Shown: positions 1 through 64,000 of the stretch, one piece after another
Position numbering within the stretch: the first letter of the stretch is position 1
How the letters are laid out: each line of letters starts with the position of its first letter
DNA from: Gemmatimonadales bacterium
Lineage (GTDB): Bacteria; Gemmatimonadota; Gemmatimonadetes; Gemmatimonadales; GWC2-71-9
DNA length: 64,000 nt
Assembly: GCA_036500345.1 (NCBI GenBank)
Contig: DASYCE010000007.1
Span: forward strand, 62,001 to 126,000
Reading direction: 5' to 3'
Notes under the pieces: generated by a model
The model's input: only the letters and a program-made list of their open reading frames with translations
Told to the model about the DNA's origin: nothing
Database searches by the model: none
Position numbers and translations under genes: made by a program

Positions 1-98
1 GGCGTGGTGGGCTGCGTCACGGTGACCTTGTCGCCGCAGGCCGCGAGGCCCAGGGCAAGGACACCTGACACAAAGACGTTACGGTAGACCTTCAACAT
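1..98 (-). CDS. Lipoprotein, N-terminal fragment (cut by window edge)
   Basis: Only the first 32 codons lie in the window. The ATG at 98-96 follows a strong ribosome-binding site (GGGGGAGCAGGA directly upstream). The protein begins MLKVYRNVFVSGVLALGLAAC, with a basic n-region, a hydrophobic stretch and a lipobox (LAAC at residues 18-21), so it should be exported and lipid-anchored through Cys21. The residues after the cysteine (GDKVTVTQPTT) give no clue to function. The mature domain is outside the window, so no role is proposed. Confidence 0.7.
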   Translation of the reverse strand, partial: MLKVYRNVFVSGVLALGLAACGDKVTVTQPTT

Positions 99-240
99 TC
101 CTGCTCCCCCTGATGAGTGAAATGGTGCCACGATCGTGCTGAAAACATCCCCAACATGCTGCAAACTGTGCGTCGTTCTGACTCGCGCCACGACTCAACG
201 CATTCCCGAGCCGCACCCGCATGGCGCGACGCGATTTCAT

Positions 241-280
241 GGCCCAGAAAGGGGCCGTAACCAGCTGAGCTACAATACCT
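241..280 (-). other. tRNA 5'-end-like fragment beside a short hairpin
   Basis: Read on the minus strand, 280-258 gives GGTATTGTAGCTCAGCTGGTTA, which has the layout of a tRNA 5' end: seven acceptor bases, TA at positions 8-9, the D-stem GCTC and an AGCTGGTTA D-loop. The expected GAGC closing the D-stem is missing; a GGCCC...GGGCC hairpin (256-241) follows instead, and no anticodon arm, T-arm or CAATACC acceptor partner was found. It is therefore not a functional tRNA gene as it stands; it could be a remnant or chance similarity. Confidence 0.3.
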
Positions 281-360
281 TGCGAGACAATTGCCACCGG
301 CGGAAAACCCTCGCCTTTCGATCGCAGTCACGGCGAAGTCCCACTGGGGCAGGCCCGTAT

Positions 361-379
361 TGAGCAATGTCCATGCTCA
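361..379 (-). terminator. Small hairpin after the 393-1217 gene
   Basis: A perfect 6-bp inverted repeat (TGAGCA, 7-nt loop, TGCTCA) begins 14 nt downstream of the stop codon at 393. It has no T-run on the minus strand, so a terminator role is a weak inference from position. Confidence 0.25.
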
Positions 380-392
380 GACTGACCAGCAA

Positions 393-1217
393 CTACCGCT
401 TTGTTTGTATATGGAACGTCCAGGTGGTCGTCCCGCCGACTTCTTCCGGGCCGACTGCCCGTACAGGCGAGGCGCCGAGCGCTTTTGCGAGGGTATTTCG
501 TCCCGAGATCTGGAGTGCCCCGACCATCAAACGGCTCGTTTCCGGGGTCCACTCCTCACGTATCATGAGTGACGCCGAGCGTCTCGCCGCGTATCCGAAG
601 GACATCGAATGTGTCGTTCCGACACTCGGCTCCCCGGTGGCGTGCCCCGACCAGTGGACGATGGCACCGTCGACCTCCATCGCGACGTCGGGGTCATCCC
701 CCTCGATCCGGATGCGCGAGGTCACCGTGATCCCGCCCATCTCAAGTCCGACGTCGTCGCCGGCGCGCTGGAGCGAGCGCTGGTCGCTCATGACATCGAG
801 GAGGAGGTCGGTCGCTTCCGGGATCCCCCGCGGCGACTGCACGGCCACCGCGTTGGTCACAATGATGAGGGGGTGATCCTTCTTGCCCTGCGCCAGCACC
901 TTCCCGTCGGCGGTGACCCGATCGTAGCGGGCAACGCAGATCGCCGCCGGGATCCATTGCGCGAAGCGCGGCTCGTCCTGGACTGTTCGCGTCAGAAAGG
1001 GATGCAGGCCGGCGCCAGTGCCGGCGGGGGCAGGCTTGGCGTCCGACGGCAACAGTTTCGCGACCAGCGCCGGGTCGACGAGGTACGAAATGCAGTAGCG
1101 ACCGTGGTTGCCTTCGAACGACCAATGCGCATCACGCGGCGCCTGCGCGCCGGCCGCTCGCACCGTTGCGATGGCGACCCATACCGCCGCAAGACTTCGC
1201 GACCGCATCCAGCTCAT
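393..1217 (-). CDS. Secreted protein of unknown function
   Basis: This is a 274-residue protein whose ATG overlaps the stop of the gene upstream (ATGA at 1217-1214), which fixes the start and implies translational coupling. Residues 1-26 (MSWMRSRSLAAVWVAIATVR then AAGAQA) form a signal peptide with an AQA cleavage site. The mature part has two cysteines (in YCISY and AICVA) and no catalytic motif that I recognise. It is the last gene of the ispG/DsbD-like/TlpA-like/peroxiredoxin-like operon, so it probably works outside the inner membrane with those redox proteins; that link is inferred from position only. Confidence 0.75.
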   Translation of the reverse strand: MSWMRSRSLAAVWVAIATVRAAGAQAPRDAHWSFEGNHGRYCISYLVDPALVAKLLPSDAKPAPAGTGAGLHPFLTRTVQDEPRFAQWIPAAICVARYDRVTADGKVLAQGKKDHPLIIVTNAVAVQSPRGIPEATDLLLDVMSDQRSLQRAGDDVGLEMGGITVTSRIRIEGDDPDVAMEVDGAIVHWSGHATGEPSVGTTHSMSFGYAARRSASLMIREEWTPETSRLMVGALQISGRNTLAKALGASPVRAVGPEEVGGTTTWTFHIQTKR

Positions 1218-1792
1218 TGCGCGCCGCGCGCCGCGCGGATCGCGGCATCGACACGGGTCCACGTCGCGGCGTCACGCGGCGCAAATTGGTCATCGACATA
1301 CCGGACCTGTCCGTCCCGGCCCACGACGATCAGCATCGGTCGCGCCGCCTTTCCACGCAGGGCGCCGTAGCGCCGGGTGACCGACCAGTTCTTGTCACTG
1401 AGAAGCTTGAACGGTAACGCCAAGTCCGCCGCAAATCGAACCTGAACCGGCAATGGGTCGGCGGAAATCCCGACCAGGACCATGTCCGGCGTGACGGCAA
1501 GCGCCCCTTCGTGCGACAGAATCGCGCGCCAATCGTCGGCCGCGCCAGGGGCCGCGTCACCCGGATAGAACACGACGACAACAACGTGACCAAGTTCCTT
1601 GGACAGATCGAATGGCTGGCTCGCCGGTCCCGCGCTGTCCCGCGTGGCGTACGGAATGACGATCGGCGGCGCCTGGCGGCCGGCGTGCACTCCCTGCTCG
1701 ACGCTGAGCCGCAGGTGGACCGCGCCGGAATCCTGTGCCGCAAGCGGTGCCGCGCTACAGAGCATCGCGAGCGCAACGGCTCGCCAGCTCAC
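1214..1792 (-). CDS. Peroxiredoxin-like secreted protein lacking the catalytic cysteine
   Basis: This 192-residue protein has a signal peptide (MSWRAVALAMLCSAAPLAAQ) and an AhpC/TSA-type thioredoxin fold. The block VVVVFYPGDAAPGAADDW matches the peroxiredoxin active-site loop (usually FYPxxxTPGCTxE), but the position of the peroxidatic cysteine is alanine. The mature chain contains no cysteine at all; the only one is in the signal peptide. A peroxidase or thiol-transfer activity of the usual kind is therefore excluded; a binding or chaperone-like role is possible. Its GTG start overlaps the TlpA-like stop (GTGA at 1792-1789) and its own stop overlaps the next start. Confidence 0.8.
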   Translation of the reverse strand: MSWRAVALAMLCSAAPLAAQDSGAVHLRLSVEQGVHAGRQAPPIVIPYATRDSAGPASQPFDLSKELGHVVVVVFYPGDAAPGAADDWRAILSHEGALAVTPDMVLVGISADPLPVQVRFAADLALPFKLLSDKNWSVTRRYGALRGKAARPMLIVVGRDGQVRYVDDQFAPRDAATWTRVDAAIRAARGAQ

Positions 1793-2304
1793 TTCGCCAG
1801 CACCTTTCCGAGGAGTGCCGGGATATCCTGATCAGCGCCGTCGCCGGTGTACGCAACCTTGCCGTGCCTGTCGATGATGACGACGTACGATGTCGCCAGT
1901 GCGCCGAACGCCCGGACCGCCGTGCCGTGATCGTCGTAGAGCGGCACGAACGGCGGATGATTCTGTGCGACGTACCGCACGACGTGCGCCTTCGGATCGT
2001 TGACGGTGACGTTGACGCCATAGAAATCGACGCGGTCGCCGTACTTCTGCGCCGCCGCCTTCATGCTCGGCAACAGCGCCTTGCAGAGCTCGCACCACGT
2101 CGCCCAGAACTCCACGACCGCCGCCTGCTTGCCGCTGGTGAGCGCGATGCGGACCGGCTTGCCGTTCAGGTCGGCGACCGAGACGACCGGTGCCGGTTGT
2201 CCGACGTCCGGCCCCTGGGCCGCGAGCGTCGCGCCGGGAATCAGCATCGCGGCCGCGAATACCATCGTGGCGCCGATCGATCGGCGCATTGTGTTCGTGA
2301 TCAT
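1789..2304 (-). CDS. TlpA-like periplasmic thioredoxin-fold protein
   Basis: This 171-residue protein begins at an ATG preceded by GGAGGAACG, a better start than the frame upstream of it. A signal peptide covers about residues 1-28 (ending TLAAQ). The redox motif WCELCK follows the typical EFWATWC strand, so the CxxC pair is intact. The family's cis-proline before the last strands is not visible: the matching segment reads ATSYVVII. It probably carries reducing power in the periplasm, supplied by the DsbD/CcdA-type protein encoded 17 nt upstream. The partners could be c-type cytochromes or other secreted thiol proteins; the sequence does not say which. Confidence 0.85.
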   Translation of the reverse strand: MITNTMRRSIGATMVFAAAMLIPGATLAAQGPDVGQPAPVVSVADLNGKPVRIALTSGKQAAVVEFWATWCELCKALLPSMKAAAQKYGDRVDFYGVNVTVNDPKAHVVRYVAQNHPPFVPLYDDHGTAVRAFGALATSYVVIIDRHGKVAYTGDGADQDIPALLGKVLAK

Positions 2305-2321
2305 CGTTCCTCCGTGTTCTG

Positions 2322-3026
2322 CTACCACGCCTGTCCCGCCTTGATGAAATAGTACTCAGCCATGATCACCATAACGACTGCGGCCCCTCGCTTGATCCAG
2401 AGCATCCACCGACCGCTTCTCGGCAGCGTCGCCACGGTGCCCGACACCAACCCGACGACGACCAGCACCGCAGTGAGCCCGAGCGAGAAGACGAAGAGGC
2501 AGATGAATCCCCAGATCGCGCTCTGCGTCTGCGCGACCCAGCCGAGGACGGCGGCAAATGCGGGGGCTCCGCACGGCGCCGCGACCAGCCCGGAGGTGGC
2601 GCCCATCAGGAACGCGCCGCCGAGCGAGTCGGCGCCGAGACGCGACGCCCAGCCGAGCACTCGGGCGGGAGCCTGGATCGGAATGACGTCGAACATCGCA
2701 AGCGCGGCAAGCAACAGCAGGTTGGCGAAGACGAGATTCGCCCAGCGATTGGCCGAGATCGTGCCGAAGAGCGAGCCGCTCAGTCCCGCGACGAGGCCGA
2801 GGGACGCGTACACCAGTGCGAGGCCGAGCACATAGACGATCGTGATCGCCCAGGTGCGCCGCCGCGAGCGCCCGGCGGCGCCGGCCCCTCCGAGCACACC
2901 GGCGGTGATCGGGATCATCGGATAGATGCACGGCGTCAGCGAGGTGGCAAGGCCGGCCACGAACAGGATCGGCAGCGCGGCGAACGGCGCGTGGCGCAGC
3001 GTCGCGTCGAGCGACGACCCGATCAT
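2322..3026 (-). CDS. DsbD/CcdA-type transmembrane thiol-electron transporter
   Basis: This 234-residue inner-membrane protein matches the transmembrane domain of DsbD/CcdA. Two half-repeats each carry the redox cysteine: [13 protein letters not shown] near residue 30 and AAPCGAPAF near residue 145. About six to seven membrane segments are visible. The soluble alpha and gamma domains of full DsbD are absent. It would move electrons from cytoplasmic thioredoxin to the TlpA-like protein encoded next. The ATG overlaps the ispG stop (ATGA at 3026-3023); the open frame further upstream is a shadow of ispG. A second, more typical CcdA lies at 60157-60882. Confidence 0.88.
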
Positions 3027-4249
3027 CCGTGGTGTGCCGGTACGTAGCGCCGCTGCACGTACTCCTCGAGGATCGCGAGGAATTCCGCGACGATCCGGTC
3101 GCCGCGCAACGTCGTGGCGAGCTTGCCGTCGACGAAGACCGGTGCAACCGGATCCTCGAACGTCCCTGGCAGCGAGATCCCGATGTTGGCGTGCTTCGAT
3201 TCGCCCGGACCGTTCACGACGCACCCCATGACGGCGACCTGCAGCGTTTCGACGCCGGGGCGATCGACGCGCCACTCCGGCATCCGCTGCCGCAGGTGCT
3301 GCTGGATTTCCTGCGCCATGCTCTGGAAGAAGGTGCTCGTGGTCCGTCCGCAGCCGGGACAGGATGTGACTTCGGGGGCGAAGTGGCGCAGACCAAGTGA
3401 CTGGAGCACCTGCTGCGCGACGCGGACTTCCTCGCTGCGATCGCCGCCCGGTTCGGGCGTCAGCGAGACGCGGATCGTGTCGCCGATCCCTTCCTGAAGC
3501 AGGATCGCGAGACCGGCGGTGCTGGCGACGATTCCCTTGGCGCCCATTCCGGCTTCGGTGAGACCGAGATGCAGCGGATAGTCGCACCGCGCGGCGAGGA
3601 GACGGTACACATCGACCAGATCCTGCACCTTCGACACCTTGGCGCTGATCACGATCCGGTCGTGGGGCATCCCGGCATTCTCCGCCAGCTCGGCGGATTG
3701 CAGCGCGGATTCGAGCATCGCATCGATCATCACGTCGCGCGCGGCACGCGGAGCGGCAGCGTTGGCGTTGGCATCCATCATCGACGTGAGCAGCGCCTGA
3801 TCGAGTGAGCCCCAGTTGACGCCAATCCGCACCGGCTTGCCGTACTCGACCGCGACGCCGATGATGGTGCGGAAATGCTCATCGTGGCGCTTGCCGCCGA
3901 CGTTTCCCGGATTGATGCGGTACTTCGCCAATGCCGCGGCGCACGCCGGGTAGCGGGTGAGGAGGAGATGACCGTTGTAGTGGAAGTCGCCGACGATCGG
4001 AACGGTGATATCGAGCGCGCGGACACCATCGACAATCGCGGGGACGGCGGCCGCGGCCGCGTCATTGTTGACGGTGACGCGAACCAGTTCGCTCCCGGCA
4101 CGGGCGAGGAGTGCGACCTGCGCAATCGTCGCGTCGACGTCCGCGGTATCGGTGTTGGTCATCGACTGCACCACCACCGGGTGGGAAGAGCCGACGGCCA
4201 CCCCGCCCACCATCACGGTGGGAGTGGACCGGCGCACCGCGACTGTCAT
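3023..4249 (-). CDS. ispG: 4-hydroxy-3-methylbut-2-enyl diphosphate synthase (IspG/GcpE)
   Basis: IspG converts MEcPP to HMBPP in the MEP isoprenoid pathway using a [4Fe-4S] cluster. The 408-residue protein has the N-terminal [11 protein letters not shown] motif, and the three cluster ligands are visible as SCPGC (C297, C300) and GCVVNGPGE (C343, with glutamate near 350). Length and motif order match bacterial IspG without the plant-type insert. I chose the ATG at 4249 because residues from [10 protein letters not shown] align with known N-termini; a TTG at 4288 would add 13 residues and overlap the preceding gene. It is co-transcribed with thiol-redox genes, an unusual partnership for an Fe-S enzyme. 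Confidence 0.95.
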
Positions 4250-4262
4250 GGGAGTGCTCGCG

Positions 4263-4523
4263 TCAGGCGAGGCCGAGCTGCGAGACAAACCGATCCCATT
4301 CGGCGGGAGTGACCACGCCTTCGCGACGCAGCGGCTCCAGCGCGGCCATGATCTCGGCGCGGCTCCCGGAGATGCGGCGATCGCGCAGTTCGCCGATCAT
4401 CCGGGCGAACTTGTGCTCGTATTCGTTCTGCTTGAGCTCGCCGGCCTTGAAGGCAGCAGACAGCTTCTTGAGCTCGGCGGCGGCGCGGTCGGGGGAGATC
4501 GATGTCAGCGGGGCGTCGGGCAT
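4263..4523 (-). CDS. Small helical protein of unknown function
   Basis: This 86-residue protein starts at an ATG with an AGGAG site 6 nt upstream. It is charged and probably all-helical, with a segment [21 protein letters not shown] followed by [18 protein letters not shown]. The spacing of 'fewer than ten residues, then E.E/EYE' resembles SHOCT-like short C-terminal domains, but the match is too loose to name. It is the first gene of the ispG operon, with 13 nt between its stop and the ispG ATG. Confidence 0.7.
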
Positions 4524-4535
4524 TTCGGCTCCTGG

Positions 4536-4568
4536 AATTCCGGGAAAGCCCAAATCTAAGCATCCCGG
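4536..4568 (-). promoter_or_regulatory. Candidate promoter region of the ispG operon
   Basis: On the minus strand a TAGATT hexamer lies about 30 nt before the small-protein ATG (4523), with TTCACG 18 nt further upstream. A short inverted repeat (CCGGGA/TCCCGG) frames the same area. The match to a sigma-70 promoter is modest and position is the main support. Confidence 0.3.
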
Positions 4569-4596
4569 CGGATAGGCGTGAACCGGGTGCGGCCGG

Positions 4597-5589
4597 TCAC
4601 GACGAGGCGATCGGGAAGGCGATCGTGGTTCCGTCGGCTGCGACGTCGATGGAGCCGCGATGCGCCTCGATGATCCGCCGGGCGAGCGCCACGTCGGCGT
4701 CGAGCGTCGGCGGCGCCGCGCGCCGCAGCTCGATCCTGACGCTACCGCGCGCCGCGCCCGTACCAATCGTCATCGCCGATCCGGGGACGGCATGGCGGAC
4801 CACGTGTCGCAGGAGGAGGTCGAGCGCCTGCTGCAGCCGGATCCGATCGCCGATGATCCGCGGCAGCCCCGGCGCCGACTCGATCGTGAGTGAGACGCCA
4901 CCCTTCCGGGCGTCGGCCTCGAGCTGGGGACGGAGGCTCTGCAGCAGGTCGCCGACGCGCAGGCGATCGCGGCGCACTGTGAGCGCACCACGGTCGAGGA
5001 GTGCGATCTCCTGCAACCGTGCCAGCTCGGTCTCGGCCGCAGCAGTGCCGGCGCGCGCCGCTTCGAGCATCTCATCCTGATTGTCGTTCAGCGGTCCGAA
5101 ATGCTGTTCGAGGAGGATGTGCAGCGCGACGCGAGCGTCGTCGAGTTGGCGCCGGATCGCTGCCACGCTCTCGTCAATCAGGACCGCATGCTCCTGCACC
5201 TGCTCGGCGGCACGGCGTTCACGCTCGCGCACCCCCGCTTCCGCCATGGTGACCGCGCTGCTCAGGTGATCGACGACGTCCTCGATGGAATCGAGTTCAT
5301 CCGGTGTGGCGCCAGTCGCCGGCAACGCCGCGGTCCGCACCACGCCGAGCGGCGTCATTCTCCCGTCCCCGCGGGCGCGCGCCCCGGCCAAGCGTTCGAT
5401 GCGGCGAGTGACGTACCGCGTGTTCTGCCACGCGAGGGCGAGCGATCCGAGCGCGGAGACCGCGGCGGCCACGACAACCCACTCCGGCGCGGCGCGATGG
5501 TAGTGCCCCCAGTAGGCGAGGCCCGCAACGGTGAACACCCCGATGATCGCCGGAACGACCGCGAGGAAGAGGCGCTGCGAGATTCTCAC
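4597..5589 (-). CDS. Membrane-bound degenerate histidine kinase at the end of the kdp operon
   Basis: This 330-residue protein starts at a GTG that overlaps the kdpD-N stop (GTGA at 5589-5586). Two membrane helices (about 8-30 and 37-57) lead into a HAMP-like and coiled-coil region (about 110-200) and a C-terminal ATPase-like fold. The dimerisation segment keeps the typical end FGPLNDNQDEML, but the HE.RTPL phospho-acceptor box is replaced by LDDARVAL. The ATPase N-box lacks its asparagine (LLLRHVVRHA), and the DxGxG and GLGL boxes are absent. It is probably a pseudokinase. Its place behind kdpC and the KdpD sensor half suggests a scaffold or modulator of Kdp signalling; that is inference. 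Confidence 0.75.
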   Translation of the reverse strand: MRISQRLFLAVVPAIIGVFTVAGLAYWGHYHRAAPEWVVVAAAVSALGSLALAWQNTRYVTRRIERLAGARARGDGRMTPLGVVRTAALPATGATPDELDSIEDVVDHLSSAVTMAEAGVRERERRAAEQVQEHAVLIDESVAAIRRQLDDARVALHILLEQHFGPLNDNQDEMLEAARAGTAAAETELARLQEIALLDRGALTVRRDRLRVGDLLQSLRPQLEADARKGGVSLTIESAPGLPRIIGDRIRLQQALDLLLRHVVRHAVPGSAMTIGTGAARGSVRIELRRAAPPTLDADVALARRIIEAHRGSIDVAADGTTIAFPIASS

Positions 5590-6764
5590 GGCTCGGCCCG
5601 CGCATTCGCCAGGGACACGACCAGCACGTCGAGCCCCTGCGCGTTGCGCGTCAGCTGCTCGACGATCGACCGCCGGGTAAGATGATGCCACCAGCTGCTG
5701 CGTGACTGTCCCGCAACGATGAGGGTCACGCCGCGTTCGCGGGCAAAGGCGAGGATCGAGCCGGCGACGTCGGCCGACTCGAGCTTCACCACTTCGGCGC
5801 CCATCCCCTGCGCGCGCTGGATGTTCTCGACCAGCTTGCGCTGTACCACGGCGTCGATGCGCGCGGCACTCTCCTCCGGCGTCTGCACATGGACGCAATA
5901 CCAGTCGCGGTTGAGGCGGCCCGCGATGCGGCTTCCCTTCCGCAGCAGGATCGTGGTGTACTTCGGATGACTCGACATCGCGACGAGGATCCGGTCGACG
6001 GCACTCCGGTCGCTCCGTTTGCCGGCCGGCGACGCGACCGCGCCGCTGGTGATGGCGTCGCGGGTGCGATCGACCGAACTCGCGACCTCGCGAAGCGCGA
6101 GTTCACGCAGCGTGGCGAGGTTCTCTTCGGTGAAGAACGACGTCAGCGCGGTGGCGACCTTGTCGGGAGTGTAGATCTTCCCGTCGAGGAGCCGTTGGCG
6201 GAGGTCTTCGGCCGAGATGTCGAGGTTGATGACCTGGTCGGCGAGAGAGACCACCCAGTCGGGGACGGTTTCGCGAACGGTGACACCGAGCGTCTTCTGC
6301 AGGACGTCGTTGAGCGATTCGAGATGCTGCACATTGAGCGCGGAGATGACGCTGATCCCCTCGTCGAGGAGGACCACAACATCTTCCCATCGCTTCGCGC
6401 GTCCGGCGCCGGGGACATTGCTGTGGGCCAGCTCGTCGACGATCGCGACCTGCGGGCGCCGCGCCAGAATTGCGGCGACATCCATCTCCTCGAGGGTCAC
6501 GCCGCGATACTCGATCCGGCGCCGCGGAATCACCTCAAGGTCGCGCAGCTGTGCTGTGGTCTCGACACGGCCGTGCGTTTCGACGTAACCGATCACGACA
6601 TCGACGCCGCGAGCGCGAAGCTGGTGCGCTTCGGTGAGCATCCGGAAGGTCTTGCCGGTGCCGGCGGCGGAACCGATGTAGAGCTTGAGCTTGCCGCGCT
6701 CGCGGGCCTGGACGAGATCGGCGAATGACATTTCGCCGGGCGAGGGTCGAGGAGGCGGCGCCAT
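5586..6764 (-). CDS. kdpD: KdpD N-terminal sensor half (KdpD plus Usp domains)
   Basis: This 392-residue cytoplasmic protein equals only the first part of KdpD. It has the KdpD domain with the P-loop GSAAGTGKT near residue 32 and VIGYVETHGR, followed by a universal-stress-like domain (about 250-385, ending GVTLIVAGQSRSSWW). There are no membrane segments, GAF domain or kinase. E. coli KdpD is 894 residues with this part ending near 395, so the gene stops almost exactly at the natural domain border. The missing half is encoded at 11491-12987. It lies 39 nt after kdpC and would sense K+ or bind c-di-AMP/ATP as part of a two-piece KdpD. Confidence 0.9.
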   Translation of the reverse strand: MAPPPRPSPGEMSFADLVQARERGKLKLYIGSAAGTGKTFRMLTEAHQLRARGVDVVIGYVETHGRVETTAQLRDLEVIPRRRIEYRGVTLEEMDVAAILARRPQVAIVDELAHSNVPGAGRAKRWEDVVVLLDEGISVISALNVQHLESLNDVLQKTLGVTVRETVPDWVVSLADQVINLDISAEDLRQRLLDGKIYTPDKVATALTSFFTEENLATLRELALREVASSVDRTRDAITSGAVASPAGKRSDRSAVDRILVAMSSHPKYTTILLRKGSRIAGRLNRDWYCVHVQTPEESAARIDAVVQRKLVENIQRAQGMGAEVVKLESADVAGSILAFARERGVTLIVAGQSRSSWWHHLTRRSIVEQLTRNAQGLDVLVVSLANARAEP

Positions 6765-6803
6765 CAGAACTTCACCAGCGTGCCAAGTTGAGCCGCGTCG
6801 ACC

Positions 6804-7397
6804 TCATGGGCGCGTCCCGATCGGCCGCATCATGCCGTCGAGCGCGACGTTGAGGAGAAGGACATTGACGCGCGGCTCGCCGAAGAATCCGAACTGCCGC
6901 CCGATGACGTGCCGATCAACGAGCGCGCGAACCGCCGTGCTGTCGATGCCGCGCGCCCGGGCAACGCGAGCAACCTGCAGATAGGCATTGGCAGGCGAGA
7001 TGTCGGGATCGAGGCCGGATCCGGAACTGGTGACCATGTCGGCCGGGATCTTCCCGCGCACGGCGCCGTCATCCCTCACCGCCGTCGCGACCGCACCGGC
7101 AATCAGCGTATCGGCGAGCTTTCGGTCGGTCGGTCCCTTGTTGGTGCCACCCGACGCAGTGGCGTCATAGCCATTTCCCGCCGCCGACGGCCGCGGATGG
7201 AAGTACTCCGGCCGGGTGAACGCCTGGCCGATCAGCGCACTTCCCACCACGCGCCCGTTGACGACAACGAGTGACCCGTTCGCCTGGCGCGGAAAGACCA
7301 GCTGGGCGAGTCCGGTCACGACGCCGGGATAGACCACGCCGGTGAGGATGCAGAGCACCAGTGTCATCACGATCGCGGGACGAAGCTGGCGCATCAT
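6804..7397 (-). CDS. kdpC: Potassium-transporting ATPase subunit C
   Basis: KdpC is the single-span accessory subunit of the KdpFABC potassium pump. The 197-residue protein starts MMRQLRPAIVMTLVLCILTG, which supplies the one membrane helix (about 8-28). It keeps the family's RPSAAGNGYDATASGGTNKGPT and SGLDPDISPANAYLQV blocks. The ATG at 7397 is one nucleotide past the kdpB stop; a second ATG (7394) is next to it. The end of the protein (GEPRVNVLLLNVALDG) is also typical. Confidence 0.95.
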   Translation of the reverse strand: MMRQLRPAIVMTLVLCILTGVVYPGVVTGLAQLVFPRQANGSLVVVNGRVVGSALIGQAFTRPEYFHPRPSAAGNGYDATASGGTNKGPTDRKLADTLIAGAVATAVRDDGAVRGKIPADMVTSSGSGLDPDISPANAYLQVARVARARGIDSTAVRALVDRHVIGRQFGFFGEPRVNVLLLNVALDGMMRPIGTRP

Positions 7398-7398
7398 C

Positions 7399-9468
7399 TC
7401 AGACCAGCCTGAGCGAGACGAGGACGACGTCGAGGATCTTGATGCCGGCGAACGGCACGAGGATGCCGCCAACACCGTAGATCCAGAGATTGCGGCGGAG
7501 GATCGCCGCGGCGCCGGTGGGGCGATAGCGGACGCCGCGAAGCGCCAGCGGAATCAGCGCCACGATGATCAGCGCGTTGAAGATCACGCTGGCGAGGATC
7601 GCCGACTCCGGCGAATGCAGCCGCATGACGTTCAGGGTATTCAATACCGGATAGGTCGCCGCGAACATTGCCGGGATGATGGCAAAGTACTTCGCCACGT
7701 CGTTCGCGATCGAAAAGGTCGTCAGCGATCCGCGGGTCATCAGCAGTTGCTTTCCGATCTCGACGATCTCGATGAGCTTGGTCGGATTCGAATCGAGATC
7801 GACCATGTTGCCGGCTTCGCGCGCCGCCTGGGTGCCGGTGTTCATCGCGACGCCGACATCGGCCTGTGCCAGCGCCGGCGCGTCGTTGGTACCGTCGCCG
7901 GTCATCGCAACGAGGCGGCCCCCCAGCTGTTCGCGTCGGATCAGCGCCAGCTTGTCTTCCGGCCGTGCCTCGGCGAGAAAATCATCGACGCCGGCTTCCT
8001 GCGCGATCGCTGCGGCGGTGAGCGGATTGTCGCCGGTGATCATCACGGTGCGGATCCCCATCGCTCGCAGCCGGTCGAACCGCTCGCGCATCCCGCCCTT
8101 GACGATGTCCTTGAGATAGACGACGCCGAGCATTCGCGCAGAACCGTCGCTTCGCTCGGCGACGACCAGTGGCGTCCCTCCTTCGCGTGCGATCTGCTCG
8201 ACGATTCCGACCATCTCTACCGGCACCGTTCCGCCACCGTCCTGGACCCAGCGGGTGATGGCGTCACCTGCACCCTTGCGAAGCTGCACCGCCCCCATGT
8301 CGACGCCGCTCATCCGCGTCGACGCCGAGAACGGGACGAAGGTCATCGGTTGGTGATTCGCCGTCTCGCCAACAGGGCGGCCGCGGAGGTGGAACGCTTC
8401 CTTGGCAAGGACCACGATGCTTCGTCCTTCGGGCGTCTCGTCGGGAAGCGACGCGAGTTGTGCCCGATCGGCGAGCTGTTCGCGCGTGATCCCCTGCACC
8501 GGCCGGAATTCGACCGCCTGCCTGTTGCCGAGGGTGATCGTGCCGGTCTTGTCGAGGAGGAGCGTGTTGACGTCCCCCGCTGCTTCCACAGCGCGGCCGC
8601 TGGTGGCGATGACGTTCTGCTGGATCATCCGATCCATCCCGGCGATCCCGATCGCCGAGAGGAGGCCGCCGATCGTGGTCGGGATGAGGCAGACGAGGAG
8701 CGAGATCAGGACGGGAATCGCGACCGCGCCACCGGAATGGACCGCGAACGGCTGCAGCGTCACGACCGCCAGCAGGAAGATGATCGTCAATCCGGAGAGG
8801 AGGATCGTCAGCGCGATTTCGTTCGGCGTCTTCTGACGCCTGGCGCCCTCCACCAGCGCGATCATCCGGTCGAGAAAGGTTTCGCCGGGGTTCGCGGTGA
8901 TGCGAATGACCAGGAAATCGGACAGCACCTTCGTCCCGCCGGTCACTGCCGACCGGTCGCCGCCCGATTCACGCACCACCGGCGCCGACTCGCCGGTGAT
9001 CGCTGATTCGTCCACCGATGCGACTCCCTCGATCACTTCGCCATCGCCGGGAATCAGGTCGCCGGGATGGCAGACGACGACGTCGCCTGCGCGCAGCTGG
9101 CTGGCGGAGACGGCGGTGAACCGATCGTGGCGCAGGGGGTCGGCAAGCCGTTTCGCCTGGGTCTCACGCCGGCTCTTCCGCAATGCATCGGCTTGCGCCT
9201 TGCCGCGACCCTCCGCCATCGCCTCGGCAAAGTTGGCAAAGAGCACGGTGAACCAGAGCCAGATCGCGATCTGCACGGTGAATCCGGTGTGGCCACGGCC
9301 GCCGGCGACGTCGCGCACCAGGATCGCGGTGGTGACGATGCTGCCGATCAACACGACGAACATCACCGGATTCCGTATCATGTGGCGCGGTGTGAGCTTG
9401 CCGACGGCATCGCGCATGGCTCGGCGCACGATCGGCGAATCGAAGAGCGGTCGCGTGGCGACGGCCAT
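7399..9468 (-). CDS. kdpB: Potassium-transporting ATPase ATP-binding subunit B
   Basis: KdpB is the P-type ATPase that energises K+ uptake through KdpA. The 689-residue protein has the TGES loop (158-161), the phosphorylated aspartate in DKTGT (D306), the nucleotide-binding region and [10 protein letters not shown] in the P domain. Seven membrane helices are expected, and the length matches the family (about 680-700). The start is one base after the kdpA stop. The sequence is complete and intact. Confidence 0.97.
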
Positions 9469-9469
9469 G

Positions 9470-11185
9470 CTAGAACACCACGCCCTTCGCCATCAACAGA
9501 TGCTCGACGATCGGTCCGAGCGAGAGCGCCGGAAAGAAGGTGAGCGCGCCGACGATCACGATCACGCCGATGAGGAGCACGACAAAGAGCGGCGTGGTGA
9601 CGGGAAAGGTGCCGGCTGATGCGGGCGCGGCCTTCTGCTCTGCGAGAAAGCCTCCAAGCGCGAGCATCGGCACCAGCATCGCGAACCGGCCGATCAGCAT
9701 GGTGAGGCCGAGCATCGTGTTGTAGTAGTAGGTCCCGCCGGTGAGTCCGGCGAAGGCGCTGCCGTTGTTCCCTGCCGCCGAGGTGAAGGCGTAGAGGATT
9801 TCCGACAGGCCGTGGGGTCCGGCGTTGGCGAGACCGGCGAGCCCGGGCGGGGCCACGACCGAGATCGCGGTCATGGTCAGGATCGCCGCCGGGAAGACCA
9901 GAACGTACAGCATCGCCATCTGGATTTCGCGCGCCTGGATCTTCTTGCCGAGATACTCCGGCGTCCGGCCGACCATCAGCCCGGCGATGAATACCGTCAG
10001 TACGACCATCATCAGGATGCCGTACAATCCGGCACCGACGCCGCCGAAGATCACCTCGCCAAGCTGCATGTTCGCCATCGGCACCAGGCCGCCGAGTGGC
10101 GTGAAGGAATCGAGCATCGCATTCACCGCGCCGCACGAAGCCGCCGTAGTGACAGTGGCATAGAGCGCCGAGTTCGCGATCCCGAAGCGGACTTCCTTCC
10201 CTTCCATGTTGCCGCCGGGCGAGATCGCGGTCGTGATCCCATCGATCCCGCGCGCGATGTGCATCGGGTTGCCCCGCGCCTCGGCCCGGTATGCGGTCGT
10301 GACGCCGGCGGCGAACACTGTGAACATTGCGCCCCAGATCGCCCACCCGTGCCGCTGGTTCTTCACCACGCGACCGAGGTAGTATGTCAGCGCCGACGGA
10401 ATCGCGAAGATGGCGAGCATCTGCCAGAGGTTCGACCACGGTGTCGGGTTCTCGAACGGATGGGAGGCGTTGGCGTTGAAGAAGCCGCCGCCGTTGGTCC
10501 CGAGCTGCTTGATCGCCTCCTGGCTCGCCACGGGCCCCATCGCAATGATCTGACGCGCCCCTTCCAGCGTGGTCACGCCGATGTAGTGCGAGAAGTTCTG
10601 GATCGCCCCCTGCTGCACGAAGATCAATGCCACGACCAGGGCCAGCGGGATCAGGACGTACAGTGTCGCGCGAACGAGGTCGACCCAGAAGTTGCCGATC
10701 CTTCCTGCACTCTGACGGGCGATCCCGCGCACCAGCCCTACCGCGCACGCCATCCCGACCGCCGCCGACGCGAAGTTGTGAAAGGCGAGCTGTGTCATCT
10801 GCGAGAAGTACGACATCACGCCCTCGCCGGCGTACGACTGCCAGTCGGTGTTGGTCGTGAATGACGCCGCGGTTTCGAACGACTGGCGCGCAGGCACAGC
10901 GGTGAAGTGTTGCGGGTTGAGCGGCAGCACGCGCTGCAACCGCAGGACCAGATAGGTCAGGATCATCGACGCCAGCGAGAGGAGGAGCAGCGCGCCCGCA
11001 TACGCCGTCCAATGCTGATCCTCCGCCGGATCGACGCCGCAGATCTGGTAGATCAATCGTTCAATCGGCGCGAGCCAACGCACGCGCCCGTCGAATACCC
11101 GTACCAGGTAGACGCCGAGTGGCCGGGTGATCAACAGGATGCAGGCGGAGAAAAAGCAGATCTGGAGCCAGCCGTTGGCGGTCAT
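9470..11185 (-). CDS. kdpA: Potassium-transporting ATPase subunit A
   Basis: KdpA is the K+-selective channel-like subunit in the inner membrane. All four selectivity-loop regions are visible in the 571-residue protein: [44 protein letters not shown] and [10 protein letters not shown]. About ten membrane helices fit the family. The chosen ATG (11185) gives [12 protein letters not shown], a usual KdpA start, and follows the kdpF stop by one base. The stop is TAG. Confidence 0.97.
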
Positions 11186-11186
11186 C

Positions 11187-11276
11187 TCAGAACCGTTCCG
11201 GCCGCAGCATGGTGTAGACGAGGTAGCCGACGAGGGCAACCGTGATCACAGCGCCGATAACGGCCTCGGCGCTCAC
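11187..11276 (-). CDS. kdpF: KdpF, 29-residue stabilising subunit
   Basis: This is a single-helix lipid-like subunit of the Kdp pump: VSAEAVIGAVITVALVGYLV then YTMLRPERF. It matches the E. coli KdpF layout, including the GYLVY centre and the short C-terminal tail. The GTG start at 11276 follows a GGGGGAG ribosome-binding site and overlaps the stop of the microprotein upstream (GTGA at 11276-11273). It ends one base before kdpA. Confidence 0.9.
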   Translation of the reverse strand: MSAEAVIGAVITVALVGYLVYTMLRPERF

Positions 11277-11389
11277 GGCCGCTCCCCCTTCGACTCGCGC
11301 GACCGCCCCAGTGCCGCGCAGGCGCGGACATACCAGAGCATCGCCACGAAGAAGCCGATGGTACCAGCGAGATAGATCAGGTCGATCAT
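11273..11389 (-). CDS. 38-residue membrane microprotein heading the kdp operon
   Basis: An ATG at 11389 opens a 38-codon frame that ends in the kdpF start. The protein begins MIDLIYLAGTIGFFVAMLWY and continues VRACAALGRSRESKGERP: one membrane helix, a YVRxC motif at its end and a basic cytoplasmic-type tail. I recall small proteins with the same pattern (helix, FFxxxxxYVxGC) annotated as hypothetical upstream of kdpF in other bacteria, which supports it as a real gene. It could be an extra subunit or assembly factor of the pump. No function has been shown here. Confidence 0.72.
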   Translation of the reverse strand: MIDLIYLAGTIGFFVAMLWYVRACAALGRSRESKGERP

Positions 11390-11475
11390 CGATGCCTGCC
11401 GTCAACAACGCTGTTCGTCACGGCATGCACGCTACGCATCCGCCCGTGAAGGACGCATGCGACAAGGGGGAGAAC

Positions 11476-11497
11476 AGCGTTAAGAGATCGCTAAGAT
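11476..11497 (-). promoter_or_regulatory. Tandem 11-bp direct repeats, candidate KdpE operator
   Basis: On the minus strand two copies, TCTTAGCGATC and TCTTAACGCTG, stand head to tail with an 11-bp period (TCTTARCG core). OmpR/PhoB-family regulators such as KdpE bind direct repeats with this period. They overlap the last codons of kdpD-C and lie about 90-110 bp before the kdp microprotein, where the kdpFABC promoter should be. The regulator is inferred from position; a clear -10/-35 pair was not found. Confidence 0.45.
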
Positions 11498-12987
11498 CCG
11501 ATCACACCGACCGGGAGGTCGGCAGCGGGAAGGGTGAGCTCGAACGTCGCGCCGGACGCCGACGGGCCCGTTGATCCGATGGTCAGTGTGCCGCCCTGCA
11601 ACTCCGCCAGTTGCCTGGCGATCGAGAGGCCGAGGCCCGCGCTGCCGCTATCGGGGATGGCGCCCGCCGGGCGATAGAACGGCTCGAAGATCCGCTCGCG
11701 CTCGCGCAGGGGAATCCCGGGGCCACGATCGATCACGGCGAAACGCAGCATATCGGCGTCGCGGCTGATGCGCAGCACGACCGGGTCCGACGGCGGCGAG
11801 TATTTGTGCGCGTTCTCGATCAGGTTGACCAGGATCCGGAGCGCGTGCACCAGATCGAACCGACCGACCAGCAGCGTGCTATCGTCCTGGAACTCGACCT
11901 CGAGGGTACGTGTGCCGAGAATCCCCGCAACTCGCTGCATCAGCGCGCCGATCAGGTCGTCGACGGCGTTGAGGGCGATGTGGAGCGGGATGGCGCCGCC
12001 CTGCAGTCGAGAGAGGTCGAGGAGGTCGGCGACGAGTCGGTTGAGGCGGTCCGCTTCTTCCTCGATCATGACGGCGCGGTCGTCGCGCGTCCCCATGTCG
12101 TGCGCGAGCGCCTTGATCGTCGTGAGCGGCGTGCGCAGATCGTGCGACACCGACGCGAGCAGCGCGTTCTTGAGCCGATCGGCCTCGCGGAGTGCGTCGG
12201 CATCGCGTGCCTCCGTCGCGAGTCGCGCGCGTTCGATCCCCAGGGCGGCGTAGTAACTCAGCGCGCGAAGAAATCGACGTTCGTGCGCGCCGAGCTCGAC
12301 GCCGGTGTCGTGCCGCAACTCGAGAACACCCACGGTACGATCGCGGACGCGGAGCGGGAGATACCAGGCGATCGCCCCTGCTCCGCCCGAAAGCTCATCA
12401 AGTCCGTCGGTCACGTGCGTGGTGCCGTCGGCCTGTACCTGGGCCGCTCCGCCATGTTCGCGCACCCACGTCACCAGCGGGTCGGCGGTCGGTCCATCCG
12501 CGTCGCTGCGATCGGCGTGAATGCGGCAACGGGTCAGGTGAAGCGTCGTCCGGATCACCTCGGCCACCGCGTCGATCGCCTCCTCCGGCCGGGCAACATT
12601 GAGCGCTTCTGCGCCGAGCACGGCAAATTGATTGACCTCGGCGGCGCGCTGGCGTGCGAGTTCCGCTTCGCGCTTGAGCCGGTGGAGCATCTCCGCTGCG
12701 ACGCCGCTGACCAGGAGAAAGGCGGCGAGAACGAGCCAGTCGAGCGGATCGTTGACGCGCAGCGTCCCGTACGGGACGAGGAAGAACCAGTTGAAGAGGA
12801 GGAACGCGACCGCTGCGAGGGAAAAGCCGAGCAGCCGCCCTCCGCTCACGGTACCGAGCAGGATCAGCAGCAGATAGATGAGCGTGACATGCGCCTTGTC
12901 GAGGCGGCCGCGAAACGCCAGCATCGCGATCGTCGCGACACCGAGGGCAATGCCCCAGATCACCCATTGCATCCAGGCGCGGCGCAT
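11491..12987 (-). CDS. kdpD: KdpD C-terminal half: membrane, GAF and histidine kinase domains
   Basis: This 498-residue protein is the rest of KdpD. It has four membrane helices within residues 8-100 (the DUF4118 region), a GAF-like domain (about 130-255), the phospho-acceptor SVSHDLRTPL (H282) and an ATPase domain with N-box, DRGPGIP and GLGLSI boxes. Its length plus that of the 5586-6764 product (392) is 890, close to the 894 of E. coli KdpD. The ATG shares one base with the kdpE stop (TGATG at 12989-12985), so it is coupled to kdpE. It should phosphorylate KdpE. Confidence 0.92.
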   Translation of the reverse strand: MRRAWMQWVIWGIALGVATIAMLAFRGRLDKAHVTLIYLLLILLGTVSGGRLLGFSLAAVAFLLFNWFFLVPYGTLRVNDPLDWLVLAAFLLVSGVAAEMLHRLKREAELARQRAAEVNQFAVLGAEALNVARPEEAIDAVAEVIRTTLHLTRCRIHADRSDADGPTADPLVTWVREHGGAAQVQADGTTHVTDGLDELSGGAGAIAWYLPLRVRDRTVGVLELRHDTGVELGAHERRFLRALSYYAALGIERARLATEARDADALREADRLKNALLASVSHDLRTPLTTIKALAHDMGTRDDRAVMIEEEADRLNRLVADLLDLSRLQGGAIPLHIALNAVDDLIGALMQRVAGILGTRTLEVEFQDDSTLLVGRFDLVHALRILVNLIENAHKYSPPSDPVVLRISRDADMLRFAVIDRGPGIPLRERERIFEPFYRPAGAIPDSGSAGLGLSIARQLAELQGGTLTIGSTGPSASGATFELTLPAADLPVGVIGS

Positions 12988-13691
12988 CACGCGGTCGCCG
13001 TCGATGCCTCGGCTGCCGTGGCAAACCGGTAGCCGACGCCGGGCTCGGTGATGATGTAGCGTGGACGGATCGAGTCGAGTTCGATCTTGCGGCGCAGATG
13101 CGCCACGTAGACGCGCAGATATTGCTGCGCGTCGCCAAATTGCCGGCCACGCCACACTTCACCAAAGAGGAACTGGTGCGTCAGCGTGCGGCCTGCGTTG
13201 CGCATCAGGACCACCAGGAGGTCCCACTCGATCGGCGTGAGCCGCAGCGCCTCGCCGCTTCGTCGCAGGCTCCGGGAGGCGAGATCGAGAGTGAGATCGC
13301 CGATCACGATCGGCTCACCGTCGGGCGCCGACAGCATCGCCGAGCGGCGCAACAGCGCGCGGGCGCGGGCCTGCAGCTCGGACGTGCTGAACGGCTTGGT
13401 GAGATAGTCGTCGGCACCGGCGTCGAGCAGGCGCACCTTTTCATCGTCGGCATGCCGCGCCGAGAGGACGAGCAACGGAACGGACGACCAGCGGCGGAGC
13501 TCGATGCAGACATCGATTCCCGGCATGTCGGGGAGGCCGAGGTCAAGGATGATCAGATCGGGGCGCTGGGCCGCTGCCGCATCGATTCCGGCCGAACCGG
13601 TCTCGGCTTCGACAACGCGCGCGGGTTCGGGAAAGGCGTTGCGTACCACGCGGCGAATCGGCGTTTCGTCGTCGATCACCAGCACGGTCAT
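12987..13691 (-). CDS. kdpE: KdpE response regulator (OmpR family)
   Basis: This 234-residue protein has a receiver domain with D50 (LIILDLGLPD), an acidic pocket IDDE, a conserved lysine in LTKPFS, and a winged-helix DNA-binding domain ending RPRYIITEPGVGYRF. The AQQYLRVYVAHLRRKIE segment is typical of KdpE. The chosen ATG (13691) gives MTVLVIDDE; the frame upstream is open but unlike the family. It lies 17 nt after the histidine-kinase gene at 13709 and directly before kdpD-C. It should activate the kdp operon, possibly through the repeats at 11476-11497. Confidence 0.92.
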   Translation of the reverse strand: MTVLVIDDETPIRRVVRNAFPEPARVVEAETGSAGIDAAAAQRPDLIILDLGLPDMPGIDVCIELRRWSSVPLLVLSARHADDEKVRLLDAGADDYLTKPFSTSELQARARALLRRSAMLSAPDGEPIVIGDLTLDLASRSLRRSGEALRLTPIEWDLLVVLMRNAGRTLTHQFLFGEVWRGRQFGDAQQYLRVYVAHLRRKIELDSIRPRYIITEPGVGYRFATAAEASTATA

Positions 13692-13708
13692 CGGCTGCGA
13701 CGTCGCCG

Positions 13709-15094
13709 TCAGGTGACCGCCGGTGCCGGCGCCGCCATCGGGTGAGCGGGCAGGCGCAGCGCCACGATGTTTTCCCGTTCGCGCCGCGTGATGACGAGTT
13801 CGCCGCCGTGAACTTTCGCGATCCATTGCATGATCGACAGCCCAAGGCCTCCCACACGCCCGTCGTCGTCGGTGCGAGGCACCGCGTGGCGGGACTCGAA
13901 GGGAATCGGCTCGCCGGTGTTCCGCACCTCGAGGAAGACGTTGCCGTTGTCCGCCCGCACGCCGAGTGCGACCGGCGGCCCCGGTTCGCCGTGACGGCAG
14001 GCGTTCTCAAGCAACTCGAGGAGTCCCTCGCGCAGCAGCGCCGCGTCACCGGTGAGTTCACAGGGAACGATGTCGTCGAGCTGCAGATGCTGCCCGAGGG
14101 CTCGCGCACGCGCGCGAAACAGATCGGTCGCCTCGAGTGCGAGCGCATCGAGTTCGACAGTGTCGCGCAGCGGCGGCCGCTCGCCGGCTTCCATTCGCGC
14201 CAGCAGCAGAAGATCCTGCACCCGGTGGGTCATCTGCCCGGCCGCCGCATGGACTCGTCGCAACGCGCGGGCGTATTCCTCCGCGCTCCGTTCGCGCTCC
14301 AACCCGAGATCGGCTTCGCCAAGGACGAGGGTGAGCGGGGTGCGAATCTGATGCGCCACTTCGCGAACGAATCGATGCGAACGATCCTGGAGCGCCTGAA
14401 TCCGGTCGAGCAGGTCGTTGAACCGGCCGGCGAGGCGATCGAGCTCGTCGGGCGGCGAGCTGACCGGAAGACGTCCAGCGAGCGCGCCGGGCGAGATCGC
14501 GGCGGTGGCCCGGCCGAGGGCATCGATCGGCGCCAGGGCGTAGCGCGACAGCAGATACCCGATCACCAATGCCAGGACGAGCGCCAGCGGCGCCATCAGC
14601 AGCATCCGTGCGACGAAGCGCGTCTGATTGCGACGGAGCCGGTCAGTCGTGGCACCGGCCACCACAAAGGTGCCGAGCACCGTGTCGGTGGTGTAGCGGA
14701 GATGCAGACCGTTCGAAAGCGGAATCCGGTCGATGTCATCGACGTCGGGAATCGACGGGAGCGGCGGTATCAGCCGCACCATTCGCTCGTTGCCGCCGGT
14801 CGCGATGCGCTGGCCGGTTGAATCGTAGACCACGAAGGCGACGGTCGACGGCGAGAAATCGACCATTGCCTGCTGGACGCCAGCGAAGACGTTGGTATCG
14901 ATCGCGATGCCGGACCCTTGGCGGCGAATGGCGTGATGGAAGGAGGCCGCGGCGTCCTTGAGGCGCTCGTTGAAGTCGTGCCCGTTGGTGATGGTGACGT
15001 ACCAGTAGGACGCGCCATCGAGCGCCACGAAACCGACAAAGAGCGCCACTGCAAAGCCGCGGGCAAGCCGCAGCCGCAGCCGGCTAAGCGCCAT
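13709..15094 (-). CDS. Sensor histidine kinase with HAMP domain
   Basis: This 461-residue membrane kinase has a helix at about 12-30, a periplasmic sensor of some 130 residues, and a second helix at 163-183. A HAMP domain follows (190-240), then REVAHQIRTPL (H248) and an ATPase domain with LLENACRHG and GLGLSIM. The aspartate-glycine box between them is hard to see. It overlaps its response-regulator gene by 11 nt (15084-15094), so the two form a pair. The signal is unknown. The gene is 17 nt upstream of kdpE, so both two-component pairs may share a transcript. Confidence 0.9.
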   Translation of the reverse strand: MALSRLRLRLARGFAVALFVGFVALDGASYWYVTITNGHDFNERLKDAAASFHHAIRRQGSGIAIDTNVFAGVQQAMVDFSPSTVAFVVYDSTGQRIATGGNERMVRLIPPLPSIPDVDDIDRIPLSNGLHLRYTTDTVLGTFVVAGATTDRLRRNQTRFVARMLLMAPLALVLALVIGYLLSRYALAPIDALGRATAAISPGALAGRLPVSSPPDELDRLAGRFNDLLDRIQALQDRSHRFVREVAHQIRTPLTLVLGEADLGLERERSAEEYARALRRVHAAAGQMTHRVQDLLLLARMEAGERPPLRDTVELDALALEATDLFRARARALGQHLQLDDIVPCELTGDAALLREGLLELLENACRHGEPGPPVALGVRADNGNVFLEVRNTGEPIPFESRHAVPRTDDDGRVGGLGLSIMQWIAKVHGGELVITRRERENIVALRLPAHPMAAPAPAVT

Positions 15095-15773
15095 CAGCAG
15101 GTTCGGCGAGCGAGAGGACGTAGCCGCGGGAGCGTACCGTGTGGATCAGCGGTTCCTGCCCGTCGGAATGAATCCGGCGGCGCAACCGTCCCACCAGGAC
15201 GTCAACAGCGTTGGCTACCGGGTCGAAGTTGTCGTCCCAGACATGTTCGAGAATCTGGGTCCGACTGACGACCCGCTCTGGGTTGCGCATCAGATACTCC
15301 AGCAGTGCGTACTCGCGCGCCGTCAGCCGGATGTGGGTGCCACCGCGGCGCGCGGTGAGCGTCCGGGTGTCGAGTTCGAGATCGGCAAAGGACAGCACGA
15401 CATCGAGTGCCGCCGCCGGCCGCCGCGCCAGCGCCCGCAACCGCGCCAGCAGTTCCTCGATCGCGAACGGTTTGGAAAGGTAATCGTCGGCACCGGCGTC
15501 AAGGCCGCGAACCCGGTCATCGAGGCCGGTCCGTGCCGTCAGCATCAGGATCGGTGTCCTGGCCCCTCGCTCGCGATGCCGCCGGCACACCTCGAAGCCG
15601 TCGATGTCGGGAAGCGACACGTCGAGGATGGCAAGGTCGTAGTCGTTGATCGCGAGTGCGGTAAGGCCCTCCTCGCCGCGGTGCGCGATGTCGACCGCCA
15701 TCGCGGCTTCGCGCAGGGTCCGCCGCAGCAGATCCGCCAGGGCGGGATCGTCTTCCACGATGAGTACGCGCAT
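15084..15773 (-). CDS. OmpR-family response regulator
   Basis: This 229-residue regulator has receiver aspartate D51 (LAILDVSLPD), LSKPFAIEELLARLRAL and a C-terminal winged helix (TAREYALLEYLMRNPERVVSRT then LIHTVRSRGYVL). It resembles the QseB/PmrA/CpxR branch in length and order. It is the partner of the kinase at 13709-15094. A TTCACC-N17-TACTTC promoter-like pair on the minus strand ends only 8 nt before the ATG, which would leave almost no leader. Confidence 0.92.
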   Translation of the reverse strand: MRVLIVEDDPALADLLRRTLREAAMAVDIAHRGEEGLTALAINDYDLAILDVSLPDIDGFEVCRRHRERGARTPILMLTARTGLDDRVRGLDAGADDYLSKPFAIEELLARLRALARRPAAALDVVLSFADLELDTRTLTARRGGTHIRLTAREYALLEYLMRNPERVVSRTQILEHVWDDNFDPVANAVDVLVGRLRRRIHSDGQEPLIHTVRSRGYVLSLAEPADGA

Positions 15774-15837
15774 GCTAGAGAGAAGTACGCAGGATCGTCC
15801 GAAAGGTGAATCGCGTCGCGCGCGCGGCGTCCAGCAT

Positions 15838-17160
15838 TCAGGGCGCCGGCCGCCGCACCATCGTCAAGGTGGCTCGGCAGCCGTGCCCGTCGGCACGATT
15901 CGCCAGAATCAGCTGTCCCCCGTGACCCTCCGCGATCTGCCGCGAGAGCACCAGGCCGATCCCGGTCCCTCCCGGTTTGGTGGTGAAGAACGGAACAAAG
16001 AGATTCGCCGATTCCGGAAGCCCGGGTCCGTCGTCTTCCACCACCAGATCGAAGGCCTCCTCGTGCATCGACCATGACACCCGAACGCCGCCGTGAGTCA
16101 CCGCCGCTGCGTCCACCGCATTGGCGATCAGATTGATCAGCAGCTGGTCGAGCTGGTCGCCGTCGGCCTGCAGCGTGACGTCGGGGCCGGGAATGATCGC
16201 CACCACCATCCTGGTCTCCAGTCGCACGGTGCGTTGCACCCAGGCGGCGACGTCGACGGCGCCGAATCGCGGCGGCGGCAGTCGTGCGAGGCGGGTGTAC
16301 GACGCGAGGAATCGCGTCAGCCCTTCCGATCGCGACGCGATGACGCCGAGACCATGTCCGAGATCGGCGCGAAGGGTCTCGTCGGGATCGGCCCGCCCGA
16401 GCAAGTCCCGCAATCGATCGGCGATCGATCGAATCGGCGTCAATGAGTTGTTGATCTCGTGGCCGAGGACGCGGATCAATCGCTGCCACGCGAGACGCTC
16501 TTCCTGTCGCAGCGCGCGGCTTACATCGGCGAGGAGCACGAACTGATGCGGCCGCCCGCTCTGACGGAATCCGCCGCGACGCATCTCCCACCGGCCGTGC
16601 GTGCCGGCGAGCTCGAGCTCCACCAGGCGCGGCGCCTCCCCTTCCAGGCAGGTCGCCAGTCCCAGTTCGTCGGCGCGGCGGCCGAGGAGCCGCTCCGCCG
16701 GCTGCCCCAGGAGTCGCTCGCCGCCGGGGTTGATGAGGCGGAGGGCGCCGACGTCGTCGAAGGCAAGAACTGCGACGTCGATTTCCGCCATCACGCGCCG
16801 CAGCAATGCGGTCGCTTCCAGGGCCCCGAGCCGGCGCTCGCGCAGTTCGTTCATCAATGCGTTGAGTTCGAGCATCGCGAGGCCGAGGGCGTCTTCGGGC
16901 GACGATCGACGCGCCCGAAGCGAATAGTCCTGCTCGCGAATTGCGGCAAGCATGTTGGAGAGCGTCTGCAGCGGCCGGATCACCCGCTCGCGGAGCGCCA
17001 GGGCAAAGCCAAGCGAGCAGAGCACCAGCACGAAGGTGATCGTCCATTGGGTCCGCGGCGCGAAATCGCCGGTCCACAGCAACACCATTGCGACGGCCAG
17101 CGACGGCACGCCAGCCCCGAAGGCGAGGAGCGTGACCTGACGCTCGTGAGAGGACGGCAT
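15838..17160 (-). CDS. NtrY-like membrane histidine kinase
   Basis: This 440-residue kinase has two membrane helices (about 10-29 and 39-57), a HAMP-like linker and a PAS domain (about 120-215). The H-box is RVLGHEINNSL (H234), typical of the NtrB/NtrY group that pairs with sigma-54 activators. The ATPase boxes LIANAVDAA, DDGPGLP and GTGIGLVLSRQI are intact. It follows its activator gene (17185-18543) by 24 nt. Together they close the ABC efflux operon and should report cell-envelope or substrate stress to it; the signal is not known. A TACCTT hexamer stands 6 nt before the ATG. Confidence 0.9.
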   Translation of the reverse strand: MPSSHERQVTLLAFGAGVPSLAVAMVLLWTGDFAPRTQWTITFVLVLCSLGFALALRERVIRPLQTLSNMLAAIREQDYSLRARRSSPEDALGLAMLELNALMNELRERRLGALEATALLRRVMAEIDVAVLAFDDVGALRLINPGGERLLGQPAERLLGRRADELGLATCLEGEAPRLVELELAGTHGRWEMRRGGFRQSGRPHQFVLLADVSRALRQEERLAWQRLIRVLGHEINNSLTPIRSIADRLRDLLGRADPDETLRADLGHGLGVIASRSEGLTRFLASYTRLARLPPPRFGAVDVAAWVQRTVRLETRMVVAIIPGPDVTLQADGDQLDQLLINLIANAVDAAAVTHGGVRVSWSMHEEAFDLVVEDDGPGLPESANLFVPFFTTKPGGTGIGLVLSRQIAEGHGGQLILANRADGHGCRATLTMVRRPAP

Positions 17161-17184
17161 GAGAGAAAGGTACGGCGCCGGAGG

Positions 17185-18543
17185 TTACAGGCCGTACCGC
17201 TGCAGTCTCCGGTACAGGGCGCTGCGCGAGAGGCCGAGGGTCTGCGCCGCGAGGGACACGTTGCCGGCGTACCGCTCAAGTGCCTTGATGATCAGCAGCC
17301 GTTCCACGTCCTCCAGGCTCATCTGGTCGATCTCTGGCGTCGCCGCCACCACCGGCGCGAGGGACAGGTCGGCTGCGCGGACCAAATCATCGTGGGCGAG
17401 GAGCGTCGCGCGCTCCACGGCGTGCGCCAGTTCGCGGATGTTCCCCGGCCAGCGGTATTCGAGCAGTGATCGCATGGCATCGGCGGCGAATCCGGTGACC
17501 GGACGGCGATACCTGGCCGCGAACTGCTGCAGGAAATGACGCGCGAGAATCGGGATGTCGTCGCGGCGGTCGCGCAGCGGCGGCAGATCGATTTCGACGG
17601 TGTTCAGGCGGAAGAAGAGATCTTCGCGGAATCGCCCTGCCGCCACTTCGGCGCGGAGATCGACGTTGGTCGCGGCAATGATCCGGACATCGACGCGCCG
17701 GGTCCGCGAGGCGCCGACTCGCTCGAACTCACCGGTCTGGAGCACCCGCAACAGTTTCGCCTGTTGCGCGAGGGAGAGGTTGGCGATCTCGTCGAGAAAG
17801 AGCGAGCTCCCGTCCGCCAGTTCGAAGCGCCCGACGCGCTCGCTCTTGGCGTCGGTGAACGCGCCCTTGGTGTGGCCGAAGAGTTCGCTCTCGAACACCC
17901 CTTCGGCGAGGCCCCCCAGGTTCACTGTCACCATCGGGCGGACTGCCCGCGGCGAGGCGGCGTGCAGCCAGCCCGCGACGACTTCCTTGCCCGTGCCGTG
18001 CTCGCCGGTGATCAGTGCGTTGGCATCCGACGGTCCGATCCGCTCCATCAGGCGCAGCACAGGCTGCATCGCCTCCGACTCGGCGATCAGCGCCGGGGCG
18101 CCCGACGGTCGCAGCGCCTGATTCTCACTTTCGAGTCGCTGGCCTCGGCGGATCGCGCGGCCGAGTTCGATCTGGGTCTGGAGGGTGTGGAGCAGGCGGT
18201 TGTTGTCGAACGGTTTTTCGATGTAATCGCGCGCGCCGCGGCGCAATGCCGCGACCGCACCGTCAATGCTTCCCCACGCCGTCATCACGATCACCGGCAG
18301 CGTCCCGTCGATCTGCTGCAGTCGCTGGAGCAGGTCGAGTCCCTCCGTCCCGCCGGTCGTGTCGCGCGTGTAATTCATGTCCATCAGCACGGCGTCGTAA
18401 TCATGGCTGCCCGCGGCGCTGATCACCCCGGCCGGCGACATTGCGGTGTCGACGGCAAAGCCCTCGCTCTTGAGCAGCAGCTTGAGCGCTTCGAGCACAT
18501 CGCGATCGTCGTCGGCAACGAGAAGGCGGGCGAGAGTGGTCAT
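17185..18543 (-). CDS. NtrC-type sigma-54-dependent response regulator
   Basis: The 452-residue protein has a receiver domain with D55 (AVLMDMNYTRDTT), a sigma-54 AAA+ domain (about 150-375) and a Fis-type helix-turn-helix (SLAAQTLGLSRSALYRRLQR). Walker A is GEHGTGKE (180-187) and the sensor region reads AATNVDL. The sigma-54-contacting loop is GAFTDA (227-232) instead of GAFTGA. It sits between a permease gene and its kinase gene and probably activates the candidate sigma-54 promoter at 28730-28744, in front of the efflux genes. A TATCTT hexamer 6 nt before the ATG suggests that the pair also has its own promoter. Confidence 0.92.
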   Translation of the reverse strand: MTTLARLLVADDDRDVLEALKLLLKSEGFAVDTAMSPAGVISAAGSHDYDAVLMDMNYTRDTTGGTEGLDLLQRLQQIDGTLPVIVMTAWGSIDGAVAALRRGARDYIEKPFDNNRLLHTLQTQIELGRAIRRGQRLESENQALRPSGAPALIAESEAMQPVLRLMERIGPSDANALITGEHGTGKEVVAGWLHAASPRAVRPMVTVNLGGLAEGVFESELFGHTKGAFTDAKSERVGRFELADGSSLFLDEIANLSLAQQAKLLRVLQTGEFERVGASRTRRVDVRIIAATNVDLRAEVAAGRFREDLFFRLNTVEIDLPPLRDRRDDIPILARHFLQQFAARYRRPVTGFAADAMRSLLEYRWPGNIRELAHAVERATLLAHDDLVRAADLSLAPVVAATPEIDQMSLEDVERLLIIKALERYAGNVSLAAQTLGLSRSALYRRLQRYGL

Positions 18544-18588
18544 CGGCAGAAGATAAGGGCGACGGTCGGCGCGACCGCCGGGATCTCG

Positions 18589-21039
18589 TTATTCCCTGAG
18601 CGCGATCACCGGATCGATGCGGCCCGCCCGCCGTGCCGGGAGATAGCACGCCATGAATCCGACCGCGGCGAGGACAAGGGCCGTGATCCCGAAGGTGGGA
18701 AGATCGGTCGCACTCACGCCGAAGAGGAGAGAGGCGATCAGACGGGTGAGGGCAAAGGCACCGGCGAGACCGACGACGACGCCGACTGCGATCAGCCGGC
18801 CGCCGTTGCCGACGATCAATCGCACCACATCGGGCCCGCGCGCGCCGAGGGCCATCCGGATCCCGAGTTCACGCTTCCGCTGAGCAACGGCATACGCCAT
18901 CAGTCCATAGATCCCCACCGCCGAGAGCAGCAGCGCACAGAGCGCGAACCCGCCCAGCAACAGCATGTTGAACCGCTGGCCGGAGAGATCACCGTCACGA
19001 ATCGCGTCGATCACCTCGAATCCGCCGAAGACGCCGCCGGTCACGACGGTCGCCGGATCGACTCCCAGGATCGCCCGCCGGATTCCCGGAACCAGCGCCG
19101 ATGGATTGCCGTTCGCCCGTGCCACGACGACCATGTGCGCCCACGGATTCCTCGTGTACGGGATGTAGATCTCCGGCACCGGCGGCTGTTGCAGGCCGAA
19201 GTGGTGCACGTCGCCGATCACGCCGACGACGACCCCCGGGAGTGGCTCGCCGTAATCGGGATATCCCTGCGCCGACTTGTGCAGCATCACCGCTCGGCCC
19301 AGCGGATCGACACCGGGAAAGAAGCTCTTCGCGAAGGTCTGGTTGATCAGCACCGCGTTGCCACCGGCGAGGTCGGGTGCAGCGAAGTTGCGTCCCTGCA
19401 CGACCGGAATCGCGAGCGTTGTGATGTATTCCGGCGACAGCGTCCGGAAGAGGACCTGCGGGTCGCGACTGGAATCGGCGACGCGGCCGGGAATCCCCAC
19501 GCTGGTCGGAAGTGCGGCGCCGTTGAGCGGCATGTGATTGGTGAGCGCGGCGCGCTCGACGCCGGGAACGGCCTGCACTGCCGCGAGCACGCTGGTATAA
19601 AAGGCGCCGGCCTGCGCCGCTTCTGCGTATCGCGGTCCCGGCGGGGAGAGGTCGATCGCGACCAGGCCATGCGTGTTGAAGCCGGGATCGACATGACTCA
19701 GTGCCCAGAAACTCTTCACCAGCAGGCCGGCGCTGATCACCAACATCAGCGCCAGCGCGATTTCGCCGGCGACGAGCGCGCTCCGGATTCGCTGCTGGCG
19801 GGTGCTGAACCCGCTACCGCCACCTTCACGCAACGGTTCCGTGAGGGAGAGGCGCGCCGCCCGAATCGCCGGCAGCGCACCGATCACCAGCGCCGACACG
19901 ATCGCCACCCCGGCCGCGAAGCCCAGCGCCGTCCCGTCGATATGCACCGTATCCGACCCGGGCGCTCCGCCAGCAAAGCCGCGCAGCAGGCCAACCACCC
20001 ACGTTGCGGCGACAGCTCCGATCACCGCTGCCGCAAGCGCCAGGAGGAGTTGCTCCAGCAGCAGCTGCCGAACGATCTGGATTCGCGAGGCGCCAAGGGA
20101 GGTGCGGATCGCCATCTCGCGAATCCGGCCGCTGCCGCGCACCAGCGCGAGGTTGGTCAGGTTGACCCAGGCGATCAGCAGGACGAGCATCATCGCCGTG
20201 GCGAGGATTACCAATTGTGATTGGGCGTCGCCGATCAGCGAATCGCGCAACGTCCGTACGCCGGCGGCAACCCACTGACCGTCTTCCGCCGGGTAGGCAA
20301 CGCTCAGCCGTTTCGTGATCGCGTCAAGTTCGGTTCCGGCCCTCGCCACCGTGATTCCCGGGGCGAGTCGCGCAATGACCCGGCTGTCGGCGTGGAAGTC
20401 ACGCGCGGAGAGCACGCGATCGCTGGCCAGGATCGTCGCGATCGGAATGTAGAATCCGCTCACGGTCCAGTCCGGAAAGACCGGCCCCGATGCGAGAATG
20501 CCGATCACCAGGAAATCACCGTCACCGAGGGTGACCGTCGATCCGAGCACTCGCGGGTCGGCGCCGAACTGGTCGCGCCAGAGCTGGTACGAGAGTACCA
20601 CATCCCGCACGCCGCGTTGCGCCTCGTCGGGAGAGAAGAGGCGCCCGGCGAGGAGTTTCGGCTGCAGAGCGCGGAAGAAATTGTCGCTGACCGCTGACCC
20701 GAGGACAGGATGGCGCTCACCCTTGATCAGAATCGTCGATCCTCGGCCGCGTGCATAGCCGAATTCCCGGAACGCACCACCGCGGGCCTGCTGCTCCCAG
20801 TCGAGAAAATTGGGATACGACACCCCGGTCCCACGTCCCTGCGCATCCTGCTGCGACAGTTCGACCACACGGTCGGGCGCGGCAAACGGAAGCGGCTTGA
20901 GGAGCACGGCGTCGATCAATGAGAACGCGGCAGTCACCAGCGCGATGCCGAGCGCGAGGGTGAGCACCGCGGTGAGGGTATACACCTTACTCCGGCGCAG
21001 GGAGCGAATGACAACATGGAGTTGTCGGGCGGAATTCAT
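18589..21039 (-). CDS. MacB/ADOP-family ABC permease (third of three in the module)
   Basis: This 816-residue permease has the duplicated MacB-core and FtsX layout of ADOP proteins. An N-terminal helix ([20 protein letters not shown]) is followed by a large periplasmic domain, three helices near 285-420, a second periplasmic domain and three C-terminal helices. It ends in the family signature PARRAGRIDPVIALRE. Segments such as VILATAMMLVLLIAWVNLTN and RELGIRMALGARG are standard. It has no ATPase of its own and would use the ATPases encoded upstream. The ATG immediately follows the TAG of the previous permease with no gap. Confidence 0.92.
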   Translation of the reverse strand: MNSARQLHVVIRSLRRSKVYTLTAVLTLALGIALVTAAFSLIDAVLLKPLPFAAPDRVVELSQQDAQGRGTGVSYPNFLDWEQQARGGAFREFGYARGRGSTILIKGERHPVLGSAVSDNFFRALQPKLLAGRLFSPDEAQRGVRDVVLSYQLWRDQFGADPRVLGSTVTLGDGDFLVIGILASGPVFPDWTVSGFYIPIATILASDRVLSARDFHADSRVIARLAPGITVARAGTELDAITKRLSVAYPAEDGQWVAAGVRTLRDSLIGDAQSQLVILATAMMLVLLIAWVNLTNLALVRGSGRIREMAIRTSLGASRIQIVRQLLLEQLLLALAAAVIGAVAATWVVGLLRGFAGGAPGSDTVHIDGTALGFAAGVAIVSALVIGALPAIRAARLSLTEPLREGGGSGFSTRQQRIRSALVAGEIALALMLVISAGLLVKSFWALSHVDPGFNTHGLVAIDLSPPGPRYAEAAQAGAFYTSVLAAVQAVPGVERAALTNHMPLNGAALPTSVGIPGRVADSSRDPQVLFRTLSPEYITTLAIPVVQGRNFAAPDLAGGNAVLINQTFAKSFFPGVDPLGRAVMLHKSAQGYPDYGEPLPGVVVGVIGDVHHFGLQQPPVPEIYIPYTRNPWAHMVVVARANGNPSALVPGIRRAILGVDPATVVTGGVFGGFEVIDAIRDGDLSGQRFNMLLLGGFALCALLLSAVGIYGLMAYAVAQRKRELGIRMALGARGPDVVRLIVGNGGRLIAVGVVVGLAGAFALTRLIASLLFGVSATDLPTFGITALVLAAVGFMACYLPARRAGRIDPVIALRE

Positions 21040-23439
21040 CTAGTCGTTCCGCAACGCGAGCATCGGATCGACGACGGTCACGCGGCGCGCCGGGATGTAG
21101 CAAGCAACGCCCGCAACGACCGCAAGGACGCCTGAAGCGACGGCGAACGTCGTCGCGTCCCGCGCACCGACGCCGAACAACAGACTCTGCATCACCCGGG
21201 TCAGCGCCAGCGAGATGACGAGGCCAACGGCACACCCGGCGCCCACAAGGCCAAGCCCCTGCGCCATGATCATCCGCTGCACCGCCCCGCCACTCGCACC
21301 CAGCGCCATCCGGATCCCCATCTCCCGGATCCGCTGGGTGACCTGATACGACATCGCCCCGTACAGACCGATCGCCGCGATGAGCAGCGCCAGCCCTGCG
21401 AACACTCCAAGCACGAGAAGATCGAAGCGGCGGGGTGCAACCAGGCCCGCCATTGTCACGTCGATCTGCTGGAACGACGCCACCGGGAGGAGCGGATCGA
21501 TCGACACGGTCGCGCGCCGGACCGTCCGCTCGAGCTGGCCGGGATCAAGAGTCGACCGGATGACGACGACGCCATCGCCGCCACCAACCTGCTCGCGCGC
21601 GACGAACAGTTGCGGAAGCGGCGCCGTCTCCGCGCCAACCTGCGACACATCCTTGACCACGCCGACCACGACGCCGGGCTGGTCGTCGGTCGCCATCGAC
21701 GGCGGCACGGTGCGACCAATCACGCTGCCGTGTGGGGCGAGGAGTCGCGCCGTCGATCGAGTGACCACGACAGCGACTGCGGTTCCACGCACATCGTCAT
21801 CCGAAAAAAGGCGCCCTGCAATCAACTCGAAACCGACCGCACGAGGGTAGTCGCGCCCGACCGTGCTGACGGCGATCCGGGTGCTGTCGTCGGGAACGCC
21901 GCCGATGTTCTTCAACGGCATCGTCATCGCGAGACCGCCGGGCGGTACGACGTTGGCACCAGCCGCGACGTCGACGCCGGGAATCGCGCGAACCCGCGCG
22001 ATCAGCGCGTCGAAGAAGGCGCTGCGCGCGGCATCGGTCGGATATCGCGTCCCCGGCGGGTTGATTGTCACGGCCGAGAGATGTTCCGGCCTGAAGCCGA
22101 GGTCAACGGCCATCACGTTGACGAGAGAGCGAGTCATCAGGCCCGCCCCGGTGAGCAGCACGAGTGCCGTTGCCAGTTCGATGATCACCAGCGCGCGGCG
22201 CACCCGCCGCCGATCGAGCGATCCCGCGGTGCGGCTACCGCCCTCATGCAGGCCATCGAGGCGACCCTGACGAACGGCGCCCCACGCCGGCAACACGCCG
22301 AACACCACGCCCGTGAGTACACCAACCGCAATCGAGAACGCCAGCACCTGAACGTTCACCGACAAGTCGGTGATTCCGGCGATACTCTGCGGGCTCACGC
22401 GCGCGAAGATGCCAACCGCCCAGATCGGGATCAACATCCCGACGCCGGCGCCAACGAGGGCGATGAGGATGCTCTCGATCATCAACTGCTGGCCGATCCG
22501 CCACCGCCCGGCACCCAGCGCCACGCGGACGGCGATCTCCCTGCGGCGCGACACACTCCGCGCCAGCAGGAGGTTGGCGACGTTGGCGCAGGCGATCAGG
22601 AGGAGGCAGGTGACGGCACCAAGGAGTAGCAGGAGCGGCGTGCGGATCGCACCGAAGAGACGATCGTGCAACGGTTCGACGATGACCATTGCCCCTCGGC
22701 TCCCGGCTGGACGCGTCGCGTCGTTCTGTCGCACCAGCGATGAGAGTTCGGCGGCAACCCGGGCGAACGATGCACCGGCGTGTGGGCGGGCAATCACCGA
22801 ATAGAAGAAGGTCACTCCGCTCGGCAGGTTGGCCGGAACGACGAGCGGCGTCCAGATCTGGGCCTTTGCGGGAAAACCGGCTCCGCGCTGCAGCACGCCG
22901 ATCACGGTGTATTCCGTTCCGCCGAGCGCGATCTGCCGGCCGACGATCGCTGAATCCTTTCCAAACCGGTCCTGCCAGAGCTGGTAGCTCAACACCACCT
23001 GTGACAGAGCACCGGGAGCATCGTCGCCGGCGCGAAAGAGGTGGCCGACCGCCGGATCGACTCCCAGAAGATGGAAGAAGTTGGCCGAGACGCGCGCTCC
23101 GTCCAGCTGCGCCGGATCGCCGACGCCGGTGAGGGCCATCGAGCTTCCGGTGTAGACGGCAATCTGGTCAACGCTCTTCGCCGCACTGCGCCACCGGTCG
23201 AGGTTCGGCGATGCCACCACCCGGCGATCGATGCCGTGATCGCCTTCCGAGATCGACGCAATGTGCGATGGATCGGCGTACGGCAGCGGCCGCAACAGCA
23301 CGCGGTCGACCACGGTAAAGAGCGTGGTCGTCGACCCGATCCCCAGCGCCAGCGTCACGACAGCCACCGCCGTGAAGACCGGCGCCTGCCGCAGCGATCG
23401 CACTGCGTAGCGGATGTCGAGCCGGACCGCGTCGATCAC
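21040..23439 (-). CDS. MacB/ADOP-family ABC permease (second in the module)
   Basis: This 799-residue permease begins at a GTG that overlaps the stop of the ATPase upstream (GTGA at 23439-23436), giving VIDAVRLDIRYAVRSLRQAP, the usual ADOP start. The open frame continues upstream, but only as a shadow of the ATPase gene. The two periplasmic domains and both FtsX-type membrane blocks are present, with LLLLLGAVTCLLLIACANVA near the middle and the C-terminal PARRVTVVDPMLALRND. The tight coupling makes it the direct partner of the 23436-24095 ATPase. Confidence 0.92.
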   Translation of the reverse strand: MIDAVRLDIRYAVRSLRQAPVFTAVAVVTLALGIGSTTTLFTVVDRVLLRPLPYADPSHIASISEGDHGIDRRVVASPNLDRWRSAAKSVDQIAVYTGSSMALTGVGDPAQLDGARVSANFFHLLGVDPAVGHLFRAGDDAPGALSQVVLSYQLWQDRFGKDSAIVGRQIALGGTEYTVIGVLQRGAGFPAKAQIWTPLVVPANLPSGVTFFYSVIARPHAGASFARVAAELSSLVRQNDATRPAGSRGAMVIVEPLHDRLFGAIRTPLLLLLGAVTCLLLIACANVANLLLARSVSRRREIAVRVALGAGRWRIGQQLMIESILIALVGAGVGMLIPIWAVGIFARVSPQSIAGITDLSVNVQVLAFSIAVGVLTGVVFGVLPAWGAVRQGRLDGLHEGGSRTAGSLDRRRVRRALVIIELATALVLLTGAGLMTRSLVNVMAVDLGFRPEHLSAVTINPPGTRYPTDAARSAFFDALIARVRAIPGVDVAAGANVVPPGGLAMTMPLKNIGGVPDDSTRIAVSTVGRDYPRAVGFELIAGRLFSDDDVRGTAVAVVVTRSTARLLAPHGSVIGRTVPPSMATDDQPGVVVGVVKDVSQVGAETAPLPQLFVAREQVGGGDGVVVIRSTLDPGQLERTVRRATVSIDPLLPVASFQQIDVTMAGLVAPRRFDLLVLGVFAGLALLIAAIGLYGAMSYQVTQRIREMGIRMALGASGGAVQRMIMAQGLGLVGAGCAVGLVISLALTRVMQSLLFGVGARDATTFAVASGVLAVVAGVACYIPARRVTVVDPMLALRND

Positions 23440-24095
23440 ACCACCCACCCGTCCTTCAGATTGATGATCCGGTTGCCGTACGTCGCGTTGGTCTCCGAAT
23501 GGGTGACCTGGATGATCGTCGTTCCCGCCTTGTTGAGCGCGGTGAACAATTCCATGATCTCGCGACCCTGCGCCGAATGGAGGTTTCCGGTCGGTTCGTC
23601 GGCGAGCAGCAGCGACGGCTTGTGAATCACCGCGCGAGCGACGGCGACGAGCTGCTGCTGGCCGCCCGACAGTTGCGTGGGATAGAGATCCTTCTTGGCG
23701 ACGATCCCGAAGCGATCGAGCGTGTCGGCAACGACCGCCTGGCGCTCGGCCTTGCGGATGTCGCGATACGACAGCGGAATGTCGAGATTTTCGGCGACGG
23801 TGAGATCGTCGAGCAGGTGATACTGCTGGAAGACGAATCCGACGTATTGCTTGTGCAGCGCGACCCGTTTCTTGGCATCGAGCCGGTGCACCGGATGATC
23901 GTGCAGCGTGTATTCGCCGGTCCACTGGCCGTCGAGCATGCCCATCACGGCGAGCAGCGTCGACTTCCCCGCCCCCGACGGTCCCATGATGGTGACGAAC
24001 TCACCTTGCCGGATGTCGAGGTTGATCTGCCGCAGGACATAACTCCGTCCCCCGGCGAGGGGATAGCTCTTTTCGATGTTGCGCAGGACGATCAT
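23436..24095 (-). CDS. ABC transporter ATPase, LolD/MacB type
   Basis: This 219-residue ATPase has Walker A GPSGAGKS (38-45), Q-loop FVFQQYHLL, signature LSGGQQQ and Walker [12 protein letters not shown] with a switch histidine in VTHSE. Length and motifs are those of MacB/LolD-type ATPases that drive mechanotransmission rather than classic transport. It is coupled by a 4-nt overlap to the permease downstream. It differs clearly from the second ATPase of the module (26702-27415), for example in VAVARAVIHKPSLLLADEP. Confidence 0.93.
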   Translation of the reverse strand: MIVLRNIEKSYPLAGGRSYVLRQINLDIRQGEFVTIMGPSGAGKSTLLAVMGMLDGQWTGEYTLHDHPVHRLDAKKRVALHKQYVGFVFQQYHLLDDLTVAENLDIPLSYRDIRKAERQAVVADTLDRFGIVAKKDLYPTQLSGGQQQLVAVARAVIHKPSLLLADEPTGNLHSAQGREIMELFTALNKAGTTIIQVTHSETNATYGNRIINLKDGWVV

Positions 24096-24136
24096 GGAAG
24101 TTCCGTGGTGAGATTCAGGTGCTGCCGAGCAGCATC

Positions 24137-26614
24137 TTAATCATTTCGGAGCGCGACCATGGGGTCGACCCCTGCCGCACGACGAGCCGGCACGAACGCA
24201 GCCATCGCCGCCACCGCCAGGAGTGCCGCTATAGTAACGGTCAATACAGCGGGATCGGCCGGCGCGACCTGGAAGAGCAGGTGGGCCACTGCCCGCCCCA
24301 GGAGGAACGACGCGATACCGCCGGCCACCAGCCCGGCGACCGCGGCGCGGATCGCCTGCCCGACCACCAGGCGCACCACGTCGGCCGCCTGCGCGCCCAG
24401 CGCCACGCGGATCCCGACCTCCTTGGTACGCTGCGTCACGGTATAGGAGAGGACGGCGAAGATTCCGGTCGCCGCGATCAGCAGTGCGAGCAACGCAAAC
24501 GCGCCGAACGCCGATGCACCGAGCCGCCACGACGACAGCCCGGGGTTCACTTCATTCGACATCGGGATGATCGTCGCGTACGGGAGATCGCCAATCGAGT
24601 TCACCTCCCGGCGAATCGCTGGAATCATCGCGTCGGCCGCACCGCGGGTCCGGACGAAGACTTGATTGATCGTGGCGCCGAGCTTCATCTGCGGCGCGTC
24701 GATCTGTGCAAAGGAGAGATAATAGATCATGCTCTCGGTCTCGGTCACACTGCCGCGCACCGCATCGGCGGCAACGCCGACTACCCGGGAACAGGTCGCC
24801 GTCGAGTCTCCCACATAGAGGCAGCGCCCCAGTGGAGACTTGCCGGGCCAGACCCGCCGGGCGAAGGAATTGCCGACGATTGCGACCTGCGGCGCACCAG
24901 CCACGTCGCTCGCGGTGAAGTCGCGCCCGCTGACAATGCGGGTCCCCATGGTGGCGAGATACGTCGGCGTCACCGCCTCGAAATAGGGGCCCCCGCTCGA
25001 AGGCGTGGTGATACTGTCGACACCTTCCGCCCGGAGATCAGTGGCATAGGACCACTCGAACGGCGATCCCATCGTGGCCGCCGTGTTGGCCACCCCCGGC
25101 AGGCGGCGGAGCCGGTCGGCAATGCGCAGATAGGTTGCGTTCGCGTCGGCGGTCGGAATCCCCGCCGCGCCAAAGCCGACGTAGATGCTGACCAGATGAT
25201 CGGTGTCGAATCCGAGATCGAGCTGCTGCGCGCGCCGGAACGACTGGACGAAGAGTCCCGCGCCGACCAGCAGCGCCAGCGTCAGTGCGATCTGCACTGC
25301 GAGGAGTGCCTCGCGCGTGCGGCGGCCGGACACCGTCGCGCCGTGGCCGCCGCTGCGCAGACCGGAGACCACATCCGCTCGACTCGCCTGGATCGCCGGG
25401 ACGAGACCAATACAGAGAACGGCGACCCCAAGCGTGAGGCAGGTGAGCACGATGACCGTCGCGGAAACCAGCGGTGCGCCGGGCGGAAAAGTGGGCAGGA
25501 GCCACGTGCGCACCGCGTTGCCGAACCAGTCAGCGAGGAGCAACGCGGCGACGGCTCCGGCGACTGCGAGCACCACGCTCTCCGCCAGCAGCGCCCTCAC
25601 CAGGCCACCGCGTCCAGCGCCGAGCGACGCGCGCACCGCGAGCTCACGCCGCCGGCCGACGCCGCGCGCGAGCATCAGGTTGGCAACGTTGGCGCATGCA
25701 ATCAACAGGACGATCAGCGCCACGCCCTGCACCCAGGCGCCGACCTTGGCATCGCTCGACGCCTGAGGGCCGCGTGCCGACTGGATTGGTGCCAGCACCA
25801 CATTGACCGTCGTGTCGCGTCCGTGATCGTTGCGGATCCCTGCTCGCGCCGCACGTGTCGCTGCGGCGGCAGCGGCCTGCACCGGTTCGCCGGGGCGGAC
25901 CCGTGCCACCAGGCTCAGCCACGTCCAGCCACGGGCATTCACCGCGTCCGGCGGCGCAATATCGCCGTTGGTAGTCACTGCGATCGGAAGGTAGAGATCG
26001 TCGGGGCTGAGATCGATGCCTCGGAACCCTTTCGGTGCTACACCGATCACCGTATAGCTCGACTTGCCGATCGGGAGTTGGCGCCCGATCACCGATTGGT
26101 CGCCGCCGAAATGGCTCTGCCAGAAGGCGTACGACAAGACGGCAACGGTCGGGCCGCCGACGCGATCATCCGTCGAATCAAAGAAACGACCGAGCGCGGG
26201 ATGCAGCTCGAGCATCGGGAAGTACTGATACGACACCGCCTGCGCGTTGACCTGCGTCGCACTCGACCCGCGGCCGAGCCCCATCGATGCCGACCGCGTG
26301 GCGGCGACGGCAGCGAATCCGCCGGCATGATCACGAAGATCGTGGAATGCCGGCAGGCTGGTCGATGCGCCGGTCCAGTCGCCGAACCCGGCACTGCGCA
26401 ACGAATTGCCGTGATGATGATAGTAGACGCGAACCAGGTCGTGCGGATGTCCGACGCCGTCCGGGGGACGGAAGAAGAGCGTGTCGACCACGCTGAACAT
26501 CGTCGCGTTGATCCCGATGCCGAGCGCCAGCGTGCCGACCACACCGACGGTGAAGAGCGGCGTTCTGACCAGGGCGCGGATTGCGTAGCGGAAGTCCTGC
26601 CACCAGCGTTGCAC
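24137..26614 (-). CDS. MacB/ADOP-family ABC permease (first in the module)
   Basis: I place the start at the GTG at 26614, which has GAGAGGA about 9 nt upstream and gives VQRWWQDFRYAIRALVRTPL; a TTG 33 nt further upstream has no such site. The 825-residue product has the ADOP pattern: N-terminal helix, periplasmic domain, central FtsX block (QGVALIVLLIACANVANLML), second periplasmic domain and a C-terminal block ending PARRAAGVDPMVALRND. It lies between the two ATPase genes, 41 nt before the second. The first gap (26615-26701) holds a strong hairpin. Confidence 0.92.
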   Translation of the reverse strand: MQRWWQDFRYAIRALVRTPLFTVGVVGTLALGIGINATMFSVVDTLFFRPPDGVGHPHDLVRVYYHHHGNSLRSAGFGDWTGASTSLPAFHDLRDHAGGFAAVAATRSASMGLGRGSSATQVNAQAVSYQYFPMLELHPALGRFFDSTDDRVGGPTVAVLSYAFWQSHFGGDQSVIGRQLPIGKSSYTVIGVAPKGFRGIDLSPDDLYLPIAVTTNGDIAPPDAVNARGWTWLSLVARVRPGEPVQAAAAAATRAARAGIRNDHGRDTTVNVVLAPIQSARGPQASSDAKVGAWVQGVALIVLLIACANVANLMLARGVGRRRELAVRASLGAGRGGLVRALLAESVVLAVAGAVAALLLADWFGNAVRTWLLPTFPPGAPLVSATVIVLTCLTLGVAVLCIGLVPAIQASRADVVSGLRSGGHGATVSGRRTREALLAVQIALTLALLVGAGLFVQSFRRAQQLDLGFDTDHLVSIYVGFGAAGIPTADANATYLRIADRLRRLPGVANTAATMGSPFEWSYATDLRAEGVDSITTPSSGGPYFEAVTPTYLATMGTRIVSGRDFTASDVAGAPQVAIVGNSFARRVWPGKSPLGRCLYVGDSTATCSRVVGVAADAVRGSVTETESMIYYLSFAQIDAPQMKLGATINQVFVRTRGAADAMIPAIRREVNSIGDLPYATIIPMSNEVNPGLSSWRLGASAFGAFALLALLIAATGIFAVLSYTVTQRTKEVGIRVALGAQAADVVRLVVGQAIRAAVAGLVAGGIASFLLGRAVAHLLFQVAPADPAVLTVTIAALLAVAAMAAFVPARRAAGVDPMVALRND

Positions 26615-26656
26615 GAAAGACGTCCTCTCAGGCCCGGGTGGCGTCAATCAACTGCT

Positions 26657-26693
26657 GTCGCGCTGCGCGGCGTTCGCGGCCACGCAGCGCGAC
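26657..26693 (-). terminator. Strong hairpin between the first ATPase and the first permease
   Basis: A perfect 11-bp inverted repeat (GTCGCGCTGCG and CGCAGCGCGAC) encloses a 15-nt loop. On the transcribed strand it begins 9 nt after the ATPase stop at 26702. No T-run follows. It could end part of the transcripts or protect the upstream mRNA and so lower permease expression relative to adaptor and ATPase. Confidence 0.5.
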
Positions 26694-26701
26694 CGAATCC
26701 T

Positions 26702-27415
26702 TCAGGGGAGGTGCTGCGCCGCCGCCGTCTGTTCGTCGAGCACCCGCCCGTCGAAGAGGTGGATCGACCGATCGGCGTGCTCTTCGTAGCGCGGGTCGTG
26801 CGTCACCATGCAGATCGTCGCGCCGTTGCGGTGCAGCTCGCGCAGCAGATCCATCACCGCTTCGCCGTTGACCGAATCGAGGTTACCGGTCGGTTCGTCG
26901 GCGAGAAGGATCGCCGGATCACCGGCGACTGCGCGGGCGACGGCGACGCGTTGCTGTTGACCGCCGGAAAGCTGTGCCGGGAAGTGGCGCACACGGTGGG
27001 CCATGCCGACGCGCTCGAGCGCGGCGTGGACCCGCTCCTTCCGCTCGTTGGAACTCATGCCGCGGTAGGTCAGCGGCAGTTCGACGTTCTCGTACACCGT
27101 GAGATCGCCGATCAGGTTGAACGCCTGGAAGATGAACCCGATCTGCCGGTTGCGGACCCGCGCCCGCTCCGACGCATCGAGCCCCGCGACGGGCCGTCCG
27201 TCGAGCACGTACCCGCCATCGCTCGGCGTGTCGAGGAGGCCGAGAATCGACAGCAGCGTCGTCTTGCCGCACCCTGACGGGCCGGCGATCGCGATGTACT
27301 CACCCTGTCCGATTTCGAGATGCACGTCGGAGAGGGCATGCGTCTCGACTTCGTCGGTGTAGAAAACCTTCTTGATCCCCTGCAGCCTGATCAGCGGTTC
27401 ACCCACGGCGGTCAT
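26702..27415 (-). CDS. ABC transporter ATPase, LolD/MacB type
   Basis: This 237-residue ATPase has Walker [10 protein letters not shown] (45-53), Q-loop [17 protein letters not shown], signature [14 protein letters not shown] and Walker [14 protein letters not shown] with VTHDP. The ATG at 27415 is preceded by AGGAGCAGACC, which overlaps the adaptor stop (27426), so the two are translated together. It would energise the adaptor and MacB-like permeases of this module. Confidence 0.95.
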
Positions 27416-27425
27416 TGGTCTGCTC

Positions 27426-28676
27426 CTATTGCTTGAGTCGAACGCGGTCCACACCATCCCATTGCGACATGTCCGAGAGAATCACCCTGTCGCCGGCATT
27501 GAGCCCCTTCACCACTTCCACCGACGTCACCGAACTCTTGCCGAGAAGGACCTGCACCCGGACGGCGGCATGCCCATTCTCGACAACCTTGAACAATCCA
27601 ACCGGACCGGTCGGGGCACCGTACCCCGGACGCCCGGTGTAGAGCACGTCGTGCAGCTTGTCGACCTGGATCGTCCCGTCGACGCTCAGGTCGGGCACCG
27701 CCCCCGGGGGAAGCGCGCCGTCGAGCGCGACGTCGATCGTGACTGTCCCGGCGACCGCCGAGGGATCCTTGCGAGCCACATGTCCCTTGATGAGCCCGTT
27801 GCTGCGCGTGTCAATCACCGCGGGTTGTCCGATCACCACATCCTTCGAGTTCGATTCCGGAATCTGCAGCACCGCCTTGAGCTTTCCGGGCTGGACCACC
27901 TCGAGCAGCGTGGTGCCGTCGGTGACGAACTGACCTTGCTGCAGCGTCAGGCCCTGTACCACGCCCTCGGCCGGTGCGCGCACCGACAGCGACTTCTGCT
28001 TCTGGTGGTAGAAGTCGGCGACTGCCTTGAGGCGCGAGATGTTGGACGCGGCAACCACAAGCTGTGAATCGACGCTTTCCGAGATCAGCTTGAGCCGGTC
28101 CTTCTCAATCTGCAGCTTCGCCGTCGCTTCAGCGGCGGCGGCATGCTTGGTGTTGACGTCGAACTGCGCGATCAACTGGCGCTTGGCAAGCGAATCCGCC
28201 GCCGCCGCGTCCTGGGTCGCAGTCACGTATTGCGTGTTCGCCGTCGCCACCGCGCCCTGCTGGGTGAGACGGTTGCTCTGCAGGTCGGTGCGCAACTGGA
28301 TCAGGCTCGATTGCGCCGACGCGATCGCCTGATCGGCCTGCATCGCCTGGATGTCGACGTCGGGGCTCGACATGTTGATCAACGGTTGCCCCGCAGTCAC
28401 CGTCTGCCCTGCCTGGACCAGCAATTGGTCGACCCGCGCGTTCGACTGTGCGGTGACGAACTGGATCTGCTCCGGCTTGAGCGTTCCCGGGCCGCGCACC
28501 TCGATGACCATGTCACCACGCCGCACCGAGTCCTGGATCGTGATCGACCCGTCGACGGTGGGGGCGGCCTTCTGCAGGCGGCTCAACAGGATCGTCACCA
28601 CGATCACGGCAACGACGCCGAGGCCGATGGCCACGTTGCGAGCGGTCTTCTTCTTGGGCGGTCGAGCGACGTCCAC
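27426..28676 (-). CDS. Periplasmic adaptor (membrane-fusion) protein of the efflux module
   Basis: This 416-residue HlyD/MacA-type adaptor has one N-terminal helix (about 12-33), a lipoyl half-motif near 80-105, and a long coiled-coil hairpin (about 110-220, rich in Ala/Gln/Asp). The second lipoyl half follows (LSVRAPAEGVVQGLTLQQGQ), then beta-barrel and membrane-proximal domains. It would bridge the inner-membrane permeases to an outer-membrane TolC-like channel; none is encoded in the window. The GTG start at 28676 has GAGGA 8 nt upstream. It is the first gene after the candidate sigma-54 promoter. Confidence 0.93.
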   Translation of the reverse strand: MDVARPPKKKTARNVAIGLGVVAVIVVTILLSRLQKAAPTVDGSITIQDSVRRGDMVIEVRGPGTLKPEQIQFVTAQSNARVDQLLVQAGQTVTAGQPLINMSSPDVDIQAMQADQAIASAQSSLIQLRTDLQSNRLTQQGAVATANTQYVTATQDAAAADSLAKRQLIAQFDVNTKHAAAAEATAKLQIEKDRLKLISESVDSQLVVAASNISRLKAVADFYHQKQKSLSVRAPAEGVVQGLTLQQGQFVTDGTTLLEVVQPGKLKAVLQIPESNSKDVVIGQPAVIDTRSNGLIKGHVARKDPSAVAGTVTIDVALDGALPPGAVPDLSVDGTIQVDKLHDVLYTGRPGYGAPTGPVGLFKVVENGHAAVRVQVLLGKSSVTSVEVVKGLNAGDRVILSDMSQWDGVDRVRLKQ

Positions 28677-28729
28677 GCGAAATCCTCAGGTCAGTGGCAA
28701 GCACGGCGAATTCCCACGAGGTGACCAAG

Positions 28730-28744
28730 GCAAGCCGGATGCCG
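28730..28744 (-). promoter_or_regulatory. Candidate sigma-54 promoter of the efflux module
   Basis: The minus strand reads CGGCATCCGGCTTGC. Compared with TGGCAC-N5-TTGC it keeps GGCA and TTGC at the exact spacing, with two mismatches outside the essential GG/GC. Transcription would begin near 28718, about 40 nt before the adaptor GTG. The module ends with a sigma-54 activator and its kinase, which makes this match more credible. GC-rich DNA gives GG-N10-GC often by chance, so confidence is moderate. Confidence 0.45.
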
Positions 28745-28857
28745 CGCCGCTCCTGCCGCAACTCATTATCGATTCACGACTTGGCGCTCGTCCGTGCAAG
28801 TCGATGTCACCGCTCATGTGCGAAGGTGAAACTGGCCGTCCCGAATCCGGACACTCT

Positions 28858-31311
28858 TCATTCATCGCGGAGCGCCACCAGCGGGTCGATCCTCGTCGCG
28901 CGCCAGGCCGGGATCACCGAGGCAGCAAGGGCGACCGCGAGAAGGAGGAGCGTGACCACTGCAAAGGTGCCGGGGTCGTTCGCCCCCACGCCGTAGAGTT
29001 GCGAGGTGATGAGACGCGTGAGTCCCAGCGCCCCTGCGAGGCCGATCACCGTGCCGACTGCCGCCAGCACGACTCCCTGATACAGCACCAGTCCGATGAC
29101 GTTTTCGCGGCTGGCACCGAGCGCCACCCGGAGCCCGAACTCGCGGGTCCGCTGTGCCACGGCGAATGACATCACGCCGTAGATGCCGAGCGATGCCAGG
29201 AGAAGCGCGAGGCCGGCGAAGACCGCGAGGAGAACCATCGACAACCGCCGCTGCCCCATCGATGCGGACACGAGGTCGTCGAGCGTGGTGACGCGGGCCA
29301 TCGGGAGGTCGCGATCGAGATCGGCGAGTGCGGTGCGCAGCGCACCGGTCGCGGCGAGCGGATCGCCGGTGGTGCGCACGACCACGTCCATCCGCGCAAT
29401 GCCGCCGCTGTTCGCGGCAGGCTGCAGCACACTGAGATAGACCTGGATGCGCGGATCGGCGTCGAGTCCCTCGTGTGCGGCATGCCCCACGACACCGATG
29501 ATGCTGATGTATTGCGTCGTCGAATCGGGGGTGCTGTTGCCGAAGTAGAACCGCCTTCCGATCGGATCGGTCCCGGGAGGATAGAACCGCTTGACGAATT
29601 GATCATCGACGACCGCAACCGCGATGGCGTGACCGTCGTCGTGCGCTGTGAAGACGCGGCCGGCGTGGCGCGGGATCTTCATCGCAGCAAAGAAGTCGGG
29701 CGACACCGTCCGGATGTCTCCCCACGGACCATTGGCGCCCTTCGGCGGCGTGTACCCCTCGACGTTGAACGAGCCAGTCGACCAGTTCCCGCCAAACGGC
29801 ACGACCGTGGTCTCTCCCGCCGCCACCACACCGGGAACCTGTTCCAGCCGCGTCGCCAGCGCGGACCAGAACGCGGTTCGCACCGTGTCGTTGCCGTATC
29901 TCGCAGGCGGAAGCCCGATGCCGAAGGTGAGGAGATGATCGGGGACGAATCCCGGCGACACATCTGCGAGTCGCTGGAAGCTCCGGATCAGCAGCCCGCC
30001 GCCGGCGAGGAGCATCAGGGCAAGCGCAATCTGGGCGATCACCAGCGCGCGACGGAGTCGCTGGCCCGCACGGTCGGCGGTCCCGCCTCGGCCACCGTCC
30101 TTGAGCGATGGTTGCAGGTCGGCGCGCCATGCCTGGAGCGCCGGCACCAGACCGAAGAGCACGCCGGTGAGAATGGCGATCGCCAGCGTGAACAGCACCA
30201 CATGGGAATCGATTGCGAGATCACCCGCGCGGGGGAGCTTGCTCGGATTGGACGCGACCAGCGCCTTGACGCTGCCGTAGGCGATCGCAAGGCCGAGCAC
30301 GCCGCCGGACAGCGACAGCAGCAGGCTTTCGGCGAGCAATTGCCGCACGAGGTCCCATCGCGTCGCGCCGAGGGCAGCGCGCACCGCAATCTCGCGCTGC
30401 CGGCTCGCGGCGCGTGCCAGCATCAGGTTGGCGACGTTGCCGCACGCGATGAGCAGGACGAAGCCGACCGCGCCCAGGAGAATCAGCAACGCGGGACGGA
30501 TGGCGCCGGTCTGCACATCGTTCATGGTGCGGACTTCAAGGGTCCAGTCCGGCGAGAAGTTCGAAGGATTGTCCTTCTTCAACTGCGTCGCGAAGGCCGC
30601 CATCTCGCGACTCGCCGCATCGAGTGTCACGCCAGGCTTCAACCGCGCAACGAGATTCAGGTACTCGCTCGTGTAGTTGCCGGGAACGAATTGGGCCGGA
30701 TCAATCGCGGCCGGCGTCCAGACTTCGACTCGCGGATTGAAGGGGTCGACAAATCCCCTCGGCATCACGCCGATCACCTGATAGGCGACGCCGTTGAGCT
30801 GCACCGGTTTCCCGACGACATCGCTTCGCCCGCCGAAATCGCGAAGCCAGAGTCCGTTGCTGAGCACAATGACGTGCTCGTGCCCCGCCTGGTCGTCATC
30901 GACGGTGATCGTTCGTCCCATCGCGGGAGATATTCCGAGGGTCGGAAAGAAGAGGCCGGTGGTGCGCCCCCCGATCAGCCGCTGCGGGTCGCCGACGCCG
31001 GTGAGATTGACGCTCCACCCCGCCTCGACGCCAACGCCGCTGAACGACCGGGTCCGATCCCGGTAGTCCCGGAACCCCGGTGCCGAGACCGGTGCCTCGA
31101 GCTTGAGGGTGGGATACTTGTGATAGATCGTCACGAGCCGTGCCGGATCGCGATATGGCATCGGGACGAGGAGGACGGTGTTGACCACGCTGAAGATTGC
31201 CGAGTTGGCGCCGATGCCGAGGGCCAGCGTCAGGACGACGATCAGCGTGAACGCCGGGGCGTGCCGCAGCCGGCGCGCGGCGTACCTGAAGTCGCTCAGC
31301 AACGATTCCAT
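28858..31311 (-). CDS. Orphan MacB/ADOP-family ABC permease
   Basis: This 817-residue permease starts best at the ATG at 31311 ([19 protein letters not shown]); an open TTG frame extends to 31377 but adds residues unlike the family. It has the duplicated ADOP architecture and the ending [15 protein letters not shown]. It is separated from the adaptor gene by 181 bp that include the sigma-54 candidate, so it is not part of that transcript. No ATPase gene is adjacent on its own side, the usual state for ADOP proteins. Substrate unknown. Confidence 0.9.
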
Positions 31312-31417
31312 GGGCCCGCCATCGGGATGGGACAGGGGCGCGGCGAGTGGCGTGACTCCGCCGGACGCTACGGCCAACCTTGGTAGGACACCTGAGACGC
31401 CGTGACGGTTGCAGCGT

Positions 31418-31433
31418 GGAGCGTCAGCGCTCC
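31418..31433. terminator. Short hairpin downstream of the hydrolase gene
   Basis: GGAGCG-TCAG-CGCTCC is a perfect 6-bp stem with a 4-nt loop, 22 nt after the stop of the hydrolase gene on the minus strand. There is no T-run. It may mark the end of that transcript. Confidence 0.3.
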
Positions 31434-31454
31434 GGAATCACCCCCGAGACCGTT

Positions 31455-32369
31455 TCACGGAGTGAACGGCTGGTCGGTCATCATCGCGCGCCAGGCCTTG
31501 GCCACCCGCTCGGTCGGAAGCCAGGCGGTGGGCGTCTGCGGGGCCGGACCGCTCGCCGGACGGTAGGAGTCGTCGGAGGGATCGCCGAGAAAACCGGACC
31601 CGGGCGCGATCGGGAGAAGGGTGTCGGTCGATTCGGGGAGACGGAGCCTGAGCACATCGTCAAAGAAGACCACCGCGAGATCGCGCGATCGTCCCACGAT
31701 GTGCCCGGCTCCCGGCTCATTGGCAAGCGCCCAGAGCGCAGCACCGCGACGATTGACCGCGAAGAGTCCGGTGACCGTCTCGATCCGGAAGGCGAGGTCC
31801 TTCCCGCCGACGAAGAGGATCGCCGGAACGTTGCGTGTCGCGCGCGGCGTGAGCGCCGTGTAGTAGATGTTCCCCTTGTTCACGATGAACGCGGCGACCC
31901 GCTCCGGATGCCACACGGCGAATTCGTAATTGAACTCGCCGCCCGCCGACATCCCCCAGAGGAGCAGTGGCGCACTCGACACCTCGGCGTGGCGCGACAT
32001 CGACGCGAACAGATCGAGCGCGTGCAGGAACGCGTCGCCACTCCCCCTCGACACATTCACGTACTCTTCGATGAACCCCTGATCGTGCGGCTTGTCGGTG
32101 AGCTGCACACCGATGAGCGCCGCATGATGCTCCTGCGCGAAGCGCTGCCAGGTCGTGTCTGCAACGTCGCCCCGGCCGTCGCCGTTCGACCCGGGGACCA
32201 GCACCACGATGGAGCGGATCTTCTCGGCGCCGCCGGGATACCAGAAGCGGAACGCCGCCTTGTTGTAATTGGCGCCCGGGGCAAACGAGGTGTCGAAAGT
32301 CATCCCTTGCGCGGCGAGGGAGTTCGGGACGGCGAGAACGAGAGCAATTAGCAGCGCGCGACGCGACAT
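31455..32369 (-). CDS. Secreted alpha/beta-hydrolase-like protein
   Basis: This 304-residue protein has a signal peptide (MSRRALLIALVLAVPNSLAA) and an alpha/beta-hydrolase pattern. An oxyanion strand (SIVVLVPGSNGDGRG) is followed by the nucleophile elbow LLLWGMSAGGEF (GxSxG), FVGGKDLAFR at the acid position and a late histidine in GAGHIVGRS. It resembles extracellular esterases/feruloyl-esterase or PHB-depolymerase-like proteins, but the substrate cannot be read. The ATG at 32369 has GGAG 8 nt upstream. It follows the TonB-receptor gene after a strong hairpin, so it probably has its own promoter. Confidence 0.82.
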   Translation of the reverse strand: MSRRALLIALVLAVPNSLAAQGMTFDTSFAPGANYNKAAFRFWYPGGAEKIRSIVVLVPGSNGDGRGDVADTTWQRFAQEHHAALIGVQLTDKPHDQGFIEEYVNVSRGSGDAFLHALDLFASMSRHAEVSSAPLLLWGMSAGGEFNYEFAVWHPERVAAFIVNKGNIYYTALTPRATRNVPAILFVGGKDLAFRIETVTGLFAVNRRGAALWALANEPGAGHIVGRSRDLAVVFFDDVLRLRLPESTDTLLPIAPGSGFLGDPSDDSYRPASGPAPQTPTAWLPTERVAKAWRAMMTDQPFTP

Positions 32370-32396
32370 TGTCAGCTCCAGCACGATCGGAGGGGA

Positions 32397-32416
32397 GGTA
32401 GAAGTCGAAATCTACC
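32397..32416. repeat. Inverted repeat upstream of the hydrolase gene
   Basis: GGTAGA and TCTACC form a perfect 6-bp inverted repeat with an 8-nt centre, 28 nt before the hydrolase ATG. Its place in the promoter region fits an operator; no regulator can be named. Confidence 0.35.
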
Positions 32417-32445
32417 GACGCTCAACCAACCGCTGCCACCGCCGC

Positions 32446-32477
32446 CGGTCGGCGCGGATTCCCGTCCGCGCCGACCG
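32446..32477 (-). terminator. 13-bp GC-rich hairpin after the TonB receptor gene
   Basis: CGGTCGGCGCGGA and TCCGCGCCGACCG pair perfectly around a 6-nt loop, 10 nt after the stop of the TonB-receptor gene. It lacks a T-run, like the other hairpins of this window, and is probably the transcript end. Confidence 0.6.
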
Positions 32478-32486
32478 CCGCGCCGA

Positions 32487-34505
32487 CTACATGATGTAGC
32501 TGACGCCGCCGTAGATCGATCGCGGCTGCCCCGGCGATACAAATCCGCCGGCGCGCAGCTCGGGGTACTCCTTGTTGAGGATATTCCGCACCCCGAGACG
32601 CAACGTTGTTCTGCTGCCGACGATCAGCCGGCCCGAGAGATGGAAAAGCGCGTAGGCCGGCAGCTCGACGCCGGTCTCATCGAATGGAGTGTACGGACCC
32701 ACCACGTTGGTCGAGGCGCGGACTGACCAGAGCGCCGTCACCGCTCCGAATTCAATCGCAACGTCGCCGACGTACTTGGCGGTATTCGCCACGGTCGTGT
32801 TGCTGAGCGCTTCACCATCCGGCGTCACCTGATCCAGGTATTTCGCGTTGGTAATGGTCCAGTCGCCGGTCATCCGCGCGTACTGGCCGAGCGGCGCGGC
32901 CAGCGTGAGTTCGACACCCTGCCGCCGGCTCCGGCCCCCGTTGGTGCTGGTGAGGAGGATCGGATCAAAGCTCTGTTCGTTGCTCACATCCGTGCGGAAG
33001 AGCGCCGCGCCGCCGGTCACATGTCCGGCGTTGATGTGCATGCCGGTTTCATACGCCCACTCGGTGATGAACGGCAGCGTCGGATCCCCGATGACCCCGT
33101 CGGTGCTGCGGAATCCGCGCGAAGCATTGGCGTACACGTCGCCAACCTTGGGCAGGTGCAGCAACGCACCGAGCTTGGGCGAGAAGACGCCGTGCGATGC
33201 GGAGGCGGCGGTATCTCCGGCGGGCGTGGACTTCGTGCCCACATCGTCGTAGCGGCCGCCGACGGTGAAGCGGACGTGCCGGCTCAGGTCGAGACTCGAC
33301 TGCAGGAAGAGCGCACCGGAGAGCTGTCGTGCGTCGATCAGTGCGTCGGACGAATCGCGCGCGCGCTGCGTGGTGAACCAGCGCTGATAGTCGGCGTAGT
33401 CGGCGCGACCTTCACCGCCGAGCGTGACCTGGATCCGCTCCTTGACCCAGGTGAGCGCGCTGGTGGCGCCCCAGCCGTGGCGGAAATCGACCTCCTGCGT
33501 CTGGCTTCCCGATCCCTCCCCTTCTCCCGGCTCGGGCGGGACGGTAAGGAAGAAGTTCCAGTTCCCCTGGGTCGCATACGTCGTGGTGCGCCACGCGAGA
33601 TTGGGATTGAGCACCATGCGAAGCGACGCCCGCTCGAGCGCGTGACGCTTGAATCCACCGTCGGTCGGATCGGAGACATGATCAACGTCGCCGGCGGCGA
33701 ATTGATCGGCACTCAGGAATCCCGGCGAATCCCAGCCAGCGCCGTAGAGCTGGGTTCCCACGTCGAGCGTCGCCGACGACGAGACCTGCTGCACGAGCCG
33801 TCCATAGAATTGGCCGAGATGCTGCTCGCTGTTGGGACGCCATCCGCCGTCGCGCATCCCACGGATTCCGAGCACGAGTCCGGTGTTCGGCTTGTCGATC
33901 CCGGTGAAGAAGGTTCCATCTGCGCGGCCGTTGGCACCGCCGTCGATCGCGAACTCCTCACCGCTCATCCGCTCGCGCGTCAGGACATTGACCACGCCCG
34001 CCATGGCAAAATTGCCGTAGACGGCACTGGTCGGTCCCTTGAGCACTTCCATGCTCTGCACCGCCTGCGGCATCAGCAGGCTCCAGTCGTTGTATCCCTC
34101 GGCGTGTCCGTTCACCGGTTCGTTGACCGGGACGCCGTCGATCCAGAGCGCGATATCGGTCGAGTGATCCGAGGAGAAGCCGCGAATCGATGCGTCGGAC
34201 GCGAAGCCTGGCCCCTGCCCCTGCTCATGTACCTCGATCCCCGCGGTCTGCCGCAGCAGATCCCACGGCGAGGTCGCTGGTGTCGCCGCGATCACCGCCG
34301 GGGTGATGCGCGTGATGCTGATCGGCGCCTGGGGCGGCGCCGCGGCCGATGTTACGGTGATCGCCTGGAATTTCACCGGTGTGCGTGTCAGGGTATCCGT
34401 CGCGGTTGTCGTATCGTGACGGACCGTGTCGGGGTGGACTGGAACCTGTGCGATGAGTGCCGTGGGGATCACGCACAACACCAACGCCAATGAACGAATG
34501 GACAC
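32487..34505 (-). CDS. TonB-dependent outer-membrane receptor
   Basis: This 672-residue receptor has a signal peptide (about 1-19), a plug domain (about 45-165) and a 22-stranded-type barrel that ends in the aromatic/hydrophobic YGGVSYIM expected for Omp insertion. The plug contains IALWIDGVPVNEP, NGHAEGYNDWSLLMP and MEVLKGPTSAVYGNFAMAGV, a GxxxxYG pattern shared with metal- and siderophore-type receptors. The GTG start at 34505 is preceded by GGAGGCAAG. The small Cys/His-rich protein encoded just upstream suggests a metal such as copper as substrate; this is an inference. Confidence 0.9.
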   Translation of the reverse strand: MSIRSLALVLCVIPTALIAQVPVHPDTVRHDTTTATDTLTRTPVKFQAITVTSAAAPPQAPISITRITPAVIAATPATSPWDLLRQTAGIEVHEQGQGPGFASDASIRGFSSDHSTDIALWIDGVPVNEPVNGHAEGYNDWSLLMPQAVQSMEVLKGPTSAVYGNFAMAGVVNVLTRERMSGEEFAIDGGANGRADGTFFTGIDKPNTGLVLGIRGMRDGGWRPNSEQHLGQFYGRLVQQVSSSATLDVGTQLYGAGWDSPGFLSADQFAAGDVDHVSDPTDGGFKRHALERASLRMVLNPNLAWRTTTYATQGNWNFFLTVPPEPGEGEGSGSQTQEVDFRHGWGATSALTWVKERIQVTLGGEGRADYADYQRWFTTQRARDSSDALIDARQLSGALFLQSSLDLSRHVRFTVGGRYDDVGTKSTPAGDTAASASHGVFSPKLGALLHLPKVGDVYANASRGFRSTDGVIGDPTLPFITEWAYETGMHINAGHVTGGAALFRTDVSNEQSFDPILLTSTNGGRSRRQGVELTLAAPLGQYARMTGDWTITNAKYLDQVTPDGEALSNTTVANTAKYVGDVAIEFGAVTALWSVRASTNVVGPYTPFDETGVELPAYALFHLSGRLIVGSRTTLRLGVRNILNKEYPELRAGGFVSPGQPRSIYGGVSYIM

Positions 34506-34562
34506 CTTGCCTCCGTGAGCAGTGATGACGGGAAATGACGCCCCGGCATCGCCGGAGCCGGC

Positions 34563-34937
34563 TCAGGCGGAGAACGACGGAGGTGCGATCGAGAACGGAA
34601 GGAGGTAGCGCGGGCGGCCGGGAGTTACGCCGAGGTCGGACCCGGTTTCGGCTGCGTGGCGTGTGGCGTGAAGGGCGACGATCGAGTGCAAGGCTGCCGG
34701 AAGCGCCACCGCAACACATCCCGACGGACAGAATTCGCAGCAGTTGGCCTGGTGCTGGTGCGACGGCGCGTGCGGCATCGACGCCGGCATGCCGTGTCCC
34801 ATCGCCATCGTGCTGCATGCCGCCGCGCCGCCCGCCATGACCCGCGCGTGCGCCAGTTCGGTCACGGGACTCGCGGCGACGATCACAGCCATGAGTACGG
34901 CTGCGATTCGGCGAAGGGGCGCTGGAATCCGGATCAT
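34563..34937 (-). CDS. Small exported Cys/His-rich protein (DUF2946-like)
   Basis: This 124-residue protein has an N-terminal signal or anchor helix (about 8-30), a Met/His-rich stretch (STMAMGHGMPASMPHAPSHQ), a Cys cluster (ANCCEFCPSGC) and a C-terminal IAPPSFSA. The layout is that of DUF2946-type proteins, often found next to TonB receptors and linked to copper. Histidine, methionine and cysteine ligands would suit Cu(I)/Cu(II) binding. It lies 57 nt upstream of the receptor gene in the same direction. The family call is tentative. Confidence 0.65.
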   Translation of the reverse strand: MIRIPAPLRRIAAVLMAVIVAASPVTELAHARVMAGGAAACSTMAMGHGMPASMPHAPSHQHQANCCEFCPSGCVAVALPAALHSIVALHATRHAAETGSDLGVTPGRPRYLLPFSIAPPSFSA

Positions 34938-35022
34938 CGAAGGCGAATAGTGAACGCGTCACCCGGGCGAATCAAGATCGGCCGATGATTGCGTCGTCTC
35001 GGCTTGCCCAGTGGCGCGTCCG

Positions 35023-37731
35023 CTACTCGGCCCGCAACGCACGGATCGGATCGACTCGCATCGCCCGGCGTGCAGGAATCACGCTGGCGAGCACCGAAAC
35101 CATCAGCAGCACCGCCGCGACTGCCACGAGAATGGCCGGGTCGCGCGGCGACTCGTCGAAGAGCAGCGGCTGAATCCAGTGGCTCCCTGCGATCGCGACG
35201 CCGAGGCCCAGCGCCACGCCGGCCAGCGCGAGCCTGACCCCTCCGGTCACGACATGGCCGACGATGTCATGCCCCTGTGCCCCAAGAGCCACGCGCACGC
35301 CGATCTCATGGAGCCGCTGGCTGACATTGAACGCGAGCACGCTGTAGAGGCCGATGGCCGCCAGCAGCAGCGCAAGTCCGCCGAAGACGACAAACATCGA
35401 CGCGCCAAGGCTCCACGACTGCGTCTGCTCGCTGATGAAATCGCGAACCGGCGTGACCGTGACGTACGCCGTTCCCGGCATGTATCGCTGCAATGCCTGC
35501 CGCAGCGTTTCCTTCATCCGGTCGGCATCACCCCGGACCTGGACGAAGAGTCCGCCCTGATTGGGGTGGAACTGCTCTGACGAGAGGTAATAGAACAGCG
35601 ACGGATCATCGCCGAGCTGTTGCTCCTTGATGTTCTCGGCGACGCCGACAACGTAGGTGCACGGAGCCGTGTTGACATTGACGTGCACGCACTGGCCAAT
35701 CGGATTGCCGTGCGGCCAGAGTTTCGCGGCCATCGCCTGGCTCACCACCATCGCTCCCGGGGCGCCGGCGGCGTCCTGCCGGGAGATCCCGCGCCCCTGC
35801 AGGATCCGGGTCCCCATCGTGCTGAAATACGTTGGCGACACGGCGTCGAGATCGAACTGACCGAGCTTGTCGACCGAATCGATCCCGGCCACGGAGAGTC
35901 CCAGGCTCCACATGCTCTCGAACGGCATCGTGAGCTGGCGCGATGCCGTCACCACCCCGGGCACTCCGGTCGCAACCGCGTAGAGCTGGTCGATCATCGC
36001 CTTGCTGTGCGCGCTGTCGAGTGGCGTGCCACGCAGGTTCGTGGCGACCAGCAGGACGTGCTCCGGCTCATAGCCGAGGGGGACCGCCTTGACGTGTCGC
36101 AATGAACGGACGAAGAGTCCCGCGCCGACCAGCAGCACAACGGAGAGCGTGGCCTGCACGACCAGCAGTGCGCCACGGATTCCCGATCGCTGGTAACTCC
36201 CTTCGCGCGCGCCGGACTTGAGGTCGCGGTTGAGATCCATGTGCCGGGACTGCAGCAACGGCGCAAGTCCCGTGAGAAGTCCCGCGACCAGTGCCGCGAG
36301 ACCGGCATAGAGCAGCGTGCGCGGATCGGTGACCACCGCGGCGGTCGCGGTCTTCGACAGGAATTGGGAGCGGAGGAACGCGCCGCCCCACTGCGCGATG
36401 GCGATGCCGCTCACGCCACCGAGCATCGCAAGGAGGGTGCTCTCGGTGAGCAACTGCGCGGCCAGCCGGCTGCGGCTCACGCCAAGGGCCAGCCGCACGG
36501 CGATCTCGCGGCGGCGCTGCAATGCCCGGGCGAGCATCAGGTTGGCGACATTCGCGCACGCGATGAGCCAGACGATCAGCGCGACGCCGCCAAGCCAGGT
36601 GGCCACCTTGGCGAGGTCGGACTCCTGCGGCCCTCGCTCGGTCAGGATCGATGCCGCCCATGCGCGCGGCTTGTCGTTCGCAGGGTTCGCATTGGGGTGA
36701 TCAGCGGTCATCTGCTTCTGATAGCTGTGCACGAATGCCTGCGACAGGTCGGCGTCGGCCTGCGCCACCGCGACGCCGGGCTTTCGCTCAACGATCATCT
36801 GCGCCCAGGTCCAGTGATAGGTCGTCCACCACGATTCGCCGAGGTTGCCTCGGCGCTGCGTTTCGCCGCCCCGCACCGCAGCGGGGATGAACGCCACCGG
36901 CGGCGTGTTGCTCTACAATCCCGTGAAACCGCGCGGCGCCACGCCGATCACGGTGTAGGTGGTCGCGCCGATCTGCAGCTGCTGGCCGATCACGTTGTGC
37001 GCCGCGCCGAACTGCGATTCCCAGAACCCGTACCCGAGCACGACGACCGGGCTCCCCTGCGGCGGCGCGTTCTCGGCGTCAGTGAAGTACCGGCCGACCA
37101 CCGGCTGCGCGTCAAAGAACCCGAAGAATCCCGGTGTCACCACGCCGATCTGCATCTCGCGCGCCTCGGCAGCCGAGCCGACCGCGAGCGGCACTTCCGT
37201 GAAGAGCGCGGTGTGCGAGAACGAGTGCGTCTGCTGCGTGATGTCGAGGAAGCGCGCGTACGGGATGTACGTCCCGATGTTCTCTTCGCCGCGGAGCGTG
37301 GTTGACACCACGACGCGGTGCGCCAGCGCGGGATGCCGCATCATCGGCGGGGCGCGGAACAGCAGTCGGTCGACGATCGAGAACATCGCGGCGTTGGCGC
37401 CGATGCCAAGCGCGAGGGTGAGAACCACGGCGAAGGTGAACCCCGGACGATTCTTCAATCCGCGAATGGCATAGCGGATGTCCTGGAGCCGCTGATCGAT
37501 CCAGCGGATCCCGCGGGCATCGCGGTGCTCATCACGATACCGTTCGACACCCCCAAAGGCGAGGAGCGCCAGCCGCCGCGCTTCTTCGGGGCTCACTCCC
37601 CGGCTTCGCACCAGTTCATCGGCTTCCAGCTCGACATGCAGCCGGATCTCGTCGCTCAGCTCGCGGTCGACGTCGGCGCCGCGAAAGAGCGCCCGCAGGC
37701 GGCGGAGGATGCGATGAGCAGGACGCAGCAT
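35023..37731 (-). pseudogene. ADOP-family permease gene interrupted by an in-frame amber codon
   Basis: A 903-codon frame encodes an ADOP permease, split by TAG at 36915-36913. The first part (272 residues) has the cytoplasmic ADOP prefix domain (about 1-75, GADVDRELSDEIRLHVELEA), the first helix and most of the first periplasmic domain. It stops right after GVAPRGFTGL. The same reading frame continues without any indel for 629 more codons through both FtsX blocks to PARRAMRVDPIRALRAE. Sense codons on both sides look unharmed, so the break is recent, is read through, or is a sequencing error. TAG ends several intact genes nearby (kdpA, adaptor), so it is not a reassigned codon. The ATG has AAGGAG 6 nt upstream. 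Confidence 0.85.
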
Positions 37732-37764
37732 GGTGACTCCTTCAGGCCGGGCGCGGTTCGAGCG

Positions 37765-37817
37765 AGTGTCCTACATACTATGACACTCGACAATAGAAGA
37801 TCGTTGCGTATTGTCGA
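37765..37817. promoter_or_regulatory. Two inverted repeats upstream of the broken permease gene
   Basis: TCGACAATA (37787-37795) and TATTGTCGA (37809-37817) form a perfect 9-bp inverted repeat with a 13-nt spacer. AGTGTC (37765-37770) and GACACT (37782-37787) form a second one that touches it. Both lie 34-86 bp before the permease ATG in a locally AT-richer stretch. They look like operators; ADOP genes are often controlled by PadR-type repressors, but no such gene is in the window. Confidence 0.5.
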
Positions 37818-37884
37818 ACGTCAAGGTATCGGGACCCGTGCCGGGGAGGGCCTGCACAGCGCCGCCCGGCGCTGTGAAGCGTCG

Positions 37885-38457
37885 CTACACCGGCGCCGGA
37901 CCGAAGAGCGGGCTGGCAATCAGATCGCGGTGGCCGGGCTGATGGCCGGCCTGACGCAGGAATGCCGCGATCTGGGCCCAGTGGCGGATCTCGTGGGTGA
38001 CCGACTGCAGGACGAACTTGCGGGGGGTCATGATTCGAGTGGCCGAACCAAGGGTCATCTCGCGCGGCGCGGTCCAATCGGCATCGGGAAAGGTGGCGAG
38101 CAGCTGCCGGAGCGCAGCCCGGCTTCGATCGCCGAAGGCGAACAGTGTCGCCGGATCGTCGGCCGGAATGGTTGACGTATCGGTAAGCTCTTGCCGCAGC
38201 GACCGCTGCACGTACCGCAATTCGGCCGAAAAGATGTGCCGGATCAATTCGCCGACGGTATGGATCCGCCCGGTGTTGTGCGCGCCGAGGCCAGTCGCCA
38301 GCGTGGGGGCACCGTTCGCCTGAAACCAGCCGTGCCATTGGGCACGTTCCCAGTCGGTGTAGGCCAGCAGATCGTCGATGTCGAAGGGAAACGGCATGTC
38401 GTCGCTCGATGGTGGGTCGGATGCATCAATGGTATCGCAGAGGTGGGCGAACCGCAT
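37885..38457 (-). CDS. DinB-family protein
   Basis: This 190-residue protein has the DinB/YfiT four-helix pattern, with histidines suited to a metal site: HTVGELIRHIFSAE in the middle and SVTHEIRHWAQIAAFLRQAG near the C-terminus. Members include damage-inducible proteins and thiol-dependent transferases; the actual reaction is unknown here. I chose the ATG at 38457 because TTTGAGGAC precedes it by 8 nt; an ATG at 38397 (MPFPFDIDDLLAYTDWERA) would give 170 residues and is also plausible. Confidence 0.82.
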   Translation of the reverse strand: MRFAHLCDTIDASDPPSSDDMPFPFDIDDLLAYTDWERAQWHGWFQANGAPTLATGLGAHNTGRIHTVGELIRHIFSAELRYVQRSLRQELTDTSTIPADDPATLFAFGDRSRAALRQLLATFPDADWTAPREMTLGSATRIMTPRKFVLQSVTHEIRHWAQIAAFLRQAGHQPGHRDLIASPLFGPAPV

Positions 38458-38475
38458 CGGCGGGGTCCTCAAACG

Positions 38476-38513
38476 ACGAAAGGGACCCCTCCGCGAGTCG
38501 GGATCCCTTTCGT
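38476..38513 (-). terminator. Strong hairpin between nrdJ and the DinB gene
   Basis: ACGAAAGGGA and TCCCTTTCGT pair perfectly, and three more C-G pairs extend the stem after one mismatch. It begins about 33 nt after the nrdJ stop on the transcribed strand and ends with CCCTTTCGTTTG, a weak T-rich tail. It probably terminates nrdJ transcription. Confidence 0.65.
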
Positions 38514-38546
38514 GCCGAACGAACCTGCGACTGAATGCTCCTTCGA

Positions 38547-41108
38547 TCAACCACACTCCGAGAAGCCGCAGACGTGGCACTTGGCGCACCCCTCTGCGTA
38601 TTCGAGCTGCGATCCACAATCAGGGCACGCGCCGGCGAGGGTCTCGTGCGTGCCGCCGAGGATCATCTGCTCGCCGCCGTCACTGATGATCGCAGCGGGC
38701 GGGGTGGGGACATCACTCGACGAAATCGCATCGACCGGCTGCACCCCGCGCGTGCTGAGGAGTTCCTGCTGCACTCCCTGCTTGTCGGCGGCGTACTTCT
38801 CGAGCGCGATGCCGACCGCATCCGGTACCGACATCACCTTGCTCGGCCCGAGCCCGATGGCGCGGTCGGACGAGATTCCCCGCAGCTGACGATGAATCGC
38901 GGCGAGCGGAATGCCGGAGCGCAGCGCGAGTGAAATCAGCCGGCCGATCGCCTCCACATCGGCCATCAGCGCGCCGCCGGCCTTGCCGAGCGACATGAAG
39001 ACTTCGAACGGCTGACCCTTGTCGTCCTCGGTGATCGTGACGTAGAGATCACCGAGCGGCGTGGAGACGCGGCGAGTCGACCCGCGAAGGAGTTCGGGGC
39101 GCGACCGCTTCTGCCGGCGCTGGAGATTCTCGCTCTCGAGTTCGTGGACCAGCTGCTTGAGCTGCACCACTTCCGCTTCGAGCTCCACGGCGTGGGCTGC
39201 CTGGTCGGCTGCCGCGGCGCGGGCGCTGAACTCCGGCGAGCTCGCCGGGAACTCTCCGGTCGCCATGACGAGGTCGCCGCGCGCTTCGGACTTGCCGCTG
39301 GTCGTCGCCTGCTCGTGCACCTTCTTCGCCGTCGAACCGGTCGACAGCACCTGCATGTCGCGCGACCCGTCCCGGTATACCGTGACGCCCTTGCAGCCGA
39401 GCTCGTAGGCGAGACGGTAGATCTGCTCGACGTACTCCTCGGTGGCGTCGTTGGCGAAGTTGCATGTCTTGGAGATGGCCGAGTCGTTGTATGCCTGGAA
39501 CGCCGCCTGCATCCGTATGTGCCACTCGGGCGCGATCTGGTTGGCGGTCACGAAGACCCGCTGCCACCGCGCCGGGATTTCGTCGAAGTTGATGTGCCCC
39601 TGCTCGGCGATGCGGCGCACCAGTTCGGCGCTGTACCATCCTTCGCGCTTCGCGATCGCCACGAAGTCGTCGTTCACGTCGGGCATCAGGACCCCGGCCT
39701 GATTGCGCATGAACGCGACGGCGAAGAGCGGCTCGATCCCCGACGAGCAGGTTGCGATGATCGAGATCGTGCCGGTCGGCGCCACGGTGGTCACGTTGCA
39801 GTTCCGCAGCTTCCGCATCGGCCGGATGCGGTTGCCCTGGGCGTCGCGAGCGCAGGTGGCGTCAGGTCCCCAGATGCTCTGCTCCCATTCGGGGAAGACG
39901 CCGCGCAGCGTGGCAAGGCGCTCCGATTCGTGCTTCGCCTCGTCGTCGACGAAGCGCTGAATTTCGCGGCCGAGGGTGACGGCGTCCTCGGAATCGTACG
40001 GCACTCCGATGCGGACGAAGAGATCGGCAAGCCCCATCACGCCAAGTCCGATGCGCCGGATCCGCTGCGCCAGCGACGTGATCTCGGGCAACGGGTAGTG
40101 GTTGGCGTCGATCACGTTCTCGAGGAAGTGCGTGGTGAGTTGCACCACCCGGCGGAGCCGTTCCCAGTCGATGTCGCTCTGTTCGGTGACGAACGCGCCG
40201 AGGTTGATCGATCCGAGGTTGCAGACGTCATATGGCAGCAGCGGTTGCTCGCCGCACGGATTGGTCGCTTCGTACGAGCCGAGATGGGGAACCGGGTTGT
40301 AGTGATTGGCGCGGTCAATGAAGAAGACGCCTGGTTCGCCGGTCTTCCACGCGCCGTGAATGATCTTCTCCCAGATCATCGAGGCGCCGAGCTTGCCGGT
40401 GACCTGCGCGGTGCGCGGATCGACCAGGTCGTACTCCTCGTCGTTGGCGAGCGCCTCCATGAAGGCGTCGGTGATCGCGACCGAGATGTTGAAGTTGGTG
40501 ATCTTGGTCGTGTCGCTCTTGCACTCGATGAAGTCGAGGATGTCGGGGTGATCGACGCGGAGAATGCCCATGTTGGCGCCGCGCCGCGTCCCGCCCTGCT
40601 TGACGACGTCGGTCGAGGAATCGTAGAGCGACATGAACGACACCGGTCCCGACGCAACGCCCATGGTCGAGCGGACGATGTCATTGCGGGCCCGGAGGCG
40701 CGAGAAGGAAAAGCCGGTGCCGCCGCCGGACTGATGGACCAGCGCCATCGACCGCAGCGTGTCGTAGATCCCGCTCTCGCCATTGGAGAGGGTGTCGTCG
40801 ACCGGGAGGACGAAGCACGCAGAGAGCTGGCCGAGCGGCCGGCCGGCGTTCATCAGCGTCGGCGAATTCGGCATGAAGAGGCGCTGCGCCATGAGGTCGT
40901 AGAACGCGCTGGCCAGTTCGGTGACCGCACCTTGCGAAGCGCCGTACTTGGCGTCGGGCGCGGCGACGGTGGTCGCGACGCGCCAGAAGAGATCCTCGGG
41001 ACGTTCGGCAGGGAGCCCCGCGTCGTCCTTGATGAGATAGCGCTTTTCGAGGACGGTGATCGCATTCGGCGACAGGTCGACTGCGCCTCGCGAGGCAGCG
41101 GTGCTCAT
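38547..41108 (-). CDS. nrdJ: Class II (B12-dependent) ribonucleotide reductase
   Basis: NrdJ makes deoxyribonucleotides with adenosylcobalamin and needs no oxygen. The 853-residue protein has the first redox cysteine in SACFVLPVDD (C98), the active-site set NPCGEQPLLPYDVCNLGS (N283, C285, E287, C296), and GGTGFSFSRLR near 130. A C-terminal zinc-ribbon-like tail (CPDCG and CAKCHVCGFSECG) carries the regenerating cysteines. No N-terminal ATP-cone is visible, so overall activity control by dATP may be absent. No intein or break is seen. Confidence 0.95.
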   Translation of the reverse strand: MSTAASRGAVDLSPNAITVLEKRYLIKDDAGLPAERPEDLFWRVATTVAAPDAKYGASQGAVTELASAFYDLMAQRLFMPNSPTLMNAGRPLGQLSACFVLPVDDTLSNGESGIYDTLRSMALVHQSGGGTGFSFSRLRARNDIVRSTMGVASGPVSFMSLYDSSTDVVKQGGTRRGANMGILRVDHPDILDFIECKSDTTKITNFNISVAITDAFMEALANDEEYDLVDPRTAQVTGKLGASMIWEKIIHGAWKTGEPGVFFIDRANHYNPVPHLGSYEATNPCGEQPLLPYDVCNLGSINLGAFVTEQSDIDWERLRRVVQLTTHFLENVIDANHYPLPEITSLAQRIRRIGLGVMGLADLFVRIGVPYDSEDAVTLGREIQRFVDDEAKHESERLATLRGVFPEWEQSIWGPDATCARDAQGNRIRPMRKLRNCNVTTVAPTGTISIIATCSSGIEPLFAVAFMRNQAGVLMPDVNDDFVAIAKREGWYSAELVRRIAEQGHINFDEIPARWQRVFVTANQIAPEWHIRMQAAFQAYNDSAISKTCNFANDATEEYVEQIYRLAYELGCKGVTVYRDGSRDMQVLSTGSTAKKVHEQATTSGKSEARGDLVMATGEFPASSPEFSARAAAADQAAHAVELEAEVVQLKQLVHELESENLQRRQKRSRPELLRGSTRRVSTPLGDLYVTITEDDKGQPFEVFMSLGKAGGALMADVEAIGRLISLALRSGIPLAAIHRQLRGISSDRAIGLGPSKVMSVPDAVGIALEKYAADKQGVQQELLSTRGVQPVDAISSSDVPTPPAAIISDGGEQMILGGTHETLAGACPDCGSQLEYAEGCAKCHVCGFSECG

Positions 41109-41163
41109 GATGCGTGACCCTTCAATTGCTCAATGTTGAACGATGGACCGCGTAGGGAGTTCC

Positions 41164-41192
41164 AAGGTAGGGAATGGGCTGGTACCCGGCAA
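41164..41192 (-). promoter_or_regulatory. Promoter of nrdJ
   Basis: On the minus strand TTGCCG (41192-41187) and TACCTT (41169-41164) are 17 bp apart, followed by a leader of about 50 nt to the ATG at 41108. The same pair of hexamers occurs before the PP2C gene and before the gene at 61749-62819. The leader is too short for a cobalamin riboswitch and shows no such fold. Confidence 0.6.
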
Positions 41193-41247
41193 TGCGGTGG
41201 AAAGGCCAGCAGCCATCGGCTCCGCGAGAAACCACATCACAAATCTA

Positions 41248-43554
41248 CTATTTCGGCGAGTTTTCCACAACGACCCCGCGCCGACGCTCCACCCGCGTCC
41301 CATTCCCTTCCACCGTCAGCTCCAGCTGATACCGACCCGCTGGCACCCCCTGCAGGGCGATCGCCCGGCGGATATCCGCGGTGCTCCCGGGAAACTGGAG
41401 CTCCTCCCGCAGGACCACCGATTCAGTCCCTGATCCGAATAGCCGGGAGAGAAAAGACCGCTGGCGCAGCAGGCCGAGACGAACAGTGTACGGCGTCCGA
41501 GGCCTGAGTCCGTACAGTTGAAAGAAGACCGACATCGTCTCGCCCCGCGGGTAGACATTGTCGGGCGACAGCCATGCCGTGTCTCCCGGCGCGTCGATCC
41601 ACGGGAGGACGCGACCGGGAATGCCCAGGAGCACCGATGAGACCCCGAGTGAGGTGTCGCGCACAGCGGGAACGTCGAGCGAGTCGAGCGGAAAGACCAC
41701 GCCGACCTGCCGGCTCGCTTCGATATTGAGCCGCATACGATACGCTCCGGGCGGGACCGGGAGCTCAGCGCGCGAGGCAACGAGCGACGAAGGTGCCGGT
41801 GCCGGCGGCGTGTGCAGTACCTCGACCGTGTCGAGTGACGCGACCGGCCGGCCGGAGCGATCGACGAAGACCGCGCGCAATGTCACCGGGATCGCATCGG
41901 ACGACCTCACGCCGGCGACGCGACGCAGCATGGCGGCGTCGATGGCGTAGACGATGTGGACCAACGCCATCGAGTCGCGCCTTCCCGCAGCGAGCCACTC
42001 GGCGCGCCCGCCGAGGGTCACCGGATATCGGCGCGGCCACGACGTCGTGGTCGTTGCCAGCGAGATGTTCCTCTTTCCGGCCACGCGATCCCGCTCCGCG
42101 AGAATGCCGCGCGTCACCGGTCCGGAGTTGAGCAGTTCCGCGAGCCCGGGCAGGTCGCGCTCGTGCTCGGCGAGCGCATCGACTCCGACATTCAACTGCA
42201 TCACGCCTTCGATCAATCGATAGTCGTCGGGTTGCTCGTCGGCGGCGAAGTGGAGCACCAGATCGCCGTCGGGCTGCCGGTATCTCCACGTCTCGTTGCC
42301 AAAGCTCGGCTCGTCGCCAACGGTGGGGTCGATGATCAGCGAAGCGACCCGCACGGCGGGACGAAAGATCGACGGCGGCGGCGGAGCGAACTGCCGCGGT
42401 TGCGACACCGGCCAGACGATCCGCGTCGTGGGGACGCCGTGGCGGATCCAGACAATGCCGCGATCATCGAGCTCCGGGTCGTGACTCTGGTAGACCTCGA
42501 TCCCCCAGCGATAGACGCGGTGGAACGGCGGCAGCCGGAAGTGCCGCTCCGCGTAATCCCGGCGGCGAAAATGTTCGGCGAGACGGGCATCCGCCGTGCG
42601 CAGATCGGAGGCGGCGCGCGCGGTCCAGAACGTCCGCAGCCACGTCGCGCGATCGGCACCGTGCAAGCCATCGAACTGCCGCAGTGCGGTATCGCTTGCG
42701 ATCGGCTGCAGGTCTCGGCGGTATCCGGCAACAACTTCCGGGTCGTCACTTGCCGCGGCGGCGTAGTACGCCAGGGCGAACGGCGGGGCCTGACCGGGCT
42801 CGGTGGGGAGTGTGTCTGCGGTGAGCGGCAGCGTCCGCGCCAGTTCGAGATCCGCCATCGCGGGGTCGGGCGACACCATCCGCGCCCGCTGAAACGCCAG
42901 TCGCGCCGAATCGGGGTTCCCGACCATCCGTTCGAGGCGGCCGCGATCGAGCAGCAGGGTCGGATCCCATCCGAGCGGCGATCGCTGCAGGAGGCGCAAC
43001 GCGCTGAGCGCGGCGTCGACCGGCGCATCGAGCCGCGCTTCGAGCGCCGTCTCCACGAACGCCTGCACCCCATCGACGAAGGAGGGATCGGCGCGAATCG
43101 TGTGTGCGAAGGCTTGGGCCGCGCGCGAATCGCGATCGACCTTGAACATCGTCCAGAGACCGCCGGCGAAGCCGGAGGCGCGGTTCGGCGCTCGGGCGAG
43201 GGCGAGTCCCAGCCCGAACCACGGGTACGGCCATCCCGGTTGCAACTCGGTCGCCCACTGGAATTCGCTCTCGGCGTCGTCGACGCGATGCTGGTTGCCG
43301 CTCAGGTCGTCGATGCGCAGCGCGAGGAAACCGAGGCGGAGATGCAGGAGCGCATCGTCGCGATCAGCGCGGGCGACGACAATCATCCGCGCTTCGCGAT
43401 CGTGCAGGGTGGTGGTGTCGTAGGTCAGCTGGAGCGAATCGCGGAACACCTGCAGCGCTGCCCGTTGCGGCGGAGTCTGCGCCGGCGCTACTGCCGCGTT
43501 GCCGGCGAGCGCCAGCGACACACCGAATGCTGCCAATCCACGCCCGGTGATCAT
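41248..43554 (-). CDS. GWxTD-like secreted protein 4 of the tandem set
   Basis: This 768-residue exported protein has a signal peptide (about 1-26, ending APAQ). It follows the plan of the set: an N-terminal TPR-like part (ESEFQWATELQPGWPYPWFG near residue 75), a helical middle, and the core YAERHFRLPPFHRVYRWGIE then LDDRGIVWIRHGVPTTRIVW. Next comes a hydrophobic patch (ETWRYRQPDGDLVLHFAADE) and then several beta-sandwich-like repeats. In GWxTD-domain proteins the core reads GWxTDRGxxYI.YG.PD; here the GWxTD letters are lost. It is the most divergent of the four. It follows the preceding paralog by 14 nt. Function unknown. Confidence 0.82.
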   Translation of the reverse strand: MITGRGLAAFGVSLALAGNAAVAPAQTPPQRAALQVFRDSLQLTYDTTTLHDREARMIVVARADRDDALLHLRLGFLALRIDDLSGNQHRVDDAESEFQWATELQPGWPYPWFGLGLALARAPNRASGFAGGLWTMFKVDRDSRAAQAFAHTIRADPSFVDGVQAFVETALEARLDAPVDAALSALRLLQRSPLGWDPTLLLDRGRLERMVGNPDSARLAFQRARMVSPDPAMADLELARTLPLTADTLPTEPGQAPPFALAYYAAAASDDPEVVAGYRRDLQPIASDTALRQFDGLHGADRATWLRTFWTARAASDLRTADARLAEHFRRRDYAERHFRLPPFHRVYRWGIEVYQSHDPELDDRGIVWIRHGVPTTRIVWPVSQPRQFAPPPPSIFRPAVRVASLIIDPTVGDEPSFGNETWRYRQPDGDLVLHFAADEQPDDYRLIEGVMQLNVGVDALAEHERDLPGLAELLNSGPVTRGILAERDRVAGKRNISLATTTTSWPRRYPVTLGGRAEWLAAGRRDSMALVHIVYAIDAAMLRRVAGVRSSDAIPVTLRAVFVDRSGRPVASLDTVEVLHTPPAPAPSSLVASRAELPVPPGAYRMRLNIEASRQVGVVFPLDSLDVPAVRDTSLGVSSVLLGIPGRVLPWIDAPGDTAWLSPDNVYPRGETMSVFFQLYGLRPRTPYTVRLGLLRQRSFLSRLFGSGTESVVLREELQFPGSTADIRRAIALQGVPAGRYQLELTVEGNGTRVERRRGVVVENSPK

Positions 43555-43568
43555 CGCTGGTGCGGCGG

Positions 43569-45806
43569 CTACTTCACCACTGTGAATGTTCGGTCGCGGG
43601 CCACGCGGGCGTTGCCGCCGGCGGTCACGACGATCTCGAGCCGGTAGGTCCCCGGCTTGAGTCCGCTGATATCGACATCGCGCTGGACCGGGTCGGGAGT
43701 TGCAGCCGCGGTCGGAGCGAAGGCGAGCCGAAGCGCCGGCGTACTCTGGCGATCGTGGTAGATGCTCAGTACGGCGTGGTACTGCGATCCCGCCGGTACG
43801 CCGCCGACTTCGCAGTAGAGTTGCATCGGTTCGGAGCGATGAAATGAACTCAACGGGTTGACCCACACGGTGTCGCCGCGAGCGGTGGTCCATGGCAGCG
43901 GCACGCTGCGGGAGCCGAGCGCAAGATCCGACAGGTCGAGCCGCAGTGCGCCTGTTGCGGCGACACGGACCGGCTGCACCGGCGCGATCATGCCACGGCC
44001 CGGCGTCTCGACTTCCACCCGCACGGTATACTCACCCGGAGGGAGATGCATCGGCACGCGGCCGACGAGGAAGCGCTCGTCCGCGATCGGTTGCGCCGCA
44101 ACGAAGCGACGCAGCGTATCCACCGTGGCGATGACGGCATTGCTTCCCTGCCGCCGCACCGATGCCCTGATATGCACCGGGTACACCACCGGACCGGCGG
44201 CAGGTGGCGCGTACAGCGACGTGCCCGGAATCGCGAAGGCGATCTGCAGCAGCGGTCCCGCGGCGTCGACGCCCACGGCAATCGCGTTGACCGTCGCGTC
44301 AAGCGGAAGCTCATAATCCACCGCGTGGCTCTCACCGCTGGCGATGCTGCTGTCGCCCTGGGCCCGCTCCTGCCGTTGCAGGGCCAGCGCACCGCGTTTC
44401 CCCTGCGACAGCATTTTGCCGTAGGTCGCGCTGGTGTTCTCACGCGAATAGAGCATCTCCTGCGCAGTCTGCGCCGTCCAGCTCGCACCATAGGTTTCGA
44501 CCGCTTCGCCCCGCGCGGCCATCCCCTTCACGTCGCCGTGTCCCGTGGCGCGAAGCGGCGTGCTCAATGCCAGGATATCGAAGACGCTCGAGACGCGGTG
44601 GAAGCCGGTCGAGTCATCGGTCCGCACAAAGTTGAAGAGCAGGTCACCGCCGGTCGCAGCGGCGGCGTAGTGCCAGGTCTCGTTCGGCGGCACGCCGACC
44701 TGGTTGAACCAGGTGTGCTCGTCGGGCGGTCCGTGCAGGATCCAGACGACCCCCCGGTCATCAAACGCGGGCCCGATCGGATTGGTGTCGACGGCGATGT
44801 CGGCGACGTAGTGCGGTGTCGGACGGACGAACGCCAGGCGCGCATGATCGAGGCGGTGATAGTGTTCGCGGAGCCGGGCGGCAACCGATCGCTGTTCTCC
44901 CGCGTCGTCAAATCCCAGGAAGCGTTGCAGCAGTGCCACGCGCGCGGTGGCGTCGTCCTGGTCGAAGCGTCGCGCGATCGAATCGGGGAGGAGCGCGACG
45001 AGATCGTCACGATAAAGTCGCACGACGGCGCTGTCCGCGGCGGCCAGGCCATCGAACCAGTCCTCGGCGCCGGCGTCGTCGCCGATGGCAAAGTCGCTCC
45101 GCGCCATCTCCAGCAGCGTTGCGGGATCGCGCGGCTGTCGCCGCAGCAGCGCAACGGCGAACCACCGGGCCGAGTCCGGACTCCCGGCGAGCCGTTCGAG
45201 GCGTACGCGATCGAGCGCGACGACGGCGTTGGCCGCGTCGATGTACGGGGCACCGTGGCGCAGCGCCGCCAGTGCAGCTTGCAGCTCTATCGGATGCGCG
45301 TTGGCAACGGCGATGGTTGCAAGGGTCAGCAACGGCTCCGGATCACCGCCCGCGACGGAGCTGCTCCGCTCGAACTTCGCAGCGATATCGCTCGCCTGGT
45401 TGCGGTGCAGAATTCGCGCGACGCTCCCGGCAGTGACTGGCTGATTGTCGATGAGGTTGAGTTGTGCCAGGCCGCGTCCGAGCCACCCGGCGGCCCAGTC
45501 GCGATGGGCGGAAGTCACCGCCGCGAACGTCGCATCCGCGATGGTGAAGTCGATCCGGCGCTGTTCCAGCTCGCCCTGTCGCAACTGCGCAAAGCCGAGG
45601 CGGAGTTGTGCGGCATCGTGCCGTGAGCGCTGGCGCATCTCGGTCGACAGCCGATCTTCGATGGCGATGATTGCAGCGGTGTTGTCGATCGCACGCAGCG
45701 AATCCCGGAATCGATCGAGGACGGCCGGATCCGCGGAAGACTGTGCAGCGGCGCCGTGCAGCGCCCCGATCACGATCGCGACGGCCATCGGGTGGCTGCG
45801 AATCAC
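43569..45806 (-). CDS. GWxTD-like secreted protein 3 of the tandem set
   Basis: This 745-residue exported protein starts at a GTG overlapping the previous stop (GTGA at 45806-45803) with a signal peptide to about residue 22. The TPR-like region is less conserved (TSAHRDWAAGWLGRGLAQLN). The core reads HYRRLDHARLAFV, FDDRGVVWILHGPPDE and PPNETWHYAAAATGGDLLF. The C-terminal half shares MLYSRENTSATYGKML, GTSLYAPP, GEYTVRVEVETPGRGMI and LALGSRSVPLPW with its neighbours. These beta-rich segments may form a binding surface outside the inner membrane. Confidence 0.84.
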   Translation of the reverse strand: MIRSHPMAVAIVIGALHGAAAQSSADPAVLDRFRDSLRAIDNTAAIIAIEDRLSTEMRQRSRHDAAQLRLGFAQLRQGELEQRRIDFTIADATFAAVTSAHRDWAAGWLGRGLAQLNLIDNQPVTAGSVARILHRNQASDIAAKFERSSSVAGGDPEPLLTLATIAVANAHPIELQAALAALRHGAPYIDAANAVVALDRVRLERLAGSPDSARWFAVALLRRQPRDPATLLEMARSDFAIGDDAGAEDWFDGLAAADSAVVRLYRDDLVALLPDSIARRFDQDDATARVALLQRFLGFDDAGEQRSVAARLREHYHRLDHARLAFVRPTPHYVADIAVDTNPIGPAFDDRGVVWILHGPPDEHTWFNQVGVPPNETWHYAAAATGGDLLFNFVRTDDSTGFHRVSSVFDILALSTPLRATGHGDVKGMAARGEAVETYGASWTAQTAQEMLYSRENTSATYGKMLSQGKRGALALQRQERAQGDSSIASGESHAVDYELPLDATVNAIAVGVDAAGPLLQIAFAIPGTSLYAPPAAGPVVYPVHIRASVRRQGSNAVIATVDTLRRFVAAQPIADERFLVGRVPMHLPPGEYTVRVEVETPGRGMIAPVQPVRVAATGALRLDLSDLALGSRSVPLPWTTARGDTVWVNPLSSFHRSEPMQLYCEVGGVPAGSQYHAVLSIYHDRQSTPALRLAFAPTAAATPDPVQRDVDISGLKPGTYRLEIVVTAGGNARVARDRTFTVVK

Positions 45807-48022
45807 TTGGTCACCGTGAACGCGCGCCGGCGGACCGCGCTCCCACCCGACGGAGCCATGACAGTGACCTCGAGGACATAGTTCCCGGTCCCGAGGCGAC
45901 CGATATCGAGCTCGCGATGCACCCGGTTGGGAACCTCGGTCGCAATCCCCTCAAAGCCGAGATCGAGCACCGCATCCTTGTGGCCGGATCGGAAGACGCG
46001 GTATTCCGCATGGTATCCGCCGCCTCGGGCGACGCCGCCGACTTCGAAGAAGAGCTCCACCGGTTCCGAGATCCGGAAGGTACGGAGCGGATTGATCCAT
46101 GCCGTGTCCGCGGCACCGGTGGCCCACGGCAGCGGAACGCTCCGCGAACCGAGGGCGAGATCGGAGAGCGTCACCGATGGCGTGGAGAGCGCCGCAACGT
46201 GCACTTGATGCGGTGCCGCGATGACGCCGCGGCCGGGGGTCTCGACCGAGACACGAACCGTATAGTCGCCCGGCGGAACGCTGATCGGCAGGCGACCGAG
46301 GAGGTCTTCGCCCTCGGGAATCTGCCGCGGTGCGACGAAGTTCCGCGTGGTGTCGACGGCGACGATCAATTCACCCGCGGCGTTCTTCACCGCCACCCGC
46401 GTCCGGACCGGATAGACGACGCGCCCGGTCGACGGCGGCGCGTACAGCGACGTGCCGGGGATCGCGAAGACGACCTGCAATTCCGGCGTCGAGCCAACCG
46501 ACCCCACCGCCAGGACATCCACCGTCGCGGTGAGCGGCAATTCGTATCGCATCTTCCAGCTGTCGGTCTGCAATCCGACGCGGATACTCTTGCGTCCCTC
46601 GGATCGTTCGGCGACCTGCGAGGCATGGGCGCCCGACGCGCCAGCCGACAACATCTGGCCGTACGTCGGCGACAAGTTTTCCCGCGAGTAGAGCAACTCG
46701 CGTGCGGCCTGTGCCGTCCACGCCGCGCCGTAGGTTTCCATCACGCCGCCGCCCTCCAGCCGCGCACGGACGTTCCCCTGCCCGGTATGCTGCGCAGCGG
46801 CACCGAGCCCTGCGATGTCGAGGAGGCTCTCGTACATCCGCCATCCTTGCGCGCTGTCGGGCTTCGCGAAGTGAAAGAGCAGGTCGCCACTCGGCCGCCG
46901 GTACACCCAGCTCTCGTTGGGTGGCAGTCCGATCATCGAGAGGGTGGCACGATCGTCGGGCTCGCCGTGTCGGACATAGATGCGGCCGCGATCATCGAAG
47001 CGGGAGTCGGTGGGATCGAAGACCCGGAGCGAGTCGTAGCGCCCCGAAACCATTCCGAAATGGCGATGCGAATAGTCGAGCCGACGGTAGTGCTCGCGCA
47101 GCCGCTCGGCACCGGCGTTGACCGCATCCGGGTCGCGCGAATCCCAGAAGGTGCGCATCAGCGACGCGCGGGCCGCCGGCTTCGACGCGTCGAAGAGATG
47201 GAGCATCGAATCGGAAAGAACCAGCGACAGGTCGAAGCGATACATGCGAAGCGTCGCGCTGTCGGCCGACGCGAGGCCGGCGTACCACGGCTGCACACCG
47301 GAGATTCTTCCGGCTGCGAGCTCCGTCCGTGCGAGTTCGAGCAGTCCCAGCCCTCGCGTGCTGCCCTCGTCGGTCAGCGCACCGAATTCCGCGACGGCAG
47401 AATCGACATCACCGGCTTCCCGCTCGACGCGACCCCGCAGCAGCAGGATGTCGGGGTTCCGCGCAATCGGCGCGGCGCCAACGTCACGGAGCGCCTCGAG
47501 CGCGACGGCGAGATGCGCCGGAATTCCCTGCCGCAGCGCTTCGTTGCCCACGTCGAGCAGCCCTTCGGTGAACATCGAATCGACTTCCGCGCTCCGGCTG
47601 AAATGCCGTGCCGGCGTGCGGTAGGCATCATGGCCCAGGGAAAGAAGAAAGCCTTTCAGCGCATCCGAGATCCGGTCGCTCGAGATCAGCTCTGCCTTGC
47701 CGAGGCCGTACCAGGCATACGGCCATTCGGGCTTCAGTTCGGTCGCCCACTGGAATTCACCGGCGGCGTCGTTGGCATGCGAGGCACCGGTCGTGAGGTC
47801 GGTCAGACGGAGCGACAGGAATCCCAGCCGGAGGTGCCGCATCGGATTGTCCCGATCGGCGCGAGCGGAGTCGACCTGGGCCGCCTCGATGGCGAGGAGC
47901 GCAGTAGTGTCGGTGCTGCGGGAGAGGGAGTCGCGCCACTGGCGCACCACGGTGCGCTCCGAGGGCGTCTGTCCGCGCAACGGAGCGGCGAGCGATGCCA
48001 GCACCAGCACGAAGGCCGCCAC
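45803..48022 (-). CDS. GWxTD-like secreted protein 2 of the tandem set
   Basis: This 739-residue protein is close to its neighbours: ATELKPEWPYAWYGLGKAEL, REHYRRLDYSHRHFG, FDDRGRIYVRHGEPDDRATL, PPNESWVYRRPSGDLLFHF and LLYSRENLSPTYGQML are all present. The GTG start at 48022 gives MAAFVLVLASLAAPLRGQ, a hydrophobic signal that lacks the usual positive residues. The frame stays open upstream to non-AUG codons (ATA at 48049) that would add basic residues, so the true start is uncertain. The nearest upstream stop (TAG, 48046) belongs to the preceding paralog. Confidence 0.82.
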   Translation of the reverse strand: MAAFVLVLASLAAPLRGQTPSERTVVRQWRDSLSRSTDTTALLAIEAAQVDSARADRDNPMRHLRLGFLSLRLTDLTTGASHANDAAGEFQWATELKPEWPYAWYGLGKAELISSDRISDALKGFLLSLGHDAYRTPARHFSRSAEVDSMFTEGLLDVGNEALRQGIPAHLAVALEALRDVGAAPIARNPDILLLRGRVEREAGDVDSAVAEFGALTDEGSTRGLGLLELARTELAAGRISGVQPWYAGLASADSATLRMYRFDLSLVLSDSMLHLFDASKPAARASLMRTFWDSRDPDAVNAGAERLREHYRRLDYSHRHFGMVSGRYDSLRVFDPTDSRFDDRGRIYVRHGEPDDRATLSMIGLPPNESWVYRRPSGDLLFHFAKPDSAQGWRMYESLLDIAGLGAAAQHTGQGNVRARLEGGGVMETYGAAWTAQAARELLYSRENLSPTYGQMLSAGASGAHASQVAERSEGRKSIRVGLQTDSWKMRYELPLTATVDVLAVGSVGSTPELQVVFAIPGTSLYAPPSTGRVVYPVRTRVAVKNAAGELIVAVDTTRNFVAPRQIPEGEDLLGRLPISVPPGDYTVRVSVETPGRGVIAAPHQVHVAALSTPSVTLSDLALGSRSVPLPWATGAADTAWINPLRTFRISEPVELFFEVGGVARGGGYHAEYRVFRSGHKDAVLDLGFEGIATEVPNRVHRELDIGRLGTGNYVLEVTVMAPSGGSAVRRRAFTVTK

Positions 48023-48045
48023 GCTGGCGGCGCGCCCGGGGAACG

Positions 48046-50373
48046 CTATGGCACCAGCACGAATTCCTGACGTCGGCTCGTCCTTTCGTGACCGCCGGAC
48101 GACACGGTCACTTCCAGAAGGTATCTCCCCGGCTTCTGCTTGCCGAGGCCGATCTCCTGATGGATCACGGCAGTCGACCCGGTGCTGCGCTGGGTGGTGG
48201 TCACGTGGAAGGCGGCACGTCCCTTCCCGAACAAGCCCAGCACCCGGCTCACGATCGACCGGTTGCCGGGTCGCGTCACCGAGAGTTCGTAACGGTAGGA
48301 CGCGCCGCGAGGAACTCCGTTCACTTCGAAATACAGCTGCAGCGGCTCCGTGGCGCGGAATTCCGCCGACGGACTGATCCAGATGGTATCACCCTGGACC
48401 CCGCTGCGCCACACCGGAACGCTCCGCGCGCCGACGGCAAAATCCGACAGCGACAGCGCCGTGTCGCGTGCCGACGAAACGTCGATGGTATCCCGATCGC
48501 TGATCACCCCGGCCCGCCCGACCTCGAACCCAACGCGAACAGTGTAGTGACCGCGGGGAACGGCCAACGAGATGACTCCCACCCGTTCCCCCCACCGGTC
48601 GGTGGCGAGAGCGTCGACCGCACCGACAGTGGTATCGGCGGTCGCCGCCACCGTGCCGTCGCGGCCGAGAATCGCCGCTCGCACCCGCAGCGGTGCCACC
48701 GAATCGCCGTGAAGCCCGCGAACCGCCTCCGACGGCAGGGCGAACGCCACCTGAACCATCGGTGAGGCCGAGTCGCCTCCCACGGCGAGCACCTGCGCCG
48801 CAACTGGCAGCGCCGCGGCGTAGCGATGCGGCCAGTCATCGGTGGTGGTGCCGATCCTGATGCTTCGCTGTCCGATATTGCGCTCTTCGGCCTCGATCCC
48901 CGACGCACTTCCCCGGCCGGCGCCGAGCATCCGCGGATAGATCGGATCGAGATTCAACCGCGACCGGACGATCTGTTCGGCGAGTTGCGAAAGCGCCGCA
49001 TCGCTGGCGCGCTGCCGAAGTTTTCCGGCGCTGTCCTGCGAGATCCTCACCTGCCGCGCGCCGACACGCGGCTGGATCGGAAGCCCTTCACCATGCAGGT
49101 CGCCGGAGTTCTCCAATCGGATCGCGTTGGCATATCCGACCAGGTCAAGCGCGCTCTCGACCAGGCGAAAATCGGTGACCCCCTCCTCGGCCACGAAGTG
49201 GAAGAGAAGATCGCCAGTTGCCCGGTGATACACCCATGATTCGTTGAATGCCACGCCGGGAAGTTCGAGCGAGGCACGATCGTCGGGCGTCCCCTGCCGG
49301 ATGTAGATCACGCCGCGGTCGTCGAAATCGACCACAGCCGGGCGGTATCGTTCGATGATATCGTAGTGCCGGTGCGTCGACGCGACGCGGTAGTTCCGCC
49401 GGGCATAGTCGAGCCGGCGGTAGTGCTCGACCAGTCGCTCGCCGGGGAGACGCAGTTCGTCGCGATCGCGGAGGTCCCAGAAACGGCGCAACAGCGTCAC
49501 GCGTGCCGGATCGGCGTCGGCGTCGAACGTCTTGAGCGTGCTGTCGGGAAGAACGAACTGCATATCGCTGCGATACAGCGCCGCCGTGGCCGGATCGGCG
49601 ATGCCGAGGCCGTGGTACCAGGGATCTCCGCCATCGCGGCGGCCGAGTCGGAAACGGGCCCGTGCCTGTTCGAGCAGCGCAACGGCGTCCTGCGGATGCA
49701 GCGCCACGAGCTCGTCGGCGGCAGCAATGGCGGAATCGGGGGAACCGACTTCACGTTCGATGCGCGCCCTGGCGAGGAGCACCTCGGGGTTGTGACTCGC
49801 CGGCGTCGCGGCCGCGTGGCGCAATGCATCGAGCGCGACGCCCATCCGGACATTGATCCGTTGCCGCAGCGCCGTATTGGTCAGCTCCACCAATCCACGC
49901 ACGAAGGCCGGGTCCACTTCGGCGCTCCTGGCGAAATCCGCCGCGGACCGGGTCAACGCGTCGCGACCCAGTGCGTTCTGCAGCCCGCGCAGGATCGGGA
50001 TCGGCGAATCGCCGACGCCGAGCTCGGCGAGGCCGAGACCGAACCATCCGTACGGCCATTTCGCCTGCAGGTCGACGGCCCACTGGAATTCGGATGCGGC
50101 GTCCTCGTAGTGCTTGTGCCCGGCGAGGTCGCCCAGTCGCAGCGCGATGAACCCAAGGCGCAGGTGCGCCGTGGCGCTGTCGCGCAGCTCGTGGCTGGCG
50201 CGGGAAATCAACCGCTTTTCGGCGGCGAGGAGCGAGACGGAGTCGTTGACCGCGGCGAGGGAATCCCGGAAGGCCTCGATATCGGCTCGTTGTGCGGTCG
50301 ACTGCCCCGCTGCACCGATCACCGGGACGGCAACGAGAGCGGCGAGCAACCAGCCGGCGGAGCGCGATCCCAT
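48046..50373 (-). CDS. GWxTD-like secreted protein 1 of the tandem set
   Basis: This 775-residue protein has a good signal peptide (MGSRSAGWLLAALVAVPVIG). The TPR-like region (AASEFQWAVDLQAKWPYGWF) precedes EHYRRLDYARRNYRVASTH, FDDRGVIYIRQGTPDDRASL and NESWVYHRATGDLLFHFVAE, followed by beta-rich segments ending in a surface-type LLEVTVSSGGHE. It is first of the four and lies 43 nt after the amidase gene, so all five genes probably form one transcript. The GWxTD family has no established biochemical role that I know of. Confidence 0.85.
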   Translation of the reverse strand: MGSRSAGWLLAALVAVPVIGAAGQSTAQRADIEAFRDSLAAVNDSVSLLAAEKRLISRASHELRDSATAHLRLGFIALRLGDLAGHKHYEDAASEFQWAVDLQAKWPYGWFGLGLAELGVGDSPIPILRGLQNALGRDALTRSAADFARSAEVDPAFVRGLVELTNTALRQRINVRMGVALDALRHAAATPASHNPEVLLARARIEREVGSPDSAIAAADELVALHPQDAVALLEQARARFRLGRRDGGDPWYHGLGIADPATAALYRSDMQFVLPDSTLKTFDADADPARVTLLRRFWDLRDRDELRLPGERLVEHYRRLDYARRNYRVASTHRHYDIIERYRPAVVDFDDRGVIYIRQGTPDDRASLELPGVAFNESWVYHRATGDLLFHFVAEEGVTDFRLVESALDLVGYANAIRLENSGDLHGEGLPIQPRVGARQVRISQDSAGKLRQRASDAALSQLAEQIVRSRLNLDPIYPRMLGAGRGSASGIEAEERNIGQRSIRIGTTTDDWPHRYAAALPVAAQVLAVGGDSASPMVQVAFALPSEAVRGLHGDSVAPLRVRAAILGRDGTVAATADTTVGAVDALATDRWGERVGVISLAVPRGHYTVRVGFEVGRAGVISDRDTIDVSSARDTALSLSDFAVGARSVPVWRSGVQGDTIWISPSAEFRATEPLQLYFEVNGVPRGASYRYELSVTRPGNRSIVSRVLGLFGKGRAAFHVTTTQRSTGSTAVIHQEIGLGKQKPGRYLLEVTVSSGGHERTSRRQEFVLVP

Positions 50374-50416
50374 CGTCTCAATCTACCAGCGGCGCCGCGC
50401 ACTGGCCTGACCGATC

Positions 50417-52318
50417 TTACCGCTCTTGAACCTTTTCCGGCCGACGGGCCATCTCCTGCAGGTAATCGGTGATTCCCTCGACGATCCCCGCCGCGTATGC
50501 GCGCCGCCCCTGCGCCGTCCGCAAGGCATTCTCCTGGTCGGGGAACATCAGAAAGAGCCCTTCGGTGAGAATCGCGGGGTACCACGTCGGCCGGACCAGC
50601 GCGAGATCGCCGCGAGTGACCGCGAGATCGGGAAGTGCAAGATGGGTGACAAGGCGCTGTTGAACGTCGCGCGCGAGCGCCAGTGACTGCGGATGATTGA
50701 AATAGGTGCTGGTGCCGTTGTTGGTGAACGGGTTGAGCCCGTCGGGAAGTGCGTTCTGATGGATCGACACCAGGAGGTCGGCATCGATCGAATCGGCGAA
50801 GGCGACTCGCGCACCGAGTGACACCGGACGATTATCGATGCGTGTCAGGCGCACGTCGGCGCCGGCGGCAGCGAGCTCATCGCGCACCACGAGCGCGACG
50901 GAGAGATTCGCTTCCGGCTCACAGAGTCCGGTCGGGCCGCACGCGCCGTTGGGCGGATGCCCCGGGTCGATGACGATCCGGCGTCCCGCGAGCGGATGGA
51001 GTGAATCGATCGGCGGCGGTGCGCGGAAGTCGTAGATCAGGTCCGTGCCGTCGATACGGCTTCGCCATCCCCACAGCGGGCGGTCGAAGGAGATCTCCAG
51101 TGCCACTCGGTCGGCCGATTCCTGGCGCGGCGTCACCAGCGAGACGAACCGCTGATGCGCGCCGTACCGGATCCAGTTGGTGTTCGACACGGCGTCAAAG
51201 AGATGGATCACGATGCCCCGATCGGTTTCCTCGACCTGCGACGGCACCGCACGAGTCAGCGGGATGCGCAGCGTCGCGCCGTACGCCGTTGTCGCGAGAA
51301 TGGGGGAGCCGACGATGGCAGACCGGGCGTCGTCCACCGCACGCGCGAGATGCACCTCGCTCAGCGGAACCCAGGCGACGGACTGACGTGACAGTCGGAG
51401 CCTCGCCTGATCGCCGGTCCACATGTCCAGCCGAGTCCTGGTGCCGGACGGAAAGAACCAGGTATAGGTGCCGCCCGGATACGCTCGACCAATCGTGATC
51501 CGCTCGGCGCTGGTGTCGTTCGACAGCAGCACCGCGAGGGGACCGGTACTGGTGCGGGTGACGCTGATCGGCCAGCGCAGACGCGTGGTGTCGCCGGCCA
51601 GGATGATCTCGAGTTCGGGGGGCTGACCCGTCGTCGCGACGTGAGCGCCGGGGGCAAGCTCGCCGTTCCGCGCCGGATTCAGCGAGCCGCGAACGGTCGC
51701 GACGTAGCGATCGTCGTGCACCGGACGAACGAAATTGCGATCGTCGTGATCGAATGCGCGCACCCCTTCGCGCACCGGATCGGCGATGGAATCCGACGCG
51801 AAGCGGATCACCGTCCCGGTTGAGGTCCGGAGCCGCACCTCGGCACCGGGGGCGGCACGCACCGTCAACGGCAGCGGCTCGTCGGGCGGCATGGCGATGT
51901 CACCGGTCGGCGACAGGGAGTGCGGGTCGACCCAGGCACCGACCTCTCGCACCCATCCTGCGCGCAGCAGTCGCAGCGACGATGTCGCGGAATCATGCCC
52001 GGCCCGCGCCGTGATTCGCAGCGTGAACGCGGAGTCAGCGGGGATCGCCACCCACGCAAGCCACGCCCCGTTTGGCGCCACATGCGCCGGCTGCCCGGCT
52101 ACGGTGACCGTCGCATCGCCGTTGCCGGAAGTGCCGAAGAGGAAGATCGAATCGCCGACATCAAGCGCCGTATTCGGCTGCGGGTAGGCGACCACCACGC
52201 GGAGCGCCCCGTGGACCGGCGGCACCGGCGGGAGCGAATCGGACTGCTGCGCGCAGGCGCTCCCGGTCACCGATGTCAGCAGCACGACAGCGCACGTAAG
52301 CTTCTTGAATGGCGTCAC
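50417..52318 (-). CDS. N-acetylmuramoyl-L-alanine amidase with large N-terminal extension
   Basis: The C-terminal 200 or so residues form an Amidase_3 domain with all zinc ligands and the catalytic glutamate visible: RIVIDPGHPP, GLCEPEANLSVAL, LLVSIHQNALPDG and AILTEGLFLMFP. It cleaves the bond between MurNAc and the stem peptide. The first 400 residues carry a signal peptide (about 1-24) and beta-rich modules, one AMIN-like (IVIHLFDAVSNTNWIRYG), which could position the enzyme in the envelope. It starts at a GTG (52318) opposite the PP2C gene and leads the GWxTD-like set. Full length is 633 residues. Confidence 0.9.
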   Translation of the reverse strand: MTPFKKLTCAVVLLTSVTGSACAQQSDSLPPVPPVHGALRVVVAYPQPNTALDVGDSIFLFGTSGNGDATVTVAGQPAHVAPNGAWLAWVAIPADSAFTLRITARAGHDSATSSLRLLRAGWVREVGAWVDPHSLSPTGDIAMPPDEPLPLTVRAAPGAEVRLRTSTGTVIRFASDSIADPVREGVRAFDHDDRNFVRPVHDDRYVATVRGSLNPARNGELAPGAHVATTGQPPELEIILAGDTTRLRWPISVTRTSTGPLAVLLSNDTSAERITIGRAYPGGTYTWFFPSGTRTRLDMWTGDQARLRLSRQSVAWVPLSEVHLARAVDDARSAIVGSPILATTAYGATLRIPLTRAVPSQVEETDRGIVIHLFDAVSNTNWIRYGAHQRFVSLVTPRQESADRVALEISFDRPLWGWRSRIDGTDLIYDFRAPPPIDSLHPLAGRRIVIDPGHPPNGACGPTGLCEPEANLSVALVVRDELAAAGADVRLTRIDNRPVSLGARVAFADSIDADLLVSIHQNALPDGLNPFTNNGTSTYFNHPQSLALARDVQQRLVTHLALPDLAVTRGDLALVRPTWYPAILTEGLFLMFPDQENALRTAQGRRAYAAGIVEGITDYLQEMARRPEKVQER

Positions 52319-52334
52319 TTACAGTCCATTCGGG

Positions 52335-52363
52335 TTGCCGCCTTCCGGCGTGGTTCCTATCTT
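52335..52363 (+). promoter_or_regulatory. Promoter of the PP2C phosphatase gene
   Basis: TTGCCG (52335-52340) and TATCTT (52358-52363) are separated by 17 bp. Transcription would start near 52370, giving a leader of about 30 nt that contains a three-codon frame (ATG ACG CCC TGA, 52377-52388) and a GGAGAG site. The same DNA is upstream of the divergent amidase gene. Confidence 0.6.
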
Positions 52364-52402
52364 CCCGCTTTCCGCAATGACGCCCTGAACCGGAGAGACG
52401 CC

Positions 52403-53428
52403 ACGCCGCACGTTCGCGCCTCGTATTTCGCGCTCACCGATCGCGGTCGGACCAGGGACCACAACGAGGACACCTTCCTCATTGCGGATCTCGGTGCCAC
52501 GGCAGCGGTGCGCGAATCGCGGCCGGCCGGCGGCGACGTCGGCGAACGCGGCGCCCTCTATCTCGTGGCCGACGGAATGGGCGGCGCGGCCGCCGGTGAG
52601 GTTGCCAGCGAGATGGCGGCGACCAACATCCATCGCTACCTGATCGACACCTGGCGCAGCGACAAGCAGCTTACCGAAGACCGTTTCGCACACCGGCTCA
52701 AGGAAGCGGTCGAGCTCGCCAATCTCCAGATCCACAATTATGCGCGCGAGCACCCCGAAGTCCGGGGCATGGGGACCACGGCGACTGTCGCCGGCCTCTG
52801 GCGCGACCGCCTCTATCTGGCGCAGATCGGCGATTCGCGCGGCTATCTCGTGCGCGGCGGCGAAGCGCGGCAACTGACCCGGGACCAGTCGCTGACCCAG
52901 CGGCTCGTCGATGTCGGAGAGCTCACCGAAGAACAGGCGGAAGCGAGCGAGCGGCGCAACATCATCCTGCAGGCGCTCGGGCCCGACGCGCTCATCAAGG
53001 TCGATCTCAGCTGGCAGCCGCTCCAGCGGGGCGATGTCCTGATCATCTGCAGCGACGGATTGTCGAACCTGGTGCGCCGCGACGACCTTGCCCGCGCCGT
53101 CGCCGAGGAACCCGACCTCTCCACGATCTGCCACCGCCTCGTCTCGCTGGCGAACGAACGCGGCGGTCCCGACAACATCACCGTCGTGGCCGTGCGGTTC
53201 GAGGGCGATGCCCTGCCCGAGACCGCCAGCGACGAACCGGGATATCATGAACTCAAGACGTCGGCCGAACGGCCGGCGCTGCAACCAACCGCTGCGATGC
53301 CCGCGGTCGCCCGCCCCACCGCGGCGCCGGCGCCGGCGCTGCGGCGCGGATCGCCCACCGGTGTCGCCCTGGCGGCGCTCGCCGTCGTCATGGCGTTGAT
53401 CGCCATCGCCCTCTTCCTCCGCCGCTAA
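52403..53428 (+). CDS. PP2C-type serine/threonine protein phosphatase, membrane-anchored
   Basis: This 341-residue phosphatase has the PP2C metal-site motifs in order: DRGRTRDHNEDTF, LYLVADGMGGAAAGEVAS, GMGTTATVAGL, LAQIGDSRGYL, LIICSDGLSN and GGPDNITVVAV. A linker rich in Pro/Ala and one C-terminal helix (GVALAALAVVMALIAIALFL) anchor it in the membrane. It would reverse Ser/Thr phosphorylation, possibly for envelope proteins encoded beside it. No ATG, GTG or TTG start is available between the promoter and motif 1. The likely start is ACG at 52403 (ACG-CCG-CAC-GTT), 7 nt after GGAG, giving MPHVRASYFALTDRG. Confidence 0.88.
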   Translation, partial: TPHVRASYFALTDRGRTRDHNEDTFLIADLGATAAVRESRPAGGDVGERGALYLVADGMGGAAAGEVASEMAATNIHRYLIDTWRSDKQLTEDRFAHRLKEAVELANLQIHNYAREHPEVRGMGTTATVAGLWRDRLYLAQIGDSRGYLVRGGEARQLTRDQSLTQRLVDVGELTEEQAEASERRNIILQALGPDALIKVDLSWQPLQRGDVLIICSDGLSNLVRRDDLARAVAEEPDLSTICHRLVSLANERGGPDNITVVAVRFEGDALPETASDEPGYHELKTSAERPALQPTAAMPAVARPTAAPAPALRRGSPTGVALAALAVVMALIAIALFLRR

Positions 53429-53448
53429 CCGCGTACCGTCGCGCGCCG

Positions 53449-54558
53449 TCACGGCGGCGTGATCGATCCCAGCACTCGCGGACCGTTGGCGCCGGTGGCG
53501 CCCGGCACGTTGCCCGGTTGCCCGTGCAGCGTCAGCCACCCCAGCAGGGCGAACGCCGCGGCTTCCTTTGCCTGTGACGGAAAGAAGAGATCGTCGAAGC
53601 GCGTGAGCTCCATCCCGCGCGCCGCCAGTTGCGTGGCAAGCGTGCGCATGAGCACGGGGTGCTGCGTCCCGCCGCCTGCGGCCACCACTTCGGGCGCCTC
53701 GGGGAGATGCGCCTCACAGAAGCGCACCACACTTTCGACGGTGAGCGCCACGGCGGTGCGAACACCATCGGGACCGGGGACGCGGCGATGCAGTTCGGCG
53801 GCGTAGCGCTGGCCAAAGAATTCGCGCCCGGTGCTCCGCGGCGGCGGCCCCGCGAAAAACGGCGCCTGCAACAGCTCGGTGAGCACAGTTTCGTCGATCG
53901 TCCCCTGGTCGGCCAGCGCGCCGTCGTCGTCGAACGACAGTGACGGATTCACCAGCCGCGCCACTCCGTCGATGATCGCCATGCCGGGCCCCGTGTCGCC
54001 CGCGACGACGGCATCGAGATCGGCGCGGCGCCGCACCCACGTCACATTCGCCATTCCGCCGAGGTTGAGGAGGATCCTCGGATGATCGGCCGCACCGAAG
54101 CAGAGCGCATCCGCGACGGGGACCAGCGGCGCGCCTTGACCCCCAGCCGCCACATCGCGGGAGCGGAAGTTGTGGATCACCTTGACTCCGAATCGCTCGG
54201 CGAGCACGGCGGGCTCACCTAGTTGCCAGCTGACAATCGGCGGCTCATGCCAGATCGTCTGGCCGGGAAATGCGATCGCGGCAATCGCGTCGGCACGCAC
54301 GTGCGAGAGTTCGAGCGCCACCTCGACCGCATCGACAGCCCAATCCGCGAGCGCGGTGTGGAGTCGCGCGGTCTCCGCCACGCTGGCGCCGGCGAGGACC
54401 GCCTCGATCCGGCCGCGTTCGGCGGGGCTGTACGGCCGGTGCGCAAAGCCGACCAGTTCGAGTCGCGTCGGTCCGCGCACCCGGACCACCGCCGCGTCCA
54501 TTCCGTCGAGCGATGTCCCTGACATCAACCCGACCAGGAGCATCGGTGCTTCGGTCAT
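53449..54558 (-). CDS. anmK: Anhydro-N-acetylmuramic acid kinase
   Basis: AnmK phosphorylates 1,6-anhydroMurNAc, released from recycled cell wall, to MurNAc-6-phosphate. The 369-residue protein has the ATP-binding LVGLMSGTSLDGMDAAVV, ILLNLGGMANVTWV, VVAGDTGPGMAIIDG and VVAAGGGTQHPVLM motifs typical of the family. The ATG overlaps the murQ stop (ATGA at 54558-54555), so it is coupled to the enzyme that uses its product. The end of the gene faces the PP2C gene with a 20-bp gap. Confidence 0.95.
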   Translation of the reverse strand: MTEAPMLLVGLMSGTSLDGMDAAVVRVRGPTRLELVGFAHRPYSPAERGRIEAVLAGASVAETARLHTALADWAVDAVEVALELSHVRADAIAAIAFPGQTIWHEPPIVSWQLGEPAVLAERFGVKVIHNFRSRDVAAGGQGAPLVPVADALCFGAADHPRILLNLGGMANVTWVRRRADLDAVVAGDTGPGMAIIDGVARLVNPSLSFDDDGALADQGTIDETVLTELLQAPFFAGPPPRSTGREFFGQRYAAELHRRVPGPDGVRTAVALTVESVVRFCEAHLPEAPEVVAAGGGTQHPVLMRTLATQLAARGMELTRFDDLFFPSQAKEAAAFALLGWLTLHGQPGNVPGATGANGPRVLGSITPP

Positions 54559-55481
54559 CTGTCGCCTCCGGTGGGCGGCGTGCCGACGATGGCGCGAAGG
54601 CGGCGGTCGACGCCATCGAGTCGCGCGGCCGCGGTGGCGGCATCGACCTTTTCGTGCAACATCACGATCGCCGTGCGCACGTTGCCATCCGCGCGCGCAA
54701 TTGCGTCGCGCGCGACGTCGCGCGTCACCTGCAGCACCTCCATCACGATCCGTTCGCCGCGGTCGCGCAGCTTGGCGTTGGTCGCCTGAAGATCGACCAT
54801 CAGATTGCCGTACGTCTTGCCGATCCGGACCAGCGCGCCGGTGGTGAGCATGTTGAGCACCAGCTTGGTCGCCGTCCCCGCCTTGAGACGCGTCGATCCG
54901 GTGATCACCTCGGCGCCGACGTCGACGTGGATCACCTGATCGACAGTGTCGCGCATCGTTGCGGGAGGTTCGGCGCAGGTGAAGAAGATGGTGCGCGCAC
55001 CGATCGCATGCGCGGCGATCAGTGCCCCGTGCACGAACGGCGTGGTACCGCTTGCCGCGATTCCGACGACCACATCGCGGTCGGAGAGCTTCTGTTCGGT
55101 GATCGCGGCCGCGCCATCCTCCGCGCGATCTTCCGCCCCCTCGATCGATCGCACCAATGCGGCAGGACCGCCGGCGATGATCCCCTGCACCATCTCCGGT
55201 GGCGTGCCGAAGGTCGGCGGGCACTCCGAGGCATCGAGGACGCCGAGGCGCCCCGACGTGCCGGCCCCGACATAGAAGAGCCTGCCGCCGCGACGGAATG
55301 CGCCCTCGACCAGGCCGATGGCCGTGGCGATTGCCTCGCGAGCGCGTCCGACGGCCGGCGCCACCGTCGAATCCTCTGCGACGAAGAGGTCGACCAGCTG
55401 CAATGGGTCGGCGGTATCGATCTCCGCCGACCGTGGATTCCGGCGCTCGGTGGCGCGGAGCGGTTCGCTCGATGCAGTCAT
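54555..55481 (-). CDS. murQ: N-acetylmuramic acid 6-phosphate etherase
   Basis: MurQ removes the lactyl ether from MurNAc-6-phosphate, giving GlcNAc-6-phosphate and D-lactate. The 308-residue protein has a SIS-domain pattern (RLFYVGAGTSGRLGVLDASE) and the catalytic acids within TFGTPPEMVQGIIAGG and EGAEDRAEDG. VVVGIAASGTTPFVHGAL and KAGTATKLVLNMLTTGALV also match. The ATG at 55481 (MTASSEPL) is chosen because TERRNP, the usual first conserved block, follows 12 residues later; upstream residues are unlike the family. It forms a two-gene recycling operon with anmK. Confidence 0.95.
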   Translation of the reverse strand: MTASSEPLRATERRNPRSAEIDTADPLQLVDLFVAEDSTVAPAVGRAREAIATAIGLVEGAFRRGGRLFYVGAGTSGRLGVLDASECPPTFGTPPEMVQGIIAGGPAALVRSIEGAEDRAEDGAAAITEQKLSDRDVVVGIAASGTTPFVHGALIAAHAIGARTIFFTCAEPPATMRDTVDQVIHVDVGAEVITGSTRLKAGTATKLVLNMLTTGALVRIGKTYGNLMVDLQATNAKLRDRGERIVMEVLQVTRDVARDAIARADGNVRTAIVMLHEKVDAATAAARLDGVDRRLRAIVGTPPTGGDR

Positions 55482-55585
55482 GGCGCCCGGGTGAGCGTGA
55501 GCGGTGCGAATCGAAGCAATATAGGCCGCCGCCTCGGCTCCGCTGCTATTCTTCTCCACCCCATTCCGCCGTCGTGAGGGACCCG
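55482..55585. other. Divergent promoter region of murQ and ggt
   Basis: These 104 bp separate two divergently read genes. TATATT on the minus strand and TATTCT on the plus strand could serve as -10 elements for murQ and ggt, but neither has a convincing -35 partner. No operator-like repeat stands out. Confidence 0.35.
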
Positions 55586-57325
55586 ATGCCGTTCTCCCGC
55601 ACTTGCCGAATTGCCACCTTCACTACCGCCATGATCACCGGCGTCGCATCGGTCGCGCCGGCACAGGGGGCGCCGTCGGTCAACGTCTCGCCCACCTGGC
55701 GGTACGCCGGCAAGGCACGCGTCGCGACCGGTGCCCACGGCATGGTCGCTTCCGGGAGCGCCATCGCGAGTGAAGTCGGTCGCGACATCCTCAAGGCAGG
55801 AGGCAACGCCGTCGACGCGGCGGTCGCCACCGGCTTTGCGCTCGAGGTCACGCACCCCGAAGCCGGCAACATCGGCGGGGGCGGCTTCATGATGATCCGG
55901 ATGAAGGACGGCAGGACCTACGCGCTCGACTATCGGGAAACCGCGCCGGCGGCAGCAACGCGCAACATGTATCTCGATTCGACCGGCAAGGCGATCCCCG
56001 GCAAGAGTATCTCGGGAGCGCTGGCCTCGGGAGTTCCCGGCTCGGTGGCCGGGATGCTGGAGGCGCAGAAGCGATTCGGTCACCTCCCGCTCGCCCGGGT
56101 CATCGATCCGGCGATTCAACTCGCGCGCGACGGCTTCGTCGTCGACTCCTTCCACGCCCGCTCGATCGCCAGCGCCGCCCGGCGCTTCACGCAGTACTCG
56201 CCGGCGGCGCTCGCCCAGTACTCGATCGACGGCAAGCCGCCGGCACCTGGCGCGCTGCTGAAGCAGCCCGATCTTGCGCGCACCCTCGAAGCGATCCGCG
56301 ATCACGGCCGCGACGGCTTCTACAAGGGACCGGTGGCGAAGGCGATCGCCGACGAGATGCAGCGCGACGGCGGGATCATCACCGAAGCCGACCTGGCGGC
56401 GTACCAGCCGAAGTGGCGCGATCCGGTGAAGGCGACGTACCGTGGCTACACCATCTACTCGATGCCGCCGTCTTCCTCCGGTGGCGCCACGCTCGCGTTG
56501 ATCCTCAACATCATGGAGGGATTCGGCCCGCTGCCGCCGTTCGGCTCGACGGCGCTGGTTCATCGCGAAGCGGAGGCCATGCGCCGCGCCTTCACCGACC
56601 GCAATCGCTATCTCGGCGATCCGGACTTCGAGAAGCTGCCGATGCTGCCGACGATGGAATCGAAGGCGTACGCCACCAAGCTGCGCGAATCGATCGACGT
56701 CAACCACGCCACGCCGACGCCACCGTTCGATCCGTCGATCAAGGATGGCCCCAGCACGACGCACTACTCGGTGGTCGACGGCGACGGGGACGCTGTATCA
56801 ACGACGACCACCCTCAACGATTCGTACGGTTCAGCGGTCCTGGTGACCGGCGCCGGCTTCCTGATGAATGACGAAATGGACGACTTCGCCACGGTCCCGG
56901 GCAAGCCCAACATGTTCGGCCTCGTCCAGGGCGAGATCAATGCGATCAAGCCCGGGAAGCGGATGCTCTCGGCGATGACGCCGTCGATCGTCCTCGACAA
57001 GTCGAACAAGCTGTACATGGTCGTGGGAACTCCGGGCGGGCCAACGATCATCACCCAGGTGTATCACGTGATCAGCAACGTGATCGATCATGCGATGTCG
57101 CTCCCCGACGCCGTCGCCGCGCCACGGACGCATCATCAGGGATTGCCCGACGAAATCGACCTGGACAACGGTGGCTTCACCGCGGCGCTGGTCGACTCAC
57201 TCAAGGCAATGGGACACACCGTCCGGATGAAGGGCGGTGGCGACGTCCAGGCGATCATCCGCACGTCGCAAGGATGGCAAGGGGTCAGCGATCCCCGCGG
57301 CGGCGGGAAGCCCGCGGGGTACTAG
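55586..57325 (+). CDS. ggt: Gamma-glutamyltransferase
   Basis: Ggt hydrolyses or transfers the gamma-glutamyl group of glutathione and related peptides in the periplasm. The 579-residue precursor has a signal peptide (about 1-27), and the autoprocessing site is TTHYSVVD, with the nucleophile Thr at residue 391. The substrate-binding arginine region (DYRETAPAAA) and GGTxG-like segment VVGTPGGPTIITQVYHVISN are present. It would mature into a large and a small subunit by cleavage before Thr391. The ATG at 55586 follows GAGGGA by 4-5 nt. The end of the gene faces a palindromic region. Confidence 0.93.
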   Translation: MPFSRTCRIATFTTAMITGVASVAPAQGAPSVNVSPTWRYAGKARVATGAHGMVASGSAIASEVGRDILKAGGNAVDAAVATGFALEVTHPEAGNIGGGGFMMIRMKDGRTYALDYRETAPAAATRNMYLDSTGKAIPGKSISGALASGVPGSVAGMLEAQKRFGHLPLARVIDPAIQLARDGFVVDSFHARSIASAARRFTQYSPAALAQYSIDGKPPAPGALLKQPDLARTLEAIRDHGRDGFYKGPVAKAIADEMQRDGGIITEADLAAYQPKWRDPVKATYRGYTIYSMPPSSSGGATLALILNIMEGFGPLPPFGSTALVHREAEAMRRAFTDRNRYLGDPDFEKLPMLPTMESKAYATKLRESIDVNHATPTPPFDPSIKDGPSTTHYSVVDGDGDAVSTTTTLNDSYGSAVLVTGAGFLMNDEMDDFATVPGKPNMFGLVQGEINAIKPGKRMLSAMTPSIVLDKSNKLYMVVGTPGGPTIITQVYHVISNVIDHAMSLPDAVAAPRTHHQGLPDEIDLDNGGFTAALVDSLKAMGHTVRMKGGGDVQAIIRTSQGWQGVSDPRGGGKPAGY

Positions 57326-57337
57326 CGACAATTTGCA

Positions 57338-57482
57338 GGCGATGCCGTGGGCTGCGAGCGCCGCCCGCCGCGCTGCCGTGGGGTGCCCGGAGCACGCGTC
57401 CGGCGGGGGCACCCCTGTTGGGATCGCAACGGCGCGACAGGCAGCCGGCTAGCGTGCGCAGCGGCAGCCCCACGGCATCGCC
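57338..57482. repeat. Nested long palindrome between converging genes (REP-like or bidirectional terminator)
   Basis: GGCGATGCCGTGGGCTGC (57338-57355) pairs with GCAGCCCCACGGCATCGCC (57464-57482), with one unpaired base. Inside, GGGGTGCCC (57380-57388) pairs perfectly with GGGCACCCC (57407-57415). The word GCCGTGGG occurs twice in direct orientation (57344 and 57376) and once inverted. The stretch fills the gap between the ends of ggt and the lipoprotein gene, so it could stop both transcripts or be a mobile palindromic element. Confidence 0.65.
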
Positions 57483-57492
57483 AGCAACATCT

Positions 57493-58359
57493 CTAGCTCC
57501 TGCTGAAATCCTGACCGAGCACCAGCGTCATCTCCGAACCGGCGTGAACGATGATGTCCCTGTCAGCTGTCTTGGCGGCCACTGCCGCTCCCGCCGCGCC
57601 GCCACCGACCGCACCAACCACCGTGCCGGTTTTCCCGCCGATGATGTGACCGACGATTGCACCGATCGCCGCTCCGGCGCCGGTCTTCGCCACCTCACTC
57701 GTCCCCACGCCGCGCGCCTTCATCTCGTACTGGTAGTCGGTCGCGTGCGCGGCGATCGGATAGCGCTCGCCGCGAATCTCGACGCTGCGCGCCCGCAGTT
57801 CGAGTGTCCCCTTCTCGCCGCGTTCCGGTGCCCGGGCGATGTCGGTGATTTCGAGCGACATGACCGACCCCGCCGGAATGACCGTCTCGCCGTTCGCAAC
57901 GATATCGTGTTCGACACGCACGTGGACGACATCGCCCGGCTGATTGAACCTCGAATGAATCGAATCGATCGTCGTCGCACCGATCGCCGTTCCGCGCGGC
58001 AGCACCAGCGCGCCGGGGCGTTGCGCGTCGCCCTGCGGTAGCGGTTCCGGTTCGGCTGCCGGCGCCGGGGCCGGGGCCGGGGCCTGCTGAACCGTGATCG
58101 GGATCGGCTGGTCGTGACGCGGCGGCGGCGGGCGGCGCCGATGAAGCTCGACCGGCACCGGTACCGCCTGGGGGACATAGACCGTGTCGGGCGGCGTTGC
58201 CGAGCGCGCGGTGTCGCCGAGCGGTGCGGCGGCCGGGGCCGGGGGTGGCGGGAGCGTCGACGGGACCGAGTCCCCGACGGCGACCGTGGTCGATTTGGGC
58301 TTGCCGCATGCCCCAAGGCCGATCAGCGCCACCAGCGAAAGCATCATCGTTCGAGTCAT
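57493..58359 (-). CDS. Lipoprotein with glycine-zipper C-terminus
   Basis: This 288-residue lipoprotein has a clear lipobox (ALIGLGAC, Cys18). A Pro/Ala-rich linker (about 30-120) follows, then a beta-rich domain (about 120-215: PRGTAIGATTIDSIHSRFNQ and IPAGSVMSLEITDIA). The C-terminal glycine-zipper stretch reads GAAIGAIVGHIIGGKTGTVV. The beta domain vaguely resembles TrbI/VirB10-type folds, and glycine zippers are common in Gram-negative outer-membrane lipoproteins. It is probably outer-membrane attached and structural. It is monocistronic, with the palindrome at its end and a divergent ABC exporter at its start. Confidence 0.75.
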   Translation of the reverse strand: MTRTMMLSLVALIGLGACGKPKSTTVAVGDSVPSTLPPPPAPAAAPLGDTARSATPPDTVYVPQAVPVPVELHRRRPPPPRHDQPIPITVQQAPAPAPAPAAEPEPLPQGDAQRPGALVLPRGTAIGATTIDSIHSRFNQPGDVVHVRVEHDIVANGETVIPAGSVMSLEITDIARAPERGEKGTLELRARSVEIRGERYPIAAHATDYQYEMKARGVGTSEVAKTGAGAAIGAIVGHIIGGKTGTVVGAVGGGAAGAAVAAKTADRDIIVHAGSEMTLVLGQDFSRS

Positions 58360-58409
58360 CGTCGTACTCCTGCGTGAAGGATCACCGGGCCGCCGCTACA
58401 TTGTGCGCG

Positions 58410-60155
58410 ATGCGAGCACTGCGGCGACTGCGGAAGTATTTCCGGCGCTACGCGAAGGCGTATGCGCTGGGCTTTGCGTGCATGATCGGATCGAATCTGC
58501 TGGCGACCTTCGTGCCGCGGTTCATGCAGCACGGGATCGACGCGTTGATCGCCCGGAACTGGAGTGCCGACGAGCGCGCGGCCATGTGGGTCGCGATCCT
58601 CGCGCTCGGCGGCGGCGTCCTCCGCTTTGGCATGCGCTACCTGCTCAATGGCGCATCGCGCCGCGTCGAGACCGACCTCCGCGACGACCTCTTCCAGCAC
58701 CTGACGTCCCTCTCGGCGACCTTCTTCCAGCGGCACCCGGTCGGCGATCTCATGGCGCGGTCGACCAACGATCTCCTCGCCCTGCGCATGGTCGCCGGCC
58801 CGGCGGTGATGTATCTCGTCGATACCACCGCGCGCACCATCATGATCGTCCCGATGATGGCGGCGATCTCGCCGTCGCTTACCCTCTGGGCGCTCCTCCC
58901 GACCCTCGGCCTGCCGCTGGTCATGACCATCCTCGGCGCCGAAGTGCATCGGCGCGCCCTCGGCGTGCAGGACCAGTTCGGAGACATCTCCTCGTTCGTA
59001 CAAGAGCACCTCGCCGGCTTGCGAGTGGTTCGCGCCTATGCACAGGAGGGCGCCGAAACAGAGCGCTTCCACGCCCTCGACCGCGGATACCAGGAGCGCA
59101 ACATGTCGCTCGCCCGCGCCCAGGGGATCTTCAACCCGCTCCTCTCGTTCCTCGGCGGCTCCGGCGCCGTGATCACCCTTGTTCTCGGTGGCCGCAGCGT
59201 GATCGCCGGCCGGATCACCGTCGGCGAGTTCGTCGCGTTCGGCGTCTACCTGGCGACGCTGGTCTGGCCGATGATCGCGCTGGGCTGGGCGGTATCGCTG
59301 CTGCAACGAGGCGATGCCTCGGCCGACCGGATCGACGCCCTCTTTGGAGTGACGCCCGATATTACCGATCCCGCACACCCGATCGAGCTGCCCGCCGCCA
59401 TCGGCGGGCGCCGCGTGACCTTCACAGACGTGTGGTTCCGCTATCCCGCCGGTGAGCACGCGCCATGGGTGCTGCAGGGCGTGAGCTTCGACATCGCCGC
59501 GGGGGAATTGCTCGGCATCGTGGGCGCAACCGGTTCGGGGAAATCGACGCTGATCGATCTCCTGGTGCGAACCTACGATCCGGAGCGCGGGCGGATCACC
59601 GTCGACGGGATCGATATCCGGCAACTGCGCGTCGCCGACCTGCATCGCGCCATCGGCATGGTGCCGCAGGAGACTTTCCTCTTCTCCGAGACGGTGCGCG
59701 ACAACGTCCTCCTCGGCACCGCGGATGATGGCCGGCTCGATCGAGCGGCGGTGGTCTCGCGGCTGAGCGACGCGCTCCCCGATCTGCCTGCCGGGTGGGA
59801 CACCCTCCTCGGCGAACGCGGGATCAACCTCTCAGGCGGCCAGCGGCAGCGTGCGGCGATTGCCCGTGCCCTGGTGCGCGATCCCGACATTCTGGTCCTC
59901 GACGACGCATTGAGCGCCGTCGACGCGGCGACGGAAACGGCGATCCTTCGCGAACTCGAGGCGGCGACGTCGAGCCGCACCCGGTTGATCGTGTCGCACC
60001 GCTTCTCTGCGGTGCGGAATGCCGAGCAGATCCTCGTGCTCGATGGCGGCGACATCGTCGAGCGGGGAACGCATGATGAGCTGGTCGCACGCGGCGGGCG
60101 GTACGTCGAGTTGCTGATGCGCCAGGAACTGGAAGCGAGCCTGGAAGAGGCGTGA
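58410..60155 (+). CDS. MsbA/MdlB-like ABC exporter (fused membrane and ATPase domains)
   Basis: This 581-residue half-transporter has six membrane helices (about 15-290) followed by an ATPase domain with Walker A GATGSGKST (about 371), Q-loop MVPQETFLFS, signature LSGGQRQRAAIARAL (about 473), Walker B ILVLDDALSAVD and a switch histidine in IVSHRFSAVR. It would act as a homodimer or with a second half, exporting lipids or drugs; the substrate is not evident. The ATG at 58410 gives MRALRRLRKYFRRY, a basic cytoplasmic start. A TACATT hexamer stands 7 nt before it, so the leader may be very short. Confidence 0.92.
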   Translation: MRALRRLRKYFRRYAKAYALGFACMIGSNLLATFVPRFMQHGIDALIARNWSADERAAMWVAILALGGGVLRFGMRYLLNGASRRVETDLRDDLFQHLTSLSATFFQRHPVGDLMARSTNDLLALRMVAGPAVMYLVDTTARTIMIVPMMAAISPSLTLWALLPTLGLPLVMTILGAEVHRRALGVQDQFGDISSFVQEHLAGLRVVRAYAQEGAETERFHALDRGYQERNMSLARAQGIFNPLLSFLGGSGAVITLVLGGRSVIAGRITVGEFVAFGVYLATLVWPMIALGWAVSLLQRGDASADRIDALFGVTPDITDPAHPIELPAAIGGRRVTFTDVWFRYPAGEHAPWVLQGVSFDIAAGELLGIVGATGSGKSTLIDLLVRTYDPERGRITVDGIDIRQLRVADLHRAIGMVPQETFLFSETVRDNVLLGTADDGRLDRAAVVSRLSDALPDLPAGWDTLLGERGINLSGGQRQRAAIARALVRDPDILVLDDALSAVDAATETAILRELEAATSSRTRLIVSHRFSAVRNAEQILVLDGGDIVERGTHDELVARGGRYVELLMRQELEASLEEA

Positions 60156-60156
60156 G

Positions 60157-60882
60157 TTACAGCAGCTGTCGAATGAATTCCGGCGTCAGCCCTTGCAGCC
60201 AGCTTGCCAGCCTGGTGAAGTCGCCGGTGACGAGCAGTATGCCCACCGCAATCAGGACTGCGCCGCTCACCCGCTGAATCCACGGCATCCAGCGGCGGAA
60301 GCGAAGAAACGCCTCACGGAAGCGGTCGAGTGCCGCAGCCGCAAGCACGAACGGCAACGCAAGCCCCGCGGAATACGCCGTGAGCAGCACCACGCCGTGC
60401 ATCACGTTGCCGCTGGTGCCGGCGAGGACGAGAATCCCGCCAAGCACCGGGCCGATGCATGGGGTCCACCCCGCGGCGAACGCCATCCCGACGAGTGCCG
60501 ACCCGAGAAATCCGACCGGCTTGTCTTCAAGGTGGATTCGCCGCTCGCGATCGAACCACGACACCCGCAACACACCGATGGTGTAGAGGCCGAACGCGAT
60601 GACGATGATCCCGCCGGCGCGCGCGAGCGCGATCTTGTGGAAGCGCAGGCTCGCGCCGAGCGCCGTGGCACCGGCGCCCAGGGCGATGAAGATCAGCGAG
60701 AATCCGGCGACAAAGAGGAGCGAGTGGGCAACGGCGCGATGGCGGTTCCCGCTCATTTCATCGAGCGTCATCCCGCTCAGGAAGCCGATGTAGCTCGGCA
60801 CCAGCGGCAGCACGCACGGCGAGAGGAACGACACGAGGCCGCCGGCAAAGGCGACGAGCGGCCCAGCCACAGCATCGGTCAC
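60157..60882 (-). CDS. ccdA: Cytochrome c biogenesis protein CcdA
   Basis: CcdA carries electrons from cytoplasmic thioredoxin across the membrane for cytochrome c maturation and similar reductions. The 241-residue protein has six helices and the two redox cysteines in SFLSPCVLPLVPSYIGF (about residue 22) and GWTPCIGPVLGG (about 137), as in classical CcdA. Its GTG start overlaps the stop of the Fur-family gene (GTGA at 60882-60879). A related protein is encoded at 2322-3026. The gene ends one base from the end of the converging exporter gene. Confidence 0.93.
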   Translation of the reverse strand: MTDAVAGPLVAFAGGLVSFLSPCVLPLVPSYIGFLSGMTLDEMSGNRHRAVAHSLLFVAGFSLIFIALGAGATALGASLRFHKIALARAGGIIVIAFGLYTIGVLRVSWFDRERRIHLEDKPVGFLGSALVGMAFAAGWTPCIGPVLGGILVLAGTSGNVMHGVVLLTAYSAGLALPFVLAAAALDRFREAFLRFRRWMPWIQRVSGAVLIAVGILLVTGDFTRLASWLQGLTPEFIRQLL

Positions 60883-61367
60883 GACGTGCGTCCTGCGCGG
60901 GCGAGGGCACCGGCGTCGGCTTCGCGGCAGACCTGGCAGAGGCCGCGGATTTCGACGCGGTGCGCCTGGTGCTGGAACCCCGCTTCGTCAGCGACGATCG
61001 GAAGGATTCGTTCGAAGCGCTCCGTCGAGAACTTCGCGATCCGCCCGCAGCGCGAGCAGATCAGGTGGCCGGATGGTCCCGGATCGAGCAGCGCTTCGTA
61101 CCGCTTGAATCCTTCGCCGAAATCGTGGGCGCGCACCAGACCGCTCTCGAGCAGGAGGTCGATCGATCGGTAGATCGTCGCGGTGCCGACGTGGGTGCCG
61201 CTGTCGCGAAGGCGCCGGGCGACGCCGTCGACGGAGAGATGCTCCCCGCCGGCGAAGAGCGCGCCAGCCACCAGGTCGCGCGGTCGAGTGATCGGGAGGT
61301 GACGGTCGCGGAGCCATCGGTGGAACCGTTCCACCAGCTTCTGCGAAGCGTCGCCGGCGTCAACCAT
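60879..61367 (-). CDS. Fur-family transcriptional regulator
   Basis: This 162-residue regulator has the Fur/Zur/PerR plan: an N-terminal winged helix (GATATIYRSIDLLLESGLVRA-type recognition segment; here GTHVGTATIYRSIDLLLES), a dimerisation domain with HLICSRCGRIAKF, and a C-terminal LCQVCREAD. The two CxxC pairs form the structural zinc site. I chose the ATG at 61367 (MVDAGDASQ), which overlaps the end of the previous gene by 8 nt. Whether it senses iron, zinc or peroxide cannot be decided. It is translationally coupled to ccdA. Confidence 0.9.
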   Translation of the reverse strand: MVDAGDASQKLVERFHRWLRDRHLPITRPRDLVAGALFAGGEHLSVDGVARRLRDSGTHVGTATIYRSIDLLLESGLVRAHDFGEGFKRYEALLDPGPSGHLICSRCGRIAKFSTERFERILPIVADEAGFQHQAHRVEIRGLCQVCREADAGALARAGRTS

Positions 61368-61755
61368 CGGTCGCGACAACCTCGACCGGCGGCGGGAACC
61401 ACAGCACCAGCTGGACCGGCACCGGCGGTTCCTCGTCATCGGCGCGCACCGGGACGAGCGCCAGCAGCTCCTGCAGCGCTTCGATCGGCCCGCTGCCGAC
61501 CTCGTGCAGCTGCGTCTCGAAGCCGCCGCGCTGTTTCCCCTTGATCGTCGCCGTGTAGGTGGCGGTGTAGATCCGGCGCCGCTCGCCGTCGACGCGGGAA
61601 ATCACTGCGGTGCCGAATTCCTTGCGATCGCGGCGCAGTACACGGAAGACCCACACACCGTCGACTTCGCCGGCGGGGAGTTGCTCATTGAGCCACGCGG
61701 CGAGGCGCTCCCAGTTCGGTCCCTCCCCGGGACCACGCGGTTCCTGCGTCAGCAT
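61360..61755 (-). CDS. Conserved-looking protein of unknown function
   Basis: This 131-residue protein begins MLTQEPRGPGEGPNWERLAA and contains a compact alpha/beta region (DGVWVFRVLRRDRKEFGTAV, then RRRIYTATYTATIKGKQRGG) and a proline-rich end (LVLWFPPPVEV). No known motif or membrane segment is seen. It overlaps the gene before it by 7 nt and the Fur-family gene after it by 8 nt, which supports it as a real, co-translated gene. Confidence 0.72.
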   Translation of the reverse strand: MLTQEPRGPGEGPNWERLAAWLNEQLPAGEVDGVWVFRVLRRDRKEFGTAVISRVDGERRRIYTATYTATIKGKQRGGFETQLHEVGSGPIEALQELLALVPVRADDEEPPVPVQLVLWFPPPVEVVATDG

Positions 61756-62819
61756 CGTTCGAGCGACATTCGGAGGATGTGCATGAAATCCTGGGCGTTG
61801 GTAACGACACCGTACGCCTGATGGGTGCCGCGGTCGCGCAGCTTGTTGACCACGAACTCCGTCTGGTCGACGCAGATCGTCATCAGCGGCGTCGGCTGGC
61901 CGTCGTCGGTGTGAGTATGGAAGGCGGGGAGCATGTTCCCCACCGCGATCGCGTGCAGTGCCGTCGCGATGAAGACGGCACCGGTCGCCTTGATCGTGTG
62001 TTCGCGCATCGCGTCCTGCGCCTGCAGCGAGTCGCTGATCACCTCGGGGAGCGGTCCGTCGTCGCGAATCGATCCTGCCAGCACGAACGGGATGTCTCGT
62101 GTCACGATCGCGTGCATGATCCCCGACTTGATCAACCCCGAGTCCACAGCTGCGCGGATCGAACCGGCCCGGCGGACCGCGTTGATCGCGCGCATGTGGA
62201 GTCCGTGCCCGCCTTGCGTCGGACGCCCGCTGTTGTCCATGCCAAGCGTCGTGCCGAAGATCGCCGCCTCGATGTCGTGCACGGCGACGGCGTTCCCTGC
62301 CAGCACCGCCTGCACGTACCCGTTCGCGATCAGCCATTCGAAGTCGTTGCGCGCCCGCGCGTGCACCAGCGCCGGTCCCGTGATCCAGATCAGGTAGCCG
62401 CCGCGATCCTTCTCTTCCTGCACGCGCGCCGCGAGGTCGTCGTAGTTGACCGGCCGCTCGCGCGACACCTGCGTCCCCATGAACTGGAATTCGTTGGCGC
62501 CATGGGTTTCGCCCAGAAATCCATCGGTCGAGACGACGACACCTTCGCCGCCATGCTCATCAAGTGCGGTGAGGACGAGGTCGCCGCTGCGGATCTTCCG
62601 CATCTCGACCGTGTCGAGCACCTCTCCCCGCCGGACGATTGCGCAATCCATCCGCGGCCGGATCGGCGCCTGCCACCCGCTCTCGAGGCGAACGTAGGTC
62701 GGCAGGTTCGACGTCGAGAAGAATCCGTCCGGGAGGACGCCGTCGCCCGGCGCCGCGACGAACGTCGCGATCGGCGCGGTAGCATACGGAGGTCGAGTGA
62801 CATCGGGGAGCCAGGCCAT
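61749..62819 (-). CDS. LOR/SDH-type ornithine cyclodeaminase-like protein (TIGR00300 family)
   Basis: This 356-residue protein matches the NAD-binding family first seen in lysine-oxoglutarate reductase/saccharopine dehydrogenase fusions, some members of which are alternative ornithine cyclodeaminases (ornithine to proline and ammonia). Key blocks are FFSTSNLPTYVRLESGW, GPALVHARARNDFEWLI, VLAGNAVAVHDIEAAIFGT, SGIMHAIVTRDIPFVLAGSI and ALHAIAVGNMLP. The family's usual N-terminal domain of some 70-80 residues is missing. The ATG at 62819 lies about 10 nt after a TTGCCG-N16-TACCTT promoter, so the mRNA is probably leaderless; an ATG at 62873 would add 18 residues but would lie upstream of that promoter. 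Confidence 0.82.
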   Translation of the reverse strand: MAWLPDVTRPPYATAPIATFVAAPGDGVLPDGFFSTSNLPTYVRLESGWQAPIRPRMDCAIVRRGEVLDTVEMRKIRSGDLVLTALDEHGGEGVVVSTDGFLGETHGANEFQFMGTQVSRERPVNYDDLAARVQEEKDRGGYLIWITGPALVHARARNDFEWLIANGYVQAVLAGNAVAVHDIEAAIFGTTLGMDNSGRPTQGGHGLHMRAINAVRRAGSIRAAVDSGLIKSGIMHAIVTRDIPFVLAGSIRDDGPLPEVISDSLQAQDAMREHTIKATGAVFIATALHAIAVGNMLPAFHTHTDDGQPTPLMTICVDQTEFVVNKLRDRGTHQAYGVVTNAQDFMHILRMSLERC

Positions 62820-62828
62820 CTGGGCGGA

Positions 62829-62856
62829 AAGGTAGGGCGCCTCGGTGCAGCGGCAA
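62829..62856 (-). promoter_or_regulatory. Promoter of the LOR/SDH-type gene
   Basis: On the minus strand TTGCCG (62856-62851) and TACCTT (62834-62829) are 16 bp apart. The -10 element ends 9 nt before the ATG at 62819, which predicts transcription from within a few bases of the start codon. Confidence 0.55.
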
Positions 62857-62903
62857 AGCCGACCGATTGCCATCCCGGCGTACCCCCTCCACGTTTCCCG
62901 CCG

Positions 62904-64000
62904 ATGCGACTCTCCGCCACATCGTTTCCCCTTGCACTCTCGCTGATCGCGGCGCCACTGGTCGCGCAGAATCCCGATTCCGCCCGGACGATGCCGTCGC
63001 TCGAGGTGACCGTCACTCGCCAAGCGGCGCCCCTCTCCTCGCTCGGCGCCGCAGTCACGGTGATCGACTCCGCGAGCGTTCGGCGTGGGCGAATCGGGAC
63101 CGGGCTCGACGAGACCCTCGCCTTTGTCCCCGGCGTGGTCGCCGAGAATCGCTGGAACTACTCGGTCGACGAACGGGTTGCGATCCGCGGATTCGGCGCC
63201 CGCTCCAATTTCGGGCTGCGTGGCGTGAAGGTCCTCATCGACGGGGTACCGCAGACACTTCCCGACGGCCAGACCCAGCTCAACAACCTCGATCTCGGCA
63301 TCGTGTCACGCGTCGAGGTGATGCGCAGCGGAGCGTCCGCGCTGTACGGCAACGCCGGCGGCGGGGTCATTTCGTTCACCACAACGGCGGCGCCAGGCGT
63401 TCCGTGGGTGATCACGGCTGCGGGTGAAGGGGGAACGTTCGGCACGTCGAAGGAAGAGCTCACCGCCGGCGGACGCACCGGGCCCGTCGGCGCGACGCTG
63501 TCGCTGTCGAGGTTCTCGACCGATGGATCGCGCCAGCAGAGTGCTGCCGAACAGAAGCGGCTCAATTTCGGGCTCGACTGGGCCGCGTCGCCGAGGACCA
63601 CGGTGACCGTGCGCCTGAGTTCCGCCGACGATCCGCGGGCACAGAATCCCGGCGCGCTCACCGCCACTGAGCTCGCCCTCAATCCCGATTCCGCATCGGC
63701 GGCGAACATCCGCCGCGGCGCCGACAAGTCGATCACGCAGACGCAGCTTGCGTTCGGCATCCACCACGATGCGTCACATCTCCATCTCGACGCCACCATT
63801 TTCGGGCTGACCCGCAATCTGAACAATCCCCTGGCCACGCCGCCCCCGGCGCCCGCCGCAGCAAACGAGGGGACGTATGTCGGGATCGGGCGACTCCTCG
63901 GCGGCGCGCGCGCCAGCGCCACGGTCGATCTCGGCACGCTGTCGCTCACCGGCGGATTCGACGCGCAATCGCTGCGCGATAACCGCACCAATCGCAGGTC
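62904..64000 (+). CDS. TonB-dependent receptor, N-terminal part (runs off the window)
   Basis: The first 365 codons are present and the frame is open to the window edge. The protein has a signal peptide (MRLSATSFPLALSLIAAPLV, AQ) and a plug domain (about 33-150) with DETLAFVPGVVAENR, AIRGFGARSNFGLRGVKVLI, DGVPQTLPDGQTQLNNLDLG and VEVMRSGASALYGNAGGGVI, the FecA/IroN-like receptor pattern. Barrel strands follow. It would import a siderophore, vitamin or similar molecule using TonB energy. It is divergent from the LOR/SDH-type gene, with 84 bp between the starts. Confidence 0.9.
   Translation, partial: MRLSATSFPLALSLIAAPLVAQNPDSARTMPSLEVTVTRQAAPLSSLGAAVTVIDSASVRRGRIGTGLDETLAFVPGVVAENRWNYSVDERVAIRGFGARSNFGLRGVKVLIDGVPQTLPDGQTQLNNLDLGIVSRVEVMRSGASALYGNAGGGVISFTTTAAPGVPWVITAAGEGGTFGTSKEELTAGGRTGPVGATLSLSRFSTDGSRQQSAAEQKRLNFGLDWAASPRTTVTVRLSSADDPRAQNPGALTATELALNPDSASAANIRRGADKSITQTQLAFGIHHDASHLHLDATIFGLTRNLNNPLATPPPAPAAANEGTYVGIGRLLGGARASATVDLGTLSLTGGFDAQSLRDNRTNRR

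Follow-up and report, generated by a model that had tools for sequence, protein, structure and literature searches.

A conserved single-helix microprotein encoded beside kdpF and kdpA in the Kdp operons of many bacteria

Results

Organization of the kdp cluster

The window, the whole stretch of 64,000 nucleotides from a Gemmatimonadales bacterium that was analysed, carries a kdp cluster on its minus strand. Along that strand the genes follow one another as response regulator, C-terminal half of KdpD, microprotein, kdpF, kdpA, kdpB, kdpC and N-terminal half of KdpD. The kdpF gene (11187-11276, GTG start) encodes 29 residues and is recognised by PF09604 (E 3.2e-11) and TIGR02115 (E 2.6e-10). It is followed by kdpA (9470-11185, 571 residues, PF03814), kdpB (7399-9468, 689 residues, assigned by domain scan) and kdpC (6804-7400, PF02669, E 1.9e-73). 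The KdpE-like response regulator (12987-13703) and the DUF4118-GAF-HisKA-HATPase kinase that forms the C-terminal half of KdpD (11491-12990) were both assigned by domain scan, with their starts trimmed for the scan. KdpD is thus split in the window: the half with the KdpD sensor domain and Usp is a separate gene after kdpC (5586-6764, PF02702, E 1.7e-89), and the half with the DUF4118 kinase precedes the microprotein gene. A similar split of KdpD is described for Deinococcus radiodurans (PMC5716572). Among the best 80 of 577 loci, the closest named KdpA proteins share 72-74% identity with that of the window; three of the four record titles give Gemmatimonadetes or Gemmatimonadaceae and the fourth only 'bacterium'.

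The microprotein gene occupies 11273-11389 on the minus strand, as supported by the ORF list, homology and the codon test, and its 38-residue translation is MIDLIYLAGTIGFFVAMLWYVRACAALGRSRESKGERP. This frame had been pointed out, with no strand given, in a first-pass annotation, which also noted that its stop overlaps the GTG of kdpF. The overlap is indeed present and amounts to 4 nucleotides (GTGA, 11273-11276), the TGA of the microprotein overlapping the kdpF start. The single membrane helix described there is borne out by hydropathy, the maximum over 19 residues on the Kyte-Doolittle scale being 1.84 for the microprotein versus 2.22 for KdpF. By hydropathy and place, it is a single membrane helix encoded beside kdpA. 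The protein had been said to end in YVRxC; the motif is there, but it is followed by a hydrophilic tail of 14 residues. Such a tail is uncommon across the 94-row family described below and usual among its Gemmatimonadota members. The frame had also been said to start the kdp operon. In the window it does come first among the structural genes of the cluster, but it is preceded on the same strand by the genes of the DUF4118 kinase and the response regulator, with 101 nt between the kinase gene and the microprotein start. A scan for sigma-70-like promoters found none in 11200-11700, which says little because only 0.1 would be expected in shuffled sequence. One terminator-like site (0.2 expected) lies at 11354-11368, within the microprotein ORF.

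The 38-codon frame is under selection as protein

The codon test compared 22 independent pairs, equal in length and with DNA identities of 70-97%. Differences at codon positions 1, 2 and 3 numbered 88, 66 and 194. Out of 280 changed codons, 150 (54%) were synonymous and 130 nonsynonymous, as against 19.5% synonymous (sd 2.3, maximum 28.7% in 1000 draws) when the changes were placed at random. That null ignores transition bias; the frame control, which is independent of it, gave synonymous fractions of 46/275 (17%) and 34/267 (13%) for the other two frames of the same pairs. The synonymous excess is confined to the frame of the microprotein, as is found under selection on the protein sequence. 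The 38-codon ORF is a protein-coding gene.

Alignment of 94 members, most of them 26-28 residues long, gave a core of 26-28 residues with the pattern M-x-D-...-F-F-...-A-Y-V-x-A-C-[DE]-R-L. The aspartate at position 3 is retained in 88 members, the second phenylalanine in 87, the tyrosine in 80 and the cysteine in 85. Some members have A, L, M or S in place of the cysteine, so a strict catalytic role does not apply and a catalytic function of this residue was rejected. Charge is unevenly distributed, with an acidic N-terminus and basic residues at the C-terminal end: R or K occurs within the first five residues in 6/94 members, and R, K or H beyond residue 19 in 92/94.

The microprotein is unrelated to KdpF

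The window microprotein matched no family in Pfam or NCBIfam, the KdpF models PF09604 and TIGR02115 included, and it is therefore not a KdpF by these models. Nine other members of the family gave sub-threshold matches to unrelated Pfam or NCBIfam families (E>=0.039), none of them KdpF, and a PDB sequence search with the microprotein returned no match. Profiles of the microprotein and of KdpF did not cross-match at E<=1e-3 in either direction (best E 0.15), and hhalign of the two reached a probability of 5.3 over 4 columns. The microprotein as a divergent copy of KdpF was rejected, as the two have no profile homology. The two tiny single-helix proteins in a row before kdpA, as the first-pass annotation put it, are thus the microprotein and KdpF, unrelated by profile. 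The microprotein belongs to a family that has no curated model, and its gene is a real gene of Kdp operons.

Conservation in Gemmatimonadota

A search of 61 genomes of the order with the single microprotein sequence matched 17 at E<=0.0078, the window's own included; outside the window's genome the best match had E 6.7e-9, and the next match beyond the 17 lay at E 0.0267. The kdpA gene (PF03814) is present in 19/61 genomes. All 17 with the microprotein are among these, and in each it is encoded beside kdpA. Sixteen of the 17, one of them the window, have a KdpF-like ORF next; in the remaining one (locus L008) kdpA itself comes next. A profile of the 17 rows, which matches its own rows at E<=4e-17 by construction, had no match at E<=0.001 among the 42 genomes that lack kdpA, the best further match being E 0.0136. 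Within the 61 genomes the gene hence occurs only with pump genes (0/42 without kdpA, 17/19 with it, the profile rows being those same 17). As to the two other genomes with kdpA, G018 has a short ORF of 26 residues ending LIRLCDRL ahead of kdpF, and G004, of the window's genus, has kdpF but no microprotein ORF in the approximately 400 bases before it.

In the wider phylum scan, 33/249 Gemmatimonadota genomes matched at E<=0.001, a figure that counts microprotein matches and not kdpA. Besides the window, 31 different Gemmatimonadota loci were examined, after setting aside repeats of the same places, and in 30 of them a KdpF-like ORF follows the microprotein. The stop/start overlap, by our reading of these loci, recurs with kdpF in 28/31 and with kdpA in one more. 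The first-pass annotation had named a lack of amino acid conservation at this position in relatives as refuting its proposal; the sequence proved to be conserved, well beyond close relatives, and the proposal stands up to this check.

Conservation across phyla

For a wider survey, a set of named contigs was formed from the best 80 of 577 confirmed KdpA loci, chosen by similarity to an alignment headed by the window KdpA. Recognised by eye from its shortness, hydrophobicity and shared C-terminal pattern, a relative of the microprotein stands before kdpF in 79/80 of these loci; this is not a prevalence figure, since the loci are the best of 577 by likeness to the window KdpA. In the 80th the contig starts 12 bases before kdpA. 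A KdpF-like ORF follows the microprotein in 79/79. Some of the named loci repeat Gemmatimonadota loci obtained otherwise (the L099 protein is the L011 protein). The titles of the 79 records, many of them MAG titles and possibly wrong, are Gemmatimonadota, Acidobacteriota, Alphaproteobacteria, Nevskia, Verrucomicrobiota, Chloroflexota (Ktedonospora, Dictyobacter), Myxococcus, Melainabacteria, Elusimicrobia and a Bacteroidetes.

Plasmid records were also inspected, 24 being picked by hand for variety from 60 listed of 465. The microprotein was present in 15/24, from Azospirillum, Rhizobium etli, Sinorhizobium meliloti, Roseateles, Novosphingobium, Acetobacter, Roseomonas, Paracoccus, Mycetohabitans, Caballeronia, Deinococcus radiodurans, Acidithiobacillus caldus, Bacillus badius, Allomeiothermus and Phocaeicola. 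The B. badius and Allomeiothermus members rest on place and C-terminal pattern, the Gemmatimonadota profile missing both. In the other 9/24, which have kdpA, no microprotein ORF was seen in the approximately 600 bases before kdpA; these are two Klebsiella records and one each of Moraxella, E. coli, Tsukamurella, Lactiplantibacillus, Halobacterium, Enterococcus and Acinetobacter. A tblastn search of plasmids with the 38 residues gave 11 records; of two inspected, that of Azospirillum lipoferum was a kdp operon and that of Emticicia was not.

An unpicked test was made by running a Gemmatimonadota-only profile against the 500 bases before kdpA at 96 loci from other named records (75 of the contigs, 21 of the plasmids). 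It matched 79/96 loci at E<=0.01 and 61/96 at E<=1e-4, with 0/96 on the antisense strand and 0/480 in dinucleotide shuffles, and none of the 79 matches was KdpF-like. Among the 17 loci that were not reached at E<=0.01, such an ORF can be seen by eye in eleven and is missing in six. In the reverse test, a 90-row profile without Gemmatimonadota picked the window ORF with E 3.6e-8 among 1207 frames, the next frame having E 1.2. Judging from record titles, Kdp operons with a member of the family come from about ten bacterial phyla.

Variation in gene order

At L008 (genome G043) there is no recognisable kdpF, and the microprotein stop overlaps the kdpA start; KdpA of this locus sits on a long branch. 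Allomeiothermus has the microprotein gene after kdpF and ahead of kdpA. D. radiodurans R1 shows another arrangement, in which kdpB is followed by the microprotein gene (3326-3406) and then by kdpF (3403-3483), kdpA and kdpC. The microprotein and kdpF genes do not overlap in Azospirillum lipoferum and R. etli, where gaps of 10 and 13 nt separate them.

Some further small ORFs were seen at these loci. The D. radiodurans R1 kdpF ORF itself (L199, 3403-3483) is absent from the annotation listed in the record. In Bradyrhizobium (L158, L163, L164, L165, L174) a third single-helix micro-ORF lies between kdpF and kdpA, for example MSALCTILLADAVLTGLLLGMFASLLRFAPIRKV, which has no match in NCBIfam or Pfam. 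Two loci titled Spartobacteria and Verrucomicrobia (L126, L142) have two tandem microprotein-like ORFs upstream of kdpF.

Presence and absence on the KdpA tree

The KdpA tree was made by a quick method with no mixture model; it is unrooted and has 70 rows, covering about half of the named loci. L052_G018 (short) and L197 and L198 (both without a microprotein ORF) were omitted. Presence of the microprotein needs at least 4 changes over the 70 rows and is clustered, none of 500 shuffles being as low. Gain and loss are inseparable on this tree, which has no root and in which several long branches join.

The locus of G004 (L034), from the window's own genus, has a different type of Kdp, with kdpF and no microprotein, and its KdpA falls outside the Gemmatimonadota rows. 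This separate position suggests that kdp of G004 was replaced by transfer.

Discussion

The evidence given above is best accounted for, in our judgement, if the microprotein serves the Kdp pump, a K+-importing P-type ATPase, as a small accessory or assembly subunit, a role that we regard as probable. Its synthesis would go together with that of KdpF and KdpA, the GTGA overlap providing translational coupling in the window. On entering the membrane, its acidic N-terminus would lie outside and its basic C-terminus inside, as predicted from the positive-inside rule and the charge pattern of the family. The conserved FF...Y...C face may then pack against KdpA, KdpB or KdpF, and such packing would stabilise or tune the Kdp complex. 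An extra small subunit of the pump had been suggested in the first-pass annotation. The linkage to kdpA, the selection on the protein, its retention in the absence of kdpF and its persistence in changed gene orders agree with that suggestion; as to the association with the pump, we infer it from these. The arrangements at L008, in Allomeiothermus and in D. radiodurans point to a protein that acts with the pump and not to a leader of kdpF.

The microprotein could instead be a membrane regulator, acting in the manner of MgrB on KdpD or on the post-translational shut-off of the pump. Its place in the same operon is compatible with this. Tsukamurella, which presumably has KdpD, is nevertheless without the microprotein. 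Support for contact between a small Kdp helix and the sensor comes from M. tuberculosis, where KdpF bound KdpD in a two-hybrid assay, but no important effect on kdp regulation was found in the same study (PMC3618439). E. coli also has KdpD (PMC2714519) and yet lacks the microprotein. Moreover, the gene stays with kdpF and/or kdpA in every arrangement, even where KdpD is split, as in the window and in D. radiodurans (PMC5716572). We regard a regulator of this kind as unlikely.

A transient assembly factor or insertase helper for KdpF or KdpA, absent from the finished pump, would account for the gene order with kdpF and kdpA and for the overlap with the next start codon. By sequence such a helper cannot be separated from a stable subunit. 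We hold this too for an improbable explanation.

The overlap in the window and at the other Gemmatimonadota loci (28/31 with kdpF, one more with kdpA) might also mean that the ORF is a leader, whose translation and not its product controls expression of kdpF and kdpA. A leader peptide stands at the 5' end of its operon, ahead of the gene that it controls, whereas the microprotein gene comes later than kdpB in D. radiodurans and follows kdpF in Allomeiothermus, and the overlap itself is missing in Azospirillum lipoferum and R. etli. Purifying selection acts at the level of amino acids, residues are conserved across phyla, and no Rfam match was obtained at E<=1 across 9000-14000 of the window. 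A pure leader ORF is largely refuted by the gene order in Deinococcus and Allomeiothermus, the selection and the lack of an Rfam match, and is very improbable.

A chance ORF or frame-shadow of kdpF or kdpA, which might be suspected from the shortness of the frame and the lack of Pfam and NCBIfam matches, is refuted by the conservation across phyla, with the cross-phylum profile matches, the codon test and the frame control, and scarcely deserves consideration.

The chief argument against a necessary role is that the pump evidently functions in some lineages that lack the microprotein, since 9/24 plasmid records and G004 have kdpA without it. PDB matches to KdpA comprise three distinct sequences of 557 residues, which we take to be those of E. 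coli; in E. coli a complex of four subunits is sufficient. To our knowledge, KdpFABC of E. coli is the only Kdp with solved structures, and we know of no Kdp structure from an operon type that has the microprotein gene. A wider reading is that Kdp is commonly a pump of five subunits, having in about ten phyla a second helix unrelated to KdpF, and that KdpFABC of E. coli is a variant without it. We offer this reading tentatively, as a possibility that falls somewhat short of an even chance.

Kdp is a model for the coupling of a P-type ATPase with a channel-like subunit. As a real gene is found in the Kdp operons of many phyla and is absent from the E. coli operon examined, the pump may have an overlooked part. 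If the microprotein is a true subunit, the complexes of many other bacteria have a helix that has not been modelled, and reconstitution or heterologous expression of such a Kdp without it may be incomplete. The case also illustrates that a gene may be widespread and under strong selection and still be missed by curated family models if its product has fewer than 30 residues.

Among the papers listed from open-licence PMC text, none was recognisable as dealing with the microprotein family. A review of P-type ATPases presents Kdp as a heterotetramer formed by KdpA, KdpB, KdpC and KdpF (PMC10654040), and a study of Caulobacter describes an unannotated kdpF together with a structured leader of about 100 nt (PMC8552747). 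The gene tables of the plasmid records, which are incomplete, name the microprotein in 2/13 annotated carriers; two further of the 15 carriers are without annotation. In PLSDB/RefSeq the Mycetohabitans member (WP_338861741.1) is automatically named 'potassium ABC transporter ATPase' and the Azospirillum member (WP_275451547.1) 'hypothetical protein'. Both are encoded directly upstream of kdpF and share the same core, but the first name is at odds with the sequence, in which there is no hint of an ATPase or ABC transporter.

Among known proteins, KdpF (PF09604, TIGR02115) is the nearest in character, being a single helix of about 30 residues from the same operon whose gene adjoins kdpA and often has overlapping start and stop codons. 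It differs in its C-terminus, which is [RK]PE[RK]F versus C-[DE]-R-L in the microprotein, and in having no profile homology to it, and the two genes coexist in 79/79 named loci. In kind, the microprotein resembles AcrZ and CydX, small single-helix accessory proteins of membrane complexes: it too is a tiny helix whose presumed target is a larger enzyme of the membrane. AcrZ and CydX have other partners, and the likeness drawn here is one of kind.

Follow-up and report, generated by a model that had tools for sequence, protein, structure and literature searches.

Four tandem paralogs related to the GWxTD family beside an amidase gene in a Gemmatimonadales genome

The window considered here, a stretch of 64,000 nucleotides from the genome of a Gemmatimonadales bacterium (3.3 Mb in 32 contigs; its close named relatives are all Gemmatimonadetes MAGs), carries on the minus strand an Amidase_3 gene followed by four intact paralogs of 739-775 aa, designated GW1-GW4. 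The four-copy array arose mostly by lineage-specific expansion; its family is widespread and uncharacterised, and the array is no new kind of system. Its products are read, with a probability of about one half, as exported, non-catalytic, multi-domain scaffold proteins of the cell envelope that diversified after duplication. A preliminary description of the same DNA had proposed an undescribed system, a proposal that is not borne out, as most relatives keep a single copy at the same place; a complex of four parts therefore cannot be the general function.

The locus and its four products

The features on which the analysis is based are the following (positions in the window).

50417..52318, minus strand: Amidase_3 N-acetylmuramoyl-L-alanine amidase, 633 aa, with zinc-site-type motifs DPGH / E / IHQNA / TEG
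48046..50373, minus strand: GW1, 775 aa; signal peptide, TPR-type front, GWxTD-type core, beta-rich rear; syntenic ancestral copy
45803..48022, minus strand: GW2, 739 aa; architecture as GW1
46817..47227, minus strand: GWxTD-type core of GW2, residues 266-402; helix RLxEHYRR, DDRG helix, GxP turn, strands with NESWVY
43569..45806, minus strand: GW3, 745 aa; architecture as GW1, front fast-evolving, rear half near GW2
41248..43554, minus strand: GW4, 768 aa from the ATG at 43554; older duplicate with orthologs in the genus
38547..41108, minus strand: B12-dependent ribonucleotide reductase (RNR) type, named by reading the sequence; conserved downstream flank, 139 bp past GW4

From the amidase through GW1, GW2 and GW3 to GW4 the gaps between genes are 43, 23, -4 and 14 bp, so that the five genes are compatible with one transcript, which the amidase gene likely heads, in agreement with the preliminary description. 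The reading frame of GW4 is open up to 43893 (ORF 41248-43893), and its likely start is the ATG at 43554, which opens a signal-peptide-like stretch and from which the stop codon of GW3 is separated by 14 bp. A consensus promoter and terminator scan of the locus returned sites no more frequent than in shuffled sequence, and the PADLOC anti-phage defence models gave no match to the four GW proteins or the amidase.

GW2-GW4 share 35-41% identity with GW1, and orthologs about 60% identical, with intact frames, are present in other genomes, so that the array of four real paralogs is no chance effect. The export proposed earlier for all four is supported by a Sec-type hydrophobic N-terminus, with no lipobox, read by eye in each. 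Moreover, TPR_14 scores above its cut-off in GW1 and GW4, and the Pfam models TPR_14 and TPR_16 together support a helical-repeat front.

The relationship to the GWxTD family also holds. With a curated cut-off of 28 bits, the whole-protein scores against the NCBIfam model TIGR04514 are 28.7 (GW1), 40.3 (GW2), 22.6 (GW3) and 23.9 bits (GW4), the first two above the cut-off and the last two just under it, while all four copies exceed it when the scores are summed over the stretches of each frame in a genome scan. The Pfam model PF20094 (gathering cut-off 26.9) misses three of the four copies and reaches only GW3, at a sub-threshold 16.5 bits. TIGR04514 recognises 38 of 39 aligned homologs with an E of 0.01 or lower, and PF20094 recognises five of them at E 0.01. 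The literal G-W-x-T-D motif is absent from GW1-GW4, where [FL]DDRG stands in its place, and DDRG or a near form occurs throughout the 39 homologs. Since 38 of these match TIGR04514, the absence of the GW letters characterises the subfamily as a whole; the family is not scored by the GWxTD letters, and GW1-GW4 and their homologs are accordingly read as a motif-less subfamily.

The core and the predicted structure

In the four copies the core follows the pattern [FL]DDRGxxxxxxGxP ... NE[ST]WxY. Nine of its positions (R307, H311, R314, D343, G353, P355, W372, Y374 and F385, in GW2 numbering) are invariant in 39 of 39 aligned homologs, the window copies included, and the core is for this reason constrained, not degenerate. 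The earlier wording of a degenerate core thus stands for the GW letters, which are gone in all four proteins, but not for the domain, which is strongly conserved and shares the loss with the whole subfamily.

An AlphaFold2 model of GW2 (739 residues) was built on the 39-row alignment, with a pLDDT of 85.8 and a pTM of 0.72. It places helical hairpins at residues 20-321, the core at 304-397 and two beta sandwiches at about 500-738; together with the Pfam matches, this agrees with the TPR-like front and beta-rich rear of the preliminary description. In the core a small sheet accompanies two helices, RLxEHYRR (304-321) and DDRG (344-352). In Foldseek the full model matches TPR superhelices as well as Ig/FnIII-like proteins, RbmA among them; as overall folds these matches are weak (TM by query 0.11-0.21). 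A search of a viral structure library gave generic repeat and beta-sandwich matches only. With the whole protein as query, sequence searches of solved structures returned essentially TPR matches; with the core, they returned no significant match. A separate model of the core (pLDDT 80.4) had a best E of 0.26 against solved structures in Foldseek. The GxP ... WxY pattern had prompted a BamE/SmpA-like fold as a candidate for the core, which found no support: no BamE was among the top 50 Foldseek matches, and the hhalign probability was 0.5% against a single, approximate BamE sequence. By profile and by fold, no convincing enzyme match was found for the core, and no catalytic family was found for GW1-GW4; the clear structural match to a known enzyme family that would have counted against the preliminary description was likewise not seen.

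Distribution, duplication history and neighbourhood

The GWxTD family is widespread in the phylum: a sample of 150 good Gemmatimonadota genomes contains 112 with matches (110 above the family cut-off), up to 12 per genome. In 80 genomes of Acidobacteriota, the phylum of L074, no full-length relative was found, and weak partial matches only were seen in 6 of them. Of the 41 genomes searched as relatives, 30 have a match, the window genome being counted. Within its own genus the copies number two (G001, G009), three (G004, G005, G006, G007, G008) or four (the window), with the arrays of G002 and G003 broken by contig ends; outside the genus a single copy normally occupies this syntenic position. 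Exceptions are L068, which has a pair, L070, which probably has one too, and L035, where a contig end cuts the second copy. In the phylum search at most three candidates were scored per genome, and copies beyond three were not counted.

In the tree, GW1 clusters with its syntenic counterparts in the genus, GW2 and GW3 belong to a group of middle copies, and GW4 lies in a deeper group, which may join the second copies of L068 and L070 (support 82/84), although this placement is uncertain. The order of the GW1, middle (GW2/GW3) and GW4 groups along the locus is constant across the genus. The ancestral copy, by synteny, is GW1; of the duplicates, GW4 is older and GW2 and GW3 came later. The strong divergence of the duplicates, claimed before, is supported, and some of them are older than the genus. 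The halves of the proteins have diverged unequally: GW1 and its L043 ortholog are 71-74% identical over front and core and 45-47% over the rear, and the middle copies L046 and L047 are 25% identical in front and 41-45% in the rear. Further paralogs were also observed elsewhere. In the window genome, two additional, diverged ones lie on either side of a protein that has a carboxypeptidase regulatory-like domain (L075, 7970-13846), and genome G004 has a tandem run of three (L080, 5751-13093) apart from the amidase locus.

The neighbourhood follows the order PP2C, amidase, (PD40 and outer-membrane-barrel-like protein), GWxTD, (kinase), B12-type RNR in two families of the order, and the loci of the own genus are without the PD40/outer-membrane-barrel-like gene and without the zinc-ribbon kinase gene. 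Where these genes occur, the former (L036, 4901-7786, and several relatives) encodes a protein with an HELTH zinc-peptidase-like motif, a PD40 propeller match and a weak Omp85-like end and lies between amidase and GWxTD, and the latter (L036, 10134-12005, and relatives) is a Ser/Thr kinase that combines a zinc ribbon with PEGA and a C-terminal TonB domain (TonB_C), found between GWxTD and RNR in most. In genome G009, GW1 and the intact amidase gene enclose a fragment of a second amidase (L024, 11264-13312), with about 1.6 kb separating the two.

At a different site of the window genome, L078 (G000:C32), a canonical GWxTD protein (7101-8537) adjoins a PorV/PorQ family protein (105 bits, above cut-off) and a 1345-aa protein with a sub-threshold match to a T9SS sorting tail (20.6 bits, cut-off 23); the region (1811-8537) is possibly a type IX-like secretion locus, here in a member of Gemmatimonadota.

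Alternative readings and comparison with known families

The scaffold role is inferred from the domain types, the constraint on the core and the history of the copies. The partner bound by the TPR solenoid would be a protein or a peptide. The GWxTD core may serve for interaction or docking, as a small alpha+beta module to which the invariant R/H/R/D/W/Y residues would give stability, and both Ig/FnIII-like sandwiches could act as spacers or surface binders. GW1 would retain the ancestral single-copy role, and GW2-GW4, which arose by duplication, would have specialised, divergence being fastest in the front for the middle copies and in the rear for GW1; the set would then yield a diversity of partners, not four obligatory parts of one machine.

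It is possible, at lower odds than the scaffold reading and on the whole unlikely, that the four proteins and the amidase form a single complex for cell-wall remodelling, with the GWxTD proteins recruiting or regulating the enzyme. The amidase is immediately upstream on one likely transcript, AnmK- and MurQ-type cell-wall recycling genes (named by reading the sequence) are nearby, and the linkage noticed in the window is conserved: the amidase is adjacent to GWxTD or one gene away at 23 of the 29 loci with a readable upstream side, the window included, across two families. Nevertheless, the amidase is absent from six syntenic loci that keep GWxTD (L027, L028, L039, L040, L091 and L100), two of them with three GWxTD copies, and a search of the six whole genomes, two of which are only 84-86% complete, gave no full-length ortholog but short weak amidase-domain matches or none. 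The persistence of GWxTD after loss of the amidase weakens a dedicated partnership and makes the amidase no obligate partner. Furthermore, the amidase-bearing loci outside the genus are mostly single-GWxTD, and the amidase is absent near more distant profile matches. An elaborate variant, in which the paralogs constitute a novel hetero-oligomeric envelope scaffold whose copies specialise through different halves, and which the adjacent phosphatase/kinase genes control and link to the cutting of peptidoglycan, is very improbable and the least credible of the readings considered.

Somewhat less likely than the amidase complex is the view that domain recombination or gene conversion among the copies has shaped the array into a diversity-generating set of surface proteins. 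GW2 resembles GW1 in front (46-49%) and GW3 in the rear (46-55%), the fronts of GW2 and GW3 sharing 33-36% (43569-48022); front and rear trees disagree on the placement of GW3, and there are further GWxTD tandem runs in the genus. Given the long branches of the front tree, which are possibly false joins, the conflict over GW3 is tentative and uneven rates could mimic the pattern; moreover, orthologous groups hold their gene order across the genus, contrary to free shuffling. A shade more doubtful still is a core that is an enzyme domain, with a putative active site made of the R-x3-H-x2-R helix and the DDRG aspartate. The invariant polar residues R307, H311, R314 and D343 could indeed be an active or ligand site, which is a point that speaks against the scaffold reading, and a new enzyme fold is conceivable, as no solved fold matches the core. 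On the other hand, the same residues could equally be structural salt bridges, and the canonical GWxTD proteins encoded elsewhere in this genome, with which only RG, G, P and W align, do not have the histidine of the R-x3-H-x2-R helix.

Among the papers searched for GWxTD, TIGR04514 and PF20094, none was found to mention the family, and none reported an experiment with a bearing on its function. The locus, whose neighbourhood is conserved and whose invariant residues are defined, serves as a syntenic anchor, and this combination makes a first functional test of this common family practical.

Compared with known systems, the likeness to RbmA and other tandem FnIII/Ig-like proteins resides in the two beta sandwiches: RbmA leads the Foldseek matches of the full model (E 2.3e-5), with 12% identity and an rmsd of about 11 A across both domains, which denotes a common fold class only. 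TPR envelope proteins such as PrsT, PilW and MamA, whose models match many of the homologs, resemble GW1-GW4 in the helical repeat front, a generic TPR likeness with no PEP-CTERM, pilus or magnetosome context seen. The closest kinship is with the uncharacterised GWxTD proteins of TIGR04514 and PF20094, through a homologous core with RG helix, GxP turn and W-x-Y strand. The two canonical GWxTD proteins of the same genome are shorter, carry the domain near the C-terminus and have no TPR match, whereas in GW1-GW4 the order is TPR, core and beta-rich rear.
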